Source of the DNA: a virus
DNA length: 41,255 bases
Direction: 5' to 3' (one strand)
Virus record (IMG/VR): IMGVR_UViG_3300031885_000043
Span: 1-41,255 of that record
Both the position numbers and the translations under genes were made by a program. Below, one piece after another: positions 1 through 41,255 of this stretch. How positions within the stretch are numbered: the stretch's first letter is position 1; each line of letters opens with the position of its first letter. The notes under the pieces were generated by a model. The model ran no database searches, was not told where the DNA came from, and saw only the letters and a program-made list of their open reading frames with translations.

Positions 1-13
1 GGTCACAGTAAGG
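1..13. repeat. Left terminal 13-bp direct repeat
   Basis: The first 13 bases, GGTCACAGTAAGG, match the last 13 bases of the window (41243-41255, GGTCACAGCAAGG) at 12 of 13 positions, and both copies are flush with the window ends. Joined head to tail they would form a tandem pair just upstream of the small terminase gene. That is where lambda-like phages keep their terminase recognition sites. The role is inferred. Confidence 0.6.
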
Positions 14-66
14 CCCGTCTTTCGCGTGAAAATGGATTTAGAAAAAGCAGTGCCGCAGGGGCGCAC

Positions 67-681
67 GTGATTATGGTTAGACACGAGAGAAAAAAACAAA
101 AGTCACCAGGACGCCCGCCGGGCACCGCCGGCGGCGGCACGAGAGTCCCGCGAGCAACACACGGCAGGGGGGCCGCCCTGGCGAGGTCGATTCGATCTCT
201 GGCCAAACACATGGGGCGGAACGAGTCCAGTGTGCGCAAATGGGTGGATCGCAGTGACTGGCCATTCTCCCGCGACCCGCGAACCAAGCCGTGGGACGTG
301 GAAAAGGTGAAGGCTTGGGCCGAGATTCAGCTCAAACCGGACCCCGCGGCCGCATATCGCAAGAAGATCAAAGCCCTCGAGGCTGGCACGGGAGAATGCG
401 CGGGGCTAAACATCCTGCTCAAGGCCCGCACACAGGCGACCATCGAGAGGGCGCTGCTGCTACGCCAGCGACGGCTCGCCGAGGCCGGCACCCTGCACGA
501 CGTCCAGGAATGCACGAAGCGGCGCCTGCGGCAGATACACGAGGTCAAGGCGGCCCTAATGAGCCTGGGCCGGTCCCTGGCTAATTCGCTTGTCGGCCAG
601 GACGCCGACTCGGCCGAGTTGATACTGCACACCCGGTGCCTGCAAATCTGCGAGGAGTTCGCAAGTGATCGCGAGAGCTAA
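67..681 (+). CDS. Terminase small subunit-like DNA-packaging protein
   Basis: Predicted 204-aa protein, GTG start at 67 with an in-frame ATG at 73. In terminases of this kind the small subunit binds the packaging site and recruits the large subunit. A Lys/Arg-rich N-terminus leads into a Nu1-like winged-helix segment around residues 38-65 (SLAKHMGRNESSVRKWV). A charged alpha-helical C-terminal half of the sort used for oligomerisation follows. The gene is first in the packaging module and overlaps the large-terminase gene by 17 nt, so the two are probably translationally coupled. Similarity to named families is weak by eye; the call rests on the helix-turn-helix-like motif plus position directly before a GpA-type large terminase. 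Confidence 0.7.
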   Translation: MIMVRHERKKQKSPGRPPGTAGGGTRVPRATHGRGAALARSIRSLAKHMGRNESSVRKWVDRSDWPFSRDPRTKPWDVEKVKAWAEIQLKPDPAAAYRKKIKALEAGTGECAGLNILLKARTQATIERALLLRQRRLAEAGTLHDVQECTKRRLRQIHEVKAALMSLGRSLANSLVGQDADSAELILHTRCLQICEEFASDRES

Positions 682-2872
682 ACCAGACAAGCGGCCCCCC
701 CCGCCGCTGCCGGATACCTGGTCGCCGGCGGAACGCCGGGCATGGCACGTGCCGCCGCCCCTGCGGCCAAGCGCGTGGGCCCAGCGACACCGCACGCTGC
801 ACGAAGGAAGCTCCAGCATCCCCGGCCCGTACCGCCTCGACAACGCGCCCTACGCCCGCGGCATGATGGACATCCCCACCCGCCCCGGCTGCGTGCAGGC
901 CATCTGCCAGAAGGGCGCACGCATCGGCTGGTCGGAGGTCCTCCGCAACCTCATCGGCTACTGGGCGCACTACGACCCGCGCCCCGTCGGCCTGGTGCTG
1001 CCGAACCGCGACGAGGGCCGCAAAGTCACCAAAGGCGAGATCCTGCCGATGTTCCGCCGGACCAAGGCCCTGCGAGAGCTGATCGGCTCGGCCTCACGCG
1101 ACGCACTCATCGAGTCGATCGAGCTGATGAACGGGTTTCGCTTGGGCTTGATGTGGTCCGGCAGCTCGGCCTCCACCGCCAGCAAGCTCTTCGCCGTCGG
1201 CATCATCGACGAGCTCGACAAGACGGAGGACTGGGCCGGCGACGAGCCGGACCTGGTCGGCCGCATCGAGAGCCGCATCAGCACCTACGCCGACCGCCGC
1301 CTGCTGCTGGCCGGATCGACGCCGACGACCACCGGCGGCAAGGTCCACCAAATGATCGGCCAGGCCAGCTTCACGCTCTACTTCCACGTGCCCTGCCCGC
1401 ACTGCGGGCGATACCAGCGCCTCATCTGGACGCAGTTCAAGTGGGCCAAGCCCATCGACATCGAACGCTGGCTCGCCGCCGCACGCAAGGCCGCCGCGGC
1501 CGGCCTCATCGAGTACGAGGATGAGGGACACGTCGAGCGGTTCATCGACGCCGGCCAGCTCGCCAACCGCATCGTCTGGCTGGCCGACATCCACGACCGC
1601 ATGACCACCGCCCGCACCAAGGGCCGCATGGCGGATGTGCTGGCCTTCGGCCGCGAACACCTCATCTGGTATCAGTGCCAGCATTGCCCGGGCCGGGTCT
1701 TCGACCAGCAGAAAACGGCCGTCATCCGCCGCGGCCGCTGGACCACCGAGCAGGGCTTCGTCACCGACTTCTGGGGAAACCGCCACGACGACGCCGAGAC
1801 GGTCGAGCGCTGGCCAAACGAGACCCGCATCGGCTTCCAGATCGCCACGTGGTACAGCCTGTTCATGCACTGGGGCACGATCGTCGGGGAGTTCCTGCGG
1901 GCCGAGGGCGACCTGCAAAAGACCTTCAACTGGCGGACGGAACGGGCCGGCGAGCCGTTCGAGTTCCGCATCAGCCGCATCGAAGCCGGCGTCTTCGCCG
2001 GCAAGGTCGCCAGGGCAACCCTCGACGCGGGCATCGTCCCGGCCTGGTGCCAACTCCTGCTGGCCACCATCGACACCCAACAAGACCACTTCTACATCGT
2101 CGTCCGCGCGTGGGGCGCCGGCGAACGCAGCCAGAGAGTCTGGCACGGCAAGCTGATGAGCTTCAACCAGCTCGACCAACTGCTGTTTATCCAGACGTGG
2201 CCGACCGAAGGCGGGATCGTGCCGCCCCGACGGATCGACCAGGCGGCAATCGACTCCGGCGGAACCGAGGACCGCTGGCTCGACGCCACCAGAACACAAC
2301 AAGTTTACTCCTATGTGATCCCACGCCAGGGCATCGTACGCGCTATCAAGGGCGCCAGCCACCCAGGCCCCAACCTGTTCTGGCTGATGAAAAACCCGAT
2401 GTCCAGCGGCCAGAAAACCGCCGTCGTCGACCTGCACGCCTGGATGATCGACAAGCACCGCTGCAACGACCTACTGGCCAGCCTGATCATCCAGGGCGTC
2501 CCCCGCAAGGACGGCGGCGCCGAGGAGCCGGAAAAGTGGCTGCTCAACCGCTGCCCCAGCCCGGACCAGCAGGCCAGCTTCGAGGAGTACAACGCGCACA
2601 TGGCCGCGATCCACAAGGCGCCCGACCGCCCAGGCCGAAACATGGTCGAGGTCTGGAAACGGATCCACAGCGGGGCACGCATCGACTACCGCGACTGCGA
2701 AGCCTACCAGATCGCCCTGGCCCACATGCCCCCATGCTACGTCCACCTGCTGCCGCCGGACGATGAATACCTGGCGGCCAAACAGGCCGAGAGCCAGGCC
2801 GGCAAGGGCAGGATTGATGAGAACGCGAGACGCGACGCCCGCGGCGAGGACTGGACGCCGAGGCCGCTGTAG
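665..2872 (+). CDS. terL: Terminase large subunit, lambda GpA type
   Basis: 735-aa packaging ATPase/nuclease that pumps DNA into the prohead and cuts concatemers. A GpA-type variant Walker A is visible at residues 82-91 (QKGARIGWSE, compare lambda QKSARVGYSK). A hydrophobic strand ending in IDE at 181-183 serves as Walker B. A zinc-binding CPHC sits at 244-247 and a second CQHC near 338, both usual in GpA proteins. The C-terminal nuclease half has acidic strands, TIDTQQDHFYIVVRAWG near 467 and AIDSGG near 528. The GTG start at 665 lies inside the end of the preceding gene. Length is close to lambda gpA (641 aa) but longer, and an intact frame suggests function. GpA terminases usually go with cos-type packaging. 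Confidence 0.95.
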   Translation: MIARAKPDKRPPPPLPDTWSPAERRAWHVPPPLRPSAWAQRHRTLHEGSSSIPGPYRLDNAPYARGMMDIPTRPGCVQAICQKGARIGWSEVLRNLIGYWAHYDPRPVGLVLPNRDEGRKVTKGEILPMFRRTKALRELIGSASRDALIESIELMNGFRLGLMWSGSSASTASKLFAVGIIDELDKTEDWAGDEPDLVGRIESRISTYADRRLLLAGSTPTTTGGKVHQMIGQASFTLYFHVPCPHCGRYQRLIWTQFKWAKPIDIERWLAAARKAAAAGLIEYEDEGHVERFIDAGQLANRIVWLADIHDRMTTARTKGRMADVLAFGREHLIWYQCQHCPGRVFDQQKTAVIRRGRWTTEQGFVTDFWGNRHDDAETVERWPNETRIGFQIATWYSLFMHWGTIVGEFLRAEGDLQKTFNWRTERAGEPFEFRISRIEAGVFAGKVARATLDAGIVPAWCQLLLATIDTQQDHFYIVVRAWGAGERSQRVWHGKLMSFNQLDQLLFIQTWPTEGGIVPPRRIDQAAIDSGGTEDRWLDATRTQQVYSYVIPRQGIVRAIKGASHPGPNLFWLMKNPMSSGQKTAVVDLHAWMIDKHRCNDLLASLIIQGVPRKDGGAEEPEKWLLNRCPSPDQQASFEEYNAHMAAIHKAPDRPGRNMVEVWKRIHSGARIDYRDCEAYQIALAHMPPCYVHLLPPDDEYLAAKQAESQAGKGRIDENARRDARGEDWTPRPL

Positions 2873-2880
2873 GCGGGGAA

Positions 2881-2910
2881 GTGGACAGTGGAAAATGGAC
2901 AATGGACAAC
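2881..2910 (+). repeat. Heptamer tract, TGGACAR family
   Basis: A short degenerate run of TGGACAG/TGGACAA units lies directly after the large-terminase stop and before the ribosome-binding site (CAGGAGA) of the next gene. It is the first of about two dozen tracts of this family at gene boundaries in this window. Confidence 0.85.
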
Positions 2911-2932
2911 GTACCACCAACAGGAGAACACG

Positions 2933-3208
2933 ATGAGCGACGACGGCACGGAAGCCCGAGATGAGGCCACGGCGGGCAAACACCACAAACGGCGGATCGA
3001 CGCGGCGGCCGAACAATACAAGCGGCTCGAATCGGCGGAACTCAACAAGGTCCTGGCCGCCAAACGATGCCCGGCCTGCAACACCGCCGGCTGCTGGGAA
3101 ATATACAACCGCGAACGAGACGCCGGCCGCGTGCGGTACGTCCGCTGCAAAGCCTGCGGACACTACGACCAGGCGCCGGTAGTGGTGGCGAGGGGAAATG
3201 CTCAATGA
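2933..3208 (+). CDS. Small zinc-ribbon protein
   Basis: 91-aa protein of unknown function. ATG at 2933 is chosen because a ribosome-binding site (CAGGAGA) sits 6-8 nt upstream; an earlier in-frame ATG at 2888 would only add residues encoded by the heptamer tract. Residues 1-40 are charged and probably helical. Two Cys pairs, CPAC and CKAC, frame the C-terminal half and should bind one zinc ion; an extra Cys lies in TAGCWE. The stop overlaps the start of the next gene (ATGA). Its position after the terminase suggests a packaging accessory or the first gene of the accessory island. No function can be assigned. Confidence 0.7.
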   Translation: MSDDGTEARDEATAGKHHKRRIDAAAEQYKRLESAELNKVLAAKRCPACNTAGCWEIYNRERDAGRVRYVRCKACGHYDQAPVVVARGNAQ

Positions 3209-3292
3209 GCAATGCTCAATGCTCAAGGCCCGACGGGGCCCAACAAGCCGCGGCCCAACCGGCTACCGGCTACCGGCTACTGGCTACCAACA
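3197..3292 (+). repeat. ATGCTCA and CCGGCTA heptamer tracts
   Basis: Two unrelated heptamer families lie side by side at a gene junction. ATGCTCA-type units occupy about 3197-3226. CCGGCTA units, with variants such as CTGGCTA, occupy about 3258-3290. Both fall inside the N-terminal codons of the HNH/ParB-like gene and encode low-complexity residues there (SNAQCS, TGYRLLAT). Confidence 0.8.
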
Positions 3293-4653
3293 CGATCGAA
3301 CGGACGGCGCCAGGCTGCAACCTGGCCGTCAAGCGCGGCAAGGGAAACTGGCGATACCGGCCCGTCGGGGCAATCCTGATCCGCCCGGCCAACAAACACC
3401 GACGCCGCCCACACGTGATCGTCAAGGTCCGCGACGGCGGGCCCGAGGCCGGCCGCTGGCGATACCTGGCCGTGGTGGTCTGGGAACGCGCACGCGGCAG
3501 ACTGCCGGCGGGCTGGTGCCTGTGGTTTCTCAACCGCGACAGCCTCGACTGCCGCATCGAGAACCTTGAGGCGATCACGATGGCCGAGCGGCTGAGACGC
3601 AACATGGCGGACAACCACGACACCTGGCTTGCCAACAACAGGCCCCAGGCCGTAGCCAACGGCAAAAAATACTGGCGGGCGGCACTGGACGCCAGAAGTG
3701 TCAAGGCGGCCAGAAGGAAAAGAAACGGCGAGGCGTCACGCAGAGGACGCGGAGAACGCGGAGAACCAAACATAAACGCCGCCAACGGCGGCAAGGGAGA
3801 AACCATGAAGCAGTTGACAGTTGACAGCGGACAGTTGACAGCGAAGGGGAGCAAACGGAAGGCGGCACCGCCGACGGGGAAAAAGAGCGGCCGGGGTCGA
3901 TCACCTGCGAGGCGCCTCAGGGCCATGCGCCCCGGGGCCCGGACCCTCGGCACCTTGGCTCGGGACAAGGAAGATGCCGCAATCGGCTCCGTCCTCTGCT
4001 CCAGCAGAAAAGAATGGGAACGCATCAGCCCGGCACTGATGCCGCTGGGGATGCCGATCACGCAACTCCACGCGGACCCCGACAATGCCCGGCGACACCC
4101 GGATCGCAACATCGAGGCCATCATGGCCAGCCTGGCAAAGTTCGGCCAGCAGGCCCCGGCGGTCTTTGTGCTGCGCAAAGGGAAGAAGATCATCATCAAG
4201 GGCAACGGCCTGCTGGCGGCCGCGAAGGCCCTCGGCTGGACGCGGCTGGCCGCGGTGCGGAGCGGACTGGCCGAACAAGACGCGAAAGCCTACGCCATCG
4301 CCGACAACCGCACGACCGACCTGTCCGATTTCGATGAGGAGCTGCTGGCGGCACAGCTTGCGGAACTCGACGAGGCGGACTACGACCTGGCGGCTGTTGG
4401 GTTTACCGATGCGGAGATGCAGGACCTGCTCAAGGACGCGGGCCTTTACGACGGCGGCGACGGCGAGGAGGGGGAGGGAGAGGGCGGCACGCGAAAACGC
4501 GGAGAACGGATCGCCCTGGTCATCGTCGGACACCTGAAGTTCGAGCTGCCCCGCGTCGAGTTCGACCGCTGGCTGGCGGCCGTCGAGGCTAAGGTCGGCA
4601 ATGACCCCGACCGTGTGGTCAGGGAGATCAAGAGGAGGCTGAAGCTCAGTTGA
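3205..4653 (+). CDS. HNH-like and ParB-like domain composite protein
   Basis: 482-aa frame, ATG overlapping the previous stop (ATGA). Residues 1-30 are encoded by heptamer repeats. Residues 38-138 resemble HNH_3-type phage homing endonucleases, with the signature WFLNRDSLDCRIENLEAIT followed by AERLRRN; the expected catalytic His before the loop is not obvious, so nuclease activity is doubtful. Residues 285-390 form a ParB/Srx-like domain (ITQLHADPDNARRHPDRN, then IIKGNGLLAAAKALGW and YAIADNRTTDLSDFD), the type that often precedes phage DNA methyltransferases. The two parts are joined by 9-mer and heptamer repeat sequence. A good ribosome-binding site before an internal ATG at 3805 suggests they are two genes lacking a separating stop. 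The stop TGA itself is supplied by a TTGACAG repeat unit. Confidence 0.7.
   Translation: MSNAQCSRPDGAQQAAAQPATGYRLLATNTIERTAPGCNLAVKRGKGNWRYRPVGAILIRPANKHRRRPHVIVKVRDGGPEAGRWRYLAVVVWERARGRLPAGWCLWFLNRDSLDCRIENLEAITMAERLRRNMADNHDTWLANNRPQAVANGKKYWRAALDARSVKAARRKRNGEASRRGRGERGEPNINAANGGKGETMKQLTVDSGQLTAKGSKRKAAPPTGKKSGRGRSPARRLRAMRPGARTLGTLARDKEDAAIGSVLCSSRKEWERISPALMPLGMPITQLHADPDNARRHPDRNIEAIMASLAKFGQQAPAVFVLRKGKKIIIKGNGLLAAAKALGWTRLAAVRSGLAEQDAKAYAIADNRTTDLSDFDEELLAAQLAELDEADYDLAAVGFTDAEMQDLLKDAGLYDGGDGEEGEGEGGTRKRGERIALVIVGHLKFELPRVEFDRWLAAVEAKVGNDPDRVVREIKRRLKLS
3735..3767 (+). repeat. 9-mer repeat (ACGCGGAGA family)
   Basis: Degenerate 9-bp units of the form CGCAGAGGA / CGCGGAGAA occur in the hinge between the HNH and ParB-like halves. 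Related 9-mers recur at 36363-36405 and 39238-39268, each time in frame with coding sequence. Confidence 0.6.
3793..3807 (+). promoter_or_regulatory. Internal RBS and start for the ParB-like domain
   Basis: AAGGGAGA is followed after 4 nt by ATG at 3805, in frame with the larger reading frame. Initiation here would give a 282-aa ParB-like protein (3805-4653) without the HNH part. Its first residues (KQLTVDSGQLTA) come from TTGACAR repeats. Confidence 0.6.
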
Positions 4654-4709
4654 CAGTGGACAATTGACAATGGACAACGCGGAAGCGGGGGACAAGGGAC
4701 AGAGGACAG
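4649..4709 (+). repeat. Heptamer tract supplying the ParB-like stop codon
   Basis: TTGACAG, TGGACAA, TTGACAA and TGGACAA units, then looser GGGACAA/GGGACAG variants, fill the whole gap between the ParB-like gene and the methyltransferase. The TGA at 4651-4653 lies inside the first unit. Confidence 0.85.
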
Positions 4710-4710
4710 C

Positions 4711-5481
4711 ATGGCGAAGAAGACGGCAGCAGTGCGGCCGGTGGTGATACGGCCCGGCGTGGAAATCTACAAGGGCGACTGCCTGAAGGTGCTGGCACAG
4801 CTCGATGAGGGCTGCGCGGAGATGGTGTTTACCGATCCGCCGTTCGGGCACAACAACAACGACGGGGATCTGATCGGGCGGCGGGAAGAGGCTCTCGGAC
4901 GCGGGAAGGCCGGGGCGGCCAGGCCGATCGACAACGACGGCCCGGAGGCAAACGAGATCTTCCGGGCCGCGCTGCCGCTGATGAGGCGGGTGCTCAATTC
5001 GGGCTGCTGCTGCTGCTGCGGCGGCGGCGGCGGACCCGACCCGCAGTTCGCCCGGTGGAGCCTGTGGCTGGATGAGGTGTTCCGGTTCAAGCAGATGGTG
5101 GTTTGGGATAAGGGGCCGATGGGCATGGGCTGGCACTACCGCCGCAGCTATGAGACCGTGCTGGTCGCCGAGGTGCCCGGCAAGTGCCGCTGGTACGGAC
5201 ATAAGCGGGTGGAGAACATCATCCGACCAGGCCAGTACGGGATCCGCAAGGTGATCCCCACCGACGACCAGCACCCCACCGAAAAGCCGCCGGAACTGGC
5301 CAAGGCGTTCATCGTCTGGCACAGCAAACGCGGAGACACGGTGGTCGATCCGTTCATGGGAGCCGGCAGCACGGGCCTGGCCGCGATGCGGCTGGGCCGG
5401 CGATTCATCGGCATCGAGCTGGATCCGAAGTGGTTTGACAAGGCCCGCGAGAAACTGTACAAGGAAGTCGGCAACCCATGA
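4711..5481 (+). CDS. Beta-class site-specific DNA methyltransferase
   Basis: 256-aa S-adenosylmethionine-dependent DNA methyltransferase, probably acting on adenine N6 or cytosine N4. The catalytic motif IV DPPF is at residues 42-45. The SAM-binding motif I DPFMGAGSTG is at 213-222, followed by the usual GIELDPKWF. Motif IV before motif I is the beta-class order. The target-recognition region (about 60-190) is short and includes an odd run of five Cys then Gly residues near 94-105. It lies downstream of a ParB-like protein, a pairing common in phages, and overlaps the radical-SAM gene by 4 nt. It probably protects phage DNA from restriction; no cognate restriction enzyme is visible. Confidence 0.92.
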   Translation: MAKKTAAVRPVVIRPGVEIYKGDCLKVLAQLDEGCAEMVFTDPPFGHNNNDGDLIGRREEALGRGKAGAARPIDNDGPEANEIFRAALPLMRRVLNSGCCCCCGGGGGPDPQFARWSLWLDEVFRFKQMVVWDKGPMGMGWHYRRSYETVLVAEVPGKCRWYGHKRVENIIRPGQYGIRKVIPTDDQHPTEKPPELAKAFIVWHSKRGDTVVDPFMGAGSTGLAAMRLGRRFIGIELDPKWFDKAREKLYKEVGNP

Positions 5482-6284
5482 ACGCAATCTATGAACCAAG
5501 AGGGGCGGCGGCGGAATACGCCCCACTGGCCTGCAACCTCTACCGCGGCTGCGGACATGGCTGCAAATACTGCTACGCCCCCGCCTGCCTGCGAATGGGC
5601 CGCGAAGAGTTCGCCAGGCCCGCACCCCGGCCGGGAATCCTGGACGCACTGGTTAAGGACGCCGCAAGGCTGGCTGCCGATTCGACAAGCTCACGGCAAG
5701 CCGGTGCTCCCGGCGCGCCGGGACCCATCCTGCTGTGCTTCACGTGCGATCCGTACCAACCGATCGAGGCGGAGCGACAACTCACGCGGGAAGCAATCAA
5801 TATCCTCGGCGAGGCCGGCCTGGCGATCCGCGTGCTGACCAAGGCGCCGGGCCTGGCGATGAGAGACTTTGACCTGATGCGCCGCTACCACGTCGAGTTC
5901 GGCGTGTCGCTGGTCTGGCACAATGATGACCGGCGGGCGGAATGGGAGCCGCACGCCGAGAGCACCTACCTAAGGCTCGTGGCACTGGGAGAGGCACGCG
6001 CGGCCGGCATCGACACCTGGGTGAGCATGGAGCCGGTCATCGATCCGCACGAGGCACTGGCGGTCCTGCGCGAGATCGCGGGGAAGGTGGGCGTCGTCAA
6101 GATCGGCAAGATAAACCACGACCGCACGCTCGAGGCGGTGGTGGACTGGCTGGCGTTCACCAGAGAGGTGATGCGGATCTGCCAGGCCGCCGGGCAGCCG
6201 TACTACATCAAGAACGACCTGATGCGGGCCTGCGGGGGCGAGCCGGGACTGGACAGCCCCCAGGCGTGGCGGCCGGCGAAGTAG
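5478..6284 (+). CDS. Radical SAM protein, SplB-like (COG1533 type)
   Basis: 268-aa protein. The 4Fe-4S cluster motif CGHGCKYC gives C25, C29 and C32 (CxxxCxxC), preceded by ACNLYRGC, as in spore photoproduct lyase-like proteins. Further family hallmarks are LLCFTCDPYQPIE, RVLTKAP, SLVWHNDDRRAEWEP and SMEPVIDP. The start overlaps the methyltransferase stop (ATGA), so the two are co-translated and may act in one DNA-modification or repair process; this is inference. A roughly 15-residue insertion near 70-85 (STSSRQAGAPGAPG) resembles inserted repeat DNA and interrupts the usual spacing before the PILLCF strand. Substrate unknown. Confidence 0.88.
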   Translation: MNAIYEPRGAAAEYAPLACNLYRGCGHGCKYCYAPACLRMGREEFARPAPRPGILDALVKDAARLAADSTSSRQAGAPGAPGPILLCFTCDPYQPIEAERQLTREAINILGEAGLAIRVLTKAPGLAMRDFDLMRRYHVEFGVSLVWHNDDRRAEWEPHAESTYLRLVALGEARAAGIDTWVSMEPVIDPHEALAVLREIAGKVGVVKIGKINHDRTLEAVVDWLAFTREVMRICQAAGQPYYIKNDLMRACGGEPGLDSPQAWRPAK

Positions 6285-6331
6285 GAAGGCGGAAGGCGGA
6301 AGGCAGTTGATAATGGACAGTTGACAGTGGG
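6283..6331 (+). repeat. GGCGGAA heptamers followed by TTGACAR heptamers
   Basis: AGGCGGA units (6283-6305) run straight into TTGATAA, TGGACAG, TTGACAG and TGGGCAA units. The tract forms the upstream part of the duplicated leader described at 6301-6446. Confidence 0.8.
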
Positions 6332-6446
6332 CAACGGCCGTGCCCGACCCGGAAACCCCCAAACACCAGTCGCGGCGACACGAATGCCGCCGCCGGCACA
6401 ACCAACCACGGAAATAGGAGCAACAACGATGGGACCGGAAAAGATC
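6301..6446 (+). repeat. 146-bp duplicated leader, copy 1
   Basis: This segment aligns without gaps to 35557-35702 (constant offset of 29256 bp) with 5 mismatches that I can count. It covers the heptamer tract, a small hairpin (GGGCA at 6329-6333 with TGCCC at 6341-6345), a ribosome-binding site (GGAG) and the first codons ATG GGA CCG GAA AAG ATC. Downstream of it the two genes are unrelated. Confidence 0.9.
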
Positions 6447-6902
6447 GCGGAACTGAAACGTTTGGTGGAACTCCTTGCACAACACATCGGGGCGGCGTGC
6501 ATGTATCTCATCGGCTCAACAATCAGGACGTGCGGCAATCATGGTTTAACGGTCGGTATGCCTCAGCCTGACGGCCGGGTGAAGATGGCACTGGCGATCG
6601 ATTGCGATTTCAAGGCGACCGGCGATGGATGTATGGATCTCGTCTCCGACGGCGGGGCGATCATCGCCGTTGGCTGCGAGTTTGACCGGGCCAAGATTGC
6701 ATGCCTCAATGGAGGGGTCATCATCGACGTCCCGTGCGAAGAATGCGATCTGCTCCTTGCCGGGCTGGAGGTGGCGACAGGCTCCAACGCCATTACCCAA
6801 ATCACCCAATTCGCCGATTACATCGACTTGCTGGAAGATGAGTTCCGAACGAGGCGGGCAACCCCGAAACCTGACCACCGGCCCGGCAACGGTAGCCGAT
6901 AA
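6429..6902 (+). CDS. Hypothetical protein with beta-rich core
   Basis: 157-aa protein of unknown function. ATG at 6429 is chosen because ATAGGAG lies about 10 nt upstream and because the same start is shared with the unrelated gene at 35685 through the duplicated leader. An N-terminal amphipathic helix (GPEKIAELKRLVELLAQHIG) is followed by an alternating hydrophobic region with several Cys and Gly residues, including NGGVIIDVPCEECDLL. No signal peptide or membrane span is seen. It belongs to the accessory island between terminase and gpW, in the same direction as its neighbours. I do not recognise the family. Confidence 0.65.
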   Translation: MGPEKIAELKRLVELLAQHIGAACMYLIGSTIRTCGNHGLTVGMPQPDGRVKMALAIDCDFKATGDGCMDLVSDGGAIIAVGCEFDRAKIACLNGGVIIDVPCEECDLLLAGLEVATGSNAITQITQFADYIDLLEDEFRTRRATPKPDHRPGNGSR

Positions 6903-6912
6903 CCGGTAGACG

Positions 6913-6968
6913 GGCGGAAGGCGGAAGGCAGTTGATAATGGACAGTTGACAATGGAAAGTTGACAGTG
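6913..6968 (+). repeat. GGCGGAA and TTGACAR heptamer tracts
   Basis: GGCGGAA units are followed by TTGATAA, TGGACAG, TTGACAA, TGGAAAG and TTGACAG units between two small genes. The order of families is the same as at 6283-6331. Confidence 0.8.
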
Positions 6969-6995
6969 AACCGCGGCCAAAAAGGAAAGCCAATC

Positions 6996-7316
6996 ATGTG
7001 CGGCGACCAAAATCAGCAAACGGCAAAATACGTTCACGAGCTTTGTGTCGAGATCCGGGCCGACCTGTGCGCGGGACGATACCCAACGCGCTATGCCGAG
7101 TTTAAAGAGATCGCACGCGGCCTTGGCGAGCATCCCAATCATGAGGCCCTGGCCCTGCTCTACGTCGACTCCGCGGAGTTGATCGAAGAAATTGCGCGTG
7201 TGCAGATCCTACTTTTGACCGTGGGGACCATCGAGAAAACCGTCCTGCAGAAATTATTGGACAGTCAGACCCGGCGCCTCGATTCCCTGACGTCCCGCAT
7301 TGCCAAGCTGTTGTAG
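6996..7316 (+). CDS. Hypothetical helical protein
   Basis: 106-aa protein of unknown function. ATG at 6996 follows an AAAGGAAAG ribosome-binding site; the earlier start at 6960 would lie in the repeat tract. The sequence is mostly helical and charged, with heptad-like hydrophobic spacing in the second half (ELIEEIARVQILLLTVGTIEKTVLQKLLDSQTRRLDSL is the region at about 62-101, shown here only as a range of residues), suggesting a coiled coil. The central part (YPTRYAEFKEIARGLGEHPNH) is globular. It lies between two repeat tracts in the accessory island. Confidence 0.6.
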   Translation: MCGDQNQQTAKYVHELCVEIRADLCAGRYPTRYAEFKEIARGLGEHPNHEALALLYVDSAELIEEIARVQILLLTVGTIEKTVLQKLLDSQTRRLDSLTSRIAKLL

Positions 7317-7340
7317 GCCACGGCAAAGCAGGCGACGGCG

Positions 7341-7377
7341 CGGCGGAAGGCGGAAGTCAGAAGGCGGAAGGCGGACA
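7341..7377 (+). repeat. GGCGGAA heptamer tract
   Basis: Five or so degenerate GGCGGAA/GTCAGAA units occupy the gap up to the ATG at 7378. The purine-rich repeat itself is the only candidate ribosome-binding sequence for the small membrane protein that follows. Confidence 0.7.
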
Positions 7378-7506
7378 ATGAACGACTTTATGACATGGCT
7401 GTTTCAATCACAGCGAGTCCACGACGTCATGTCCGGCATGGCGGCGGGTTGGGCTATGGCCCTGGCATACATGATTTTGTTTCGGTGGTGGGCGCGGAGA
7501 GGGTGA
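7378..7506 (+). CDS. Small single-span membrane protein
   Basis: 42-aa protein with one predicted transmembrane helix at about residues 18-36 (SGMAAGWAMALAYMILFRWW), ending in a short basic tail (ARRG). The upstream GGCGGAA repeat may serve as the ribosome-binding site. Size and topology fit a phage lysis-accessory or regulatory membrane peptide, but position in the accessory island before the head genes gives no firm clue. It could also be a chance frame in a repeat-flanked gap. Confidence 0.45.
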   Translation: MNDFMTWLFQSQRVHDVMSGMAAGWAMALAYMILFRWWARRG

Positions 7507-7514
7507 TTTCGCCC

Positions 7515-7543
7515 GGCTACCGGCTACCGACTACCGGATACTG
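7515..7543 (+). repeat. CCGGCTA heptamer tract
   Basis: CCGGCTA, CCGGCTA, CCGACTA, CCGGATA units lie in the roughly 120-nt gap between the small membrane protein and the gpW-like gene. Nothing else is seen in the gap apart from a GC-rich stretch with GCCGGCGGC at 7597-7605. Confidence 0.75.
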
Positions 7544-7626
7544 CTTTTCGGGGGGCAAAAGATTCATGCAACGGCGTTGCAGCGCGCCTATTTCCGCCGG
7601 CGGCGGAAGTGCCGACGCTAGAGGCA

Positions 7627-7902
7627 ATGACGCTGACGCCCGGACAGATCGACGCCCTGCCGGATTACACCAACGCACAGATGGTCAAGGCATTGCGCCT
7701 TCTCATGGTCACCATCTCGGCCAACCCCGCGGCCGAGGTCGAACAGTTCGGCCGGCGATGGAGCGTCCATAACCTGACCACGCTGGAGAACACGATCGCG
7801 GCATTCGAGAAGCGGGCGGCGGCCGATGCAGAGGCCGCGGCCGCCCTGGCCGGCACCGGCGGATACGCCCCGACCGTCTCATACCAGGAGCCGCAAGTGT
7901 GA
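7627..7902 (+). CDS. gpW-like head-tail connector/head completion protein
   Basis: 91-aa protein; an upstream GTG at 7609 would add six residues. In lambda, gpW sits between the terminase and portal genes and seals the packaged head, providing the platform for the tail. Here the gene directly precedes the portal gene. The pattern is gpW-like: an N-terminal helix (TPGQIDALPDYTNAQMVKAL), a short beta-hairpin around VEQFGRRWSVHNLTT, and a second helix (LENTIAAFEKRAAADAEAA). The C-terminal tail is flexible. Family assignment rests on size, fold pattern and gene order. Confidence 0.75.
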   Translation: MTLTPGQIDALPDYTNAQMVKALRLLMVTISANPAAEVEQFGRRWSVHNLTTLENTIAAFEKRAAADAEAAAALAGTGGYAPTVSYQEPQV

Positions 7903-7906
7903 AGAG

Positions 7907-7934
7907 TGGACAGTTGACAATTGACAATGGACAG
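7907..7934 (+). repeat. Heptamer tract before the portal gene
   Basis: TGGACAG, TTGACAA, TTGACAA, TGGACAG units lie between the gpW-like stop and the likely portal start at 7950. Confidence 0.8.
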
Positions 7935-7949
7935 CCGCGGCGAGGCACG

Positions 7950-9749
7950 ATGGCCAGGCTGGCCGGCCGGATCGCCGAGGCCGCGGGACAGGCGGCGGGC
8001 AGATTCGACAAGGCCAGGGGCGATGCCCAATCGCAAATCTCAAACCTGTCGGAGAAACCCACCGGCCGACTCGACCACACCTGGAGCGCACGAAACTCCG
8101 CGACGGCGCGCGCCTATGAGGCGGCTATCGAGAACCGCGGCACCGCCGACTGGCGGGCCGGCCTGACCACCGCCACCATGGCGATCATCGAGGGGCTCGA
8201 CACCATGCTCGCCCGAAGCCGCTGGCTCATCCGCAACGACGGCTACGCCGCCAGCGCCCAGGGCGGATACCGGCGCCGAGTCGTCGGCGGCGGGATCACC
8301 GCACGAGCATCGGCGAGAAACCCCGACGGCGGGGCCATGCTCAAGGACTACAACGCCGCGCATGACCTGCTCTGGAACGCGTGGGCCTTGGACCCGCGAC
8401 TCTGCGACGTCGAGCAGACCAAGTGCCTGGCCGAAAAACAGGCCGTCTGGATGGATGAACTCTTCGCCGCCGGCGGACTGCTCCTGCGAGCAGTCTATAC
8501 GCCGCGAAAAGACGCCGTCGGACTGGCCATCCAGGAACTGGAATACGAGCAGCTCGATAAGAGCCTGACGAGCTCCGGCGCCAACGCCGTCTACAACGGC
8601 ATCGAGACCGACGCGTACGGCGCGCCCGTCGCCTACCACGTCTACGCCGCCGCACACCCGCTGGAGGAGATGCCCAGCGCAACGACGCGGCTGCCGGCCG
8701 ACACCTGCTGGCACCTGTTCCGCAAGAGCCGCATCCGCCAGCGGCTCGGGGCACCGATGATGGCCGCCGTCATGCCGGCCCTGCGAAACCTCGCCATGTA
8801 CGAGCTCTACACGCTCAGCAAGGCCCGCACGGAAGCGGCGTACCACGGATTCGTCGAGGAGGCCCCCAACACCAACGCATCCATCGACCAGATCCGACAA
8901 CGCATCAGCGGCAAGCCGCCGACCGGACAAGCCGACAACCCCGACGAGATGCTGGTGCGCGTCGAGAACGGACTCTTCCCCGTGCTCAAGAACGGCCAGA
9001 AGATCTCCTTCCCGACGCCGCAGACGCCCAACAGCGTCTACCCGCAGTACGTCGGCGAGAACCTCAAGAAGATCGCCGCCGGCACGGGGCTGGACCTACC
9101 CACCGTCACGCGATGGTACGCCGACGGCAACTTCAACACACAACGCAAGGCACAGCTCGAGATGGAGGCCGAGTGCGAGGCGATCCAAGACATGCAGTTC
9201 ATCAACGGGGCCCTGCGCGGCATCCGCGAGCTGTGGACTGAGATCGCCGTGGGAGAGCGAAAGCTCAACGCGCCGCGATACGCCGAGGCGCGATGGCGGG
9301 CCGCGTACCTCACCACCAACTGGCAAGGGCCACCCGTGCGCAGCGTCGATGAGATCAAGGACCAGGCCGCCTGGGACATGAAGTACCGCAGCCTGAGGGG
9401 AACGCCACAAGAGTACTGCAACCAGCAAGGGCGCGACATACGCGACCTGCTGAGCGAGTGGCAGGAGTTCTTCGCCATGGCCGAGGAATACGACCTGGGC
9501 GACGTGCTCGATAAGTTCTTCGGCAGCCCCACCGCCAACGCGCCCAAGGCCGGGATGCAGCCCGACGGCACCGGGCCGGGCGGCGAGCCAGGCGACGCGG
9601 GAGGCGCGAGAGGAAACGGGAACCAGGAACCCGGAACCCGGAACAACGGCGACGGCGGGCTCTCGCGGATGATCGTGCGCGAGCAGGTGCTGGCAAGCCT
9701 GCTAGGTGAAGGCGGCGATCACGGCGGCAACGGCGACGGGAGACGATGA
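7950..9749 (+). CDS. Portal protein, lambda gpB family
   Basis: 599-aa portal; twelve copies form the vertex through which DNA enters and leaves the head. ATG at 7950 follows GGCGAGG. A GTG at 7899 is possible but would begin inside the heptamer tract. Lambda-type features are the N-terminal RAYEAAIENRGTADW region, the wing/clip strands (LEYEQLDKS, NAVYNGIETDAYGAPVAYHVY) and PTVTRWYADGNFNTQRKA, comparable to the SYSSARA segment of lambda portals. The C-terminus is Gly/Pro-rich and includes an ACCGGGA-type heptamer tract in frame (NQEPGTRNNG, about 9619-9648). It overlaps the protease gene by 4 nt. Confidence 0.93.
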   Translation: MARLAGRIAEAAGQAAGRFDKARGDAQSQISNLSEKPTGRLDHTWSARNSATARAYEAAIENRGTADWRAGLTTATMAIIEGLDTMLARSRWLIRNDGYAASAQGGYRRRVVGGGITARASARNPDGGAMLKDYNAAHDLLWNAWALDPRLCDVEQTKCLAEKQAVWMDELFAAGGLLLRAVYTPRKDAVGLAIQELEYEQLDKSLTSSGANAVYNGIETDAYGAPVAYHVYAAAHPLEEMPSATTRLPADTCWHLFRKSRIRQRLGAPMMAAVMPALRNLAMYELYTLSKARTEAAYHGFVEEAPNTNASIDQIRQRISGKPPTGQADNPDEMLVRVENGLFPVLKNGQKISFPTPQTPNSVYPQYVGENLKKIAAGTGLDLPTVTRWYADGNFNTQRKAQLEMEAECEAIQDMQFINGALRGIRELWTEIAVGERKLNAPRYAEARWRAAYLTTNWQGPPVRSVDEIKDQAAWDMKYRSLRGTPQEYCNQQGRDIRDLLSEWQEFFAMAEEYDLGDVLDKFFGSPTANAPKAGMQPDGTGPGGEPGDAGGARGNGNQEPGTRNNGDGGLSRMIVREQVLASLLGEGGDHGGNGDGRR

Positions 9750-12286
9750 TGGCGAAAAAGAGAAAGGCTGATTTCTGGGACAGCCGCGAAGCGCGCCTGA
9801 TAGCAGTCCGGCTTGCCAGGTTCGGAGTTCTGCCGGAACCCGTTGTAAGGGGGCTGGTCAAGAACACCATGGCCCAGAGAGCCATCGACCACGGCGTGGC
9901 GCTGAGACGCGGCACGGTGAACCTGGCCGCAATGACGACACCTGATCGCAAATCTCAAATCTCAAGTAGCGTGATCCGCCTCGAGGCCAAGCTGGTAAGC
10001 GGCGAGTTCAGCGTCGACCGCGCAGGGGCCGGTGCCCTGCGAAACGTCAGCATCATCTCCGCCGGGCCGGCCATCGGCCACGGCTTCATCGTCGACGACG
10101 CGATGCTCCAACAGGTGGCGGACGCGATCAACAACTCCCCCAACGGATTCAAGGTCCGACTCGGCCACCCATGGCTCGAGGACGGCGTGTTCTACCGACT
10201 CGGCCGGGCCGTCAAGGGCGCACGCGTCGAGACCACAGCCAACGGCAACAAGGTCCGCGGCGACATCGTCTTCGGCAAGTACGCCGCGAAAAGCCCCAAG
10301 GGCGGCGACCTGGCCGGCTACGTGATGGACCTGGCCGATGAGGACCCGGCGGAACTGGGAGTGTCGATCTCGTTCGAGCCGGACCAATACGAGGAACGAC
10401 TCGACCCCGCGACCGGCGAGCCGATAGCGCCGGCCGGCAGAATCAAGAAACTGCTGGCGGTCGACATCGTCGATGACCCGGCGGCGAACCCCGACGGGCT
10501 GCTCTCCCGGACAAGGGACAGTGGACAGTTGACAATGGACAACGCCGTCACCCCTCCAGTGTCCACTGTCCACTGTCAACTGCCAACTACCACAAACCAA
10601 CCAGGCCGCGAGCATGGACGCTCCGGCATAACCAACGAGCAAGGAGAATCAGACATGAATCTCAACATTAGACAGCGAGCGTACCTCACCTCGTGCGGCC
10701 TGGCAACCGATGCCACCGACGAGCAGATCAAGACCTTCATCACGGAACTCAAGGCCGGCCAGGTGAAGTACCTGACCAGCCTGCAATCCACGGATGAGGA
10801 CAAGACGCCGGCGACGCCGGCCACACCCACTCCGCCGGCCGAGCCGGCCAAGGGCGACACCGACGACGCCGACAAGGCCGCCGAGAAGGCGCTGTCCGGC
10901 GACCGCCAGCGACGCAAGGACATCCTTGCCCTGGCCATCGGCGATAAGCCCGCCGTCAGCCTCGACGCCGCCCAACAGTGGGCCGACGACGGCGTGAGCC
11001 TCGCCGACGCCCGGCGCCTGGCCGAGCTGGCCAAGACGCTGACGCCCATCCCCACCGGCCGCGTCGAGGGCGGAACCGACCGCAACCTGGCAACCATCGC
11101 CGAGGGGATTTCCGACGCACTGCTCCTGAGGGCCGACTGGGGCGGACACGCCAAGCCCCTCATGACCTTTGACCGCTACACCGGCCAGGCCGAACGCGAC
11201 GCCGAGGGCCGAATCATCGCACGCAAGCCCGGCCCGCGAGCCGAGCAGATGCGCCGACACTCCGTGCCGGAACTGGCCAAGCACTACCTCGCCGCCGTCG
11301 GCGTCAGCGGCAATAACCTGTCCGCCATGTCCGGCGGCCAGGTCCTCGAACTGGCGAGCTGCCGCCGCGATCAGTTCGGCCAGCGACTACGCGAGGCCGG
11401 CGGATCCGTCGACCTGGCCATGAGCACCAGCGACTTCCCGTACATCCTGGCCGACGCGATGGGCAAGGTGTTCCTGGGAGGATACAACCTCGCGCCCTCC
11501 ACCGGCCAGCTCTGGACCCGACGCATGACCGCCCGCGACTTCAAGGACGTCAAGCTGCTGAACCTCTCCGACGCCCCGGCCCTTCAGAGCCGGGCCGAGG
11601 GACAGGGCATCTCGTTCGGCACGATGTCCGAGAGCCGCGAGGTCGTCGCCCTGGCCGAGTACTCCAGCGGCCTGATCTGGACCCGACGAGCACAGATCAA
11701 TGATGACCTCGGCGTCCTGCGAGACGGCGGGGCAATGGCCCTCGGCGCGATGGCCCGCTACAAAGAGGACGACGTGGTCTACGCCATCCTCACCGCCAAC
11801 GCCGCCCTTGCCGACGGCATCGCCCTGTTCTACGCCACGCACGGCAACATCTCCAGCGGGGCAAGCACCGCCGTCTACGCGGCGGCCGCGCCGGGCGTGC
11901 ACCCGACCATCGTGCAGCTCTTCCTGGAGTCCGAACAGGCCCCCGTGATGAAGCAGGAAGTGCTGTGGGACACCGACGACCTCAAGGTCGCCGTCCGGCA
12001 CAGCGTGGCCGCCAAGGCCGCCGACTACCGCGGCCTGTACAAGGACCTCACCGGCAATGCCACCGTTGCCAGCCTGGCGCTCATCGTCCAGGCCATGGCC
12101 ATCCAAACGGCGCCCGGCGGGGCGTTCCTGAACCTCCGCCCGACCTTCATCCTCTGCCCAGCGGGAGTCAGTCAGGTGACCTGGTCGCAACTCGTCGGCT
12201 GCAGCGTGGACCCGGCCAAGAACAACGCGACCAACAACCCGTTCTTCAACCAGCTCACCGTCATCGGCGAGCCGAGACTCAACTAA
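9746..12286 (+). CDS. Prohead protease-major capsid protein composite
   Basis: 846-aa open frame. Residues about 75-255 resemble Mu gpI-type prohead protease/scaffold (IGHGFIVDDAMLQQVADAIN, GVSISFEPDQYEER, VDIVDDPAANPDGL). Residues about 310-450 are a charged scaffold-like region (TPATPATPTPPAEPAKGD). Residues about 470-846 match the HK97-fold capsid protein of Mu gpT type (STSDFPYILADAMGKVFLGG, RARINDDLG-like RRAQINDDLGVL, YAILTANAALADG). Protease and capsid parts are linked by TTGACAR/TGGACAR repeat sequence in both orientations (residues 256-282). A strong internal ribosome-binding site and ATG at 10655 suggest the scaffold-capsid part is also made separately. Fused protease-capsid frames are known in phages; the repeat linker is the odd part. 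Confidence 0.9.
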   Translation: MMAKKRKADFWDSREARLIAVRLARFGVLPEPVVRGLVKNTMAQRAIDHGVALRRGTVNLAAMTTPDRKSQISSSVIRLEAKLVSGEFSVDRAGAGALRNVSIISAGPAIGHGFIVDDAMLQQVADAINNSPNGFKVRLGHPWLEDGVFYRLGRAVKGARVETTANGNKVRGDIVFGKYAAKSPKGGDLAGYVMDLADEDPAELGVSISFEPDQYEERLDPATGEPIAPAGRIKKLLAVDIVDDPAANPDGLLSRTRDSGQLTMDNAVTPPVSTVHCQLPTTTNQPGREHGRSGITNEQGESDMNLNIRQRAYLTSCGLATDATDEQIKTFITELKAGQVKYLTSLQSTDEDKTPATPATPTPPAEPAKGDTDDADKAAEKALSGDRQRRKDILALAIGDKPAVSLDAAQQWADDGVSLADARRLAELAKTLTPIPTGRVEGGTDRNLATIAEGISDALLLRADWGGHAKPLMTFDRYTGQAERDAEGRIIARKPGPRAEQMRRHSVPELAKHYLAAVGVSGNNLSAMSGGQVLELASCRRDQFGQRLREAGGSVDLAMSTSDFPYILADAMGKVFLGGYNLAPSTGQLWTRRMTARDFKDVKLLNLSDAPALQSRAEGQGISFGTMSESREVVALAEYSSGLIWTRRAQINDDLGVLRDGGAMALGAMARYKEDDVVYAILTANAALADGIALFYATHGNISSGASTAVYAAAAPGVHPTIVQLFLESEQAPVMKQEVLWDTDDLKVAVRHSVAAKAADYRGLYKDLTGNATVASLALIVQAMAIQTAPGGAFLNLRPTFILCPAGVSQVTWSQLVGCSVDPAKNNATNNPFFNQLTVIGEPRLN
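9946..9967 (+). repeat. AAATCTC heptamer units inside the protease
   Basis: CGCAAATCTCAAATCTCAAG is an in-frame run of 7-bp units encoding RKSQISS. A related partial run is at 8033-8044 in the portal gene. Confidence 0.5.
10510..10590 (+). repeat. Mirror-image heptamer tract inside the protease-capsid frame
   Basis: Forward units (TGGACAG, TTGACAA, TGGACAA) at 10518-10541 are followed after about 15 bp by reverse-complement units (TGTCCAC, TGTCCAC, TGTCAAC) at 10559-10582. The two arms can pair. No stop codon falls in frame, so the tract is translated as a linker. Confidence 0.85.
10641..10657 (+). promoter_or_regulatory. Internal RBS and start for the scaffold-capsid protein
   Basis: AAGGAGA is followed after 7 nt by ATG at 10655, in frame. 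Initiation here would give a 543-aa scaffold plus capsid protein beginning MNLNIRQRAYLT. It is one of the better ribosome-binding sites in the window, as expected for the most abundant virion protein. Confidence 0.7.
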
Positions 12287-12347
12287 TGGACAATGGACAG
12301 TGGATAGTGGACAGCGTTGTCCATTGTCCATTGTCAACTGTCAATTG
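12286..12347 (+). repeat. Mirror-image heptamer tract after the capsid gene
   Basis: TGGACAA, TGGACAG, TGGATAG, TGGACAG are followed after a 3-4 bp spacer by TGTCCAT, TGTCCAT, TGTCAAC, TGTCAAT. The arms are near-perfect inverted repeats, so the transcript can form a hairpin of more than 20 bp immediately downstream of the major capsid stop. A role in termination or mRNA stability is inference. Confidence 0.85.
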
Positions 12348-12444
12348 AGAACACGCCCACCCGCCGGGCTTTTTGAGAATTGGCGGGCGCGGAACCGGCA
12401 GCGCATACGCCGGCACGAAAACCAACACGCACGGAGATCGAGAC

Positions 12445-14133
12445 ATGAAAACGTATCGCGGAGAAACAAGACGCGTACTGTACGCCAACGCCGGAGCAGC
12501 CATCCTCAGCGGAGCCGTGGTCCCCTTCGGGTCCATGATCGGAATCGCGGTGACCGACATCGCGGCGAGCACCGGCTCCGGCATGGTCGAGGTCGAGGGC
12601 CGGCATAACCTGGCCGCCACGGCCCTGGATGTCTGGGCCCAGGGCGACCTGCTGTACTGGAACACCAGCACCAAGAAGCTGACCACCACCGCGCAGTCCC
12701 TCATCGCCGGGCACGCCGCGACCGCCAAGGCCACCCTGATCGCCACGGCCGACGTGCTGCTGGCCCGCACGGCCCTCAACGCCAGCGTGGCCGACAGCGT
12801 CGTCGTCGGGGCAATCACCGGCAGCGACTCCAGCCTGGGCATCGCCGGCATCGCCGGCAGCAGCGGGGGCGGCGGCGCCGTGGCAATCGTCGGCGGGGCC
12901 GGCGATAGCGGGGCCGGCGGGGCAACCAGCCTCACCGGCGGGGCCGGATCGGCCGCCGTGGGCGGGGCATCCAGCGTCGTCGGCGGGGCCGGCGGCGCGG
13001 CCTCGGGCGGCGGAGTGGCCTCCCTGACCGGCGGGGCCGGCGGGACAACCAGCGGCATCGGCGGGGCCGCAAGCGTGACCGGCGGGGCCGGCACGGGCAC
13101 CGGGGCCGGCGGGGCCACCACCATCGCCGGCGGAGCCTCCGGGACCGGGTCAATCGGCAACGGCGGCGCCGTGGCCATCAACGGCGGGGCCGCAACATCG
13201 ACGGCTGGAACAGGCGGAGCGATCACGATCACAGCCGGCGTCGGCACGACGACGGGCCTTGGCGGCGCGGTCACCACCGTATCGGGCGCCGGCGGCAATA
13301 CCACTACCGGCACGGGCGCGGCCGGCGGCGCGATTGCCACCACATCCGGCGTCGGCGGAAACGCCACTACCAGTGGTACGGGCGGCGCCGGCGGCGCGAT
13401 TGCGATCACGACCGGGGCCGGCGGCACGACGGCAACCGGCACTGCCGGCGCCTCGGGCGCACTTACCCTGGCGACCGGGGTCGGCGGCGCGGCATCGGGA
13501 ACCGATGGTGACGGCGGGGCCGCGGGCGCCATAGCCATCACCGGCGGCGTCGGCGGAGCGGCGGCAGGAGCCGCGACCTGTGTTGGCGGGGCCGGATCGG
13601 CGGTCACGATCACGGCCGGGGCCGGCGGCGCGGCTAACGCTTCCGGCAATACCAGCGGGGCCGGCGGATCAATCATCCTGGCCGCCGGGGCCGCGGGCGC
13701 GAGCAGCGGCGGAACGGTCGGCGTCGCGGGCATGATCCGGACGCAGAGCCGAATGTCGTCAATGGCCACCGTCACCGCGAAAACGACCGCCGCGACGCTG
13801 ACCATCGCGGAACTGCTGACCGGAATCCTGACCGGCACGCATACCGTCGGAGCGACTCAGGCGTACACGCTCCCGACCGGCACGTACATGTCGGCCGGCT
13901 GCGCGTGCGGCGACGGCGAAGGCTTCGAGTGGTCGCTGATCAACCTGTCGGCGGCGGCGGCCGATTCGATCACCGTCACTGCCGGCGCTGACCATACCAT
14001 CGTGGGCCCGGCGATCGTGATTTCCGTTCATTCCTCGACGGGCGGCGCGATCACCTCGCAAGGGGTCTCCTCCAGCCGCTGGTACTCGCGGAAGACAACG
14101 GCCAACACCTGGGTGACCTACCGGCTCGGGTAA
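12445..14133 (+). CDS. DUF2190-like decoration protein with glycine-rich head-fibre domain
   Basis: 562-aa protein. ATG at 12445 follows GGAGATCGAGAC; an upstream ATG at 12373 lacks a good site. Residues 1-110 resemble DUF2190 capsid decoration proteins (NAGAAILSGAVVPFGSMIGI, GDLLYWNTSTKKLTTT). Residues about 128-435 are a low-complexity array of GGAG, GGAA and TGG units in short beta-like steps. Residues about 440-562 form a distinct globular end (EWSLINLSAAAADSITVTAG, SRWYSRKTTANTWVTYRLG). A DUF2190 base on the capsid carrying a Gly-rich shaft and terminal knob would be a head fibre. The shaft could adopt a polyglycine-type or triple beta-helical fold. It follows the capsid gene, where decoration proteins usually lie. 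Confidence 0.78.
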   Translation: MKTYRGETRRVLYANAGAAILSGAVVPFGSMIGIAVTDIAASTGSGMVEVEGRHNLAATALDVWAQGDLLYWNTSTKKLTTTAQSLIAGHAATAKATLIATADVLLARTALNASVADSVVVGAITGSDSSLGIAGIAGSSGGGGAVAIVGGAGDSGAGGATSLTGGAGSAAVGGASSVVGGAGGAASGGGVASLTGGAGGTTSGIGGAASVTGGAGTGTGAGGATTIAGGASGTGSIGNGGAVAINGGAATSTAGTGGAITITAGVGTTTGLGGAVTTVSGAGGNTTTGTGAAGGAIATTSGVGGNATTSGTGGAGGAIAITTGAGGTTATGTAGASGALTLATGVGGAASGTDGDGGAAGAIAITGGVGGAAAGAATCVGGAGSAVTITAGAGGAANASGNTSGAGGSIILAAGAAGASSGGTVGVAGMIRTQSRMSSMATVTAKTTAATLTIAELLTGILTGTHTVGATQAYTLPTGTYMSAGCACGDGEGFEWSLINLSAAAADSITVTAGADHTIVGPAIVISVHSSTGGAITSQGVSSSRWYSRKTTANTWVTYRLG

Positions 14134-14249
14134 CAGTTGACAATTGACAGTTGACAATTGACAGCGGCGAGCCGGGGTCAGTTGACAGTTGACAATTGAT
14201 AATTGACAGCGGCGAGCCGGGGTCAGTTGACAGTTGACAATTGACAGTC
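14134..14249 (+). repeat. Heptamer tract with 45-bp higher-order repeat
   Basis: TTGACAA/TTGACAG units are interrupted twice by the same insert, AGCGGCGAGCCGGGGTCAG, at 14163 and 14208, giving a 45-bp period. Forward TTGACAR units here carry TGA in every frame. Confidence 0.9.
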
Positions 14250-14317
14250 ACAAGGCTTCGGGGCTTGCGGCGAACGGTTCACCGCAAGCCCCGAGGCAAA
14301 CAACGCAAGGAGTACGC

Positions 14318-14542
14318 ATGAGCAAACTGTCCGTAAAACTGGCGGCAATACGCCGCCAACACAACGTGGCCGGCGACTGGGAGATGACGATCGAGCTGCT
14401 CCGGGCACTCAAGGCCGGCGAGGTCCAGCTCGACCATGTGATCCTGACCGACGGCGGCTGGAATGTCGTCGAGCCGGCGCCCGAACTGAAACTCGCCGAG
14501 CCGGCGGAACCGGCCGCCGAAACGCCGCCGGCCGCACAATAA
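14318..14542 (+). CDS. Small hypothetical protein
   Basis: 74-aa protein of unknown function. ATG at 14318 follows AAGGAG with ideal spacing. The N-terminal half is basic and helical (SKLSVKLAAIRRQHNVAGDW). A short VQLDHVILTDGGWNVVEP segment follows and the tail is Ala/Pro/Glu-rich (ELKLAEPAEPAAETPPAAQ). There is no membrane span. It starts a run of small genes between the head and tail blocks. It could be a minor head protein; no family is recognised. Confidence 0.6.
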   Translation: MSKLSVKLAAIRRQHNVAGDWEMTIELLRALKAGEVQLDHVILTDGGWNVVEPAPELKLAEPAEPAAETPPAAQ

Positions 14543-14567
14543 ACCTGTTCCCCGTGGCGGTCCTGGC

Positions 14568-14593
14568 GGCGGCGGGAACGGATGCCCGCCGCC
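14568..14593 (+). terminator. 9-bp GC hairpin
   Basis: GGCGGCGGG (14568-14576) and CCCGCCGCC (14585-14593) form a perfect 9-bp stem with an 8-nt loop, about 25 nt after the stop of the preceding small gene. There is no T-run after it, so it is either a weak or factor-assisted terminator or only a stabilising hairpin. Confidence 0.4.
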
Positions 14594-14616
14594 GGCCAGG
14601 GCCCGATGGGGCGGCG

Positions 14617-14656
14617 ACAGTTGACAGTGGACAATGGACAGTGGACGGCGGACAGG
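14617..14656 (+). repeat. Heptamer tract
   Basis: TTGACAG, TGGACAA, TGGACAG and looser TGGACGG/CGGACAG units lie just upstream of the start at 14671. Confidence 0.75.
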
Positions 14657-14670
14657 TACGGAGAGCCGGC

Positions 14671-15012
14671 ATGGATGAGACACAACAACTCTTGCGGATC
14701 GAAAACAAGCTGGACCAACTCGGCGAGGCTATCTCCGCCATCAAGAGCAACCAGGCCAGCGACCTCCAACGGTTCCGACAAGTGGATGACAGACTGATCG
14801 CCGCGGTCGCCGCACGAGCCGCGGCCCTCGAACTCCACGCCGCCGGCTGCGAGGTCAAGGCCAAGGTGACGCATCTGGAAAAACGAATCGACGCATCCGA
14901 CAACCAGGTCAAAGGGGCCTGGTGGGCCGGCGGGCGAATGTGGGCGGCGGCGGTCGCCGTCCTGGTAGTGGTGGATCTGGTTTACAAATTGTACGCGGCG
15001 GCGAAAAACTAG
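14671..15012 (+). CDS. Coiled-coil protein with C-terminal membrane anchor (XhlA-like)
   Basis: 113-aa protein. ATG at 14671 follows GGAGAGCC. A predicted coiled coil covers roughly residues 1-80, with regular Leu/Ile/Val spacing (LLRIENKLDQLGEAISAIK, then KVTHLEKRIDASDNQV). A single transmembrane helix lies at about 92-108 (AAAVAVLVVVDLVYKLY). This layout, a cytoplasmic or periplasmic coiled coil plus a C-terminal anchor in about 100 residues, is that of XhlA-like phage lysis proteins. The family match is by architecture only. It belongs to the small-gene cluster that also contains lipoproteins and a holin-like protein. Confidence 0.55.
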   Translation: MDETQQLLRIENKLDQLGEAISAIKSNQASDLQRFRQVDDRLIAAVAARAAALELHAAGCEVKAKVTHLEKRIDASDNQVKGAWWAGGRMWAAAVAVLVVVDLVYKLYAAAKN

Positions 15013-15040
15013 CCGCCCGGCAACCAGCAAGGAGCAACTC

Positions 15041-15784
15041 ATGCGCGGCACCGTAAAGTGGTTCAACGAGAAAAAGGGCTATGGGTTCATCACCGGCGAG
15101 GATGGAGTCGATGCTTTCGTGCACCTCCACGCCCTGGGCGATGACGCCGACGCCGGCGACATGACCGAGGGCCGCAACGTCGAGTTCGAGACCGAACAAG
15201 GCCCCAAGGGCCCGCGGGCCAAGGGCGTCAAGCTGCTGGCGATCCTTCTGCTGGCGGCGGCCGGCGCCCTGGGCATGTCGACGACGGCGGGATGCTCCGG
15301 GCTCCAGGCCCGCGGCCCGATGACGGCCACCATTGACACCAACGCACAGCTTGCCGAAGAGATTCGGCCGCAGGCTCTTGTCGGCGCCCTGACGGTCGAC
15401 CAGTGCATCGTGACGCTGGCGGAGAACTCCGCGAAGTTTGACTGCTACGCCCTGGCCCGCACAACCAACTGGTTTGCCTACGCTTTCGGCGATAAGACGA
15501 TCTGGTGTACGCCGACCTACGCGAAATCAAAGAGGCGGTCAAGCCGCCCCAAACGGCGGCAAAACCTAAGAAGACCGAACATGAATGAGATAGGAAAGGA
15601 CCCGTTGGGTTGCGGTGATTTCCATTTGGAAGATGGAATATATTTCGGCCGGCGCGAAAAAGGAGCCGTCATCATTTACCGCAAGCCCACGGATTCCTCG
15701 GAGCCGGAGATTCTGGTGCAGACCGACGCGGACGGTTGGAGTTCGGTGGTCCAATCTATGTCCTCCTATGGTAAACGCCCATGA
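15041..15784 (+). CDS. Cold-shock domain fused in frame to a lipoprotein-like sequence
   Basis: 247-aa frame with RBS AAGGAG. Residues 1-66 are a complete cold-shock domain, a single-strand nucleic-acid-binding fold, with RNP1 KGYGFI (12-17) and RNP2 DAFVHL (24-29). Its normal end, GVKLL, runs directly into LLAILLLAAAGALGMSTTAGC (residues 64-85, given here to show the junction in two overlapping parts), a typical lipoprotein signal with lipobox Cys85. A small soluble region follows. The junction looks like a deletion between two KLL-coding stretches that joined two genes. Near 15500 the best-looking coding frame shifts by -1 (YADLREIKEAVKPP, stop at 15586-15588). The last 67 residues are probably a separate gene starting at 15581. 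Whether the fusion is functional or decaying is unclear. Confidence 0.6.
   Translation: MRGTVKWFNEKKGYGFITGEDGVDAFVHLHALGDDADAGDMTEGRNVEFETEQGPKGPRAKGVKLLAILLLAAAGALGMSTTAGCSGLQARGPMTATIDTNAQLAEEIRPQALVGALTVDQCIVTLAENSAKFDCYALARTTNWFAYAFGDKTIWCTPTYAKSKRRSSRPKRRQNLRRPNMNEIGKDPLGCGDFHLEDGIYFGRREKGAVIIYRKPTDSSEPEILVQTDADGWSSVVQSMSSYGKRP
15581..15784 (+). CDS. Small hypothetical protein (C-terminal part of the composite frame)
   Basis: 67-aa protein starting MNEIGKDPLGCGDFHLEDGI, in frame with the cold-shock composite but probably an independent gene. Its start overlaps, by 8 nt, the TGA that ends the -1 frame of the lipoprotein part (15586-15588). The ribosome-binding site (AAGAAGACC) is modest. 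The sequence is a compact beta-rich unit (GIYFGRREKGAVIIYRKP, ILVQTDADGWSSVVQSM). The stop overlaps the next small frame (ATGA). Function unknown. Confidence 0.5.
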   Translation: MNEIGKDPLGCGDFHLEDGIYFGRREKGAVIIYRKPTDSSEPEILVQTDADGWSSVVQSMSSYGKRP

Positions 15785-15885
15785 ATCTGGCGACGAACGA
15801 TGACCGCTCAATCGTGATAGTGATACCAGGAGCGATCAGCATTCCCGGCGGCATAATACCGGGCGGCACAGGAACAGGGAGATAG
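15781..15885 (+). CDS. Possible 34-aa peptide
   Basis: Short frame whose ATG overlaps the previous stop (ATGA) and which ends 4 nt before the next gene. It encodes a hydrophobic Ile/Gly/Pro-rich peptide (SIVIVIPGAISIPGGIIPGG). Tight packing in the operon favours translation, but there is no family and no independent support. Confidence 0.35.
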   Translation: MNLATNDDRSIVIVIPGAISIPGGIIPGGTGTGR

Positions 15886-15889
15886 GACC

Positions 15890-16264
15890 ATGAAGCGACT
15901 GATGATTGTGGCTTTGCTGGGGCTGATGCTGCTGCCGGGATGCAGCGAAGTGCTGTTGTCACAGAAGTATTCTCTGCTTCTGGACACTACCGCCGACATG
16001 TCCATCGAGACGGCCCGCCGCGCCAACGCGGGTACGCTCTCGCCGGAGTTGGCGGCGGCGGCGCTGACGAAGCAAGCGCATACCTGGTACGCTTTCCAGT
16101 GCGGGCGGAATAATGTGAAGGCCGATCCCAACCTGCCGAACGTGGGCGCATTGCCGACGCCGCTGCTGCCCGCACCTGCCGCCCCGATGCCGCCGTTGCC
16201 GATGTCGGGTAAACCCATATCACTGATGCTCCTGCTGCCCGTGAAGGAACTGGAATATGACTGA
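15890..16264 (+). CDS. Small lipoprotein
   Basis: 124-aa protein with a classical lipoprotein signal: MKRLMIVALLGLMLLPGCSE, lipobox LPGC with the modified Cys at residue 18. The mature part begins with a charged helical stretch (QKYSLLLDTTADMSIETARR) and becomes Pro-rich (LPTPLLPAPAAPMPPLP). RBS GGGAGATAGGACC. A short Pro-rich outer-membrane lipoprotein among membrane proteins of a phage could act as an o-spanin in lysis, but a partner i-spanin is not certain; the coiled-coil/TM protein at 14671 is a candidate. Its last 8 nt overlap the next gene. Confidence 0.6.
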   Translation: MKRLMIVALLGLMLLPGCSEVLLSQKYSLLLDTTADMSIETARRANAGTLSPELAAAALTKQAHTWYAFQCGRNNVKADPNLPNVGALPTPLLPAPAAPMPPLPMSGKPISLMLLLPVKELEYD

Positions 16265-16586
16265 GATGCTCGACAAACTCTTGGCGGCGACGCCGGAGCT
16301 ATTCAAGCCGCTGGTTCTGAAGTACGGACCGGCCTTGGCGGCGATGACGGCACAGGAGTTCTGCGATTGGCTGGAGCTTCTCATAATCGGCCGCAACGAT
16401 GAGGCCTGGCGGCGCCTGCTGGCGAAGCTTTCCAACGCGGACCTGATGGCCGAGTGGGATACACTGAACGCCAAGTGGGATGCGGCGGCTGCCTCGAACG
16501 CCCAGCGCGTGGCCCTTCAAAAGGAAGCGACGCTGGCGGTGCTGAGGGTGCTGCTTGGAGTGGCCCTCGCGGGCCTGGGCTTTTAA
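16257..16586 (+). CDS. Hypothetical protein with C-terminal hydrophobic segment
   Basis: 109-aa helical protein starting within the end of the lipoprotein gene (8-nt overlap), implying co-translation. The N-terminal two-thirds is amphipathic (MLDKLLAATPELFKPLVLKY, then WLELLIIGRNDEAWRRLLAK). The last 20 residues (LAVLRVLLGVALAGLGF) form a likely membrane helix ending at the C-terminus. The context of lipoprotein before and holin-like protein after suggests a membrane-associated lysis or virion-assembly role. No family recognised. Confidence 0.6.
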   Translation: MTEMLDKLLAATPELFKPLVLKYGPALAAMTAQEFCDWLELLIIGRNDEAWRRLLAKLSNADLMAEWDTLNAKWDAAAASNAQRVALQKEATLAVLRVLLGVALAGLGF

Positions 16587-16626
16587 CGCCTGGGTCGCTT
16601 GGAAACTCTTACTGAGGATGATACGC

Positions 16627-16854
16627 ATGGACAAGCAGACAATACTCTGGATTGTTACCGCCGCACTCCGACTGCTGGCCGGGGCCGTGGCGGGCAAACT
16701 CGGATGGGATGCGGCAACGCAGGAAGCCAACGTGCAGACCGCCGCCGGGGCCGTGGTGGCGCTCGTGCTGGTCGGCATAAGCGTTTACACCAGCGTCAAG
16801 GGCCGCAAGACGCTGCTGGCGACCGAGCCGCCGAAGAAGAAAGTTGACAATTGA
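16627..16854 (+). CDS. Holin-like small membrane protein
   Basis: 75-aa protein with two predicted transmembrane helices, about residues 6-24 (ILWIVTAALRLLAGAVAGKL) and 42-58 (AGAVVALVLVGISVYTSV), and a basic C-terminus (KTLLATEPPKKKVDN). This topology fits class II holins, which form inner-membrane lesions that release the lysin. An ATG 9 nt upstream is also possible. The stop TGA and the last residues VDN come from the start of a TTGACAA repeat tract. The destabilase lysozyme at 33.6 kb is the only clear lysin, so the lysis functions are spread over the genome if this is the holin. Confidence 0.55.
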   Translation: MDKQTILWIVTAALRLLAGAVAGKLGWDAATQEANVQTAAGAVVALVLVGISVYTSVKGRKTLLATEPPKKKVDN

Positions 16855-16918
16855 TAGTTGACAGTTGAGAGCGGCAACCTTGCCCACTGCCCACTGTCCA
16901 TTTTCAACTGTCAATTGG
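16842..16918 (+). repeat. Mirror-image heptamer tract
   Basis: TTGACAA, TTGATAG, TTGACAG units are followed after about 20 bp by GCCCACT, GCCCACT, GTCCATT, TTCAACT, GTCAATT units in reverse orientation. The arms are inverted repeats. The first forward unit ends the holin-like gene. Confidence 0.85.
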
Positions 16919-16931
16919 AGCAACGCGACCA

Positions 16932-17261
16932 ATGGCAAGCGACATGGCGATCCGAATGATGGCGATGCACCAGCAGCTCGGCCAGACCGAGACCGTCAGC
17001 TATCTGGTCACCGGCCAGGACGCCCGGGCCATCCAGGCAATCATCGACCGCGGCGGCATGGAGGCGTACATGCAGGGCATGGCGCCAGGCATGACAATCT
17101 CCGTCCTCAACGACGCCTCGGTGGGAATCGACGCGGCAACAATGGACGTGGGCGCCGACCGGATCGAGGCCGCCGAACGCGTCGGCGGAACCGCGACGGC
17201 AAGAGGGATACAGAGAGTCATCAGCCAGGACGCCGACTGGCTCACGCTGGCGGTGCAGTAG
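16932..17261 (+). CDS. Hypothetical protein, possible head-tail joining component
   Basis: 109-aa protein; ATG at 16932 follows TTGGAGCAACGCGACC. The sequence is Met-rich at the N-terminus (ASDMAIRMMAMHQQLGQTE) and then beta-rich (MTISVLNDASVGIDAATMDV, RVISQDADWLTLAVQ). The pattern of strands and the size resemble small head-tail connector or tail-completion proteins, and the gene lies between the head and tail blocks. This assignment is inference from position; I do not recognise the family. Confidence 0.5.
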   Translation: MASDMAIRMMAMHQQLGQTETVSYLVTGQDARAIQAIIDRGGMEAYMQGMAPGMTISVLNDASVGIDAATMDVGADRIEAAERVGGTATARGIQRVISQDADWLTLAVQ

Positions 17262-17265
17262 AAGA

Positions 17266-17359
17266 AAGGCATCCGCAGATTGCGCAGATTTCGCAGATAG
17301 AAACGGCAAGAGGTTCTTCTTTTGACCATCCGCGAAATCCGCGAAATCTGCGGATAGAA
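17266..17359 (+). repeat. Inverted pair of 9-mer arrays (GCAGATTTC family)
   Basis: ATCCGCAGATTGCGCAGATT continuing to TTCGCAGATAG (17269-17299) and TCCGCGAAATCCGCGAAATC continuing to TGCGGATAG (17330-17358) are two arrays of 9-bp units in opposite orientation, about 30 nt apart. They can pair imperfectly. This repeat family occurs only here in the window. No gene of convincing quality lies between 17262 and 17452. Confidence 0.75.
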
Positions 17360-17452
17360 CGATGAACATCCAAACCCCGAATCTGGCTGCCGCGAACAGG
17401 GCAGGTGAACAATGCCTGAAGTGGAAGACAAACCGACCGAGGAGCAATTGAC

Positions 17453-17764
17453 ATGAAACTGTTACACGATGGCAAGGCCGTACTGGCGATCATCAACGAC
17501 AACGTCGGCGATCCGTTGCTGGTGTCGCCTGATGTCGCGGTGTTTGAGAGCGACGCCTCTGCCGCTTTGCGGGACGAGGTTGCCCGGCTGAACTTGGCGA
17601 ACCCCGCCGAGTGTGCGGTCTTTATCGCCGCCACGGATAGCGACCGGCGGGCTTACGAGTTGCTCAAGACCCGCAAGACGATTGACGCGGAACTGGCAAC
17701 GCTGACGCTCTCGGAAAAGGCCGCCAGCGACGTGGCTGACATCATCGCCAAGAAGGAAGCCTGA
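17453..17764 (+). CDS. Hypothetical helical protein
   Basis: 103-aa protein; RBS GAGGAG about 8 nt before ATG 17453. A beta-rich start (MKLLHDGKAVLAIINDNVGD, LLVSPDVAVFES) is followed by helices with regular Ala/Leu spacing (ALRDEVARLNLANPAECAVF, RAYELLKTRKTIDAELATL). No membrane span, Cys pair or known motif is seen. The next gene begins 1 nt after its stop, so they are co-transcribed. Function unknown. Confidence 0.6.
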   Translation: MKLLHDGKAVLAIINDNVGDPLLVSPDVAVFESDASAALRDEVARLNLANPAECAVFIAATDSDRRAYELLKTRKTIDAELATLTLSEKAASDVADIIAKKEA

Positions 17765-17765
17765 T

Positions 17766-18278
17766 ATGTCAACGCAACAGGTATTACTACTGCCGGGGAC
17801 GCTGATCTCGTTCAAGGACACTTCCGGCGACGTGGTGTGGACCCCAGCGGATACGGCGCTCGGTCACGGGCGAATCTCCGCCGTGTGGGACCGTGGGACC
17901 GGGGCCAAGCCGATGCTCTACCGTTGGGAGGCCCGCGTCAAGTGGGTTGCGACCCCGGCGGCTGGCGATGAATGGCGGCTGTACCTGGTGCGGTCGTCGG
18001 CGTCAGCGACTGCCGCGAACACTGACGGCGGGTTGACGTTCGGTGATGCGGACCTGACCAGCGAAACGGAACTGAGCACGCACTGCAAATACGTCGGGCG
18101 CGTGGTTGCCGCGGCGGCTGACGCCGCCAAATGCACCCACGGCGTTGTCGAGATTGCCGACCGTTACGTGGCGGTCGCGGGTTGGAACGCCTCGGCGACG
18201 AAGGCCATCGGCACGACCGACGCGGACATGGAGTTCACCCTCACCCCGCTGATCGACGAGATACAGGCTGCCTCCTGA
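17766..18278 (+). CDS. Predicted beta-sandwich virion protein
   Basis: 170-aa protein, almost entirely alternating hydrophobic/polar strands (QQVLLLPGTLISFKDTSGDV, YRWEARVKWVATPAAGDEW, RYVAVAGWNASATKAIG). No signal peptide or membrane span. The stop overlaps the start of the LamG-like gene (TGATG). Composition and neighbours point to a tail- or base-associated structural protein, possibly the one that anchors the following lectin-like protein. Family not recognised. Confidence 0.6.
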   Translation: MSTQQVLLLPGTLISFKDTSGDVVWTPADTALGHGRISAVWDRGTGAKPMLYRWEARVKWVATPAAGDEWRLYLVRSSASATAANTDGGLTFGDADLTSETELSTHCKYVGRVVAAAADAAKCTHGVVEIADRYVAVAGWNASATKAIGTTDADMEFTLTPLIDEIQAAS

Positions 18279-19141
18279 TGAGAAGAGCACGAACCGAAAG
18301 ACCGGAGAACTTCGAGGTGGACCTGAGCCACCCGCTGATGCGCGGCGCGGTGCTGCTGGGCCTGGGGCAGGCTCATCATTCAATTCGCTACCGGGATGAG
18401 TCGCAGTACGGCAACCACGGCGTGCTGACGAACATGGACCCTGCGACGGATTGGCTATGGGGGCCAAAGATAGGGCGATGGGCTCTGGATTTTGATGGGA
18501 ATAATGACCATATTGCCGGATTGACCAAAGTTCCGTTACCAGTTACATGGACATATGCGGCGTGGGTGTATATTGCAGCCTATCCAGCTGTATCATCTTC
18601 TAGTCAAGGTATTTGTATGGTTTTCTCCGAAGACCCTGGTAGTACTACCACGGATAGAGGACTTGGTATAGAGACGGCTGCTCAGGGTGGGCGCGTGACC
18701 GTCTACCAATATGACGGCGGCGCAAAATATGGATATGGTCCTGCGGTTCCCCTTGCGGCATGGAATCATTTGGTAGCGAGTTATGACGGGACCAATTTAC
18801 GAGCATACTGTAATGGCATTGTGGGTTCTCCAGTGGCATCCGGCACTGGCTATACCGGATACAGTACTCCTGAATTAGTGTTAGCACATGTTGCCGCTGC
18901 TTATTTGTCAGGCAGAATGTCTGATTGCTTATATTGGCCCCGTGTCCTTTCCTCCGCCGAGGTCATGCAGCTTGCGGACCCGTCGAACGTGATGCTGAGC
19001 GGGGCGATCCGCGAGCCGAGGCCGAGGCGGAACTTCGCGGGGTGGCGGCCCAGCGTCGGCGTGCGATACGGTGGGGCGTTGAGAGCAGGTTGTTCGGGCG
19101 GCATAGGCGTGCGGCGCGGCGGGGCGCTGAGAGGAGCATAG
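18278..19141 (+). CDS. LamG/concanavalin A-like lectin-fold protein
   Basis: 287-aa protein. Residues about 55-235 have the LamG jelly-roll signature: GNHGVLTNMDPATDWLWGP, RWALDFDGNNDHIAG, then WTYAAWVYI, WNHLVASYDGTNLRAYCNG and SGRMSDCLYWPRVLSSAEVM. Such domains bind carbohydrates, so a receptor-binding or adsorption role on the virion is likely. The part from about 18480 to 18960 has clearly lower GC than its surroundings (28 of 60 bases in the line starting at 18541), whereas both ends are GC-rich. The C-terminal tail repeats RYGGALRAGC / RRGGALRGA. This suggests a recently acquired, exchangeable binding domain set into a resident frame. Confidence 0.8.
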   Translation: MRRARTERPENFEVDLSHPLMRGAVLLGLGQAHHSIRYRDESQYGNHGVLTNMDPATDWLWGPKIGRWALDFDGNNDHIAGLTKVPLPVTWTYAAWVYIAAYPAVSSSSQGICMVFSEDPGSTTTDRGLGIETAAQGGRVTVYQYDGGAKYGYGPAVPLAAWNHLVASYDGTNLRAYCNGIVGSPVASGTGYTGYSTPELVLAHVAAAYLSGRMSDCLYWPRVLSSAEVMQLADPSNVMLSGAIREPRPRRNFAGWRPSVGVRYGGALRAGCSGGIGVRRGGALRGA

Positions 19142-21250
19142 ATGGCTGCGGAACTTTCATTTCGACATACAGCGACGGGGGCGACGGTGAAGGCGACGAT
19201 CCGCAAGCAGTTGACCGTCGGCGGCAAGGTGCAAATGTGGCATACGGACGGGACGCCGGGCTGGGAGGACATGCTCGCTGCCCACTGGGCGTACTACATC
19301 TTGACGATGACAGAAAGTGAAGTAGGTGCCAGCTACGTCTATGTCGGCAACTGGCCCGCGACGCTGACGGCGGCGGGCTGGTACGTGGTGGACTTCTACG
19401 AAGGGGCGACCATCGCGGGCACGCTGGCGGGCACGTTCCTGGGCTATTGGGACGGGGCGACGTTCGGCCTGGGCGGGGCGGATGTGCGGACACAGGCTGG
19501 CGGGCGGTACAAGGTGGCGTCGGTTACGGGCAACTGGGCCACGGCGGCCACCTGGGGCGGCGAAGTCCCGGCGGCGGGCGACAACATCATCATCCGAACC
19601 GGCGTGACGGTTACGGTAGCCGCTACCTTGGACTTGGCACAGTTTGGCGCGCTGGAATTGCAAGGGATGGGGGGACTGGACATCGGCGAGGGTGCCACGG
19701 TTGCAACTCTGCCTGTGGGCTGGACGGTGGACACCAACTACGGCACGGTAACGAACAACCACGGCACGGTGACGAACAACTACGGCACGGTGACGAACAA
19801 CTACGGCACGGTGACGAACAACTACGCCGGTGCCACGGTGACGGACAACCGCACCGGTGCCACGGTAACGGTCAATGACGGCACGGTGACGAACAATGAC
19901 GGCACGGTGAACAGCAACTCGGCCACGGTGGCGTACAACCACGGCACGGTAGCGTACAACTCGGACGTGGTGACGGACAACTACGTCACGGTAACGGACA
20001 ATGACGGCACGGTGACGAACAACTACGGCACGGTGACGAACAACTACGCCGGTGCCACGGTGACGAACAACTACGCCGGGGCTATAGTAGGACTCAATTT
20101 GGGCACGGTAACACACAACGAGGGCATCGTCAACACGGTGCAGACCGGCTCCGCCGCCGCGCTGGCGGCGTATGACAGCAACGGCGGCGTTGCCAAGCAG
20201 GCCAGCGTGGGTGCAATCGCAACCATCCTGGCTGGCATCACGAGCCTGGCGAACTGGCTGCGCGGGCTTTACAACAAGCGGGCCATGAACTCCGCAGCCC
20301 TGGCGGAAATCCAGGACACCACGGGCACCTTCGACCCGACGACCGACAGCGCGGAGGCCATCCGCGACAGCCAATTGACGCAAACCCAGGTTAGCGGTGG
20401 AGCCTACGACCTGACGAACGCCACCTACGTTGCGGCACTCAAATCAGGGCTGGGCACCGTTCCCGCAAGCGGCAACTGGGCCATTGTCGGCAGCAAGATG
20501 GACCTGGCGGACACGCTTAACTCGACAGGTGTTGCCGCCCTGAAGTCCGGGCTGGGCACCGTTCCCGCAAGCGGGAATTGGAACACCGTCACCCCTGACG
20601 CGGCAGGCACGGCGGCCTCTATCGCGGTGACAATTGCGGGCGCGGGGTGGTCGGCCAGCACCGATACGCTTGCGGCCATCCGCGATGCAGTCGATGGCAT
20701 TTCTGCCGGCAGCGGCCTGACCGCCCAACAGACCCGCGACGCCTTGAAGCTCGCGCCGTCCACCGGAACGCCGGCGGCGGGAAGCGTGGACGCGGAACTT
20801 GACGCCATCGGACTCAAGACGGCCACCATCGGCAGCGGGCGGATCACCTACGCCTCCACCGTCGGCGAGGCGGCACTGGCCACGATCTGGGCCGGCGATG
20901 ACTACCGCGCCGCCGACGGCACGCAGTTCAGCATCACCGTCACAGACTACGCCGGGCCCAGCCTGGCGACCGCCACGGCCGTGCTGCGAATCATGGACTC
21001 CGTGCAGTACCTCTCGGCGGTCGACGGCGTGTCCGTGAAAGCCGACCTGGAGGTGCCCGCCACCATCACCACCAACGGCACCACGATCACCCTGGCCGCC
21101 GACCTGACCGCCGCACAAACAGCCGCGCTAACAACCAGCCCGCCGGCTGCCGGGCGAAACTACATCTATGAGTTCGTATGCACCCTGGCCAACACGCACG
21201 TGGGATACCGCACCCACGGCCAGTTGACGGTGAAGAAGGCGGTGAGCTAG
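19142..21250 (+). CDS. Tail-fibre-like protein with heptapeptide beta-solenoid repeats
   Basis: 702-aa protein; RBS GAGGAG, start directly after the LamG-gene stop. Residues 1-190 are beta-rich (SFRHTATGATVKATIRKQLT; VPAAGDNIIIRTGVTVTVAA). Residues about 200-331 are about 18 tandem copies of x-G-T-V-x-x-N, most often YGTVTNN, with some 9-residue variants YAGATVTNN. Regular Val and Asn positions suggest a beta-solenoid with an Asn ladder. Residues 340-560 are helical with the duplicated segment AALKSGLGTVPASGNW. The C-terminal domain (570-702) is beta-rich (GTQFSITVTDYAG, VSVKADLEVPATITTN). Shaft-like repeats and position after a lectin protein support a fibre role. Confidence 0.7.
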   Translation: MAAELSFRHTATGATVKATIRKQLTVGGKVQMWHTDGTPGWEDMLAAHWAYYILTMTESEVGASYVYVGNWPATLTAAGWYVVDFYEGATIAGTLAGTFLGYWDGATFGLGGADVRTQAGGRYKVASVTGNWATAATWGGEVPAAGDNIIIRTGVTVTVAATLDLAQFGALELQGMGGLDIGEGATVATLPVGWTVDTNYGTVTNNHGTVTNNYGTVTNNYGTVTNNYAGATVTDNRTGATVTVNDGTVTNNDGTVNSNSATVAYNHGTVAYNSDVVTDNYVTVTDNDGTVTNNYGTVTNNYAGATVTNNYAGAIVGLNLGTVTHNEGIVNTVQTGSAAALAAYDSNGGVAKQASVGAIATILAGITSLANWLRGLYNKRAMNSAALAEIQDTTGTFDPTTDSAEAIRDSQLTQTQVSGGAYDLTNATYVAALKSGLGTVPASGNWAIVGSKMDLADTLNSTGVAALKSGLGTVPASGNWNTVTPDAAGTAASIAVTIAGAGWSASTDTLAAIRDAVDGISAGSGLTAQQTRDALKLAPSTGTPAAGSVDAELDAIGLKTATIGSGRITYASTVGEAALATIWAGDDYRAADGTQFSITVTDYAGPSLATATAVLRIMDSVQYLSAVDGVSVKADLEVPATITTNGTTITLAADLTAAQTAALTTSPPAAGRNYIYEFVCTLANTHVGYRTHGQLTVKKAVS
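19739..20134 (+). repeat. 21-bp coding tandem repeat (heptapeptide GTVTNN units)
   Basis: About 18 degenerate copies of a 21-bp unit, typically TACGGCACGGTGACGAACAAC, lie in frame. Several adjacent copies are nearly identical in DNA, which suggests recent slippage or recombination. Confidence 0.9.
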
Positions 21251-21468
21251 TGGACAATGGACAATTGACAATGGACAGTGGAGGCAATGGACAGTGGACA
21301 ATGGACAATTGACAATGGACAGTGGAGGCAATGGACAGTGGACAATGGACAATTGACAATGGACAGTGGAGGCAATGGACAGTGGACAATGGACAATTGA
21401 CAATGGACAGTGGAAAACGGAGCCGGATTGGCCGGCGAACTGTCAATTGTCAACTGTCAACTGTGAAT
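21251..21468 (+). repeat. Heptamer tract with 44-bp higher-order repeat and inverted end
   Basis: TGGACAA, TGGACAA, TTGACAA, TGGACAG units with the marker TGGAGGCAA at 21279, 21323 and 21367 form three 44-bp copies. Reverse-complement units (TGTCAAT, TGTCAAC, TGTCAAC) follow at about 21441-21462, giving a mirror-image tract upstream of the minor tail gene. Confidence 0.9.
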
Positions 21469-21476
21469 TGAAAAAC

Positions 21477-22133
21477 ATGGCACTGGTGAACATCAATATC
21501 GGGCTGACGGAAGCCAAGCTGGCGGAAATCAACGCCATGCTGGACGGTGTGCCCATGGGCTTCCAGCGAGCCTTGAGCAGGGCGATCAACAAGGTCGGCG
21601 TCGCGGCCCGCACGCAGGTACTGCGGATGATCGTGAAGGAGATCAACGTCACGCAGACGGAACTCCGCGACAAAAACATCCGCTTCCGCCGCGCGAGCTT
21701 TGACAAGCTGTTCGCCATTCTGGAGGTCAAAGGCAATCGCATCCCCCTCATCAAGTTCGGCGCACGCCGGACGAACAAGGGCGCCAGCTATGCGATCCGC
21801 CGCGGGCAACGAACCGTCGCCCCCCACTCGTTCCTGCAAACCATGAAAAGTGGACACCGCGGAGTGTACTTGCGGACCGGCGAGCCAACGCTCGGGCGAC
21901 GACTCCGCCGGGGCCGCGGACCCGGATCCGGCATGGCGGGATTGGTGCGCCCGCGATTCCCGATCACCGAACTGGCGGGGCCATCCGTGCCGCAGGTGGT
22001 GATCGACGCGGAAGAGTTTGCCAACGGGACATTCGAGCGGCTGATGGGAGAAAAACTGGAAAGCGAAACGGATGTCCAGGTGGGACTGATTCTGGAGAGG
22101 CATGGAAAGGAAGCCAATGCGGCGCCGTTCTGA
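21477..22133 (+). CDS. Minor tail protein Z-like (tail completion)
   Basis: 218-aa protein resembling prophage minor tail protein Z. In lambda this protein acts at the head-proximal tail end and is needed for joining-competent tails. Family features: FQRALSRAINKVGVAARTQV, the IRFRRASFDKLFAILEVKGN strand and RIPLIKFGARRTNKGASYAI, followed by FLQTMKSGHRGVYLR. ATG at 21477 is preferred because everything upstream in frame is heptamer-encoded. The gene ends back to back with the minus-strand HTH gene. The C-terminal 60 residues are acidic and helical. Confidence 0.85.
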   Translation: MALVNINIGLTEAKLAEINAMLDGVPMGFQRALSRAINKVGVAARTQVLRMIVKEINVTQTELRDKNIRFRRASFDKLFAILEVKGNRIPLIKFGARRTNKGASYAIRRGQRTVAPHSFLQTMKSGHRGVYLRTGEPTLGRRLRRGRGPGSGMAGLVRPRFPITELAGPSVPQVVIDAEEFANGTFERLMGEKLESETDVQVGLILERHGKEANAAPF

Positions 22134-22355
22134 TTACAACTTGGCGAGCCGCAGCCGACGGCCGAGGGCCTGCGCGGCGTACCGGGCCAGCGTCTCAATG
22201 CCCGTGTCGGCGGCGCCGCTCTCCATCTCGCTGATGGTCTGCTGGCTGATCGCCGGGCTGCATGCCGCCCCGGCGGCTGCCTGCGAAAGGCCGAGCTCGG
22301 CACGCCTGGCGGACAGGGCCGCCCTTACCTCCGCCGTGCTGTCGGGCGATTTCAT
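22134..22355 (-). CDS. XRE-type HTH regulator
   Basis: 73-aa DNA-binding protein, second gene of a minus-strand operon that starts with the ligase; the intergenic gap is 4 nt. A Cro/C1-type helix-turn-helix covers about residues 20-60: ELGLSQAAAGAACS, then SQQTISEMESGAADTGIETL. As the only regulator in the operon it is the natural candidate to bind the palindrome in the operon's own promoter (23037-23054). It has no C-terminal oligomerisation domain. It could also be an antitoxin-like protein, but the partner is a ligase domain rather than a toxin. Confidence 0.8.
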   Translation of the reverse strand: MKSPDSTAEVRAALSARRAELGLSQAAAGAACSPAISQQTISEMESGAADTGIETLARYAAQALGRRLRLAKL

Positions 22356-22359
22356 GGCA

Positions 22360-23028
22360 TCATACCTCCAGGCCGCAGGGGATGTCGGTTTGCAGGCTGT
22401 TGGCGTGTATGGGCTTGATCTTGAAAATGGCCCGTTCCTCCAGGCCGCAACGGCCGTGGCGATAGGGGCCGTCCGGGCGGCGGATAATCAGACCCTCGCC
22501 GCCACGCAGGCGGACCTCGCGGTACAGTCGGCAGAGGTCCGGCCAGGCCGCCAACGGCCGCTGCTCCAGGACCGCGACGTGCTCGATGCCGGACAGCAAC
22601 CCGAGGGCACGCTCGTGGCGGGCCAGGAACGGCGTGACGGCATCGCCCTCGAACTCGCCGTAGTCCACCGCGTCAAAAACCAGGTATTGCAGACCGGACA
22701 AGTCGCCGGCCGTGGCGAACAGCCGGTCTTGAATCTCACGCGGGGCCAGGCCGGGAATCCAGAACTCGCCGTCGAGCACCAGGTTGCCCTTGTCGGCGAC
22801 TGCCTGAAGTTCAGCCAAATAGCCGGGCAACGCCTTGGCCCGCCAGGTGCATCCGCTCCGCGACCGGCTGCCGAAGCCGGGGTAAACCAGGTTTCGCACC
22901 CCGTCAATCTTCTCACTGGCCAGGACGGGCCAGCCGATCTCCCAGGCGTGCGGCACGCGGGTGGGGGCCAACATGCACTGCCGCAAGGTCGGCGGGGCGA
23001 TCCCAATGGTTATCATAACCCGGTCCAT
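22360..23028 (-). CDS. ATP-dependent DNA ligase, adenylation domain only
   Basis: 222-aa nucleotidyltransferase of the ATP-dependent ligase superfamily. Motifs in order: I KIDGVR with adenylated Lys40; III LDGEF at 85-89; IIIa FDAVDY at 119-124; IV EGLIIRR at 178-184; V KIKP at 203-206. The protein stops 16 residues after motif V, so the C-terminal OB-fold present even in small ligases (about 270 aa or more) is missing. It may need a partner, seal only special nicks, or be a decayed copy. The ATG at 23028 is fixed by the promoter: -10 ends 6 nt upstream, so the mRNA should be leaderless. It lies antisense inside the tail block with its own promoter, like a moron. Confidence 0.85.
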   Translation of the reverse strand: MDRVMITIGIAPPTLRQCMLAPTRVPHAWEIGWPVLASEKIDGVRNLVYPGFGSRSRSGCTWRAKALPGYLAELQAVADKGNLVLDGEFWIPGLAPREIQDRLFATAGDLSGLQYLVFDAVDYGEFEGDAVTPFLARHERALGLLSGIEHVAVLEQRPLAAWPDLCRLYREVRLRGGEGLIIRRPDGPYRHGRCGLEERAIFKIKPIHANSLQTDIPCGLEV

Positions 23029-23034
23029 GTTGTC

Positions 23035-23063
23035 ATTATCGCCAAGAGGCGATAAGAAGTCAA
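23035..23063 (-). promoter_or_regulatory. Promoter of the ligase-HTH operon, leaderless
   Basis: Reading the minus strand, -35 TTGACT (23063-23058), a 17-bp spacer and -10 GATAAT (23040-23035) each match the sigma70 consensus at 5 of 6 bases. Only 6 nt (GACAAC) separate the -10 from ATG at 23028, so transcription should begin at about the A of the start codon. Confidence 0.75.
23037..23054. promoter_or_regulatory. Candidate operator palindrome
   Basis: TATCGCC-AAGA-GGCGATA is a perfect 7+4+7 inverted repeat covering the promoter spacer and part of the -10 of the ligase-HTH operon. A repressor bound here would block RNA polymerase. The HTH protein of the same operon is the likely ligand, giving autoregulation; this is inference. 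Confidence 0.65.
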
Positions 23064-23083
23064 GCGAAAATCGAAAATAAATT

Positions 23084-23566
23084 ATGCCCGAAACACTGAG
23101 CGTCAAGGAACAGATCACGGCGGCCGTGGCAACCGCCCTGGAGGCGATCTCCGTCGCCAACGGATACCAGATCGACGTGGGAGAGGTCGTCAGGCCCCGG
23201 CGAACCGGCGAAAACTACGCCCCGCAGGCCTATGGAATCTCCGTCTTGCAGGGTGCCGAGGAGCCGTCGACGGGAATCGAGCCGTCGACCAATCCGCCAC
23301 TCATCGCCTGGGACTTGCAGATTCAATGTGACTGCATGATCCGCCTCAGTGAGGCCAGCACCACACCAATGGACAAGGCCCTCAATGCATTCGAAGCATC
23401 TGTCCGCAAGTGTCTGATGGTCAACCAGAATTGGGGCGGCCTGGCCCTTTACACGGTGCTCGGGCCGACCATATACCCCGCGGCCAACACCGGCGTCGAG
23501 GGCGTAACCGTGATGGCGTATATCACGTACCAAGTGAGTGAACTTGACCCGTATGAACAGAGATGA
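23084..23566 (+). CDS. Tail terminator/completion protein-like
   Basis: 160-aa protein, start divergent from the ligase promoter, with an AT-rich 50-bp gap between. The fold pattern matches tail-terminator proteins: an N-terminal helix (SVKEQITAAVATALEAISVA), then strands with LIAWDLQIQCDCMIRL, a helix (DKALNAFEASVRKCLMV) and a final strand VTVMAYITYQVSELDPY. Position between protein Z and the tail tube agrees with lambda gene order (Z, U, V). No strong ribosome-binding site is seen. The stop is in or next to the first repeat unit of the following tract. Confidence 0.65.
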   Translation: MPETLSVKEQITAAVATALEAISVANGYQIDVGEVVRPRRTGENYAPQAYGISVLQGAEEPSTGIEPSTNPPLIAWDLQIQCDCMIRLSEASTTPMDKALNAFEASVRKCLMVNQNWGGLALYTVLGPTIYPAANTGVEGVTVMAYITYQVSELDPYEQR

Positions 23567-23598
23567 CAGTTGACAGTGGACAATTGACAGTGGACAGC
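23565..23598 (+). repeat. Heptamer tract
   Basis: TGACAGT, TGACAGT, GGACAAT, TGACAGT, GGACAG units follow the tail-terminator stop. The rest of the gap to 23676 contains a CGGATCAGACGGATCGGACGG triplet-like repeat and the ribosome-binding site. Confidence 0.8.
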
Positions 23599-23675
23599 GA
23601 GCGGCGGGCGGCCGCCGTAAGCGGCATCCGCCGGATCAGACGGATCGGACGGATGAACAACAACAGGAGAGCAAG

Positions 23676-24596
23676 ATGAAACTGGGCAAGATCAGACTCG
23701 TGCGGATCGGAATCGAGGCGTCCGGCAAGGGCGTCGCTTCCTCCGCCATCACGACCGAATGCCTGTGCTACGACCCTGAGCCCAAACGCGATGACAACTA
23801 CATCCCCCGCGAGGCGGCCTTCGGCCTGGCCGGCACCATGAAGGGCTGCCGCGGACCCTCCACCGGCAAGATCACCATCCGCCGGCACCTGACCGGCAAC
23901 GGCTCCACCGGCCTGTCAGCCGCCGACACCGTGCTGCTCCAGGCCTGCGGGATGCTGCTGAGCACCCTGAAGTTCACGCCGGAGACCGATATCGCCGACC
24001 AGAAGACCATCACCATCGACTGCTGGCGCGATGGGCACAAGGAACGACTCACCGGCTGCATGGGAACCTGGAGCATGGAGGCCGAGGCCGGCAAGCCCGT
24101 GATGATGACCTACGAGCTGTCCGGCAAGTATGAGGACCTCGGCGATGAGGACACCCCAACCGCCTCGGTCGATAAGACCCTGCCGTTCAAGGGCGCCAGC
24201 GCCACGTTCACCATCGACGGCAAGGGCATCGGCATCAACAAGTTCACCCTGGCCGCCAACAACCCCGTCGTGATGCGCGAAGATATCGCCGCCGCCGGCG
24301 GGTTCCTGTATTTCTTCATCGGCGCGGGCAGAAACTACAAGGCCATCGCCGACCCGGAAGTCGAACCCGTCGCCACGTGGGACCCCTCAGCCATCAGCGA
24401 GGCCGGCACCGAGGCGGCACTGAGCATCATCGTCAAGGACGCCACAACCAAACTCACCATCGCGGCGGCGGCCTGCGAGATACTGCCGACCAACGTCGGG
24501 GTCCGCGGCGAGACGCTCATCTGGGATGCCCTGAACATCCAGATCAACGCGACTACCAAGGACGCGGAGATGTCCATGGAGTCGGCGGCGGTGTAA
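23676..24596 (+). CDS. Major tail tube protein
   Basis: 306-aa protein with RBS AGGAGAGCAAG. Alternating strands and the tube-like core (TGKITIRRHLTGNGSTGLSA, TGCMGTWSMEAEAGKPVMMTY, YELSGKYEDLGDEDTPT) are typical of siphovirus tail tube subunits. The C-terminal part (ITTKLTIAAA-like KDATTKLTIAAAACEI and INATTKDAEMSMESAAV) forms a second beta domain. It lies directly upstream of the G/GT chaperone pair, exactly as in lambda (V, G, GT, H). Family assigned from fold pattern and order. Confidence 0.78.
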   Translation: MKLGKIRLVRIGIEASGKGVASSAITTECLCYDPEPKRDDNYIPREAAFGLAGTMKGCRGPSTGKITIRRHLTGNGSTGLSAADTVLLQACGMLLSTLKFTPETDIADQKTITIDCWRDGHKERLTGCMGTWSMEAEAGKPVMMTYELSGKYEDLGDEDTPTASVDKTLPFKGASATFTIDGKGIGINKFTLAANNPVVMREDIAAAGGFLYFFIGAGRNYKAIADPEVEPVATWDPSAISEAGTEAALSIIVKDATTKLTIAAAACEILPTNVGVRGETLIWDALNIQINATTKDAEMSMESAAV

Positions 24597-24597
24597 G

Positions 24598-24935
24598 CCA
24601 ATTGACAATTGAAAATTGACAGTTGACGGCGGGCGACGGGAGCAATGGACAGTTGACAATTGACAGTTGACAGCGGCGGAAACAATGGACAATGGACAAT
24701 GGACAGTTGACAGCGGCGGAAACAATGGACAGTTGACAATGGACAGTTGACAGCGGCGGAAACAATGGACAATGGACAATGGACAGTTGACAGCGGCGGA
24801 AACAATGGACAATGGACAATGGACAGTTGACAGCGGCGGAAACAATGGACAGTTGACAATTAACAGTTGACAGCGGGCGAGCGGGCCTTGGATGCGTTGT
24901 CCATTGTCAACTGCCCACTGTCAACTGCTTACGGA
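24598..24935 (+). repeat. Large heptamer array with five 40-bp units
   Basis: CAGCGGCGGA occurs at 24671, 24711, 24751, 24791 and 24831, an exact 40-bp period: 12 bp of GCGGCGGAAACA plus four heptamers. Copy 3 has one unit replaced (AGTTGACAAT for AATGGACAAT). The array ends with reverse-complement units (24900-24927). It fills the entire 340-nt gap between tail tube and chaperone genes. Confidence 0.95.
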
Positions 24936-24943
24936 GCGAGCGT

Positions 24944-25417
24944 ATGCCACTAGCATTGAGCGCAAACGAGACTTGGAACTACTACCTGCGGACAGATCGG
25001 CCCAAGGGCCCCGATGGCAAGCCGCTGCCTGTCCCCGCCGACGGGCTGGGGGCCGATGTGCCCTGCATCGTCCTGCACCACCTGACGGGCCGACAGCAGC
25101 GGGTCCTGGCCGCCGCACTGGACACATTCGAAAAGCTGGCGGAGAACGCGGCGTCGGCGGCTTCGGTGGAGTACGTCGACGCCTGCTATACGCTGGCCAA
25201 GGCGGCGGGGATTGCCGGCTGGAATATCCGCGGCCGGGATGGCAACTGGGTGCCGCAGGACGCGGAGCTGGAGGATGTGCTCCAGTTCCAGGAAGCACGA
25301 GAAGTGGCCTACGCCGCCTGGCGAGGCGGCCTGACGCACGGTGACCTGGGAAACTCCGCCTCGCCGTCGAGTTCCGCTGGGGATGCATCTGCAAACCCGG
25401 CCGGTGCGACGGCGTAA
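24944..25417 (+). CDS. Tail assembly chaperone, gpG-like (unshifted product)
   Basis: 157-aa product. ATG at 24944 follows CGGAGCGAGCGT. In lambda, gpG and the frameshift product gpGT coat the tape measure protein and recruit tube subunits. The body is helical (TGRQQRVLAAALDTFEKLAE, ASVEYVDACYTLAKAAG) with an acidic segment (DAELEDVLQFQEAREVAY). After the slippery site the zero-frame product continues only 20 residues, ending in low-complexity SASPSSSAGDASANPAGATA. Position between tail tube and tape measure is diagnostic. Confidence 0.82.
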   Translation: MPLALSANETWNYYLRTDRPKGPDGKPLPVPADGLGADVPCIVLHHLTGRQQRVLAAALDTFEKLAENAASAASVEYVDACYTLAKAAGIAGWNIRGRDGNWVPQDAELEDVLQFQEAREVAYAAWRGGLTHGDLGNSASPSSSAGDASANPAGATA

Positions 25418-25758
25418 AAAGAAAAAGCGGAACCGGGAACCGGGAACCCGGAACCCCGTGCGAAGAGGCGCCGACGGCAAAAACGCCATACGAAACCGAA
25501 TGCCCGGCCTGCGGCGGCCGAGGCGACGCGGACTGCGAGCTCTGCGGCGGCAGTGCCGCCCTGAGCCTTCAGGCTTGCCCCAGAGAGGCGATCCCCAGGG
25601 CGGCCTGGGAAACGGTCGACGCCGCCGAGATGTACGCCAAGGGCCTGCCCCCAGAGCACGGCGGAACACTCGACCAGGCGGCGGACTTCGTAAAAGCCTG
25701 CCGAGTGGTGTGGAACGAAGAATCCCGCTGCAAGCGGGAGTTGACAGTTGACAGTTGA
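24944..25758 (+). CDS. Tail assembly chaperone, gpGT-like (-1 frameshift product)
   Basis: Predicted 271-aa fusion made by -1 slippage at GGGAAAC (25348-25354): 137 zero-frame residues, then 134 in the -1 frame, which is open from 25345 to a TGA at 25756-25758. The T part has a DnaJ-like zinc motif, CPACGGRGDADCELCGG, then WETVDAAEMYAKGLPPEHGG and QAADFVKACRVVWNEE, clearly protein-like although it has no start codon of its own. An ACCGGGA heptamer tract (about 25430-25457) lies in frame in the linker, and the stop codon is supplied by TTGACAG repeats. The shift type matches lambda G/GT. Confidence 0.85.
25348..25354 (+). promoter_or_regulatory. Programmed -1 frameshift site GGGAAAC
   Basis: The heptamer is in the X XXY YYZ register of the zero frame (G GGA AAC), the same kind of site as lambda GGGAAAG. 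A -1 frame stop at 25342-25344 lies just upstream, and the -1 frame is then open for 134 codons. Confidence 0.88.
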
Positions 25759-25927
25759 CAGTTGACAACGAAGAGGCAATGGACAATGGACAATTGACAG
25801 TTGACAGTTGACAACGAAGAGGCAATGGACAATGGACAATTGACAGTTGACAGTTGACAGCGAAAAGCGAAACGGCCTCCGCGGTGCCGTTGTCCATTGT
25901 CCATTGTCCATTGTCCATTATCAACTG
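25736..25927 (+). repeat. Heptamer tract with 46-bp repeat and inverted end
   Basis: TTGACAG and TGGACAA units with the marker AACGAAGAGGCAATGG at 25767 and 25813 (46-bp period) plus a decayed third copy. The end, 25890-25927, holds reverse-complement TGTCCAT units. It lies between the GT stop and the tape-measure start. Confidence 0.9.
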
Positions 25928-25941
25928 TCGCGGAGCGACAC

Positions 25942-27360
25942 GTGGCCAAACGGTCAATCGAAATCGTGATCTCGGCGGAGAACCGAACGGGCACGGCTTT
26001 GCAGCAGGCCAAGGCCGAACTCGCCGGCTACGCGGCTGACGTCAAGCGGATCCAGTCCAACATCGCCGCCGCCACCCGGGCGGGCGACACCGGCGCGGCC
26101 GCCGGGCAAATGGGCCTGCTGGGCGGGGCCCAGGAACGCCAGGCGACACTCAGGCAGGAAGTCGAGGGCCGGGCCGCCCTGTCGGCCAGGCTCGCGGCCT
26201 ATAAGGCCGAGCACGCCGCCATCCGGGCCAGCGTCGGGGCGACGGATGAACTGGCCGGCAGCCATGCGAAGGTTTCCGCCGAGATAGCCCGGAGCAACGC
26301 GGGAATGGAAAAATCGGTCTTGGGGGCCATCAGGTTTGGGAAGGCCATGGTCGCCGCCCGTATTGCCACCGACGCAATCGAAGCGGTCGCGTCGGCCTTG
26401 GAGGGCGACTTTTCTAAGGCCGCCGCTGCGCTTGAGCGAACACCAATCATCGGAGAACTCATCGGGGGTGGTAAAGCAGGATTCCACCTCGGCAAGGCAC
26501 TGGCGAGGAATGTGGATGAAAAGTTACACCCCAATACGGTTGTGGAGGAAGCGGTAAGCCGGGGGCTCAATGAAGCCTCCGCCGCAAAAATGAGTTTGGC
26601 GCAAATTACCGATGAAAGTCAGCGGCGGGTGAGAATTGCCGGAATGTCGGAGGAGGAGAAAGGTCTCTTCCTCTTGAATGAGGAACGGAAAAAAGCCATT
26701 GCTGGAATCAAGGCCCTGGGAATGGCGGAAGAGAGACTCCTTACTGGCAAGCCCCAAGAGGCGAAGGCACTGGCTGCCATAGAAAGCGAATACGACTCGC
26801 GGGCGGCCCGAATCAAACAAAAAACAGCGGACGACCACGCCGCAGATGTAATTGCCGCCACGAAAGAAAGGGAAGACAGAGAAGCTGAGGAGCAGCGAGC
26901 AAGAGAAAAAGTCGCGGCGGATCAGGCGGCGAAACAGAAACGCAAAGAGCAGGCCGAGGACCTGGAAGAGACCCGCCAACGCGAGCGGTTAAACGTCGAG
27001 TACAACAACATGCTGTCGGCAGCGGCGGCAAAGGGGGAGCGAGAAGAGCGCGCGGCCGCCGCAACGCGAGAGGCGGCCAATGCGGAATATAACAACATGC
27101 TGGCGGCAGCGGAAGAGCGAGCGGTCGAGCCGATGTTCCGCGGCGGGGTGGCGGCGTTCGACCGCGGGTTCCTCACGCAGGCGCCGGGCAGCACGTTCGA
27201 CCAGTCGGCCACCGCAACCGCCACGGCCAAGGCGACAGAGACAACGGCCAAGGCAACGGAGAAAACCGCCAAGGCCGTCGAGACGCTGACGGCCCGCCAA
27301 GAGCTGCTCTTCCGGGAACTGCTGACCGCCTGGCGGCCAGGGAAGGTGATTAACTTCTAG
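25942..27360 (+). CDS. Tail tape measure-like protein
   Basis: 472-aa protein, GTG start after CGGAGCG. The N-terminus (AKRSIEIVISAENRTGTALQ) and long helical stretches are typical of tape-measure proteins, which set tail length inside the tube. Residues about 360-430 contain a duplicated coiled-coil unit ending in NVEYNNMLSAAA and NAEYNNMLAAAEERA. A hydrophobic patch near residues 130-190 could be the membrane-active part. At 472 residues it is short for this class, suggesting a short tail. The middle, about 26500-26900, is visibly less GC-rich than neighbouring genes. An Ala/Thr-rich repeat (TATAKATETTAKATEKTAKA) precedes the C-terminus. Confidence 0.75.
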   Translation: MAKRSIEIVISAENRTGTALQQAKAELAGYAADVKRIQSNIAAATRAGDTGAAAGQMGLLGGAQERQATLRQEVEGRAALSARLAAYKAEHAAIRASVGATDELAGSHAKVSAEIARSNAGMEKSVLGAIRFGKAMVAARIATDAIEAVASALEGDFSKAAAALERTPIIGELIGGGKAGFHLGKALARNVDEKLHPNTVVEEAVSRGLNEASAAKMSLAQITDESQRRVRIAGMSEEEKGLFLLNEERKKAIAGIKALGMAEERLLTGKPQEAKALAAIESEYDSRAARIKQKTADDHAADVIAATKEREDREAEEQRAREKVAADQAAKQKRKEQAEDLEETRQRERLNVEYNNMLSAAAAKGEREERAAAATREAANAEYNNMLAAAEERAVEPMFRGGVAAFDRGFLTQAPGSTFDQSATATATAKATETTAKATEKTAKAVETLTARQELLFRELLTAWRPGKVINF

Positions 27361-27552
27361 CCGCCGCAGGCGGCGGAAGGCGGACAAGGGAAGCGGGAAA
27401 ATGGACAGTGGACAGTGGCAATGGAAAATGGACAGTTGACAATGGACGGCGGACAAAAACAACAAGCAGTTGACAGTGGACAATGGACAATGGGCAGTGA
27501 ACGGGGGATCCCGTCTGACGCTGTCAACTGTCCATTATCAACTGTCAATCGC
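27361..27552 (+). repeat. GGCGGAA and TGGACAR heptamer tracts with inverted arm
   Basis: GCGGAAG units at the start give way to TGGACAG/TTGACAA units up to about 27497, then to reverse-complement units (TGTCAAC, TGTCCAT, TATCAAC, TGTCAAT) at about 27521-27548. The whole tract is open in the frame of the next gene. Confidence 0.85.
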
Positions 27553-28206
27553 CCCACTGTCCTGCGAGTGGCCGAGGGACAGGCGTGCACCGCCGACGAT
27601 GGCACGCCCTGCCGAATATTCTCGGTGGTGCTGAGCCGAACCGCCGGCGAGGACCTGGGAATCGTGGCGACAGCCGTGGACCCGCGGCGGCGGTCCATTG
27701 TCAATTGTCAACTGTCCCCTGTGCGCGTCCCCGCCCCAGGCGAACCACACCCGACGCTGGCCGGCTACGTCGCCAAGGCCCCGCTGATCTTCAGCGTCGG
27801 TTTGCGCAGCAAGGACGGCGCAATGCTCGCGGCGTGCAGCAACTTCTACAACGTCCGCGTCCGCTACACGGCCGCAATCGACAATGGACAGGGGACAATG
27901 GACAGTGGACAGGGGACAATGGACAGTGGACAGGGGACAATGGACAGTGGACAGGGGACGATGGACAGTGGACAGGGGACAATGGACAGTGGACAGGGGA
28001 CAATGGACAGTGGACAGGGGACAATTGACAACGCGGAACCGGATCCGGCCGCCAACCATCAACTGTCAACCGCCAACCGTCAACTGCCCACTGCCCACTG
28101 CCCATTGTCAACTGTCAACTGTCAACTGCCAACTGGCCACTGCCCATTGTCAACTGTCAATTGTCAACTGCCAACTGGCGAAGCGACCGTAGGGAGCGAG
28201 CCATGA
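27415..28206 (+). CDS. Small tail protein embedded in repeat-encoded sequence
   Basis: 263-aa open frame. Only residues about 49-90 and 102-154 look like ordinary protein (VLRVAEGQACTADDGTPCRI, VVLSRTAGEDLGIVATAVDP; LIFSVGLRSKDGAMLAACSN). The N-terminus, a short insert at about 27693-27720 (RSIVNCQLSP), and everything after residue 155 are encoded by heptamers, including seven copies of GTMDSGQ from a 21-bp repeat and then CPLSTVNCQL-type residues from the reverse orientation. The true start is unclear; it may be inside the core. The stop overlaps the next start (ATGA). The core probably is a small distal-tail protein, as suggested by position after the tape measure. Confidence 0.5.
   Translation: MAMENGQLTMDGGQKQQAVDSGQWTMGSERGIPSDAVNCPLSTVNRPTVLRVAEGQACTADDGTPCRIFSVVLSRTAGEDLGIVATAVDPRRRSIVNCQLSPVRVPAPGEPHPTLAGYVAKAPLIFSVGLRSKDGAMLAACSNFYNVRVRYTAAIDNGQGTMDSGQGTMDSGQGTMDSGQGTMDSGQGTMDSGQGTMDSGQGTIDNAEPDPAANHQLSTANRQLPTAHCPLSTVNCQLPTGHCPLSTVNCQLPTGEATVGSEP
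27878..28182 (+). repeat. 21-bp x 7 higher-order heptamer array with inverted arm
   Basis: CAGGGGACAATGGACAGTGG recurs every 21 bp from 27889 to 28015 (seven copies, one with ACGATGG and the last with AATTGAC). Each is three heptamers. From about 28069 the tract continues in reverse orientation (TGTCAAC, TGCCCAC, TGTCAAC) to 28180. Confidence 0.95.
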
Positions 28207-29072
28207 GCGTGGTGAGCATCACCGAAAGCTGGAGCGGGATCACGTGGTCGGGCGATTCCAACCAACGCACCACCGTCCGCGTGTTCCTCGTCGAGACCGA
28301 CACGCCCGGCCGCGGCGTGTTCACGTTCCCCATCAGCAGCGGCGGGGTCACCGTGCCAAAGGAGGGCACGGCCCATCCCGACATCAGCCAGTTCAGATCC
28401 GGCGTGCCGACTATCACGGCCCAGGGGCCGACGCTGTTTGAGATCCGCATTGGGTACTCTGCGGCGGGGATCGCCGGCGGATACGAGGCCGAGAACCCCT
28501 ACGCCGATCCGCTGAGCCAGCCGGCCGACATCTCGTGGGAGGATGAGGACGGCACCGTCCAGTACGACGTTGACCTGGAGGGCCAACTGGCGATGAATAC
28601 GCTCGGGGAGATGTTCGACCCGCCCATGACGCGGCCAATATCGGACCCGGTGCTGGTTATCGAGCGCAACCAGGCGGCGTTCAGCCCGCAGACCAAGCTC
28701 AACTACCAGGACACGGTAAGCGATGGGCAGTTCTGGGGCGCGGCGGCCGGGCAGCCGCGCATGGGCAAGATCCGGGCGCGCAAGGTCCAGGCCAAGACGG
28801 CCTACTGGCGAGTGGGGTATCGCGTTGTGTTCCGAATGCAACTGCCGCCGTCCACCACCCCCGCCAACGCGTGGAAGCGACAAGTGCTGGATCGGGGCAC
28901 AATGTACCGTGGCAATGATGACGTTCTGTACGGCACGCCAAACGGTGAGATTGTGCTGCTGGATGAAGATGGGCACAAGACCACGAAGGACAAACCACAC
29001 TGGCTGTACTTCACGGAATACAAAAGCGTGAACTGGGGGCCGCTCGGAATCAACAGCGGCGATGTTGGGTAG
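28203..29072 (+). CDS. Hypothetical tail protein
   Basis: 289-aa protein; ATG overlaps the previous stop. It has beta-rich parts (VVSITESWSGITWSGDSNQR, TVRVFLVETDTPGRGVFTFP, RVGYRVVFRMQLPPSTTPAN) and a clear link region ISDPVLVIERNQAAFSPQTK. No signal peptide, membrane span or catalytic motif. Location downstream of the tape measure suggests a distal-tail or baseplate component, comparable in place to lambda M/L/K/I genes but not recognisably homologous. Confidence 0.65.
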   Translation: MSVVSITESWSGITWSGDSNQRTTVRVFLVETDTPGRGVFTFPISSGGVTVPKEGTAHPDISQFRSGVPTITAQGPTLFEIRIGYSAAGIAGGYEAENPYADPLSQPADISWEDEDGTVQYDVDLEGQLAMNTLGEMFDPPMTRPISDPVLVIERNQAAFSPQTKLNYQDTVSDGQFWGAAAGQPRMGKIRARKVQAKTAYWRVGYRVVFRMQLPPSTTPANAWKRQVLDRGTMYRGNDDVLYGTPNGEIVLLDEDGHKTTKDKPHWLYFTEYKSVNWGPLGINSGDVG

Positions 29073-29078
29073 GACGAG

Positions 29079-29225
29079 GGACAGTGGACAGTTGACAGTG
29101 TACAATTGACAATGGACAGTGGATAGTTGACAGTTGACAATGGACAGTTGACATCGGCAAACGCGGCCCGCGAACTGTCAACTGTCAACTGTCAACTATC
29201 AACTGTCAACTATCAACTGTCAATT
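29079..29225 (+). repeat. Mirror-image heptamer tract
   Basis: TGGACAG, TTGACAG, TGTACAA, TTGACAA, TGGACAG, TGGATAG, TTGACAG, TTGACAA, TGGACAG, TTGACAT are followed after about 19 bp by seven reverse units (TGTCAAC or TATCAAC types). Together they fill the gap between two tail genes and can form a long hairpin. Confidence 0.9.
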
Positions 29226-29248
29226 GAGCAGAGCGGAGCGATGCGGCC

Positions 29249-29923
29249 ATGACTGAAGGATACGAGCTCAGCGAGGATGCGGCACGCAGGACTGCCGCGG
29301 CAGTGCGCCGCGTCGAGGCGATGACGCCCGCCGCCGGCGCCGCCGCCACCAGGGGGCGGAACGTCCCCTACAAGCCCGCCTTCTACCGCCTGGCAACCAA
29401 CGAGGGCGACGGTGAGTACACCTGCCGACGCCAGGCGTGGGATGACGACGCCAAGGCGTTTGCCGATGTGGCCGAGAGCCACCAGGCGGAATACGACGTC
29501 GATGTCACCGCCTACGATTACCAGGAGCGGGCCGACGGCGTGGCCGGGGCCGCCGATGTCGGCCAGATCGTCCGAGGCTGGAAGATCCACGTCGGCGGGG
29601 CAACCATCAAAGACGGCCAGTGGATCACGCTGGTCGACGTGGGGGGCGGCACGGCAGATTCTCCGCTGACGCTTGGCCCGTCGGCCAGCGACATGGCCAA
29701 TCTGAGCTGGTCGCCGACAACAAATCTGGACGCGGCGGATTGGGACCGCAAAGACCAGGGGGCCAAGGACGGCGTGAAGATCCCGATCTGCGTGCGCTAC
29801 CACTTGAGCGCCTCGCTGACCATGCACCACGTCATGCGGGACTTCACGTTCGACAACCAAGGCGCGTTGAGGTCGATCGGAGCCGAATCCCTGATCAACC
29901 GCAACATGGACGGCAACCCATGA
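29249..29923 (+). CDS. Hypothetical virion protein
   Basis: 224-aa protein; RBS AGCGGAGCGATG is imperfect. The N-terminal helix (ELSEDAARRTAAAVRRVEAM) is followed by an oligosaccharide-binding-like beta region (ADVGQIVRGWKIHVGGATIK, ITLVDVGGGTADSPLTLGPS) and a C-terminal beta part (FTFDNQGALRSIGAESLI). It has no signal or membrane segment. It lies in the distal-tail block and is probably a small structural component; family unknown. Confidence 0.62.
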   Translation: MTEGYELSEDAARRTAAAVRRVEAMTPAAGAAATRGRNVPYKPAFYRLATNEGDGEYTCRRQAWDDDAKAFADVAESHQAEYDVDVTAYDYQERADGVAGAADVGQIVRGWKIHVGGATIKDGQWITLVDVGGGTADSPLTLGPSASDMANLSWSPTTNLDAADWDRKDQGAKDGVKIPICVRYHLSASLTMHHVMRDFTFDNQGALRSIGAESLINRNMDGNP

Positions 29924-29933
29924 GGTCGCGGCA

Positions 29934-30065
29934 TCACGGCACGGGAATGTACCCGAGCTTGCACCAGACGATGGCGATCTGGACGCCGATCACAACCATG
30001 CAGCCGGCGGCGACGATAAGGACGGCCAGCAAGGCACAGTAGGAAATGTATAAAGCAATCTTCAC
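29934..30065 (-). CDS. Short leaderless membrane peptide
   Basis: 43-aa minus-strand gene. It starts GTG at 30065, six nt downstream of a perfect TATAAT, and encodes one hydrophobic helix (LLAVLIVAAGCMVVIGVQIA) with a KLGYIPVP tail. A lipobox-like AAGC lies within the helix. It fits in the gap between two + strand tail genes. A moron-like membrane peptide, for instance one that modifies the host envelope, is plausible but unproven. The promoter gives better support than the protein itself. Confidence 0.6.
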   Translation of the reverse strand: MKIALYISYCALLAVLIVAAGCMVVIGVQIAIVWCKLGYIPVP

Positions 30066-30071
30066 GCCCCG

Positions 30072-30100
30072 ATTATAGGCGCACCGGGGCCAAAAGGCAA
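30072..30100 (-). promoter_or_regulatory. Promoter of the 43-aa gene, leaderless
   Basis: Minus strand: -35 TTGCCT (30100-30095, 4 of 6), 17-bp spacer, -10 TATAAT (30077-30072, 6 of 6), then 6 nt (CGGGGC) to GTG at 30065. The spacing of -10 to start codon is identical to the ligase promoter. Confidence 0.72.
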
Positions 30101-30110
30101 GGAGTAAAAC

Positions 30111-31298
30111 ATGGCTATCGCGGACAACACGTTTCTGGGCGCGGGCAACAACGGCAAGCTCCAGAGCAACGCCAACTGGTCAGTGCCCCTGGCGGCGGAT
30201 CAGAACCTGATCTTCCCCGCCGACGCACCGACCACATACACGCTCAAGGGCGACCTGGGCCTGCTGGCGTTCAACAGCCTGGTCAACCTGTCGGCGTGCG
30301 CATTCGGCGGGCCGTCCGACAGCACCGCCACCAGCACCCACACGTTCGTCGAGGCGGACATCAGCGTCGCCAACAACACGATCACCGAGGCCAACCACGG
30401 CCTGACCACCGGACAGACCATCGTGTTTACCACGACGGGCACGCTGCCGGCCGAGCTGACGCCGGGCACGACGTACTACGTCATCGTCGCGTCATCCAGC
30501 ACCTACAAGGTCGCCACTACGCTCGCCCTGGCCATCGCCGGCACGGCCATCGACCTGACCGACGACGGCGACGCCGGCACACACACCGCCACGTTCCAAA
30601 CCTACGTCCCCGTGCGGGTCAACGTCGGCTTGGCCGATGGCTTAAAGACCAACCTGTTCGACGACTACGGCACCGGCACGCGGTACTTCAACGTCACCAA
30701 CGCCGTTAACGCCAATATCCAGGGCAGCGGCGCCGTCGAGCTGGACGGCATCAACAACACCACGCTGCGAGTGACCAACACCGGCACGGTCGCCGTCGGA
30801 CCCTCGGCGACGATACCCTGCGAGTTCGACGCCGTCGCCTTGATCGACGGCAGCGGAACGGTGTCCCTGGTGAACCTTACCAAGCAAAACGGCGACGCCG
30901 TGCCCATCAGCCGGATCGCCGGCACGGGCAAGCTCTACACCTACAGCCGCCTGAGCAACGTCTACCAGACCGCCCGGGAGTGGCGCCACTACGACAACGG
31001 CGTGGCAACCCACCAGAACGGCGCCGTCGCGGCCATCTACCAGGCCGGCGGAACCTGCTACTACAACTCCATCGGGGCGCTGACGGCCCTGGAGGCATAC
31101 GGCAAGATGGACTTCTCGAGCGAGGACCTGCGGGCCAAGGTGGCATCCACCGGCTGGAAGTTCTACAAGGGCGCCGTGCTGAGCGACCCCAACGGCATGG
31201 TCGATTTTACCAACCCGTTCCAAACCCCCTACTGCTCGCTGAAGGATGTGTCCGTCGACGTGGGCTACCACAAGAAATACACCGTGGCGGCGATATGA
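30111..31298 (+). CDS. Putative tail fibre/receptor-binding protein
   Basis: 395-aa protein; ATG at 30111 follows AAGGAGTAAAAC. Almost entirely beta-strand, with repeated short strands and Asn/Thr/Gly turns (WSVPLAADQNLIFPADAPTT, SVANNTITEANHGLTTGQTI, TYYVIVASSSTYKVATTLAL) and a parallel beta-helix-like middle (NANIQGSGAVELDGINNTTL, GTVAVGPSATIPCEF). The final 100 residues look globular (REWRHYDNGVATHQNGAVAA). Last gene of the + strand tail block, followed by a terminator-like region. Fibre role is inferred from composition and place. Confidence 0.62.
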   Translation: MAIADNTFLGAGNNGKLQSNANWSVPLAADQNLIFPADAPTTYTLKGDLGLLAFNSLVNLSACAFGGPSDSTATSTHTFVEADISVANNTITEANHGLTTGQTIVFTTTGTLPAELTPGTTYYVIVASSSTYKVATTLALAIAGTAIDLTDDGDAGTHTATFQTYVPVRVNVGLADGLKTNLFDDYGTGTRYFNVTNAVNANIQGSGAVELDGINNTTLRVTNTGTVAVGPSATIPCEFDAVALIDGSGTVSLVNLTKQNGDAVPISRIAGTGKLYTYSRLSNVYQTAREWRHYDNGVATHQNGAVAAIYQAGGTCYYNSIGALTALEAYGKMDFSSEDLRAKVASTGWKFYKGAVLSDPNGMVDFTNPFQTPYCSLKDVSVDVGYHKKYTVAAI

Positions 31299-31335
31299 GC
31301 CCGCCGGGGCGGGCCGGAGCCCGCGGGGGCGGGCT
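31299..31335. terminator. Double GC hairpin at convergent gene ends
   Basis: Stem 1: GCCCGCC (31299-31305) with GGCGGGC (31308-31314). Stem 2: AGCCCGC (31318-31324) with GCGGGCT (31329-31335), followed by TAAT. They lie between the end of the + strand tail block and the converging minus-strand gene, the expected place for a bidirectional terminator. The T-run is minimal. Confidence 0.6.
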
Positions 31336-31337
31336 TA

Positions 31338-31434
31338 ATGCTCAATGCTCAATGCTCAATGCTCAATGCTCAATGCTCAATGCTCAATGCTCAATGCTCA
31401 ATGCTCAATGCTCAATGCTCAATGCTCAATGCTC
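31338..31434. repeat. Perfect (ATGCTCA)13 array
   Basis: Thirteen identical ATGCTCA units followed by ATGCTCG. It overlaps the 3' end of the minus-strand gene, where the reverse complement TGAGCAT supplies the stop codon at 31421-31419. Perfect identity, unlike the degenerate TTGACAR tracts, points to recent expansion or active homogenisation. Confidence 0.97.
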
Positions 31435-31928
31435 GCGTGCCCGGGCGGAGTGGCGACCAGGGCCATTATCAACGCCACCAGCCAGACGATGGGGATGAAC
31501 ACGCCGAGGATACCAAGCGTGTTGATCCCGTCGGCGTTGGCAAGCCCGCGAGATCGGGCAACCGCGCCGGGGATCGCCGCAAACGCGATGACGGCACAAA
31601 GGCCCATCGCCGCCATGGCGAGCATCCATAGCAGCTCGGTGTACCGCCAAGGCAACGCCGCCGCCGCGACAATCCCCAACAAGCCAAATAGCAACGCCGC
31701 CAGCGCAAACCCCCAAATCAGCTTGCGGGCGCTGGACTGAGCCTGCCGCACACGCTCGGCATGGGCCGACGCAACTCTGTCCGAATACCAGCCCGCCGGG
31801 ACATCCGGCTTGTATGGGCCGGGCACGGGCACGAGGGTGCGGCAGGTGGGACATGCCTCGAACTGGCCGACGAGACTGTCGGGGACGGACATCTCCTGCT
31901 TGCAAATCTGACACGCGAATCTAATCAT
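31419..31928 (-). CDS. Zinc-ribbon membrane protein
   Basis: 169-aa protein, second gene of a minus-strand operon (ATGA overlap with the lipoprotein). RBS AAGGAG upstream of ATG 31928. Residues 1-35 contain CQIC and CPTC, a zinc ribbon. After a linker there are three probable transmembrane helices at about 70-95, 100-122 and 140-162 (LIWGFALAALLFGLLGIVAA; WMLAMAAMGLCAVIAFAAIP; LGVFIPIVWLVALIMALVAT). Its last codons (SIEH, stop) are repeat-derived, so length may vary with repeat number. Role unknown; perhaps a superinfection-exclusion or envelope protein of a lysogen. Confidence 0.7.
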   Translation of the reverse strand: MIRFACQICKQEMSVPDSLVGQFEACPTCRTLVPVPGPYKPDVPAGWYSDRVASAHAERVRQAQSSARKLIWGFALAALLFGLLGIVAAAALPWRYTELLWMLAMAAMGLCAVIAFAAIPGAVARSRGLANADGINTLGILGVFIPIVWLVALIMALVATPPGHASIEH

Positions 31929-32230
31929 GGTTTCTCCTTTGGAGTGGTAGCCGGTAGCCGGCAGCCGGGAGCCGGTTGGGCGCCGGCGGCACGCAGACAG
32001 GCCCGGCATGGCTTGTAGCCCTCGGCCAGGGCGTCGGCGAGGTGATCGAACGACACGCGATTGGCGGGACTGGCGCGGCCAATATGACCGCAGCCGGCCT
32101 TGTGAACGGTGTGAGTGGTGCGGGTGCCGACGTACGACGGGGCCGTCGCGGGGCCGCTCCGGCTGCATCCGGCGACGACCCCCGCCAGCAAAAACAACGC
32201 GACAAACAGGATTCGATTCCCGTTTCCCAT
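31925..32230 (-). CDS. Lipoprotein with Cys-rich metal-binding-like domain
   Basis: 101-aa protein. Signal: MGNGNRILFVALFLLAGVVA then GC with lipobox VAGC (Cys22 region). The mature part contains TVHKAGCGHIGRA and EALAEGYKPCRACLR-like ALAEGYKPCRACLR, resembling the small Cys-pair domain seen in Ada-like metal-binding or nuclease-associated modules. The C-terminus (APGCRLPATTP) is encoded by TAGCCGG-type heptamers (31948-31977). ATG at 32230 lies 6 nt after a perfect TATAAT, so the mRNA should be leaderless. A surface lipoprotein expressed from its own promoter would fit a lysogenic-conversion gene; that is inference. Confidence 0.7.
   Translation of the reverse strand: MGNGNRILFVALFLLAGVVAGCSRSGPATAPSYVGTRTTHTVHKAGCGHIGRASPANRVSFDHLADALAEGYKPCRACLRAAGAQPAPGCRLPATTPKEKP
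31948..31977 (-). repeat. TAGCCGG heptamer tract
   Basis: TAGCCGG, TAGCCGG, CAGCCGG, GAGCCGG units encode the C-terminal residues of the lipoprotein on the minus strand. It is the reverse complement family of CCGGCTA at 3258 and 7515. Confidence 0.75.
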
Positions 32231-32236
32231 GGCCAG

Positions 32237-32264
32237 ATTATACCACGGCGTTTGCGAGTAACAA
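32237..32264 (-). promoter_or_regulatory. Promoter of the lipoprotein operon, leaderless
   Basis: Minus strand: -35 TTGTTA (32264-32259, 4 of 6), 16-bp spacer, -10 TATAAT (32242-32237), 6 nt (CTGGCC), ATG at 32230. Third instance of the same -10 to start distance. Confidence 0.72.
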
Positions 32265-32305
32265 GGGGCCGCGAAAAAAATAATTGAAAATCGGTGAAAT
32301 TGGTG

Positions 32306-32333
32306 TTGACAGCATAGCGGCTGAGTCGATAAG
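32306..32333 (+). promoter_or_regulatory. Promoter of the HTH regulator at 32382
   Basis: -35 TTGACA (perfect), 16-bp spacer, -10 GATAAG (4 of 6). It lies about 50 nt upstream of the start, so this transcript would have a leader, unlike the divergent minus-strand promoters. The TTGACA here is not part of a heptamer tract. The region between 32231 and 32381 thus holds two divergent promoters. Confidence 0.55.
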
Positions 32334-32381
32334 GTCATCAGCGTTGCATCGGGAACTAAACGAAATCGAACAGGGACAGGC

Positions 32382-32603
32382 ATGGTGGCACAACCGCAAT
32401 TCGATCCGACTCCGGTGATCCGGGCCATGGCCATCAAGGGCTACAAGCTCGAGACGCTCGCCGCGAAGGCGGGCTGCTCGATCAACGCCATCTGGAAAAT
32501 CACCAACAACAAAGCCACGCGCCCCAAATACCTGCACAAGGTCTGCAAGCTCCTCGGCGTCGCCGTCGAGGACTGCTACCCGCTGCCGGAAACCGCAAAA
32601 TGA
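32382..32603 (+). CDS. Cro/C1-type HTH regulator
   Basis: 73-aa protein that is essentially a single helix-turn-helix domain: VIRAMAIKGYKLETLAAKAG, then CSINAIWKITNNKATRPKYL and KVCKLLGVAVEDCYPLP, matching the XRE pattern with a recognition helix around residues 30-40. It is divergently transcribed from the lipoprotein operon. It is the best candidate for a lysogeny or early-gene regulator in the window, although it lacks a cleavable C-terminal domain. The weak site AACAGGGACAGGC precedes its ATG. Confidence 0.8.
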   Translation: MVAQPQFDPTPVIRAMAIKGYKLETLAAKAGCSINAIWKITNNKATRPKYLHKVCKLLGVAVEDCYPLPETAK

Positions 32604-32753
32604 CGCGCCACACGCCAGATATATTATCGGACCTTGCCCGCGACAGGATGACCTGGACCGGGCCTGATTCGCAACTTGGCCGCAACGGCCATATTCTACC
32701 GTCGTGGGCATGGACCCGCCGACTTGTAGGATGGAACCTCCTGCCCCGCTGCC

Positions 32754-32772
32754 GTTCCGCCGACTGCGGAAC
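32754..32772. other. Inverted repeat GTTCCGC-N5-GCGGAAC
   Basis: Perfect 7-bp inverted repeat 19 nt upstream of the zinc-ribbon gene at 32791. It could be a hairpin near that gene's start or an operator. The surrounding gap 32604-32790 otherwise holds only poor frames. Confidence 0.45.
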
Positions 32773-32790
32773 TTTCGGGGGGCCTCCATC

Positions 32791-33003
32791 ATGGCCATCA
32801 CCGCGTTCTGCCCCGAGTGCCACGCCTTGTGGCACTGGCAATACCCGACCCCCTTGCGACTGTGCAAATGCCCGGCCTGCAAACATCCGCTCGCCCCGGC
32901 ACGCCGGGCACATCCACGATGGCGCGGCCGGGAAGTGCCGGAGTACCAGGTCGGCAGCTTCGACGTGCGACGGGAACTCTACTGCCGCCGCGTCGCTGGT
33001 TAA
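32791..33003 (+). CDS. Small zinc-ribbon protein
   Basis: 70-aa protein beginning MAITAFCPECHALWHW. Two Cys pairs, CPEC and CPAC, with an extra Cys (LCKCPACKHP), should form one zinc ribbon. The C-terminal half is basic (RRAHPRWRGREVPEYQVGSF). A G-rich but imperfect ribosome-binding site precedes ATG 32791. A competing frame (32600-33082) covers the same bases but reads as unstructured sequence without motifs. Function unknown; perhaps nucleic-acid binding. Confidence 0.55.
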   Translation: MAITAFCPECHALWHWQYPTPLRLCKCPACKHPLAPARRAHPRWRGREVPEYQVGSFDVRRELYCRRVAG

Positions 33004-33078
33004 GCCCGCCGCCGCCGCGGCCTTCAAACATGCTTGCAACGGCACAGCCGACAGGCCAAGCCGGGAGGGCCGCCAAGC

Positions 33079-34230
33079 ATGATCGACCACCGCTGCCTGC
33101 TCTGCCGCGAATACCGCGATTGCCTGGGCGCCTGCCCCGGGGCGGTCATCGACGGCGGCAACCTCGATGCCGTCGGCGGGGCGCTGGCCTGCTGGACGCC
33201 GATACCCGCCGGCGGGCCGGAGATCGACACGCTGTCCGGCGACCTGCTCGATACCTACTCAACCGGCCCGGGGTTTCTTGGCCTCGTGGGTCTCCTTTCC
33301 CCCGGGCCGGATTTGTTACCACTAACGGGCGGCGGACAGCGGACAGTTGACAGTGGACAGTTGACAGCGCCACGCGCGGCCCGCGAATTGTCAACTGTCA
33401 ATTGTCAACTGTCAACTGTCCTGGATGTAGGCTCCGCGAGAGGCTCTGGCGAGCCAAGGCCGGCGGCGGTGACCTGTGCCTGCACCACAGGCGCCGCCCC
33501 CCTTGGGGGCCCAAGGCCGGCCGGCTGTTCGGCGGGCGAGCATGACAAAAATCTTCGCTGCCGGTTCGAGTCATCGGGGTCTGCCGGCGTCAAGTCGGCC
33601 ACGAGCCGAGTTGCAGACTCCCGTGGCAGCCCGATGACTCAGCCGAGCCCCATGCGACTCCGCGACCGGGCCGCGTTGGGCGTCTCCATCATCTGTATTT
33701 GTTGCGTCGCGTCGGCGGTCACGGAAGGCGCGCCCAGAAAAGAGCCGGCCGCCCAACAGGGAAGGATGGGCGGCCGGCTTGGAGTTTCTGCGCTCTCAAT
33801 TGAGAACGCAGGAAACACGACCGCCGGGCTGAATTGCCTCCTCGCCGCGATGCGGCAGGTCGAGTCGCGGGGCGATGACAACGCCGTCGGCGACGGCGGG
33901 GATTCCATCGGGCCGTACCAGATCCAGCTCCCCTACTGGACTGACGGCGGCGGCGATGCCGGGCGATATCGGCTGGACGCCTGGTTCGCCGACCGCTGCG
34001 AGCCGATCATCCTGGGCTACTGGCGACGCTACTGCCCGCGGGCACTGGCGGGCGGGGACCTGCAAACACTCGCCCGCACGCATAACGGCGGGCCCAAGTG
34101 GCACGCAACCCCGAAACGCCGCGCCGCGACGGCCGAGTACTGGCGCAAGGTCAAGGCCGCGATGGAGGCCGGGGCGGAGGAACCGGGAACCCGGAACCGG
34201 GAACCGGGGAACGCGGAGGCCACGCGATGA
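33079..34230 (+). CDS. Cys-rich frame running into the lysozyme
   Basis: 383-aa open frame; ATG at 33079 follows GGGAGGGCC. Residues 1-40 (IDHRCLLCREYRDCLGACPG) carry a four-Cys cluster typical of small phage zinc proteins, followed by AVIDGGNLDAVGGALACW. From about residue 88 the frame crosses a mirror-image heptamer tract (33338-33421) and a GC-rich structured stretch, neither of which looks like real protein. It then enters the lysozyme. Most likely this is a small Cys-rich gene (about 33079-33330) whose stop has been lost in the repeat tract, plus the separate lysozyme gene at 33634. It could be translated as one protein. Confidence 0.5.
   Translation: MIDHRCLLCREYRDCLGACPGAVIDGGNLDAVGGALACWTPIPAGGPEIDTLSGDLLDTYSTGPGFLGLVGLLSPGPDLLPLTGGGQRTVDSGQLTAPRAARELSTVNCQLSTVLDVGSARGSGEPRPAAVTCACTTGAAPLGGPRPAGCSAGEHDKNLRCRFESSGSAGVKSATSRVADSRGSPMTQPSPMRLRDRAALGVSIICICCVASAVTEGAPRKEPAAQQGRMGGRLGVSALSIENAGNTTAGLNCLLAAMRQVESRGDDNAVGDGGDSIGPYQIQLPYWTDGGGDAGRYRLDAWFADRCEPIILGYWRRYCPRALAGGDLQTLARTHNGGPKWHATPKRRAATAEYWRKVKAAMEAGAEEPGTRNREPGNAEATR
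33338..33421 (+). repeat. Mirror-image heptamer tract
   Basis: CGGACAG, TTGACAG, TGGACAG, TTGACAG are followed after about 22 bp by TGTCAAC, TGTCAAT, TGTCAAC, TGTCAAC, TGTCC units. It is a long inverted repeat, open in the frame of the surrounding coding sequence. Confidence 0.88.
33441..33640 (+). ncRNA. Candidate structured RNA upstream of the lysozyme
   Basis: About 200 nt rich in nested complementary segments. Stem A: GGCGGCG (33462-33468) with CGCCGCC (33492-33498), enclosing CCTGTG (33473-33478) with CACAGG (33486-33491). Stem B: an 11-bp pair GAGTCATCGGG (33568-33578) with CCCGATGACTC (33630-33640), enclosing GTCTGC (33579-33584) with GCAGAC (33613-33618), and inside that CAAGTCGGC with GCCGAGTTG (one mismatch) around a CACGA loop. 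The ATG at 33634 lies in the right arm of stem B, so the structure could hide the lysozyme start. No known riboswitch class is recognised. Confidence 0.45.
33634..34230 (+). CDS. Destabilase/i-type lysozyme endolysin
   Basis: 198-aa cell-wall hydrolase (33652 is an alternative start). A hydrophobic anchor or signal at residues 15-31 (LGVSIICICCVASAVTE) is followed by the catalytic domain from about 65 to 180. Key motif: MRQVESRGDDNAVGDGGDSI then GPYQIQLPYWTD, the i-type lysozyme/destabilase pattern with Glu77 and an Asp about 11-13 residues on as catalytic candidates. ILGYWRRYCPRALAGGDLQT and ARTHNGGPKW complete the fold. The C-terminus carries an ACCGGGA heptamer tract (EEPGTRNREPGN). With the signal-like anchor it may be exported by the host. 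Overlaps the next gene (ATGA). Confidence 0.82.
   Translation: MTQPSPMRLRDRAALGVSIICICCVASAVTEGAPRKEPAAQQGRMGGRLGVSALSIENAGNTTAGLNCLLAAMRQVESRGDDNAVGDGGDSIGPYQIQLPYWTDGGGDAGRYRLDAWFADRCEPIILGYWRRYCPRALAGGDLQTLARTHNGGPKWHATPKRRAATAEYWRKVKAAMEAGAEEPGTRNREPGNAEATR
34183..34210 (+). repeat. ACCGGGA heptamer tract
   Basis: ACCGGGA, ACCCGGA, ACCGGGA, ACCGGGG units lie in frame at the 3' end of the lysozyme gene and encode EPGTRNREPGN. The same family occurs at 9619-9648 and 25430-25457. Confidence 0.8.
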
Positions 34231-34547
34231 CTATGACCAGCATGATGGTGTACCCGGGCTGCCGGGGATGCTCGTATCTGGCCCCGGCGGGAAACTGCCT
34301 GGGCGCCGCCAACAAGCCCCGAAACTGCCGCGAAGGAGAGCCGCCCTTCTGCCACTCCACGGGCCGGCCCGGAATGAAAATCGCCGGCAACAACGCCGAG
34401 CTGATGGATCTGACGTGCGGCTCGTGCACGGATTTCAGCCACAACGGCGGACGATGCCAGGGCCAGGCCATCAGGCTCGGAACGGAAAACATCACGGCGT
34501 TCCCGCTGTGCCGTGAGGCGGCAAAAGCAGTACCCGGCAGCCGGTAG
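34227..34547 (+). CDS. Cys-rich hypothetical protein
   Basis: 106-aa protein whose ATG overlaps the lysozyme stop. Eight or more Cys residues in short spacings (YPGCRGCSYLAPAGNC; PRNCREGEPPFC; LTCGSCTDFSHNGGRC; FPLC) suggest several zinc sites or an iron-sulfur centre. No signal peptide. The C-terminal codons run into CCGGCAG/CCGGTAG heptamers (34531-34563) after which the stop falls. Function unknown; small Cys-rich proteins are frequent in this phage. Confidence 0.65.
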   Translation: MTMTSMMVYPGCRGCSYLAPAGNCLGAANKPRNCREGEPPFCHSTGRPGMKIAGNNAELMDLTCGSCTDFSHNGGRCQGQAIRLGTENITAFPLCREAAKAVPGSR

Positions 34548-34579
34548 CCCGCAGCCGGTAGAAAGGAAAGGATGCCACG

Positions 34580-35077
34580 ATGAAACAGGAAACGGATTCG
34601 CAAGGGCGATTCACCTCCCCCGATACCCAATCGCGACGCCGGGCCGAGGCGATAGAAAAAACCCTGGCCGGCGGACACATCGAGGGCGCGGGCTGGCGGA
34701 TGGAGTTCCTCCGGCAACTGGCGCGGGCCAGGGCCGACGGCCTGCTGACGGCCGAGCAGATCCAGAGGCAGCTCCCGGCCGACCTGCTGCTGGCCGTCGA
34801 GGCACTAGCCGCGGAACTGGGATCCGGGAACCACGTCATGCCGCTGGTGGTGCTCGGAAACGACTGGGACTTCGGCGGCCGCGACATGAAACTATGCGAT
34901 GCGGAGGATCCTCTGTTCGCGCTCCGCCTCGCCGCATTCCAGGATGCCAGGCCTGGCGGCACTGTCTATCTGGGTGAGCGGCCGCCGAGCGGCGAGTTCC
35001 TGCTGTTCGCCGTTCTTTTCGTCGCTGCCGGCATAGTGATGGGCGCGTTCGCGGCCTGGCTGGCCTGGGCACGATGA
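34580..35077 (+). CDS. Hypothetical protein with C-terminal membrane helix
   Basis: 165-aa protein; RBS GAAAGGA before ATG 34580. The N-terminal part is hydrophilic and helical (RFTSPDTQSRRRAEAIEKTL; WRMEFLRQLARARADGLLTA). A middle section (VMPLVVLGNDWDFGGRDMKL) is beta-like. A single transmembrane helix closes the protein (FLLFAVLFVAAGIVMGAFAA). A C-terminally anchored cytoplasmic protein is implied. Family not recognised. The next gene begins 2 nt after its stop codon. Confidence 0.6.
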   Translation: MKQETDSQGRFTSPDTQSRRRAEAIEKTLAGGHIEGAGWRMEFLRQLARARADGLLTAEQIQRQLPADLLLAVEALAAELGSGNHVMPLVVLGNDWDFGGRDMKLCDAEDPLFALRLAAFQDARPGGTVYLGERPPSGEFLLFAVLFVAAGIVMGAFAAWLAWAR

Positions 35078-35078
35078 A

Positions 35079-36359
35079 ATGACAACCGGCCTGGCCAGGT
35101 TCGACGTGCCCGGCCTGCGGCGAATCCTGCGAGCCGTGAGGATCGGACTGGCCATGCCGCCGGGCAAGGTGCATCGGGCAGGCGAGCAGGCGGGCGGCGC
35201 CGGCAGCGATGTGCAACTGACGCGGAAGCTGGCGGAGATCTGGGCGGAACTGTATGGCCGAGGCGGACGCCGCCTCGTGGAGCAAATCATGGACGATGAG
35301 ACAGATGACGATGGACCGGGGCCGACGGACCTGCCCACCGAATCGACGAGCACAGGGCAAACCGAATGCGCGTACCCAGGCTGCCTCCTGACCGGCAAGG
35401 GCAAGGATGGAATGTGCGTCAAGCACTGCATCGCCCTGGGCCGCGGCGACCCGGAAGCGAGGGAGGCCGCACGGCAGTTCCACGCTGTGAGAGACAGGCA
35501 ACCAGAGCCGCAGCACGACGCACACTGGCGGGGCTATCCCACAAGGCGGAAGTCAGAGGCAGTTGATAATGGACAGTTGACAGTGGGCAACGGCCGTGCC
35601 CGACCCGGAAACCCCCAAACACCAGTCGCGGCGACACGAATGCCGCCGCCAACACCACCAACCACGGAAACAGGAGCGACAACGATGGGACCGGAAAAGA
35701 TCACGTGCGAAAAGTGCGGGCGGCAGTTCGACCCGCGAGGGTACGCGGGGCATGGGCCGATGTGCAAGGGGCCCGACGGCGGCAAGACCGGGCCGCGATG
35801 CCCGGATTGCGGGAAGCGCTGCAAGAACGAGCGGGGACTGAACTGCCACTATGTCAAGACCGGACACGGCGGGGCAATTGGCAGTGGACAATTGACAAGG
35901 GACAACGCCCGGCCGGGGAGGTCTAAAGTGCCCCGTCGCCCATTGCCCACTGTCCATTCTCCATTACCCATTGCCCCGCCGCCCGCCGGGCCCGGGGCCG
36001 TGGTATGCACCGTTTGCGGGCGATGGTTCAAGTCGGCCCACTCCCTACGCTGCCACTGGGGCAAGAGCGCGTGCGGCAAGGCGAAGGCGCCGGCAGTTGA
36101 CAGTGGACAATTGACAATGGACAACGGCGGAGGCCGAGTCCCCCACTCTCAACTGTCCACTGTCAATTGTCCATTGCCTGATGGCATCGCCGCCGCCGGC
36201 CACGCATTCATGCGGCTGGCGGAACTGCTCGGCCTGGCCGACCAGGTCGCCGACTGCCCGCACCCCGATGGCCACCTGTTCCTCAACACCGCCAACGGCA
36301 AGGCCGCCATCGTCGAAGCCGACGGCAGCATACGAGCCGCGGAGGTGATCGCCAGGTGA
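35079..36359 (+). CDS. Composite frame with C2H2-like zinc fingers and repeat-encoded linkers
   Basis: 426-aa open frame. Residues 1-155 are one unit with CAYPGCLLTGKGKDGMCVKHC, a zinc-binding cluster. Then comes the second copy of the 146-bp leader, translated here in frame, with an internal start at 35685. Residues 203-426 contain three zinc units: CEKCGRQFDPRGYAGHGPMC, CPDCGKRCKNERGLNCHYVKTG-like region (C2H2 pattern), and CTVCGRWFKSAHSLRCHWGK. The fingers are separated by linkers encoded by mirror-image heptamer tracts (35876-35970, 36089-36178). The final part (AGHAFMRLAELLGLADQVAD) is helical. Probably two genes: an N-terminal protein and a 224-aa zinc-finger, likely DNA-binding, protein. 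Confidence 0.6.
   Translation: MTTGLARFDVPGLRRILRAVRIGLAMPPGKVHRAGEQAGGAGSDVQLTRKLAEIWAELYGRGGRRLVEQIMDDETDDDGPGPTDLPTESTSTGQTECAYPGCLLTGKGKDGMCVKHCIALGRGDPEAREAARQFHAVRDRQPEPQHDAHWRGYPTRRKSEAVDNGQLTVGNGRARPGNPQTPVAATRMPPPTPPTTETGATTMGPEKITCEKCGRQFDPRGYAGHGPMCKGPDGGKTGPRCPDCGKRCKNERGLNCHYVKTGHGGAIGSGQLTRDNARPGRSKVPRRPLPTVHSPLPIAPPPAGPGAVVCTVCGRWFKSAHSLRCHWGKSACGKAKAPAVDSGQLTMDNGGGRVPHSQLSTVNCPLPDGIAAAGHAFMRLAELLGLADQVADCPHPDGHLFLNTANGKAAIVEADGSIRAAEVIAR
35557..35702 (+). repeat. 146-bp duplicated leader, copy 2
   Basis: Gapless match to 6301-6446 with 5 mismatches, three of them clustered at 35651-35656. It carries the heptamer tract, the GGGCA/TGCCC hairpin, the ribosome-binding site and the codons for MGPEKI, here placed in front of a zinc-finger gene. 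Confidence 0.9.
35672..35687 (+). promoter_or_regulatory. Internal RBS and start of the zinc-finger protein
   Basis: AGGAG is followed by ATG at 35685, in frame with the larger frame. Because the same leader drives an independent gene at 6429, initiation here is likely and would give a 224-aa protein. Confidence 0.65.
35876..35970 (+). repeat. Mirror-image heptamer tract coding for a zinc-finger linker
   Basis: CAGTGGACAATTGACAAGGG units in forward orientation are followed after about 25 bp by GCCCATT, GCCCACT, GTCCATT, CTCCATT, ACCCATT, GCCCC in reverse. Translated as GSGQLTRDN and LPTVHSPLPIAP. Confidence 0.85.
36089..36178 (+). repeat. Mirror-image heptamer tract coding for a second linker
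   Basis: TTGACAG, TGGACAA, TTGACAA, TGGACAA then, after about 24 bp, CTCAACT, GTCCACT, GTCAATT, GTCCATT. It is in frame and encodes VDSGQLTMDN and SQLSTVNCPL. Confidence 0.85.
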
Positions 36360-37354
36360 AAAAAGGCAATGCCAAGAATGCCAAGAACGCCGAGAACGCC
36401 GAGAAGGACGAGGCCAGCGTCACGCTATCGAGCGGCGGTGAGTCTGTGACGGTTTCCGAGAAGACCTTCAAGGGCGTATGCGCCGGCTTTCTTGGCCTGG
36501 CCCGACGCGCCGGGGCGGAAGGGGAAACCCCCAACATCATCGCCCCGGCCGTGCCGCCGACGGAAACGGGAAACGAGACCATCGGCCCGGCGTGCCTCGA
36601 GCTGCGGCAGATCGCCCAGGGGCTCATCGACGTGGTCCGCGAGCACCGCCACCTCCAGGATGCACGGATCCTGCTGCTGGTAGTCGAGAAGCCGGCGATG
36701 GAAAAAAAACTTGCCGAGGGCAAGCAAGTGTCCATCGGCAAAGCGGCCAAGGCGCGGACCCTGGATCGGCTGCTGTCCAGCGTGAAGACCCTCGATGACT
36801 GGAGGCTTGATGACGACGGTGTTGAACAGGCGCACTACGAGCGGGCCGACTTCATCATCCAGCTCAACGGCGACTGGCTGGAGGCGATAGGCTGGCCGCT
36901 GACCGACGGCAGCGAAGATATCGCCCTGGCCCAGATAGACCATGAGCTCTGCCACTGCGGGGCCAAGATCGCCGGCGAGTTCATCAAGCCGGCAGAGCTG
37001 GCCGAGAGGGTAGAGGCGCTCGGCGATGACCACATTGAAACGTGCGAAGATGTGGTGCGCGACGGGGCCATCCTGGTCCGCTACTACTGGCGCGGCGAAA
37101 GCGGCGCCTACAAGTGGGCTACCCGCAAGCACGACGTCGAGGAGTTCCACGGCGTCGTCGAGCGGCACGGCGCCTGGGACAGCCAGTTGACGAAACTGGT
37201 CGACGTCCTGGTCGAGCGCGAGGACCTCCCGCTGCTGAGGGAAGTTGACAGTGGACAGGGGACAGTGGACAGCGAAAAGAGATCGGCGGCGGGGGCACTC
37301 ATGATCGGCCAGCGTCTTGCTGACCGGCTCGCCGGCGTTGGACAAGCGAATTGA
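36356..37354 (+). CDS. Putative phage metallopeptidase
   Basis: 332-aa protein; GTG start overlaps the preceding stop (GTGA). Residues 5-18 are encoded by a 9-mer repeat (NAKNAKNAENAEK). The central region carries HELCH at 196-200 (AQIDHELCHCG), a zinc-metalloprotease HExxH motif, with HDVEEFHGVVERHG at 259-272 downstream providing further ligands. This arrangement matches the putative phage metallopeptidase domain family. No signal peptide is seen, so it should act in the cytoplasm, for example on a host or virion protein. The C-terminal part contains TGGACAG-type repeat residues (VDSGQGTVDSEK). Confidence 0.8.
   Translation: MKKGNAKNAKNAENAEKDEASVTLSSGGESVTVSEKTFKGVCAGFLGLARRAGAEGETPNIIAPAVPPTETGNETIGPACLELRQIAQGLIDVVREHRHLQDARILLLVVEKPAMEKKLAEGKQVSIGKAAKARTLDRLLSSVKTLDDWRLDDDGVEQAHYERADFIIQLNGDWLEAIGWPLTDGSEDIALAQIDHELCHCGAKIAGEFIKPAELAERVEALGDDHIETCEDVVRDGAILVRYYWRGESGAYKWATRKHDVEEFHGVVERHGAWDSQLTKLVDVLVEREDLPLLREVDSGQGTVDSEKRSAAGALMIGQRLADRLAGVGQAN
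36363..36405 (+). repeat. In-frame 9-mer repeat
   Basis: GGCAATGCCAAGAATGCCAA then GAACGCCGAGAACGCCGAGA are 9-bp units (AATGCCAAG / AACGCCGAG) encoding NAKNAKNAENAE near the N-terminus of the metallopeptidase. Confidence 0.75.
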
Positions 37355-37440
37355 TTCGCCTTAGCGAAGTCGCCGCGGCGGACTGTCAGACAATCAAACC
37401 ACGTGAAACGGGAACCACACCAAACCACAAGGAGCACACG

Positions 37441-39594
37441 ATGGCACGCAAGAGCAAGAGCACGAGCAAACCGACGGAGTCACATCCAATGCACGAGGCA
37501 CGTCATACCATCGACACGGGCAAGCTCGACACGGCAGCGCTGTCCACTGTCAATCCTCCATTGCCCATTGCCGCCCGCCCCCCGCACGCGGACCTGACGC
37601 TAGTCGAGATCGGCTCGATCGACGCCGGCCGCAACCTGCGGACCGCAATCGGCGAAGATACGCTGCCGGGCCTCCAGGACTCCATCCGCGAGCTCGGCCA
37701 ACTCCAGCCGATCATCGTGCGGCAGGCCGGCAACGAGCTGAGGCTCATCGCCGGACACCGACGACTGGAGGCGGCCAGGCGGGCCGGCGAGAAGTACATC
37801 GAGGCCCGCGTCTACGCCGGCGACGGCGCTACCGACCTGTGGGAGGCGAGGGCCCGGCTGGCCGAGAACGTACAACGGCTGGACCTGAACCACATCGAAC
37901 TGGCCGGGGCCTACGGCCAGGCCGCCGACGCCGGCCTGAGCGTGCGAGAGATCGCAGAGGGCGCACACGTCAGCGACGACCACGTCCGCCGCCACCTGGC
38001 CCTGCGAAGACTCTGCCCGAGCGTGGCGGAACTCGCGGCCAGCGGAAGGCTGCCCGTACAGCAGGCGGAACTCATCGCCCGAGTCGGAGATCCGGCCAGG
38101 CAGATCGGACTGGCCGGGAACGCCACGCGGCTGGTCTGGGAATCATCGCCGGGGGTATGGCGGACCCGAGCCGCGGGCAGGTGGCGCGGCGGCAAGCTCG
38201 TGACCGACGCGGAGCAGGATGTCGACGACCGCGATTTTGTCGAGCCGATGGAGTCGCTCCGCGCCGAGGTCGGGCGATGCATGCGGGGCATGGCAGCCTG
38301 CGGCTGGCCGAAGGATGAGCAGTACGCCGGCAGGCGGGCCTGCGCCGGCTGCCCGGACAACACGCTGACCTACAGCGACCAGCCGAAGCTCTTCGAGGGC
38401 ATCGAGCCGCAAGGCTCCGCCAAGAAGGGCCACTGCACCAACGAGGAATGCTATGAGGCCAAGCGGACCGCGTGGGACAAAGAGCGGGCGGCCAGGAAGA
38501 AGCAGATCGAGGCCGAGCAGAAGAGGGCGATCACCAAGGCGAAGTCCGCCGGACTCGCCGTGTGCGCGGCCGACGGCTGCGCCAAGGTCCTGGCATCGGG
38601 CCAGCAGCTCATCATGGTCGACGGCGCCGGCATGTGCCCGGCGTGCGCCGCCAAGGCCAAGAAAAGCGGCGAACGAGGCGGCGTCGGTGGACGTGGTGAG
38701 AGCTGGGAGGCGAGAGAGAAACGCGCCAATGCGGCGAAAAAACGATTCCCCGAAACGCCCGAGCAGCGGCTGGCGGTGGCGCTGCACAAACACGGCGTGG
38801 CACTGGGCGAGATGATCGGGACGGCGATTGCCGAGGGGCGAACCGGCGCCGAGAGCGACTGCCGCAACGTGGCCGAGATGGTGATCTGGGCGATGGGGCT
38901 TTGCGCCGACTATTACGATTACGTGTTGCCGCGGGGAAACCGGCCCGCAATCGATGATGTGCTGGGCGCGGGGATCTCCGATGCCGACCACGCCGCCTGG
39001 TGGAACGTCGCGATCGGCGGCGTGCTGGCGGATGCGCCGGGCCTCGAATACGTCGGCACAGAACGCAACGTGCCGCTTCCGGCGGCGGAAATCGCGATCA
39101 TCGGCGACCTGGAGCGGCTGGCCAAGGCGTGCGGACTGGAAGTGCCGGTCCGCCCAACGGCGGAAGTCGACAGTGGACAATTGCCGAAGTACGCCGCCGC
39201 TAAGGCGGTAGCCGGGAAGCCGAAGAAACGGCAAGGGACCAACGCAGAGCACGCAGAGCACGCAGAGGGAGAGAAAGACGAGGATGCCAAGCCGGCGGCG
39301 AACTTCTTCTGCACGCGGGATTGCCACGGCTGCCCCGTTGGCTGCGCCACACCCGGCGACTTCCACGAACGGATGCGGAACGCCATCGTCTCGGGCAAGA
39401 GGGCCGAGGCCGAGCCGGCGATAGAGCGGTGCGCGGACCTGGCGTTCCTGAAGGAGGCCAAGGCAAAGGGCCTCAAGGGCGACTGGCGACGCGCGGCGGT
39501 CGCCAAGCGGATCGACCAGCTTCGAGAAGATGCGGCTGTGGCCGCCGACCGCGAGGCGTTCCTCGACGACGACCGGGCCGGCGACGACCTATGA
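37441..39594 (+). CDS. Large ParB/RepB-like DNA-binding protein
   Basis: 717-aa protein; RBS AAGGAG before ATG 37441. A ParB N-terminal domain spans about residues 50-160 (LVEIGSIDAGRNLR; LQDSIRELGQLQPIIV; LIAGHRRLEAARRAGE, the GxRR box; RLAENVQRLDLNHIELA). A helix-turn-helix follows at about 165-190 (LSVREIAEGAHVSDDHVRRH). The long C-terminal part has Cys clusters (CAGCPDN, CTNEEC, CPACAAK, CTRDCHGCPVGC). Heptamer-derived (ALSTVNPPLPIA; DSGQL) and 9-mer-derived (NAEHAEHAEGE) segments are in frame. ParB-like proteins partition plasmid-prophages or regulate genes; no ParA is present in the window, so either role is open. Confidence 0.82.
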   Translation: MARKSKSTSKPTESHPMHEARHTIDTGKLDTAALSTVNPPLPIAARPPHADLTLVEIGSIDAGRNLRTAIGEDTLPGLQDSIRELGQLQPIIVRQAGNELRLIAGHRRLEAARRAGEKYIEARVYAGDGATDLWEARARLAENVQRLDLNHIELAGAYGQAADAGLSVREIAEGAHVSDDHVRRHLALRRLCPSVAELAASGRLPVQQAELIARVGDPARQIGLAGNATRLVWESSPGVWRTRAAGRWRGGKLVTDAEQDVDDRDFVEPMESLRAEVGRCMRGMAACGWPKDEQYAGRRACAGCPDNTLTYSDQPKLFEGIEPQGSAKKGHCTNEECYEAKRTAWDKERAARKKQIEAEQKRAITKAKSAGLAVCAADGCAKVLASGQQLIMVDGAGMCPACAAKAKKSGERGGVGGRGESWEAREKRANAAKKRFPETPEQRLAVALHKHGVALGEMIGTAIAEGRTGAESDCRNVAEMVIWAMGLCADYYDYVLPRGNRPAIDDVLGAGISDADHAAWWNVAIGGVLADAPGLEYVGTERNVPLPAAEIAIIGDLERLAKACGLEVPVRPTAEVDSGQLPKYAAAKAVAGKPKKRQGTNAEHAEHAEGEKDEDAKPAANFFCTRDCHGCPVGCATPGDFHERMRNAIVSGKRAEAEPAIERCADLAFLKEAKAKGLKGDWRRAAVAKRIDQLREDAAVAADREAFLDDDRAGDDL
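39238..39268 (+). repeat. In-frame 9-mer repeat (ACGCAGAGC)
   Basis: ACGCAGAGC, ACGCAGAGC, ACGCAGAGG units encode NAEHAEHAE inside the ParB-like protein. Confidence 0.8.
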
Positions 39595-39725
39595 GCCGGG
39601 GCTGACCCTGGCCGGCGGGCACACCGGATATCGGGCGGCTGCAACAAAGCCCGTACACCAAGGACCCCGCCGGCCGGGCAGCATTATGTGCAACCCATGA
39701 CGGACCAGCAGGGAACCGGACACGG

Positions 39726-41225
39726 ATGGCCAACAGGCGTCGAGCAAAACCAGCCACGAGAGACACCGAGCCGAAGCGGAAACGCCGCGCGGCCACGGCC
39801 CCCCGTCATAAGGTTCCGCCACGGACCGGACTCGCCTTGCGAAGGGGCACCATAGGCAAGCCCGACAGCCTGTGCTGGCGGATATGCAAGTGGCGGCCCT
39901 TGTACGCGGTGCCAACCGAGCCAGGCAGCGATGCCGAGCGGTACGCGATGATGTACCCGATGCAATACGTCAAACTCTGGTGCGGCCCCACGACCGCGAA
40001 AGGGACCTTCGTCGACAAGCAACTGGCGGCGATTCGCGCCGCCGGCGGGCAGGAGCTGCTCGGCATCGCCACGCAACTCCTGCGCATGGCCGCATGCGCC
40101 GATAGGTTCGGCGGGCGGCTGGTCGATCACCTCGGGCACCCGGCGGGCCCAGTCGAAATCGCCGTGGCAGTCGGTGTGACTACCCGTCAAATGCAGGCCG
40201 CCCTGCGAAAGCTCAGCGGCCCCAGGATCGCATTTGTCGAGCAGTCGCCCTGCGAGCCGGTCGGGACGCCGATCGACGCCAGGGCGGCAGCCAGGGCCGC
40301 TCACACGCCTAACGCCGGCGACGACCGGCTGGGACCGGCCTGTGGTGGGCCGGGGGAGCCGGGGACACCCCCCGGTCGCCAGGTGAATCGCGACAACCGC
40401 CAGGAGGGCGGACAGGCACCAGGGACAGCGCGGCAACGCGGAACGGGCGTCGAGTTCACTCCGCCTGTGAGCGGGCTACCTGATGCGTGCGGACCGCCAA
40501 GAGACGGCGCCAGCGGCGCGGGGTACGCCGATGGGCATGCCGATGACAACCCCCAAGAGCAAGAGCAAGAGCAAGAGAAAGGCCCAGAGCAATCGGCAGG
40601 GCAAGAATCGGCCGCGCCAAAAGAGAAAAGAATCGGCAAGGTCGGCAATGGACAAGACACGCAGGCGCGGGCGCGCGAGGGCGAGACCACGAGCCAGAGC
40701 ACGGCCGCGAGCCAGAGCACGGGGACGAGCCAGCCGATAGCCGAGGAGCCGATTGAGCCGACCGGGGCCGACCCCATGGCAGTGGCAAGCCAGGGCGGGC
40801 TGGCTCGTGAGATTGAGATTGAGTGTGTCGATGCCGCCCCGCTGCCGACAGGTAACGCCAGAACCCCCACCCTCAACGCCGTCGACCCGCTGACGCTGGC
40901 AGTCTACGCGCGGCTTTACCCGACCGCCCAGTTTGAGTCCACCGAGTCGCTGAAGGCGCGGGACGGCCGGGGTCTGAGCATGCGGCAGTTCCGGGCAACT
41001 GAGCAGGGCGAAATCTCCAGCGTGATCAACGCGGCGATGGCGGGGGCCACCGCGGCGCAACGATCAGCCCTGTGTGCGTGGTGCATCTCGGCGGCTGAGG
41101 AGGTCTATCGCCGCGACCACCGTAAGAAGCGATATAAACCAATCGGCAGCGTATGGACTTGGCGACTGAATCGGCACCGTAACGGCGCAGCCAGTGGCTT
41201 GGCCGGCGCTTCGGGTCCTCCCTAG
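39726..41225 (+). CDS. Candidate replication initiator/replisome organiser
   Basis: 499-aa protein. A basic N-terminus leads to a probable winged-helix region at about residues 95-165 (AIRAAGGQELLGIATQLLRM; GPVEIAVAVGVTTRQMQAAL), similar to phage replisome organisers that regulate themselves and bind the origin. Residues about 170-360 are a hydrophilic low-complexity linker including EQEQEQEKGPEQ. The C-terminal domain (LAVYARLYPTAQFESTESLK; CAWCISAAEEVYRRDHRKKR) is globular. Like lambda O, the gene may contain the origin in its linker-coding region (see 40553-40660). It ends 30 nt before the window end. Assignment rests on architecture; no helicase or loader is present. Confidence 0.5.
   Translation: MANRRRAKPATRDTEPKRKRRAATAPRHKVPPRTGLALRRGTIGKPDSLCWRICKWRPLYAVPTEPGSDAERYAMMYPMQYVKLWCGPTTAKGTFVDKQLAAIRAAGGQELLGIATQLLRMAACADRFGGRLVDHLGHPAGPVEIAVAVGVTTRQMQAALRKLSGPRIAFVEQSPCEPVGTPIDARAAARAAHTPNAGDDRLGPACGGPGEPGTPPGRQVNRDNRQEGGQAPGTARQRGTGVEFTPPVSGLPDACGPPRDGASGAGYADGHADDNPQEQEQEQEKGPEQSAGQESAAPKEKRIGKVGNGQDTQARAREGETTSQSTAASQSTGTSQPIAEEPIEPTGADPMAVASQGGLAREIEIECVDAAPLPTGNARTPTLNAVDPLTLAVYARLYPTAQFESTESLKARDGRGLSMRQFRATEQGEISSVINAAMAGATAAQRSALCAWCISAAEEVYRRDHRKKRYKPIGSVWTWRLNRHRNGAASGLAGASGPP
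40553..40660. other. Repeat-rich segment, possible origin
   Basis: CAAGAGCAAGAGCAAGAGCA hexamers (40553-40575) are followed by three AATCGGC copies (about 40590, 40605 and 40630). Two further AATCGGC copies lie near 41139 and 41169. The A-rich AAAAGAGAAAAGAATC lies between. Iterons within an initiator gene would resemble lambda, but the hexamers may just encode the EQEQ run. Confidence 0.3.
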
Positions 41226-41242
41226 GGGGGCCGGCCCATACG

Positions 41243-41255
41243 GGTCACAGCAAGG
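41243..41255. repeat. Right terminal 13-bp direct repeat
   Basis: GGTCACAGCAAGG, flush with the window end, differs by one base from the first 13 bases of the window. Confidence 0.6.

Follow-up and report, generated by a model that had tools for sequence, protein, structure and literature searches.

In phage PY54 the cI and cro mRNAs start at the AUG, as mapped by RACE, and the lambda cI mRNA transcribed from PRM is likewise leaderless (PMC4488713). In bacteria, Zheng et al. 2011 described how leaderless operons pair a leaderless first gene with SD-led distal genes (PMC3160421), and a –10 motif of leaderless genes has been described in Deinococcus-Thermus (PMC12340547). The three minus-strand modules that we describe here, all from one phage, share features with each of these systems. 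Like lambda cI and PY54 cI and cro, they combine a phage gene, a sigma-70 type promoter and an mRNA start, here predicted, at the start codon, but their leaderless cistrons encode a ligase, a 43-aa membrane peptide and a lipoprotein and not repressors. As in the TA-led genes of bacteria (PMC3160421; PMC12340547), the –10 begins about 12 bp ahead of the start and only the operon-proximal genes would be leaderless; however, TA-led genes represent a genome-wide host mode, whereas here the architecture belongs to three modules of one phage and includes –35 boxes.

The modules lie in IMG/VR virus record IMGVR_UViG_3300031885_000043, 41,255 nt of virus DNA with a G+C content of 61-71% that we analyzed as a whole and refer to as the window. 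Its genes identify it as a tailed phage encoded on the + strand in a long gene array, with the following landmarks:

665-2872, + strand, terminase large subunit (phrog_15, E 5e-110)
9746-12286, + strand, capsid/protease fusion
12373-14133, + strand, head decoration
21366-22133, + strand, neck/tail-completion (phrog_27, E 3.5e-30)
23084-23566, + strand, tail terminator (a weaker match than the neck)
23676-24596, + strand, minor tail protein (a weaker match than the neck)
32382-32603, + strand, Cro/C1-type HTH gene, 73 aa, divergent from the lipoprotein operon

Single-protein scans gave no matches for the terminase, the neck protein or the ligase, for which alignments were needed, and no Rfam family was matched within the window. 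In L151, a fragment whose portal is 71% identical, the counterparts of the last and first window genes (39726-41225 and 67-681) are direct neighbors in that order, which makes it probable that the record is circularly permuted and close to complete. Two ParB-like proteins (3067-4653 and 37351-39594), one with an HNH-like stretch and the other long with cysteine-rich parts, have no recognized ParA alongside. A cold-shock domain protein with a long C-terminal extension (15041-15784; Pfam CSD, E 2e-19) stands among the virion genes.

The three modules and their predicted signals are:

22134-22355, – strand, XRE/Cro-type HTH protein, 73 aa, SD-led second cistron
22360-23028, – strand, ATP-dependent ligase nucleotidyltransferase, 222 aa, predicted leaderless
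22365-22369, – strand, SD GGAGG of the HTH cistron
23035-23040, – strand, –10 GATAAT of the ligase-HTH promoter, 6 nt ahead of ATG
23036-23055, no strand assigned, perfect inverted repeat TTATCGCC-4-GGCGATAA spanning the spacer and the –10, candidate operator
23058-23063, – strand, –35 TTGACT of the ligase-HTH promoter, 17-nt spacer
29934-30065, – strand, 43-aa hydrophobic, single-TM-like protein with a GTG start, between two + strand genes
30072-30077, – strand, –10 TATAAT of the 43-aa gene, 6 nt ahead of GTG
30095-30100, – strand, –35 TTGCCT of the 43-aa gene, 17-nt spacer, overlapping the SD region of the + strand gene at 30111
31419-31928, – strand, zinc-ribbon membrane protein, 169 aa, SD-led second cistron whose start overlaps the lipoprotein stop (ATGA)
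31925-32230, – strand, lipoprotein, 101 aa, with an Ada-like Zn-binding domain and a signal peptide with lipobox VAGC, predicted leaderless
31934-31939, – strand, SD AAGGAG of the second cistron
32237-32242, – strand, –10 TATAAT of the lipoprotein operon, 6 nt ahead of ATG
32259-32264, – strand, –35 TTGTTA of the lipoprotein operon, 16-nt spacer, AT-rich tract upstream

A sequence-only reading of this DNA had proposed that the –10 elements at 23028, 30065 and 32230 (GATAAT, TATAAT and TATAAT) are followed by exactly 6 nt and then by ATG, GTG and ATG, and the sequences are as described: TTGACT-17-GATAAT, GACAAC and ATG at 23028, TTGCCT-17-TATAAT, CGGGGC and GTG at 30065, and TTGTTA-16-TATAAT, CTGGCC and ATG at 32230, all on the minus strand. 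At –1/+1 the promoters read CA, CG and CA, a C followed by the purine that opens the start codon, and C at –1 with a purine at +1 is a preference of RNA polymerase. TATAAT occurs twice on the two strands of the window, each time exactly 6 nt upstream of a start codon. When one mismatch is allowed, TATAAT-N6-ATG is found 3 times versus 0.92 expected, a count reached in 6 of 100 shuffles; by itself, the short pattern of –10 and start codon is mildly unusual, only mildly above chance. The composite motif TTGNNN-(16..18)-[TG]ATAAT-N6-[AG]TG, with an ORF of 40 or more codons behind it, has 3 occurrences in the window, whereas 400 third-order Markov simulations averaged 0.0025 and never reached 2; these figures are to be taken as a guide, since the motif was written after the three sites were known. 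These counts bear on the idea that AT-rich module boundaries mimic promoters and that the spacing is a product of looking. The post hoc definition of the motif and the modest excess of the short pattern are in keeping with it, but the composite count and the use of both TATAAT hexamers of the window at the same distance from a start make it highly improbable. Candidate promoters at 33415, at 29223 and at many + strand sites were discarded, as they arise from TTGACAATGGACA-type repeats. Dispersed TTGACAATGGACAGTGGACA-type repeats are numerous between + strand genes and within N-termini throughout the window and yield false sigma-70 promoter matches.

Anti-SD pairing separates the first cistrons of the modules from the second. 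The ligase, 43-aa and lipoprotein genes give –1.9, –3.0 and –2.8 kcal/mol, against a random background median of –2.8, and the second cistrons pair strongly (HTH –10.6 and Zn-ribbon –8.7 kcal/mol). Because of the promoter geometry, the pyrimidine/purine pair at –1/+1 and the absence of an SD from first cistrons and its presence on second cistrons, transcription of all three modules from the start codon, as had been proposed, is the best reading and a well-supported prediction. Two hallmarks of TA-led genes are seen in the sequence: the first –10 base lies 12 bp from the start codon at all three sites, and a first cistron without an SD is followed by distal cistrons with one. The accompanying statement that ribosome-binding sites serve every + strand gene is largely right, with a median of –5.85 kcal/mol, but SD pairing is absent at 23084 (0.0 kcal/mol) and weak at 32600 and 35079. 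The modules had further been called a distinct expression class, perhaps with a different ribosome requirement. They are the only independently promoted minus-strand modules visible in the window, and to that extent the description holds; however, leaderlessness concerns the first cistron only, the second being SD-led, and follows from promoter position. Therefore no separate ribosome requirement is implied for the modules, and that part of the proposal is dropped.

The ligase matches phrog_114 (E 4.5e-27), and its sequence and an alignment with a phage ligase show all the nucleotidyltransferase motifs (KxDG, LDGE, FD, EGLIIR and KIK). It has no C-terminal OB-fold and ends just past motif V, whereas its phage relatives (261-289 aa) continue; a fold predicted without an alignment was uninformative (pLDDT 36). 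Its matches in Planctomycetota were remote ligases of the ordinary kind, with no recognizable ligase-HTH pair. Its start codon is less sure than that of the lipoprotein because ligase homologues begin nearer Met19 of the window protein, close to an MLA motif, and a start there would give a 54-nt leader. This raises an alternative in which genuine promoters yield mRNAs that in effect have a leader, with translation beginning at ligase Met5 or Met19 and the ATG at 6 nt being incidental, and the chance of one such ATG is indeed not negligible given the 3 versus 0.92 of the short pattern. However, ligase codons 1-18 are coding-like and resemble the remainder of the gene (GC3 0.83), no SD is seen by eye ahead of Met19, the lipoprotein start is set by its signal peptide, and the same coincidence would be required three times. 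We regard a downstream start as unlikely and retain the leaderless reading.

The HTH gene begins 4 nt after the ligase, and a ligase-HTH pairing between neck and tail-terminator genes is unusual. The HTH protein belongs to HTH_3 (E 2.9e-7). The palindrome at 23036-23055 (8+8 bp, TTATCGCC-AAGA-GGCGATAA) occurs once in the window, and we infer that it is probably an operator of the co-transcribed 73-aa HTH protein, autorepression being the simplest reading. It has the layout TATCG-N8-CGATA, which we take to be that of the HipB operator. The module thus resembles HipB/Y4mF-type antitoxins in its small HTH_3 protein and candidate autoregulation, but the match to TIGR03070 (Y4mF/HipB antitoxin) is far under the cut-off (23 versus 71.65 bits) and the HTH protein is paired with a ligase instead of HipA. 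On the + strand, the repeat additionally creates a GATAAG box upstream of the tail-terminator gene at 23084, and the palindrome may possibly be common to a divergent promoter toward that gene. The tail-terminator gene, directly beyond the promoter of the module, is the one clear + strand gene without any SD pairing, and the insertion seems to have parted it from its former upstream context.

The sequence-only reading had also suggested that the pattern helps to find very short genes, and it does pick out a credible candidate, the 43-aa gene. G+C by codon position in its frame is 0.52/0.39/0.80 (p 2e-4), a bias equaled in 13% of shadow ORFs of the same size. Its –35 partly overlaps a + strand SD region and may be in part coincidental. 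In the lipoprotein operon, the short signal peptide ending in VAGC fixes the start of the first cistron. Among its cellular homologues, an SD precedes the gene in L444 and L448, and no TATAAT lies at 6 nt in L446 and L460. Many Planctomycetota proteins share the Zn-binding domain of the lipoprotein in their C-terminal part, and several of these have, by eye, thermonuclease-like N-terminal parts (..FHRxxC..NRVxF..GYxPCxxC). Tandem ATGCTCA heptamers (an MLNAQCS repeat) occupy 31338-31435, just past the operon.

Comparison with relatives indicates how the modules may have arrived. In the sister phage IMGVR_UViG_3300009285_007532 (49% G+C) the neck (13165-13806) abuts the tail terminator (13808-14284), and the two genes are likewise adjacent in a more distant relative, G012; in the window, 950 nt occupied by the antisense ligase-HTH operon separate them. 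The gap housing the 43-aa gene measures 187 nt in the window versus about 54 nt in the sister phage. At the position of the lipoprotein operon, the sister phage carries a gene whose translation looks integrase-like by eye, together with two minus-strand genes and an HTH gene, and this region is rearranged too far to call an insertion. Insertion is thus documented for ligase-HTH in two relatives and for the 43-aa gene in one. The 6-nt spacing has no orthologous counterpart in the relatives examined, which lack the modules, and the repressor promoter of the sister phage has a spacing of 9 nt. With promoters of their own, an antisense direction and no counterpart in relatives, the modules agree with the definition of morons (PMC2629481) and with the description of antisense loci with their own promoter (PMC7067206), and moron-like antisense insertions are therefore their best reading. 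The ligase-HTH and 43-aa modules interrupt an operon that is contiguous in relatives, and the promoters are predicted from sequence only. The classical description of a moron includes its own terminator, and no clear intrinsic terminator was found downstream of any of the three modules. They resemble phage morons (PMC2629481; PMC7067206) in having their own promoters, apparently inserted into a conserved operon and antisense to late genes, but differ in that no terminators were detected; a temperate lifestyle of this phage, and the lysogen expression dispensable for lytic growth that characterizes morons, are conjectural here.

Across IMG/VR, an ORF of at least 40 aa follows 90 of the 135 sites listed for TTGACA-17-TATAAT-N6-ATG and 27 of the 118 listed for the N10 spacing (Fisher p 2e-12), these being fractions among the matches listed and not totals. 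Among 57 products led by an N6 promoter, the commonest families are primases, exonucleases, NAD-dependent DNA ligases, dCMP deaminases and other DNA-metabolism proteins. Judging by these ORF fractions and products, the N6 architecture is widespread in phages and associated with early functions. This bears on a further proposal, in which the modules form a coordinated regulon expressed in the prophage and leaderless translation would suit them to stress or stationary phase. The leaderless repressor mRNAs of lambda cI and PY54 cI/cro (PMC4488713), the frequent antisense orientation and independent transcription of prophage accessory loci relative to lytic genes (PMC7067206) and the two HTH genes of the window speak for it. 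However, no tyrosine integrase or resolvase was found within the window, though the sister phage has its integrase-like gene, an operator-like palindrome is present at one promoter only, and the same architecture leads early replication genes in other viral contigs. A lysogen-specific class seems to us rather unlikely.

Planctomycetes have few SD genes and show signals of leaderless or S1-dependent initiation (PMC5397173). In 43 low-background Planctomycetota genomes, TATAAT-N6/N10/N30-ATG occurs 221/178/135 times, with 57/70/37 in reversed controls; the leaderless spacing is somewhat commoner, a modest class that does not dominate. The portal profile is found in 60 of 392 Planctomycetota genomes, and of 384 genomes 33 have homologues of the Zn-lipoprotein and 52 of the Zn-ribbon protein, this being the only phylum searched. 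Planctomycetota as the host of the phage is a lead.

A unifying model, which we consider probable as a whole, is that of moron-like modules with host-type sigma-70 promoters and leaderless first cistrons. Each module would bring its own promoter into the + strand array, and the preferred start, 6 nt past the –10 with C at –1 and A/G at +1, would fall on the initial nucleotide of the start codon. Translation would then be leaderless for the first cistron and, in the ligase-HTH and lipoprotein-Zn ribbon operons, would use an SD site for the second. Unmodified host RNA polymerase would transcribe the modules antisense to the + strand operon and without depending on it, and the HTH protein, bound to the palindrome that spans the spacer and –10, would probably autoregulate the ligase-HTH promoter. 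We infer the actual start sites, translation, expression timing and autoregulation from the sequence.

The principle of leaderless mRNA has long been known, and the general interest of these modules is modest. It is a distinctly doubtful idea that antisense cargo in this phage group shares the signature because it was recruited or selected to rely on the host polymerase and on 70S ribosomes, apart from the phage's regulatory programme, such that a –10, six bases and a start codon on the minority strand would mark cargo, even very short genes. Our analysis highlights a ligase-HTH module, probably autoregulated, that lies as an insertion between two conserved genes of the virion, and the architecture would provide a testable rule for short, independently expressed cargo genes in high-G+C phages, where TATAAT is rare.
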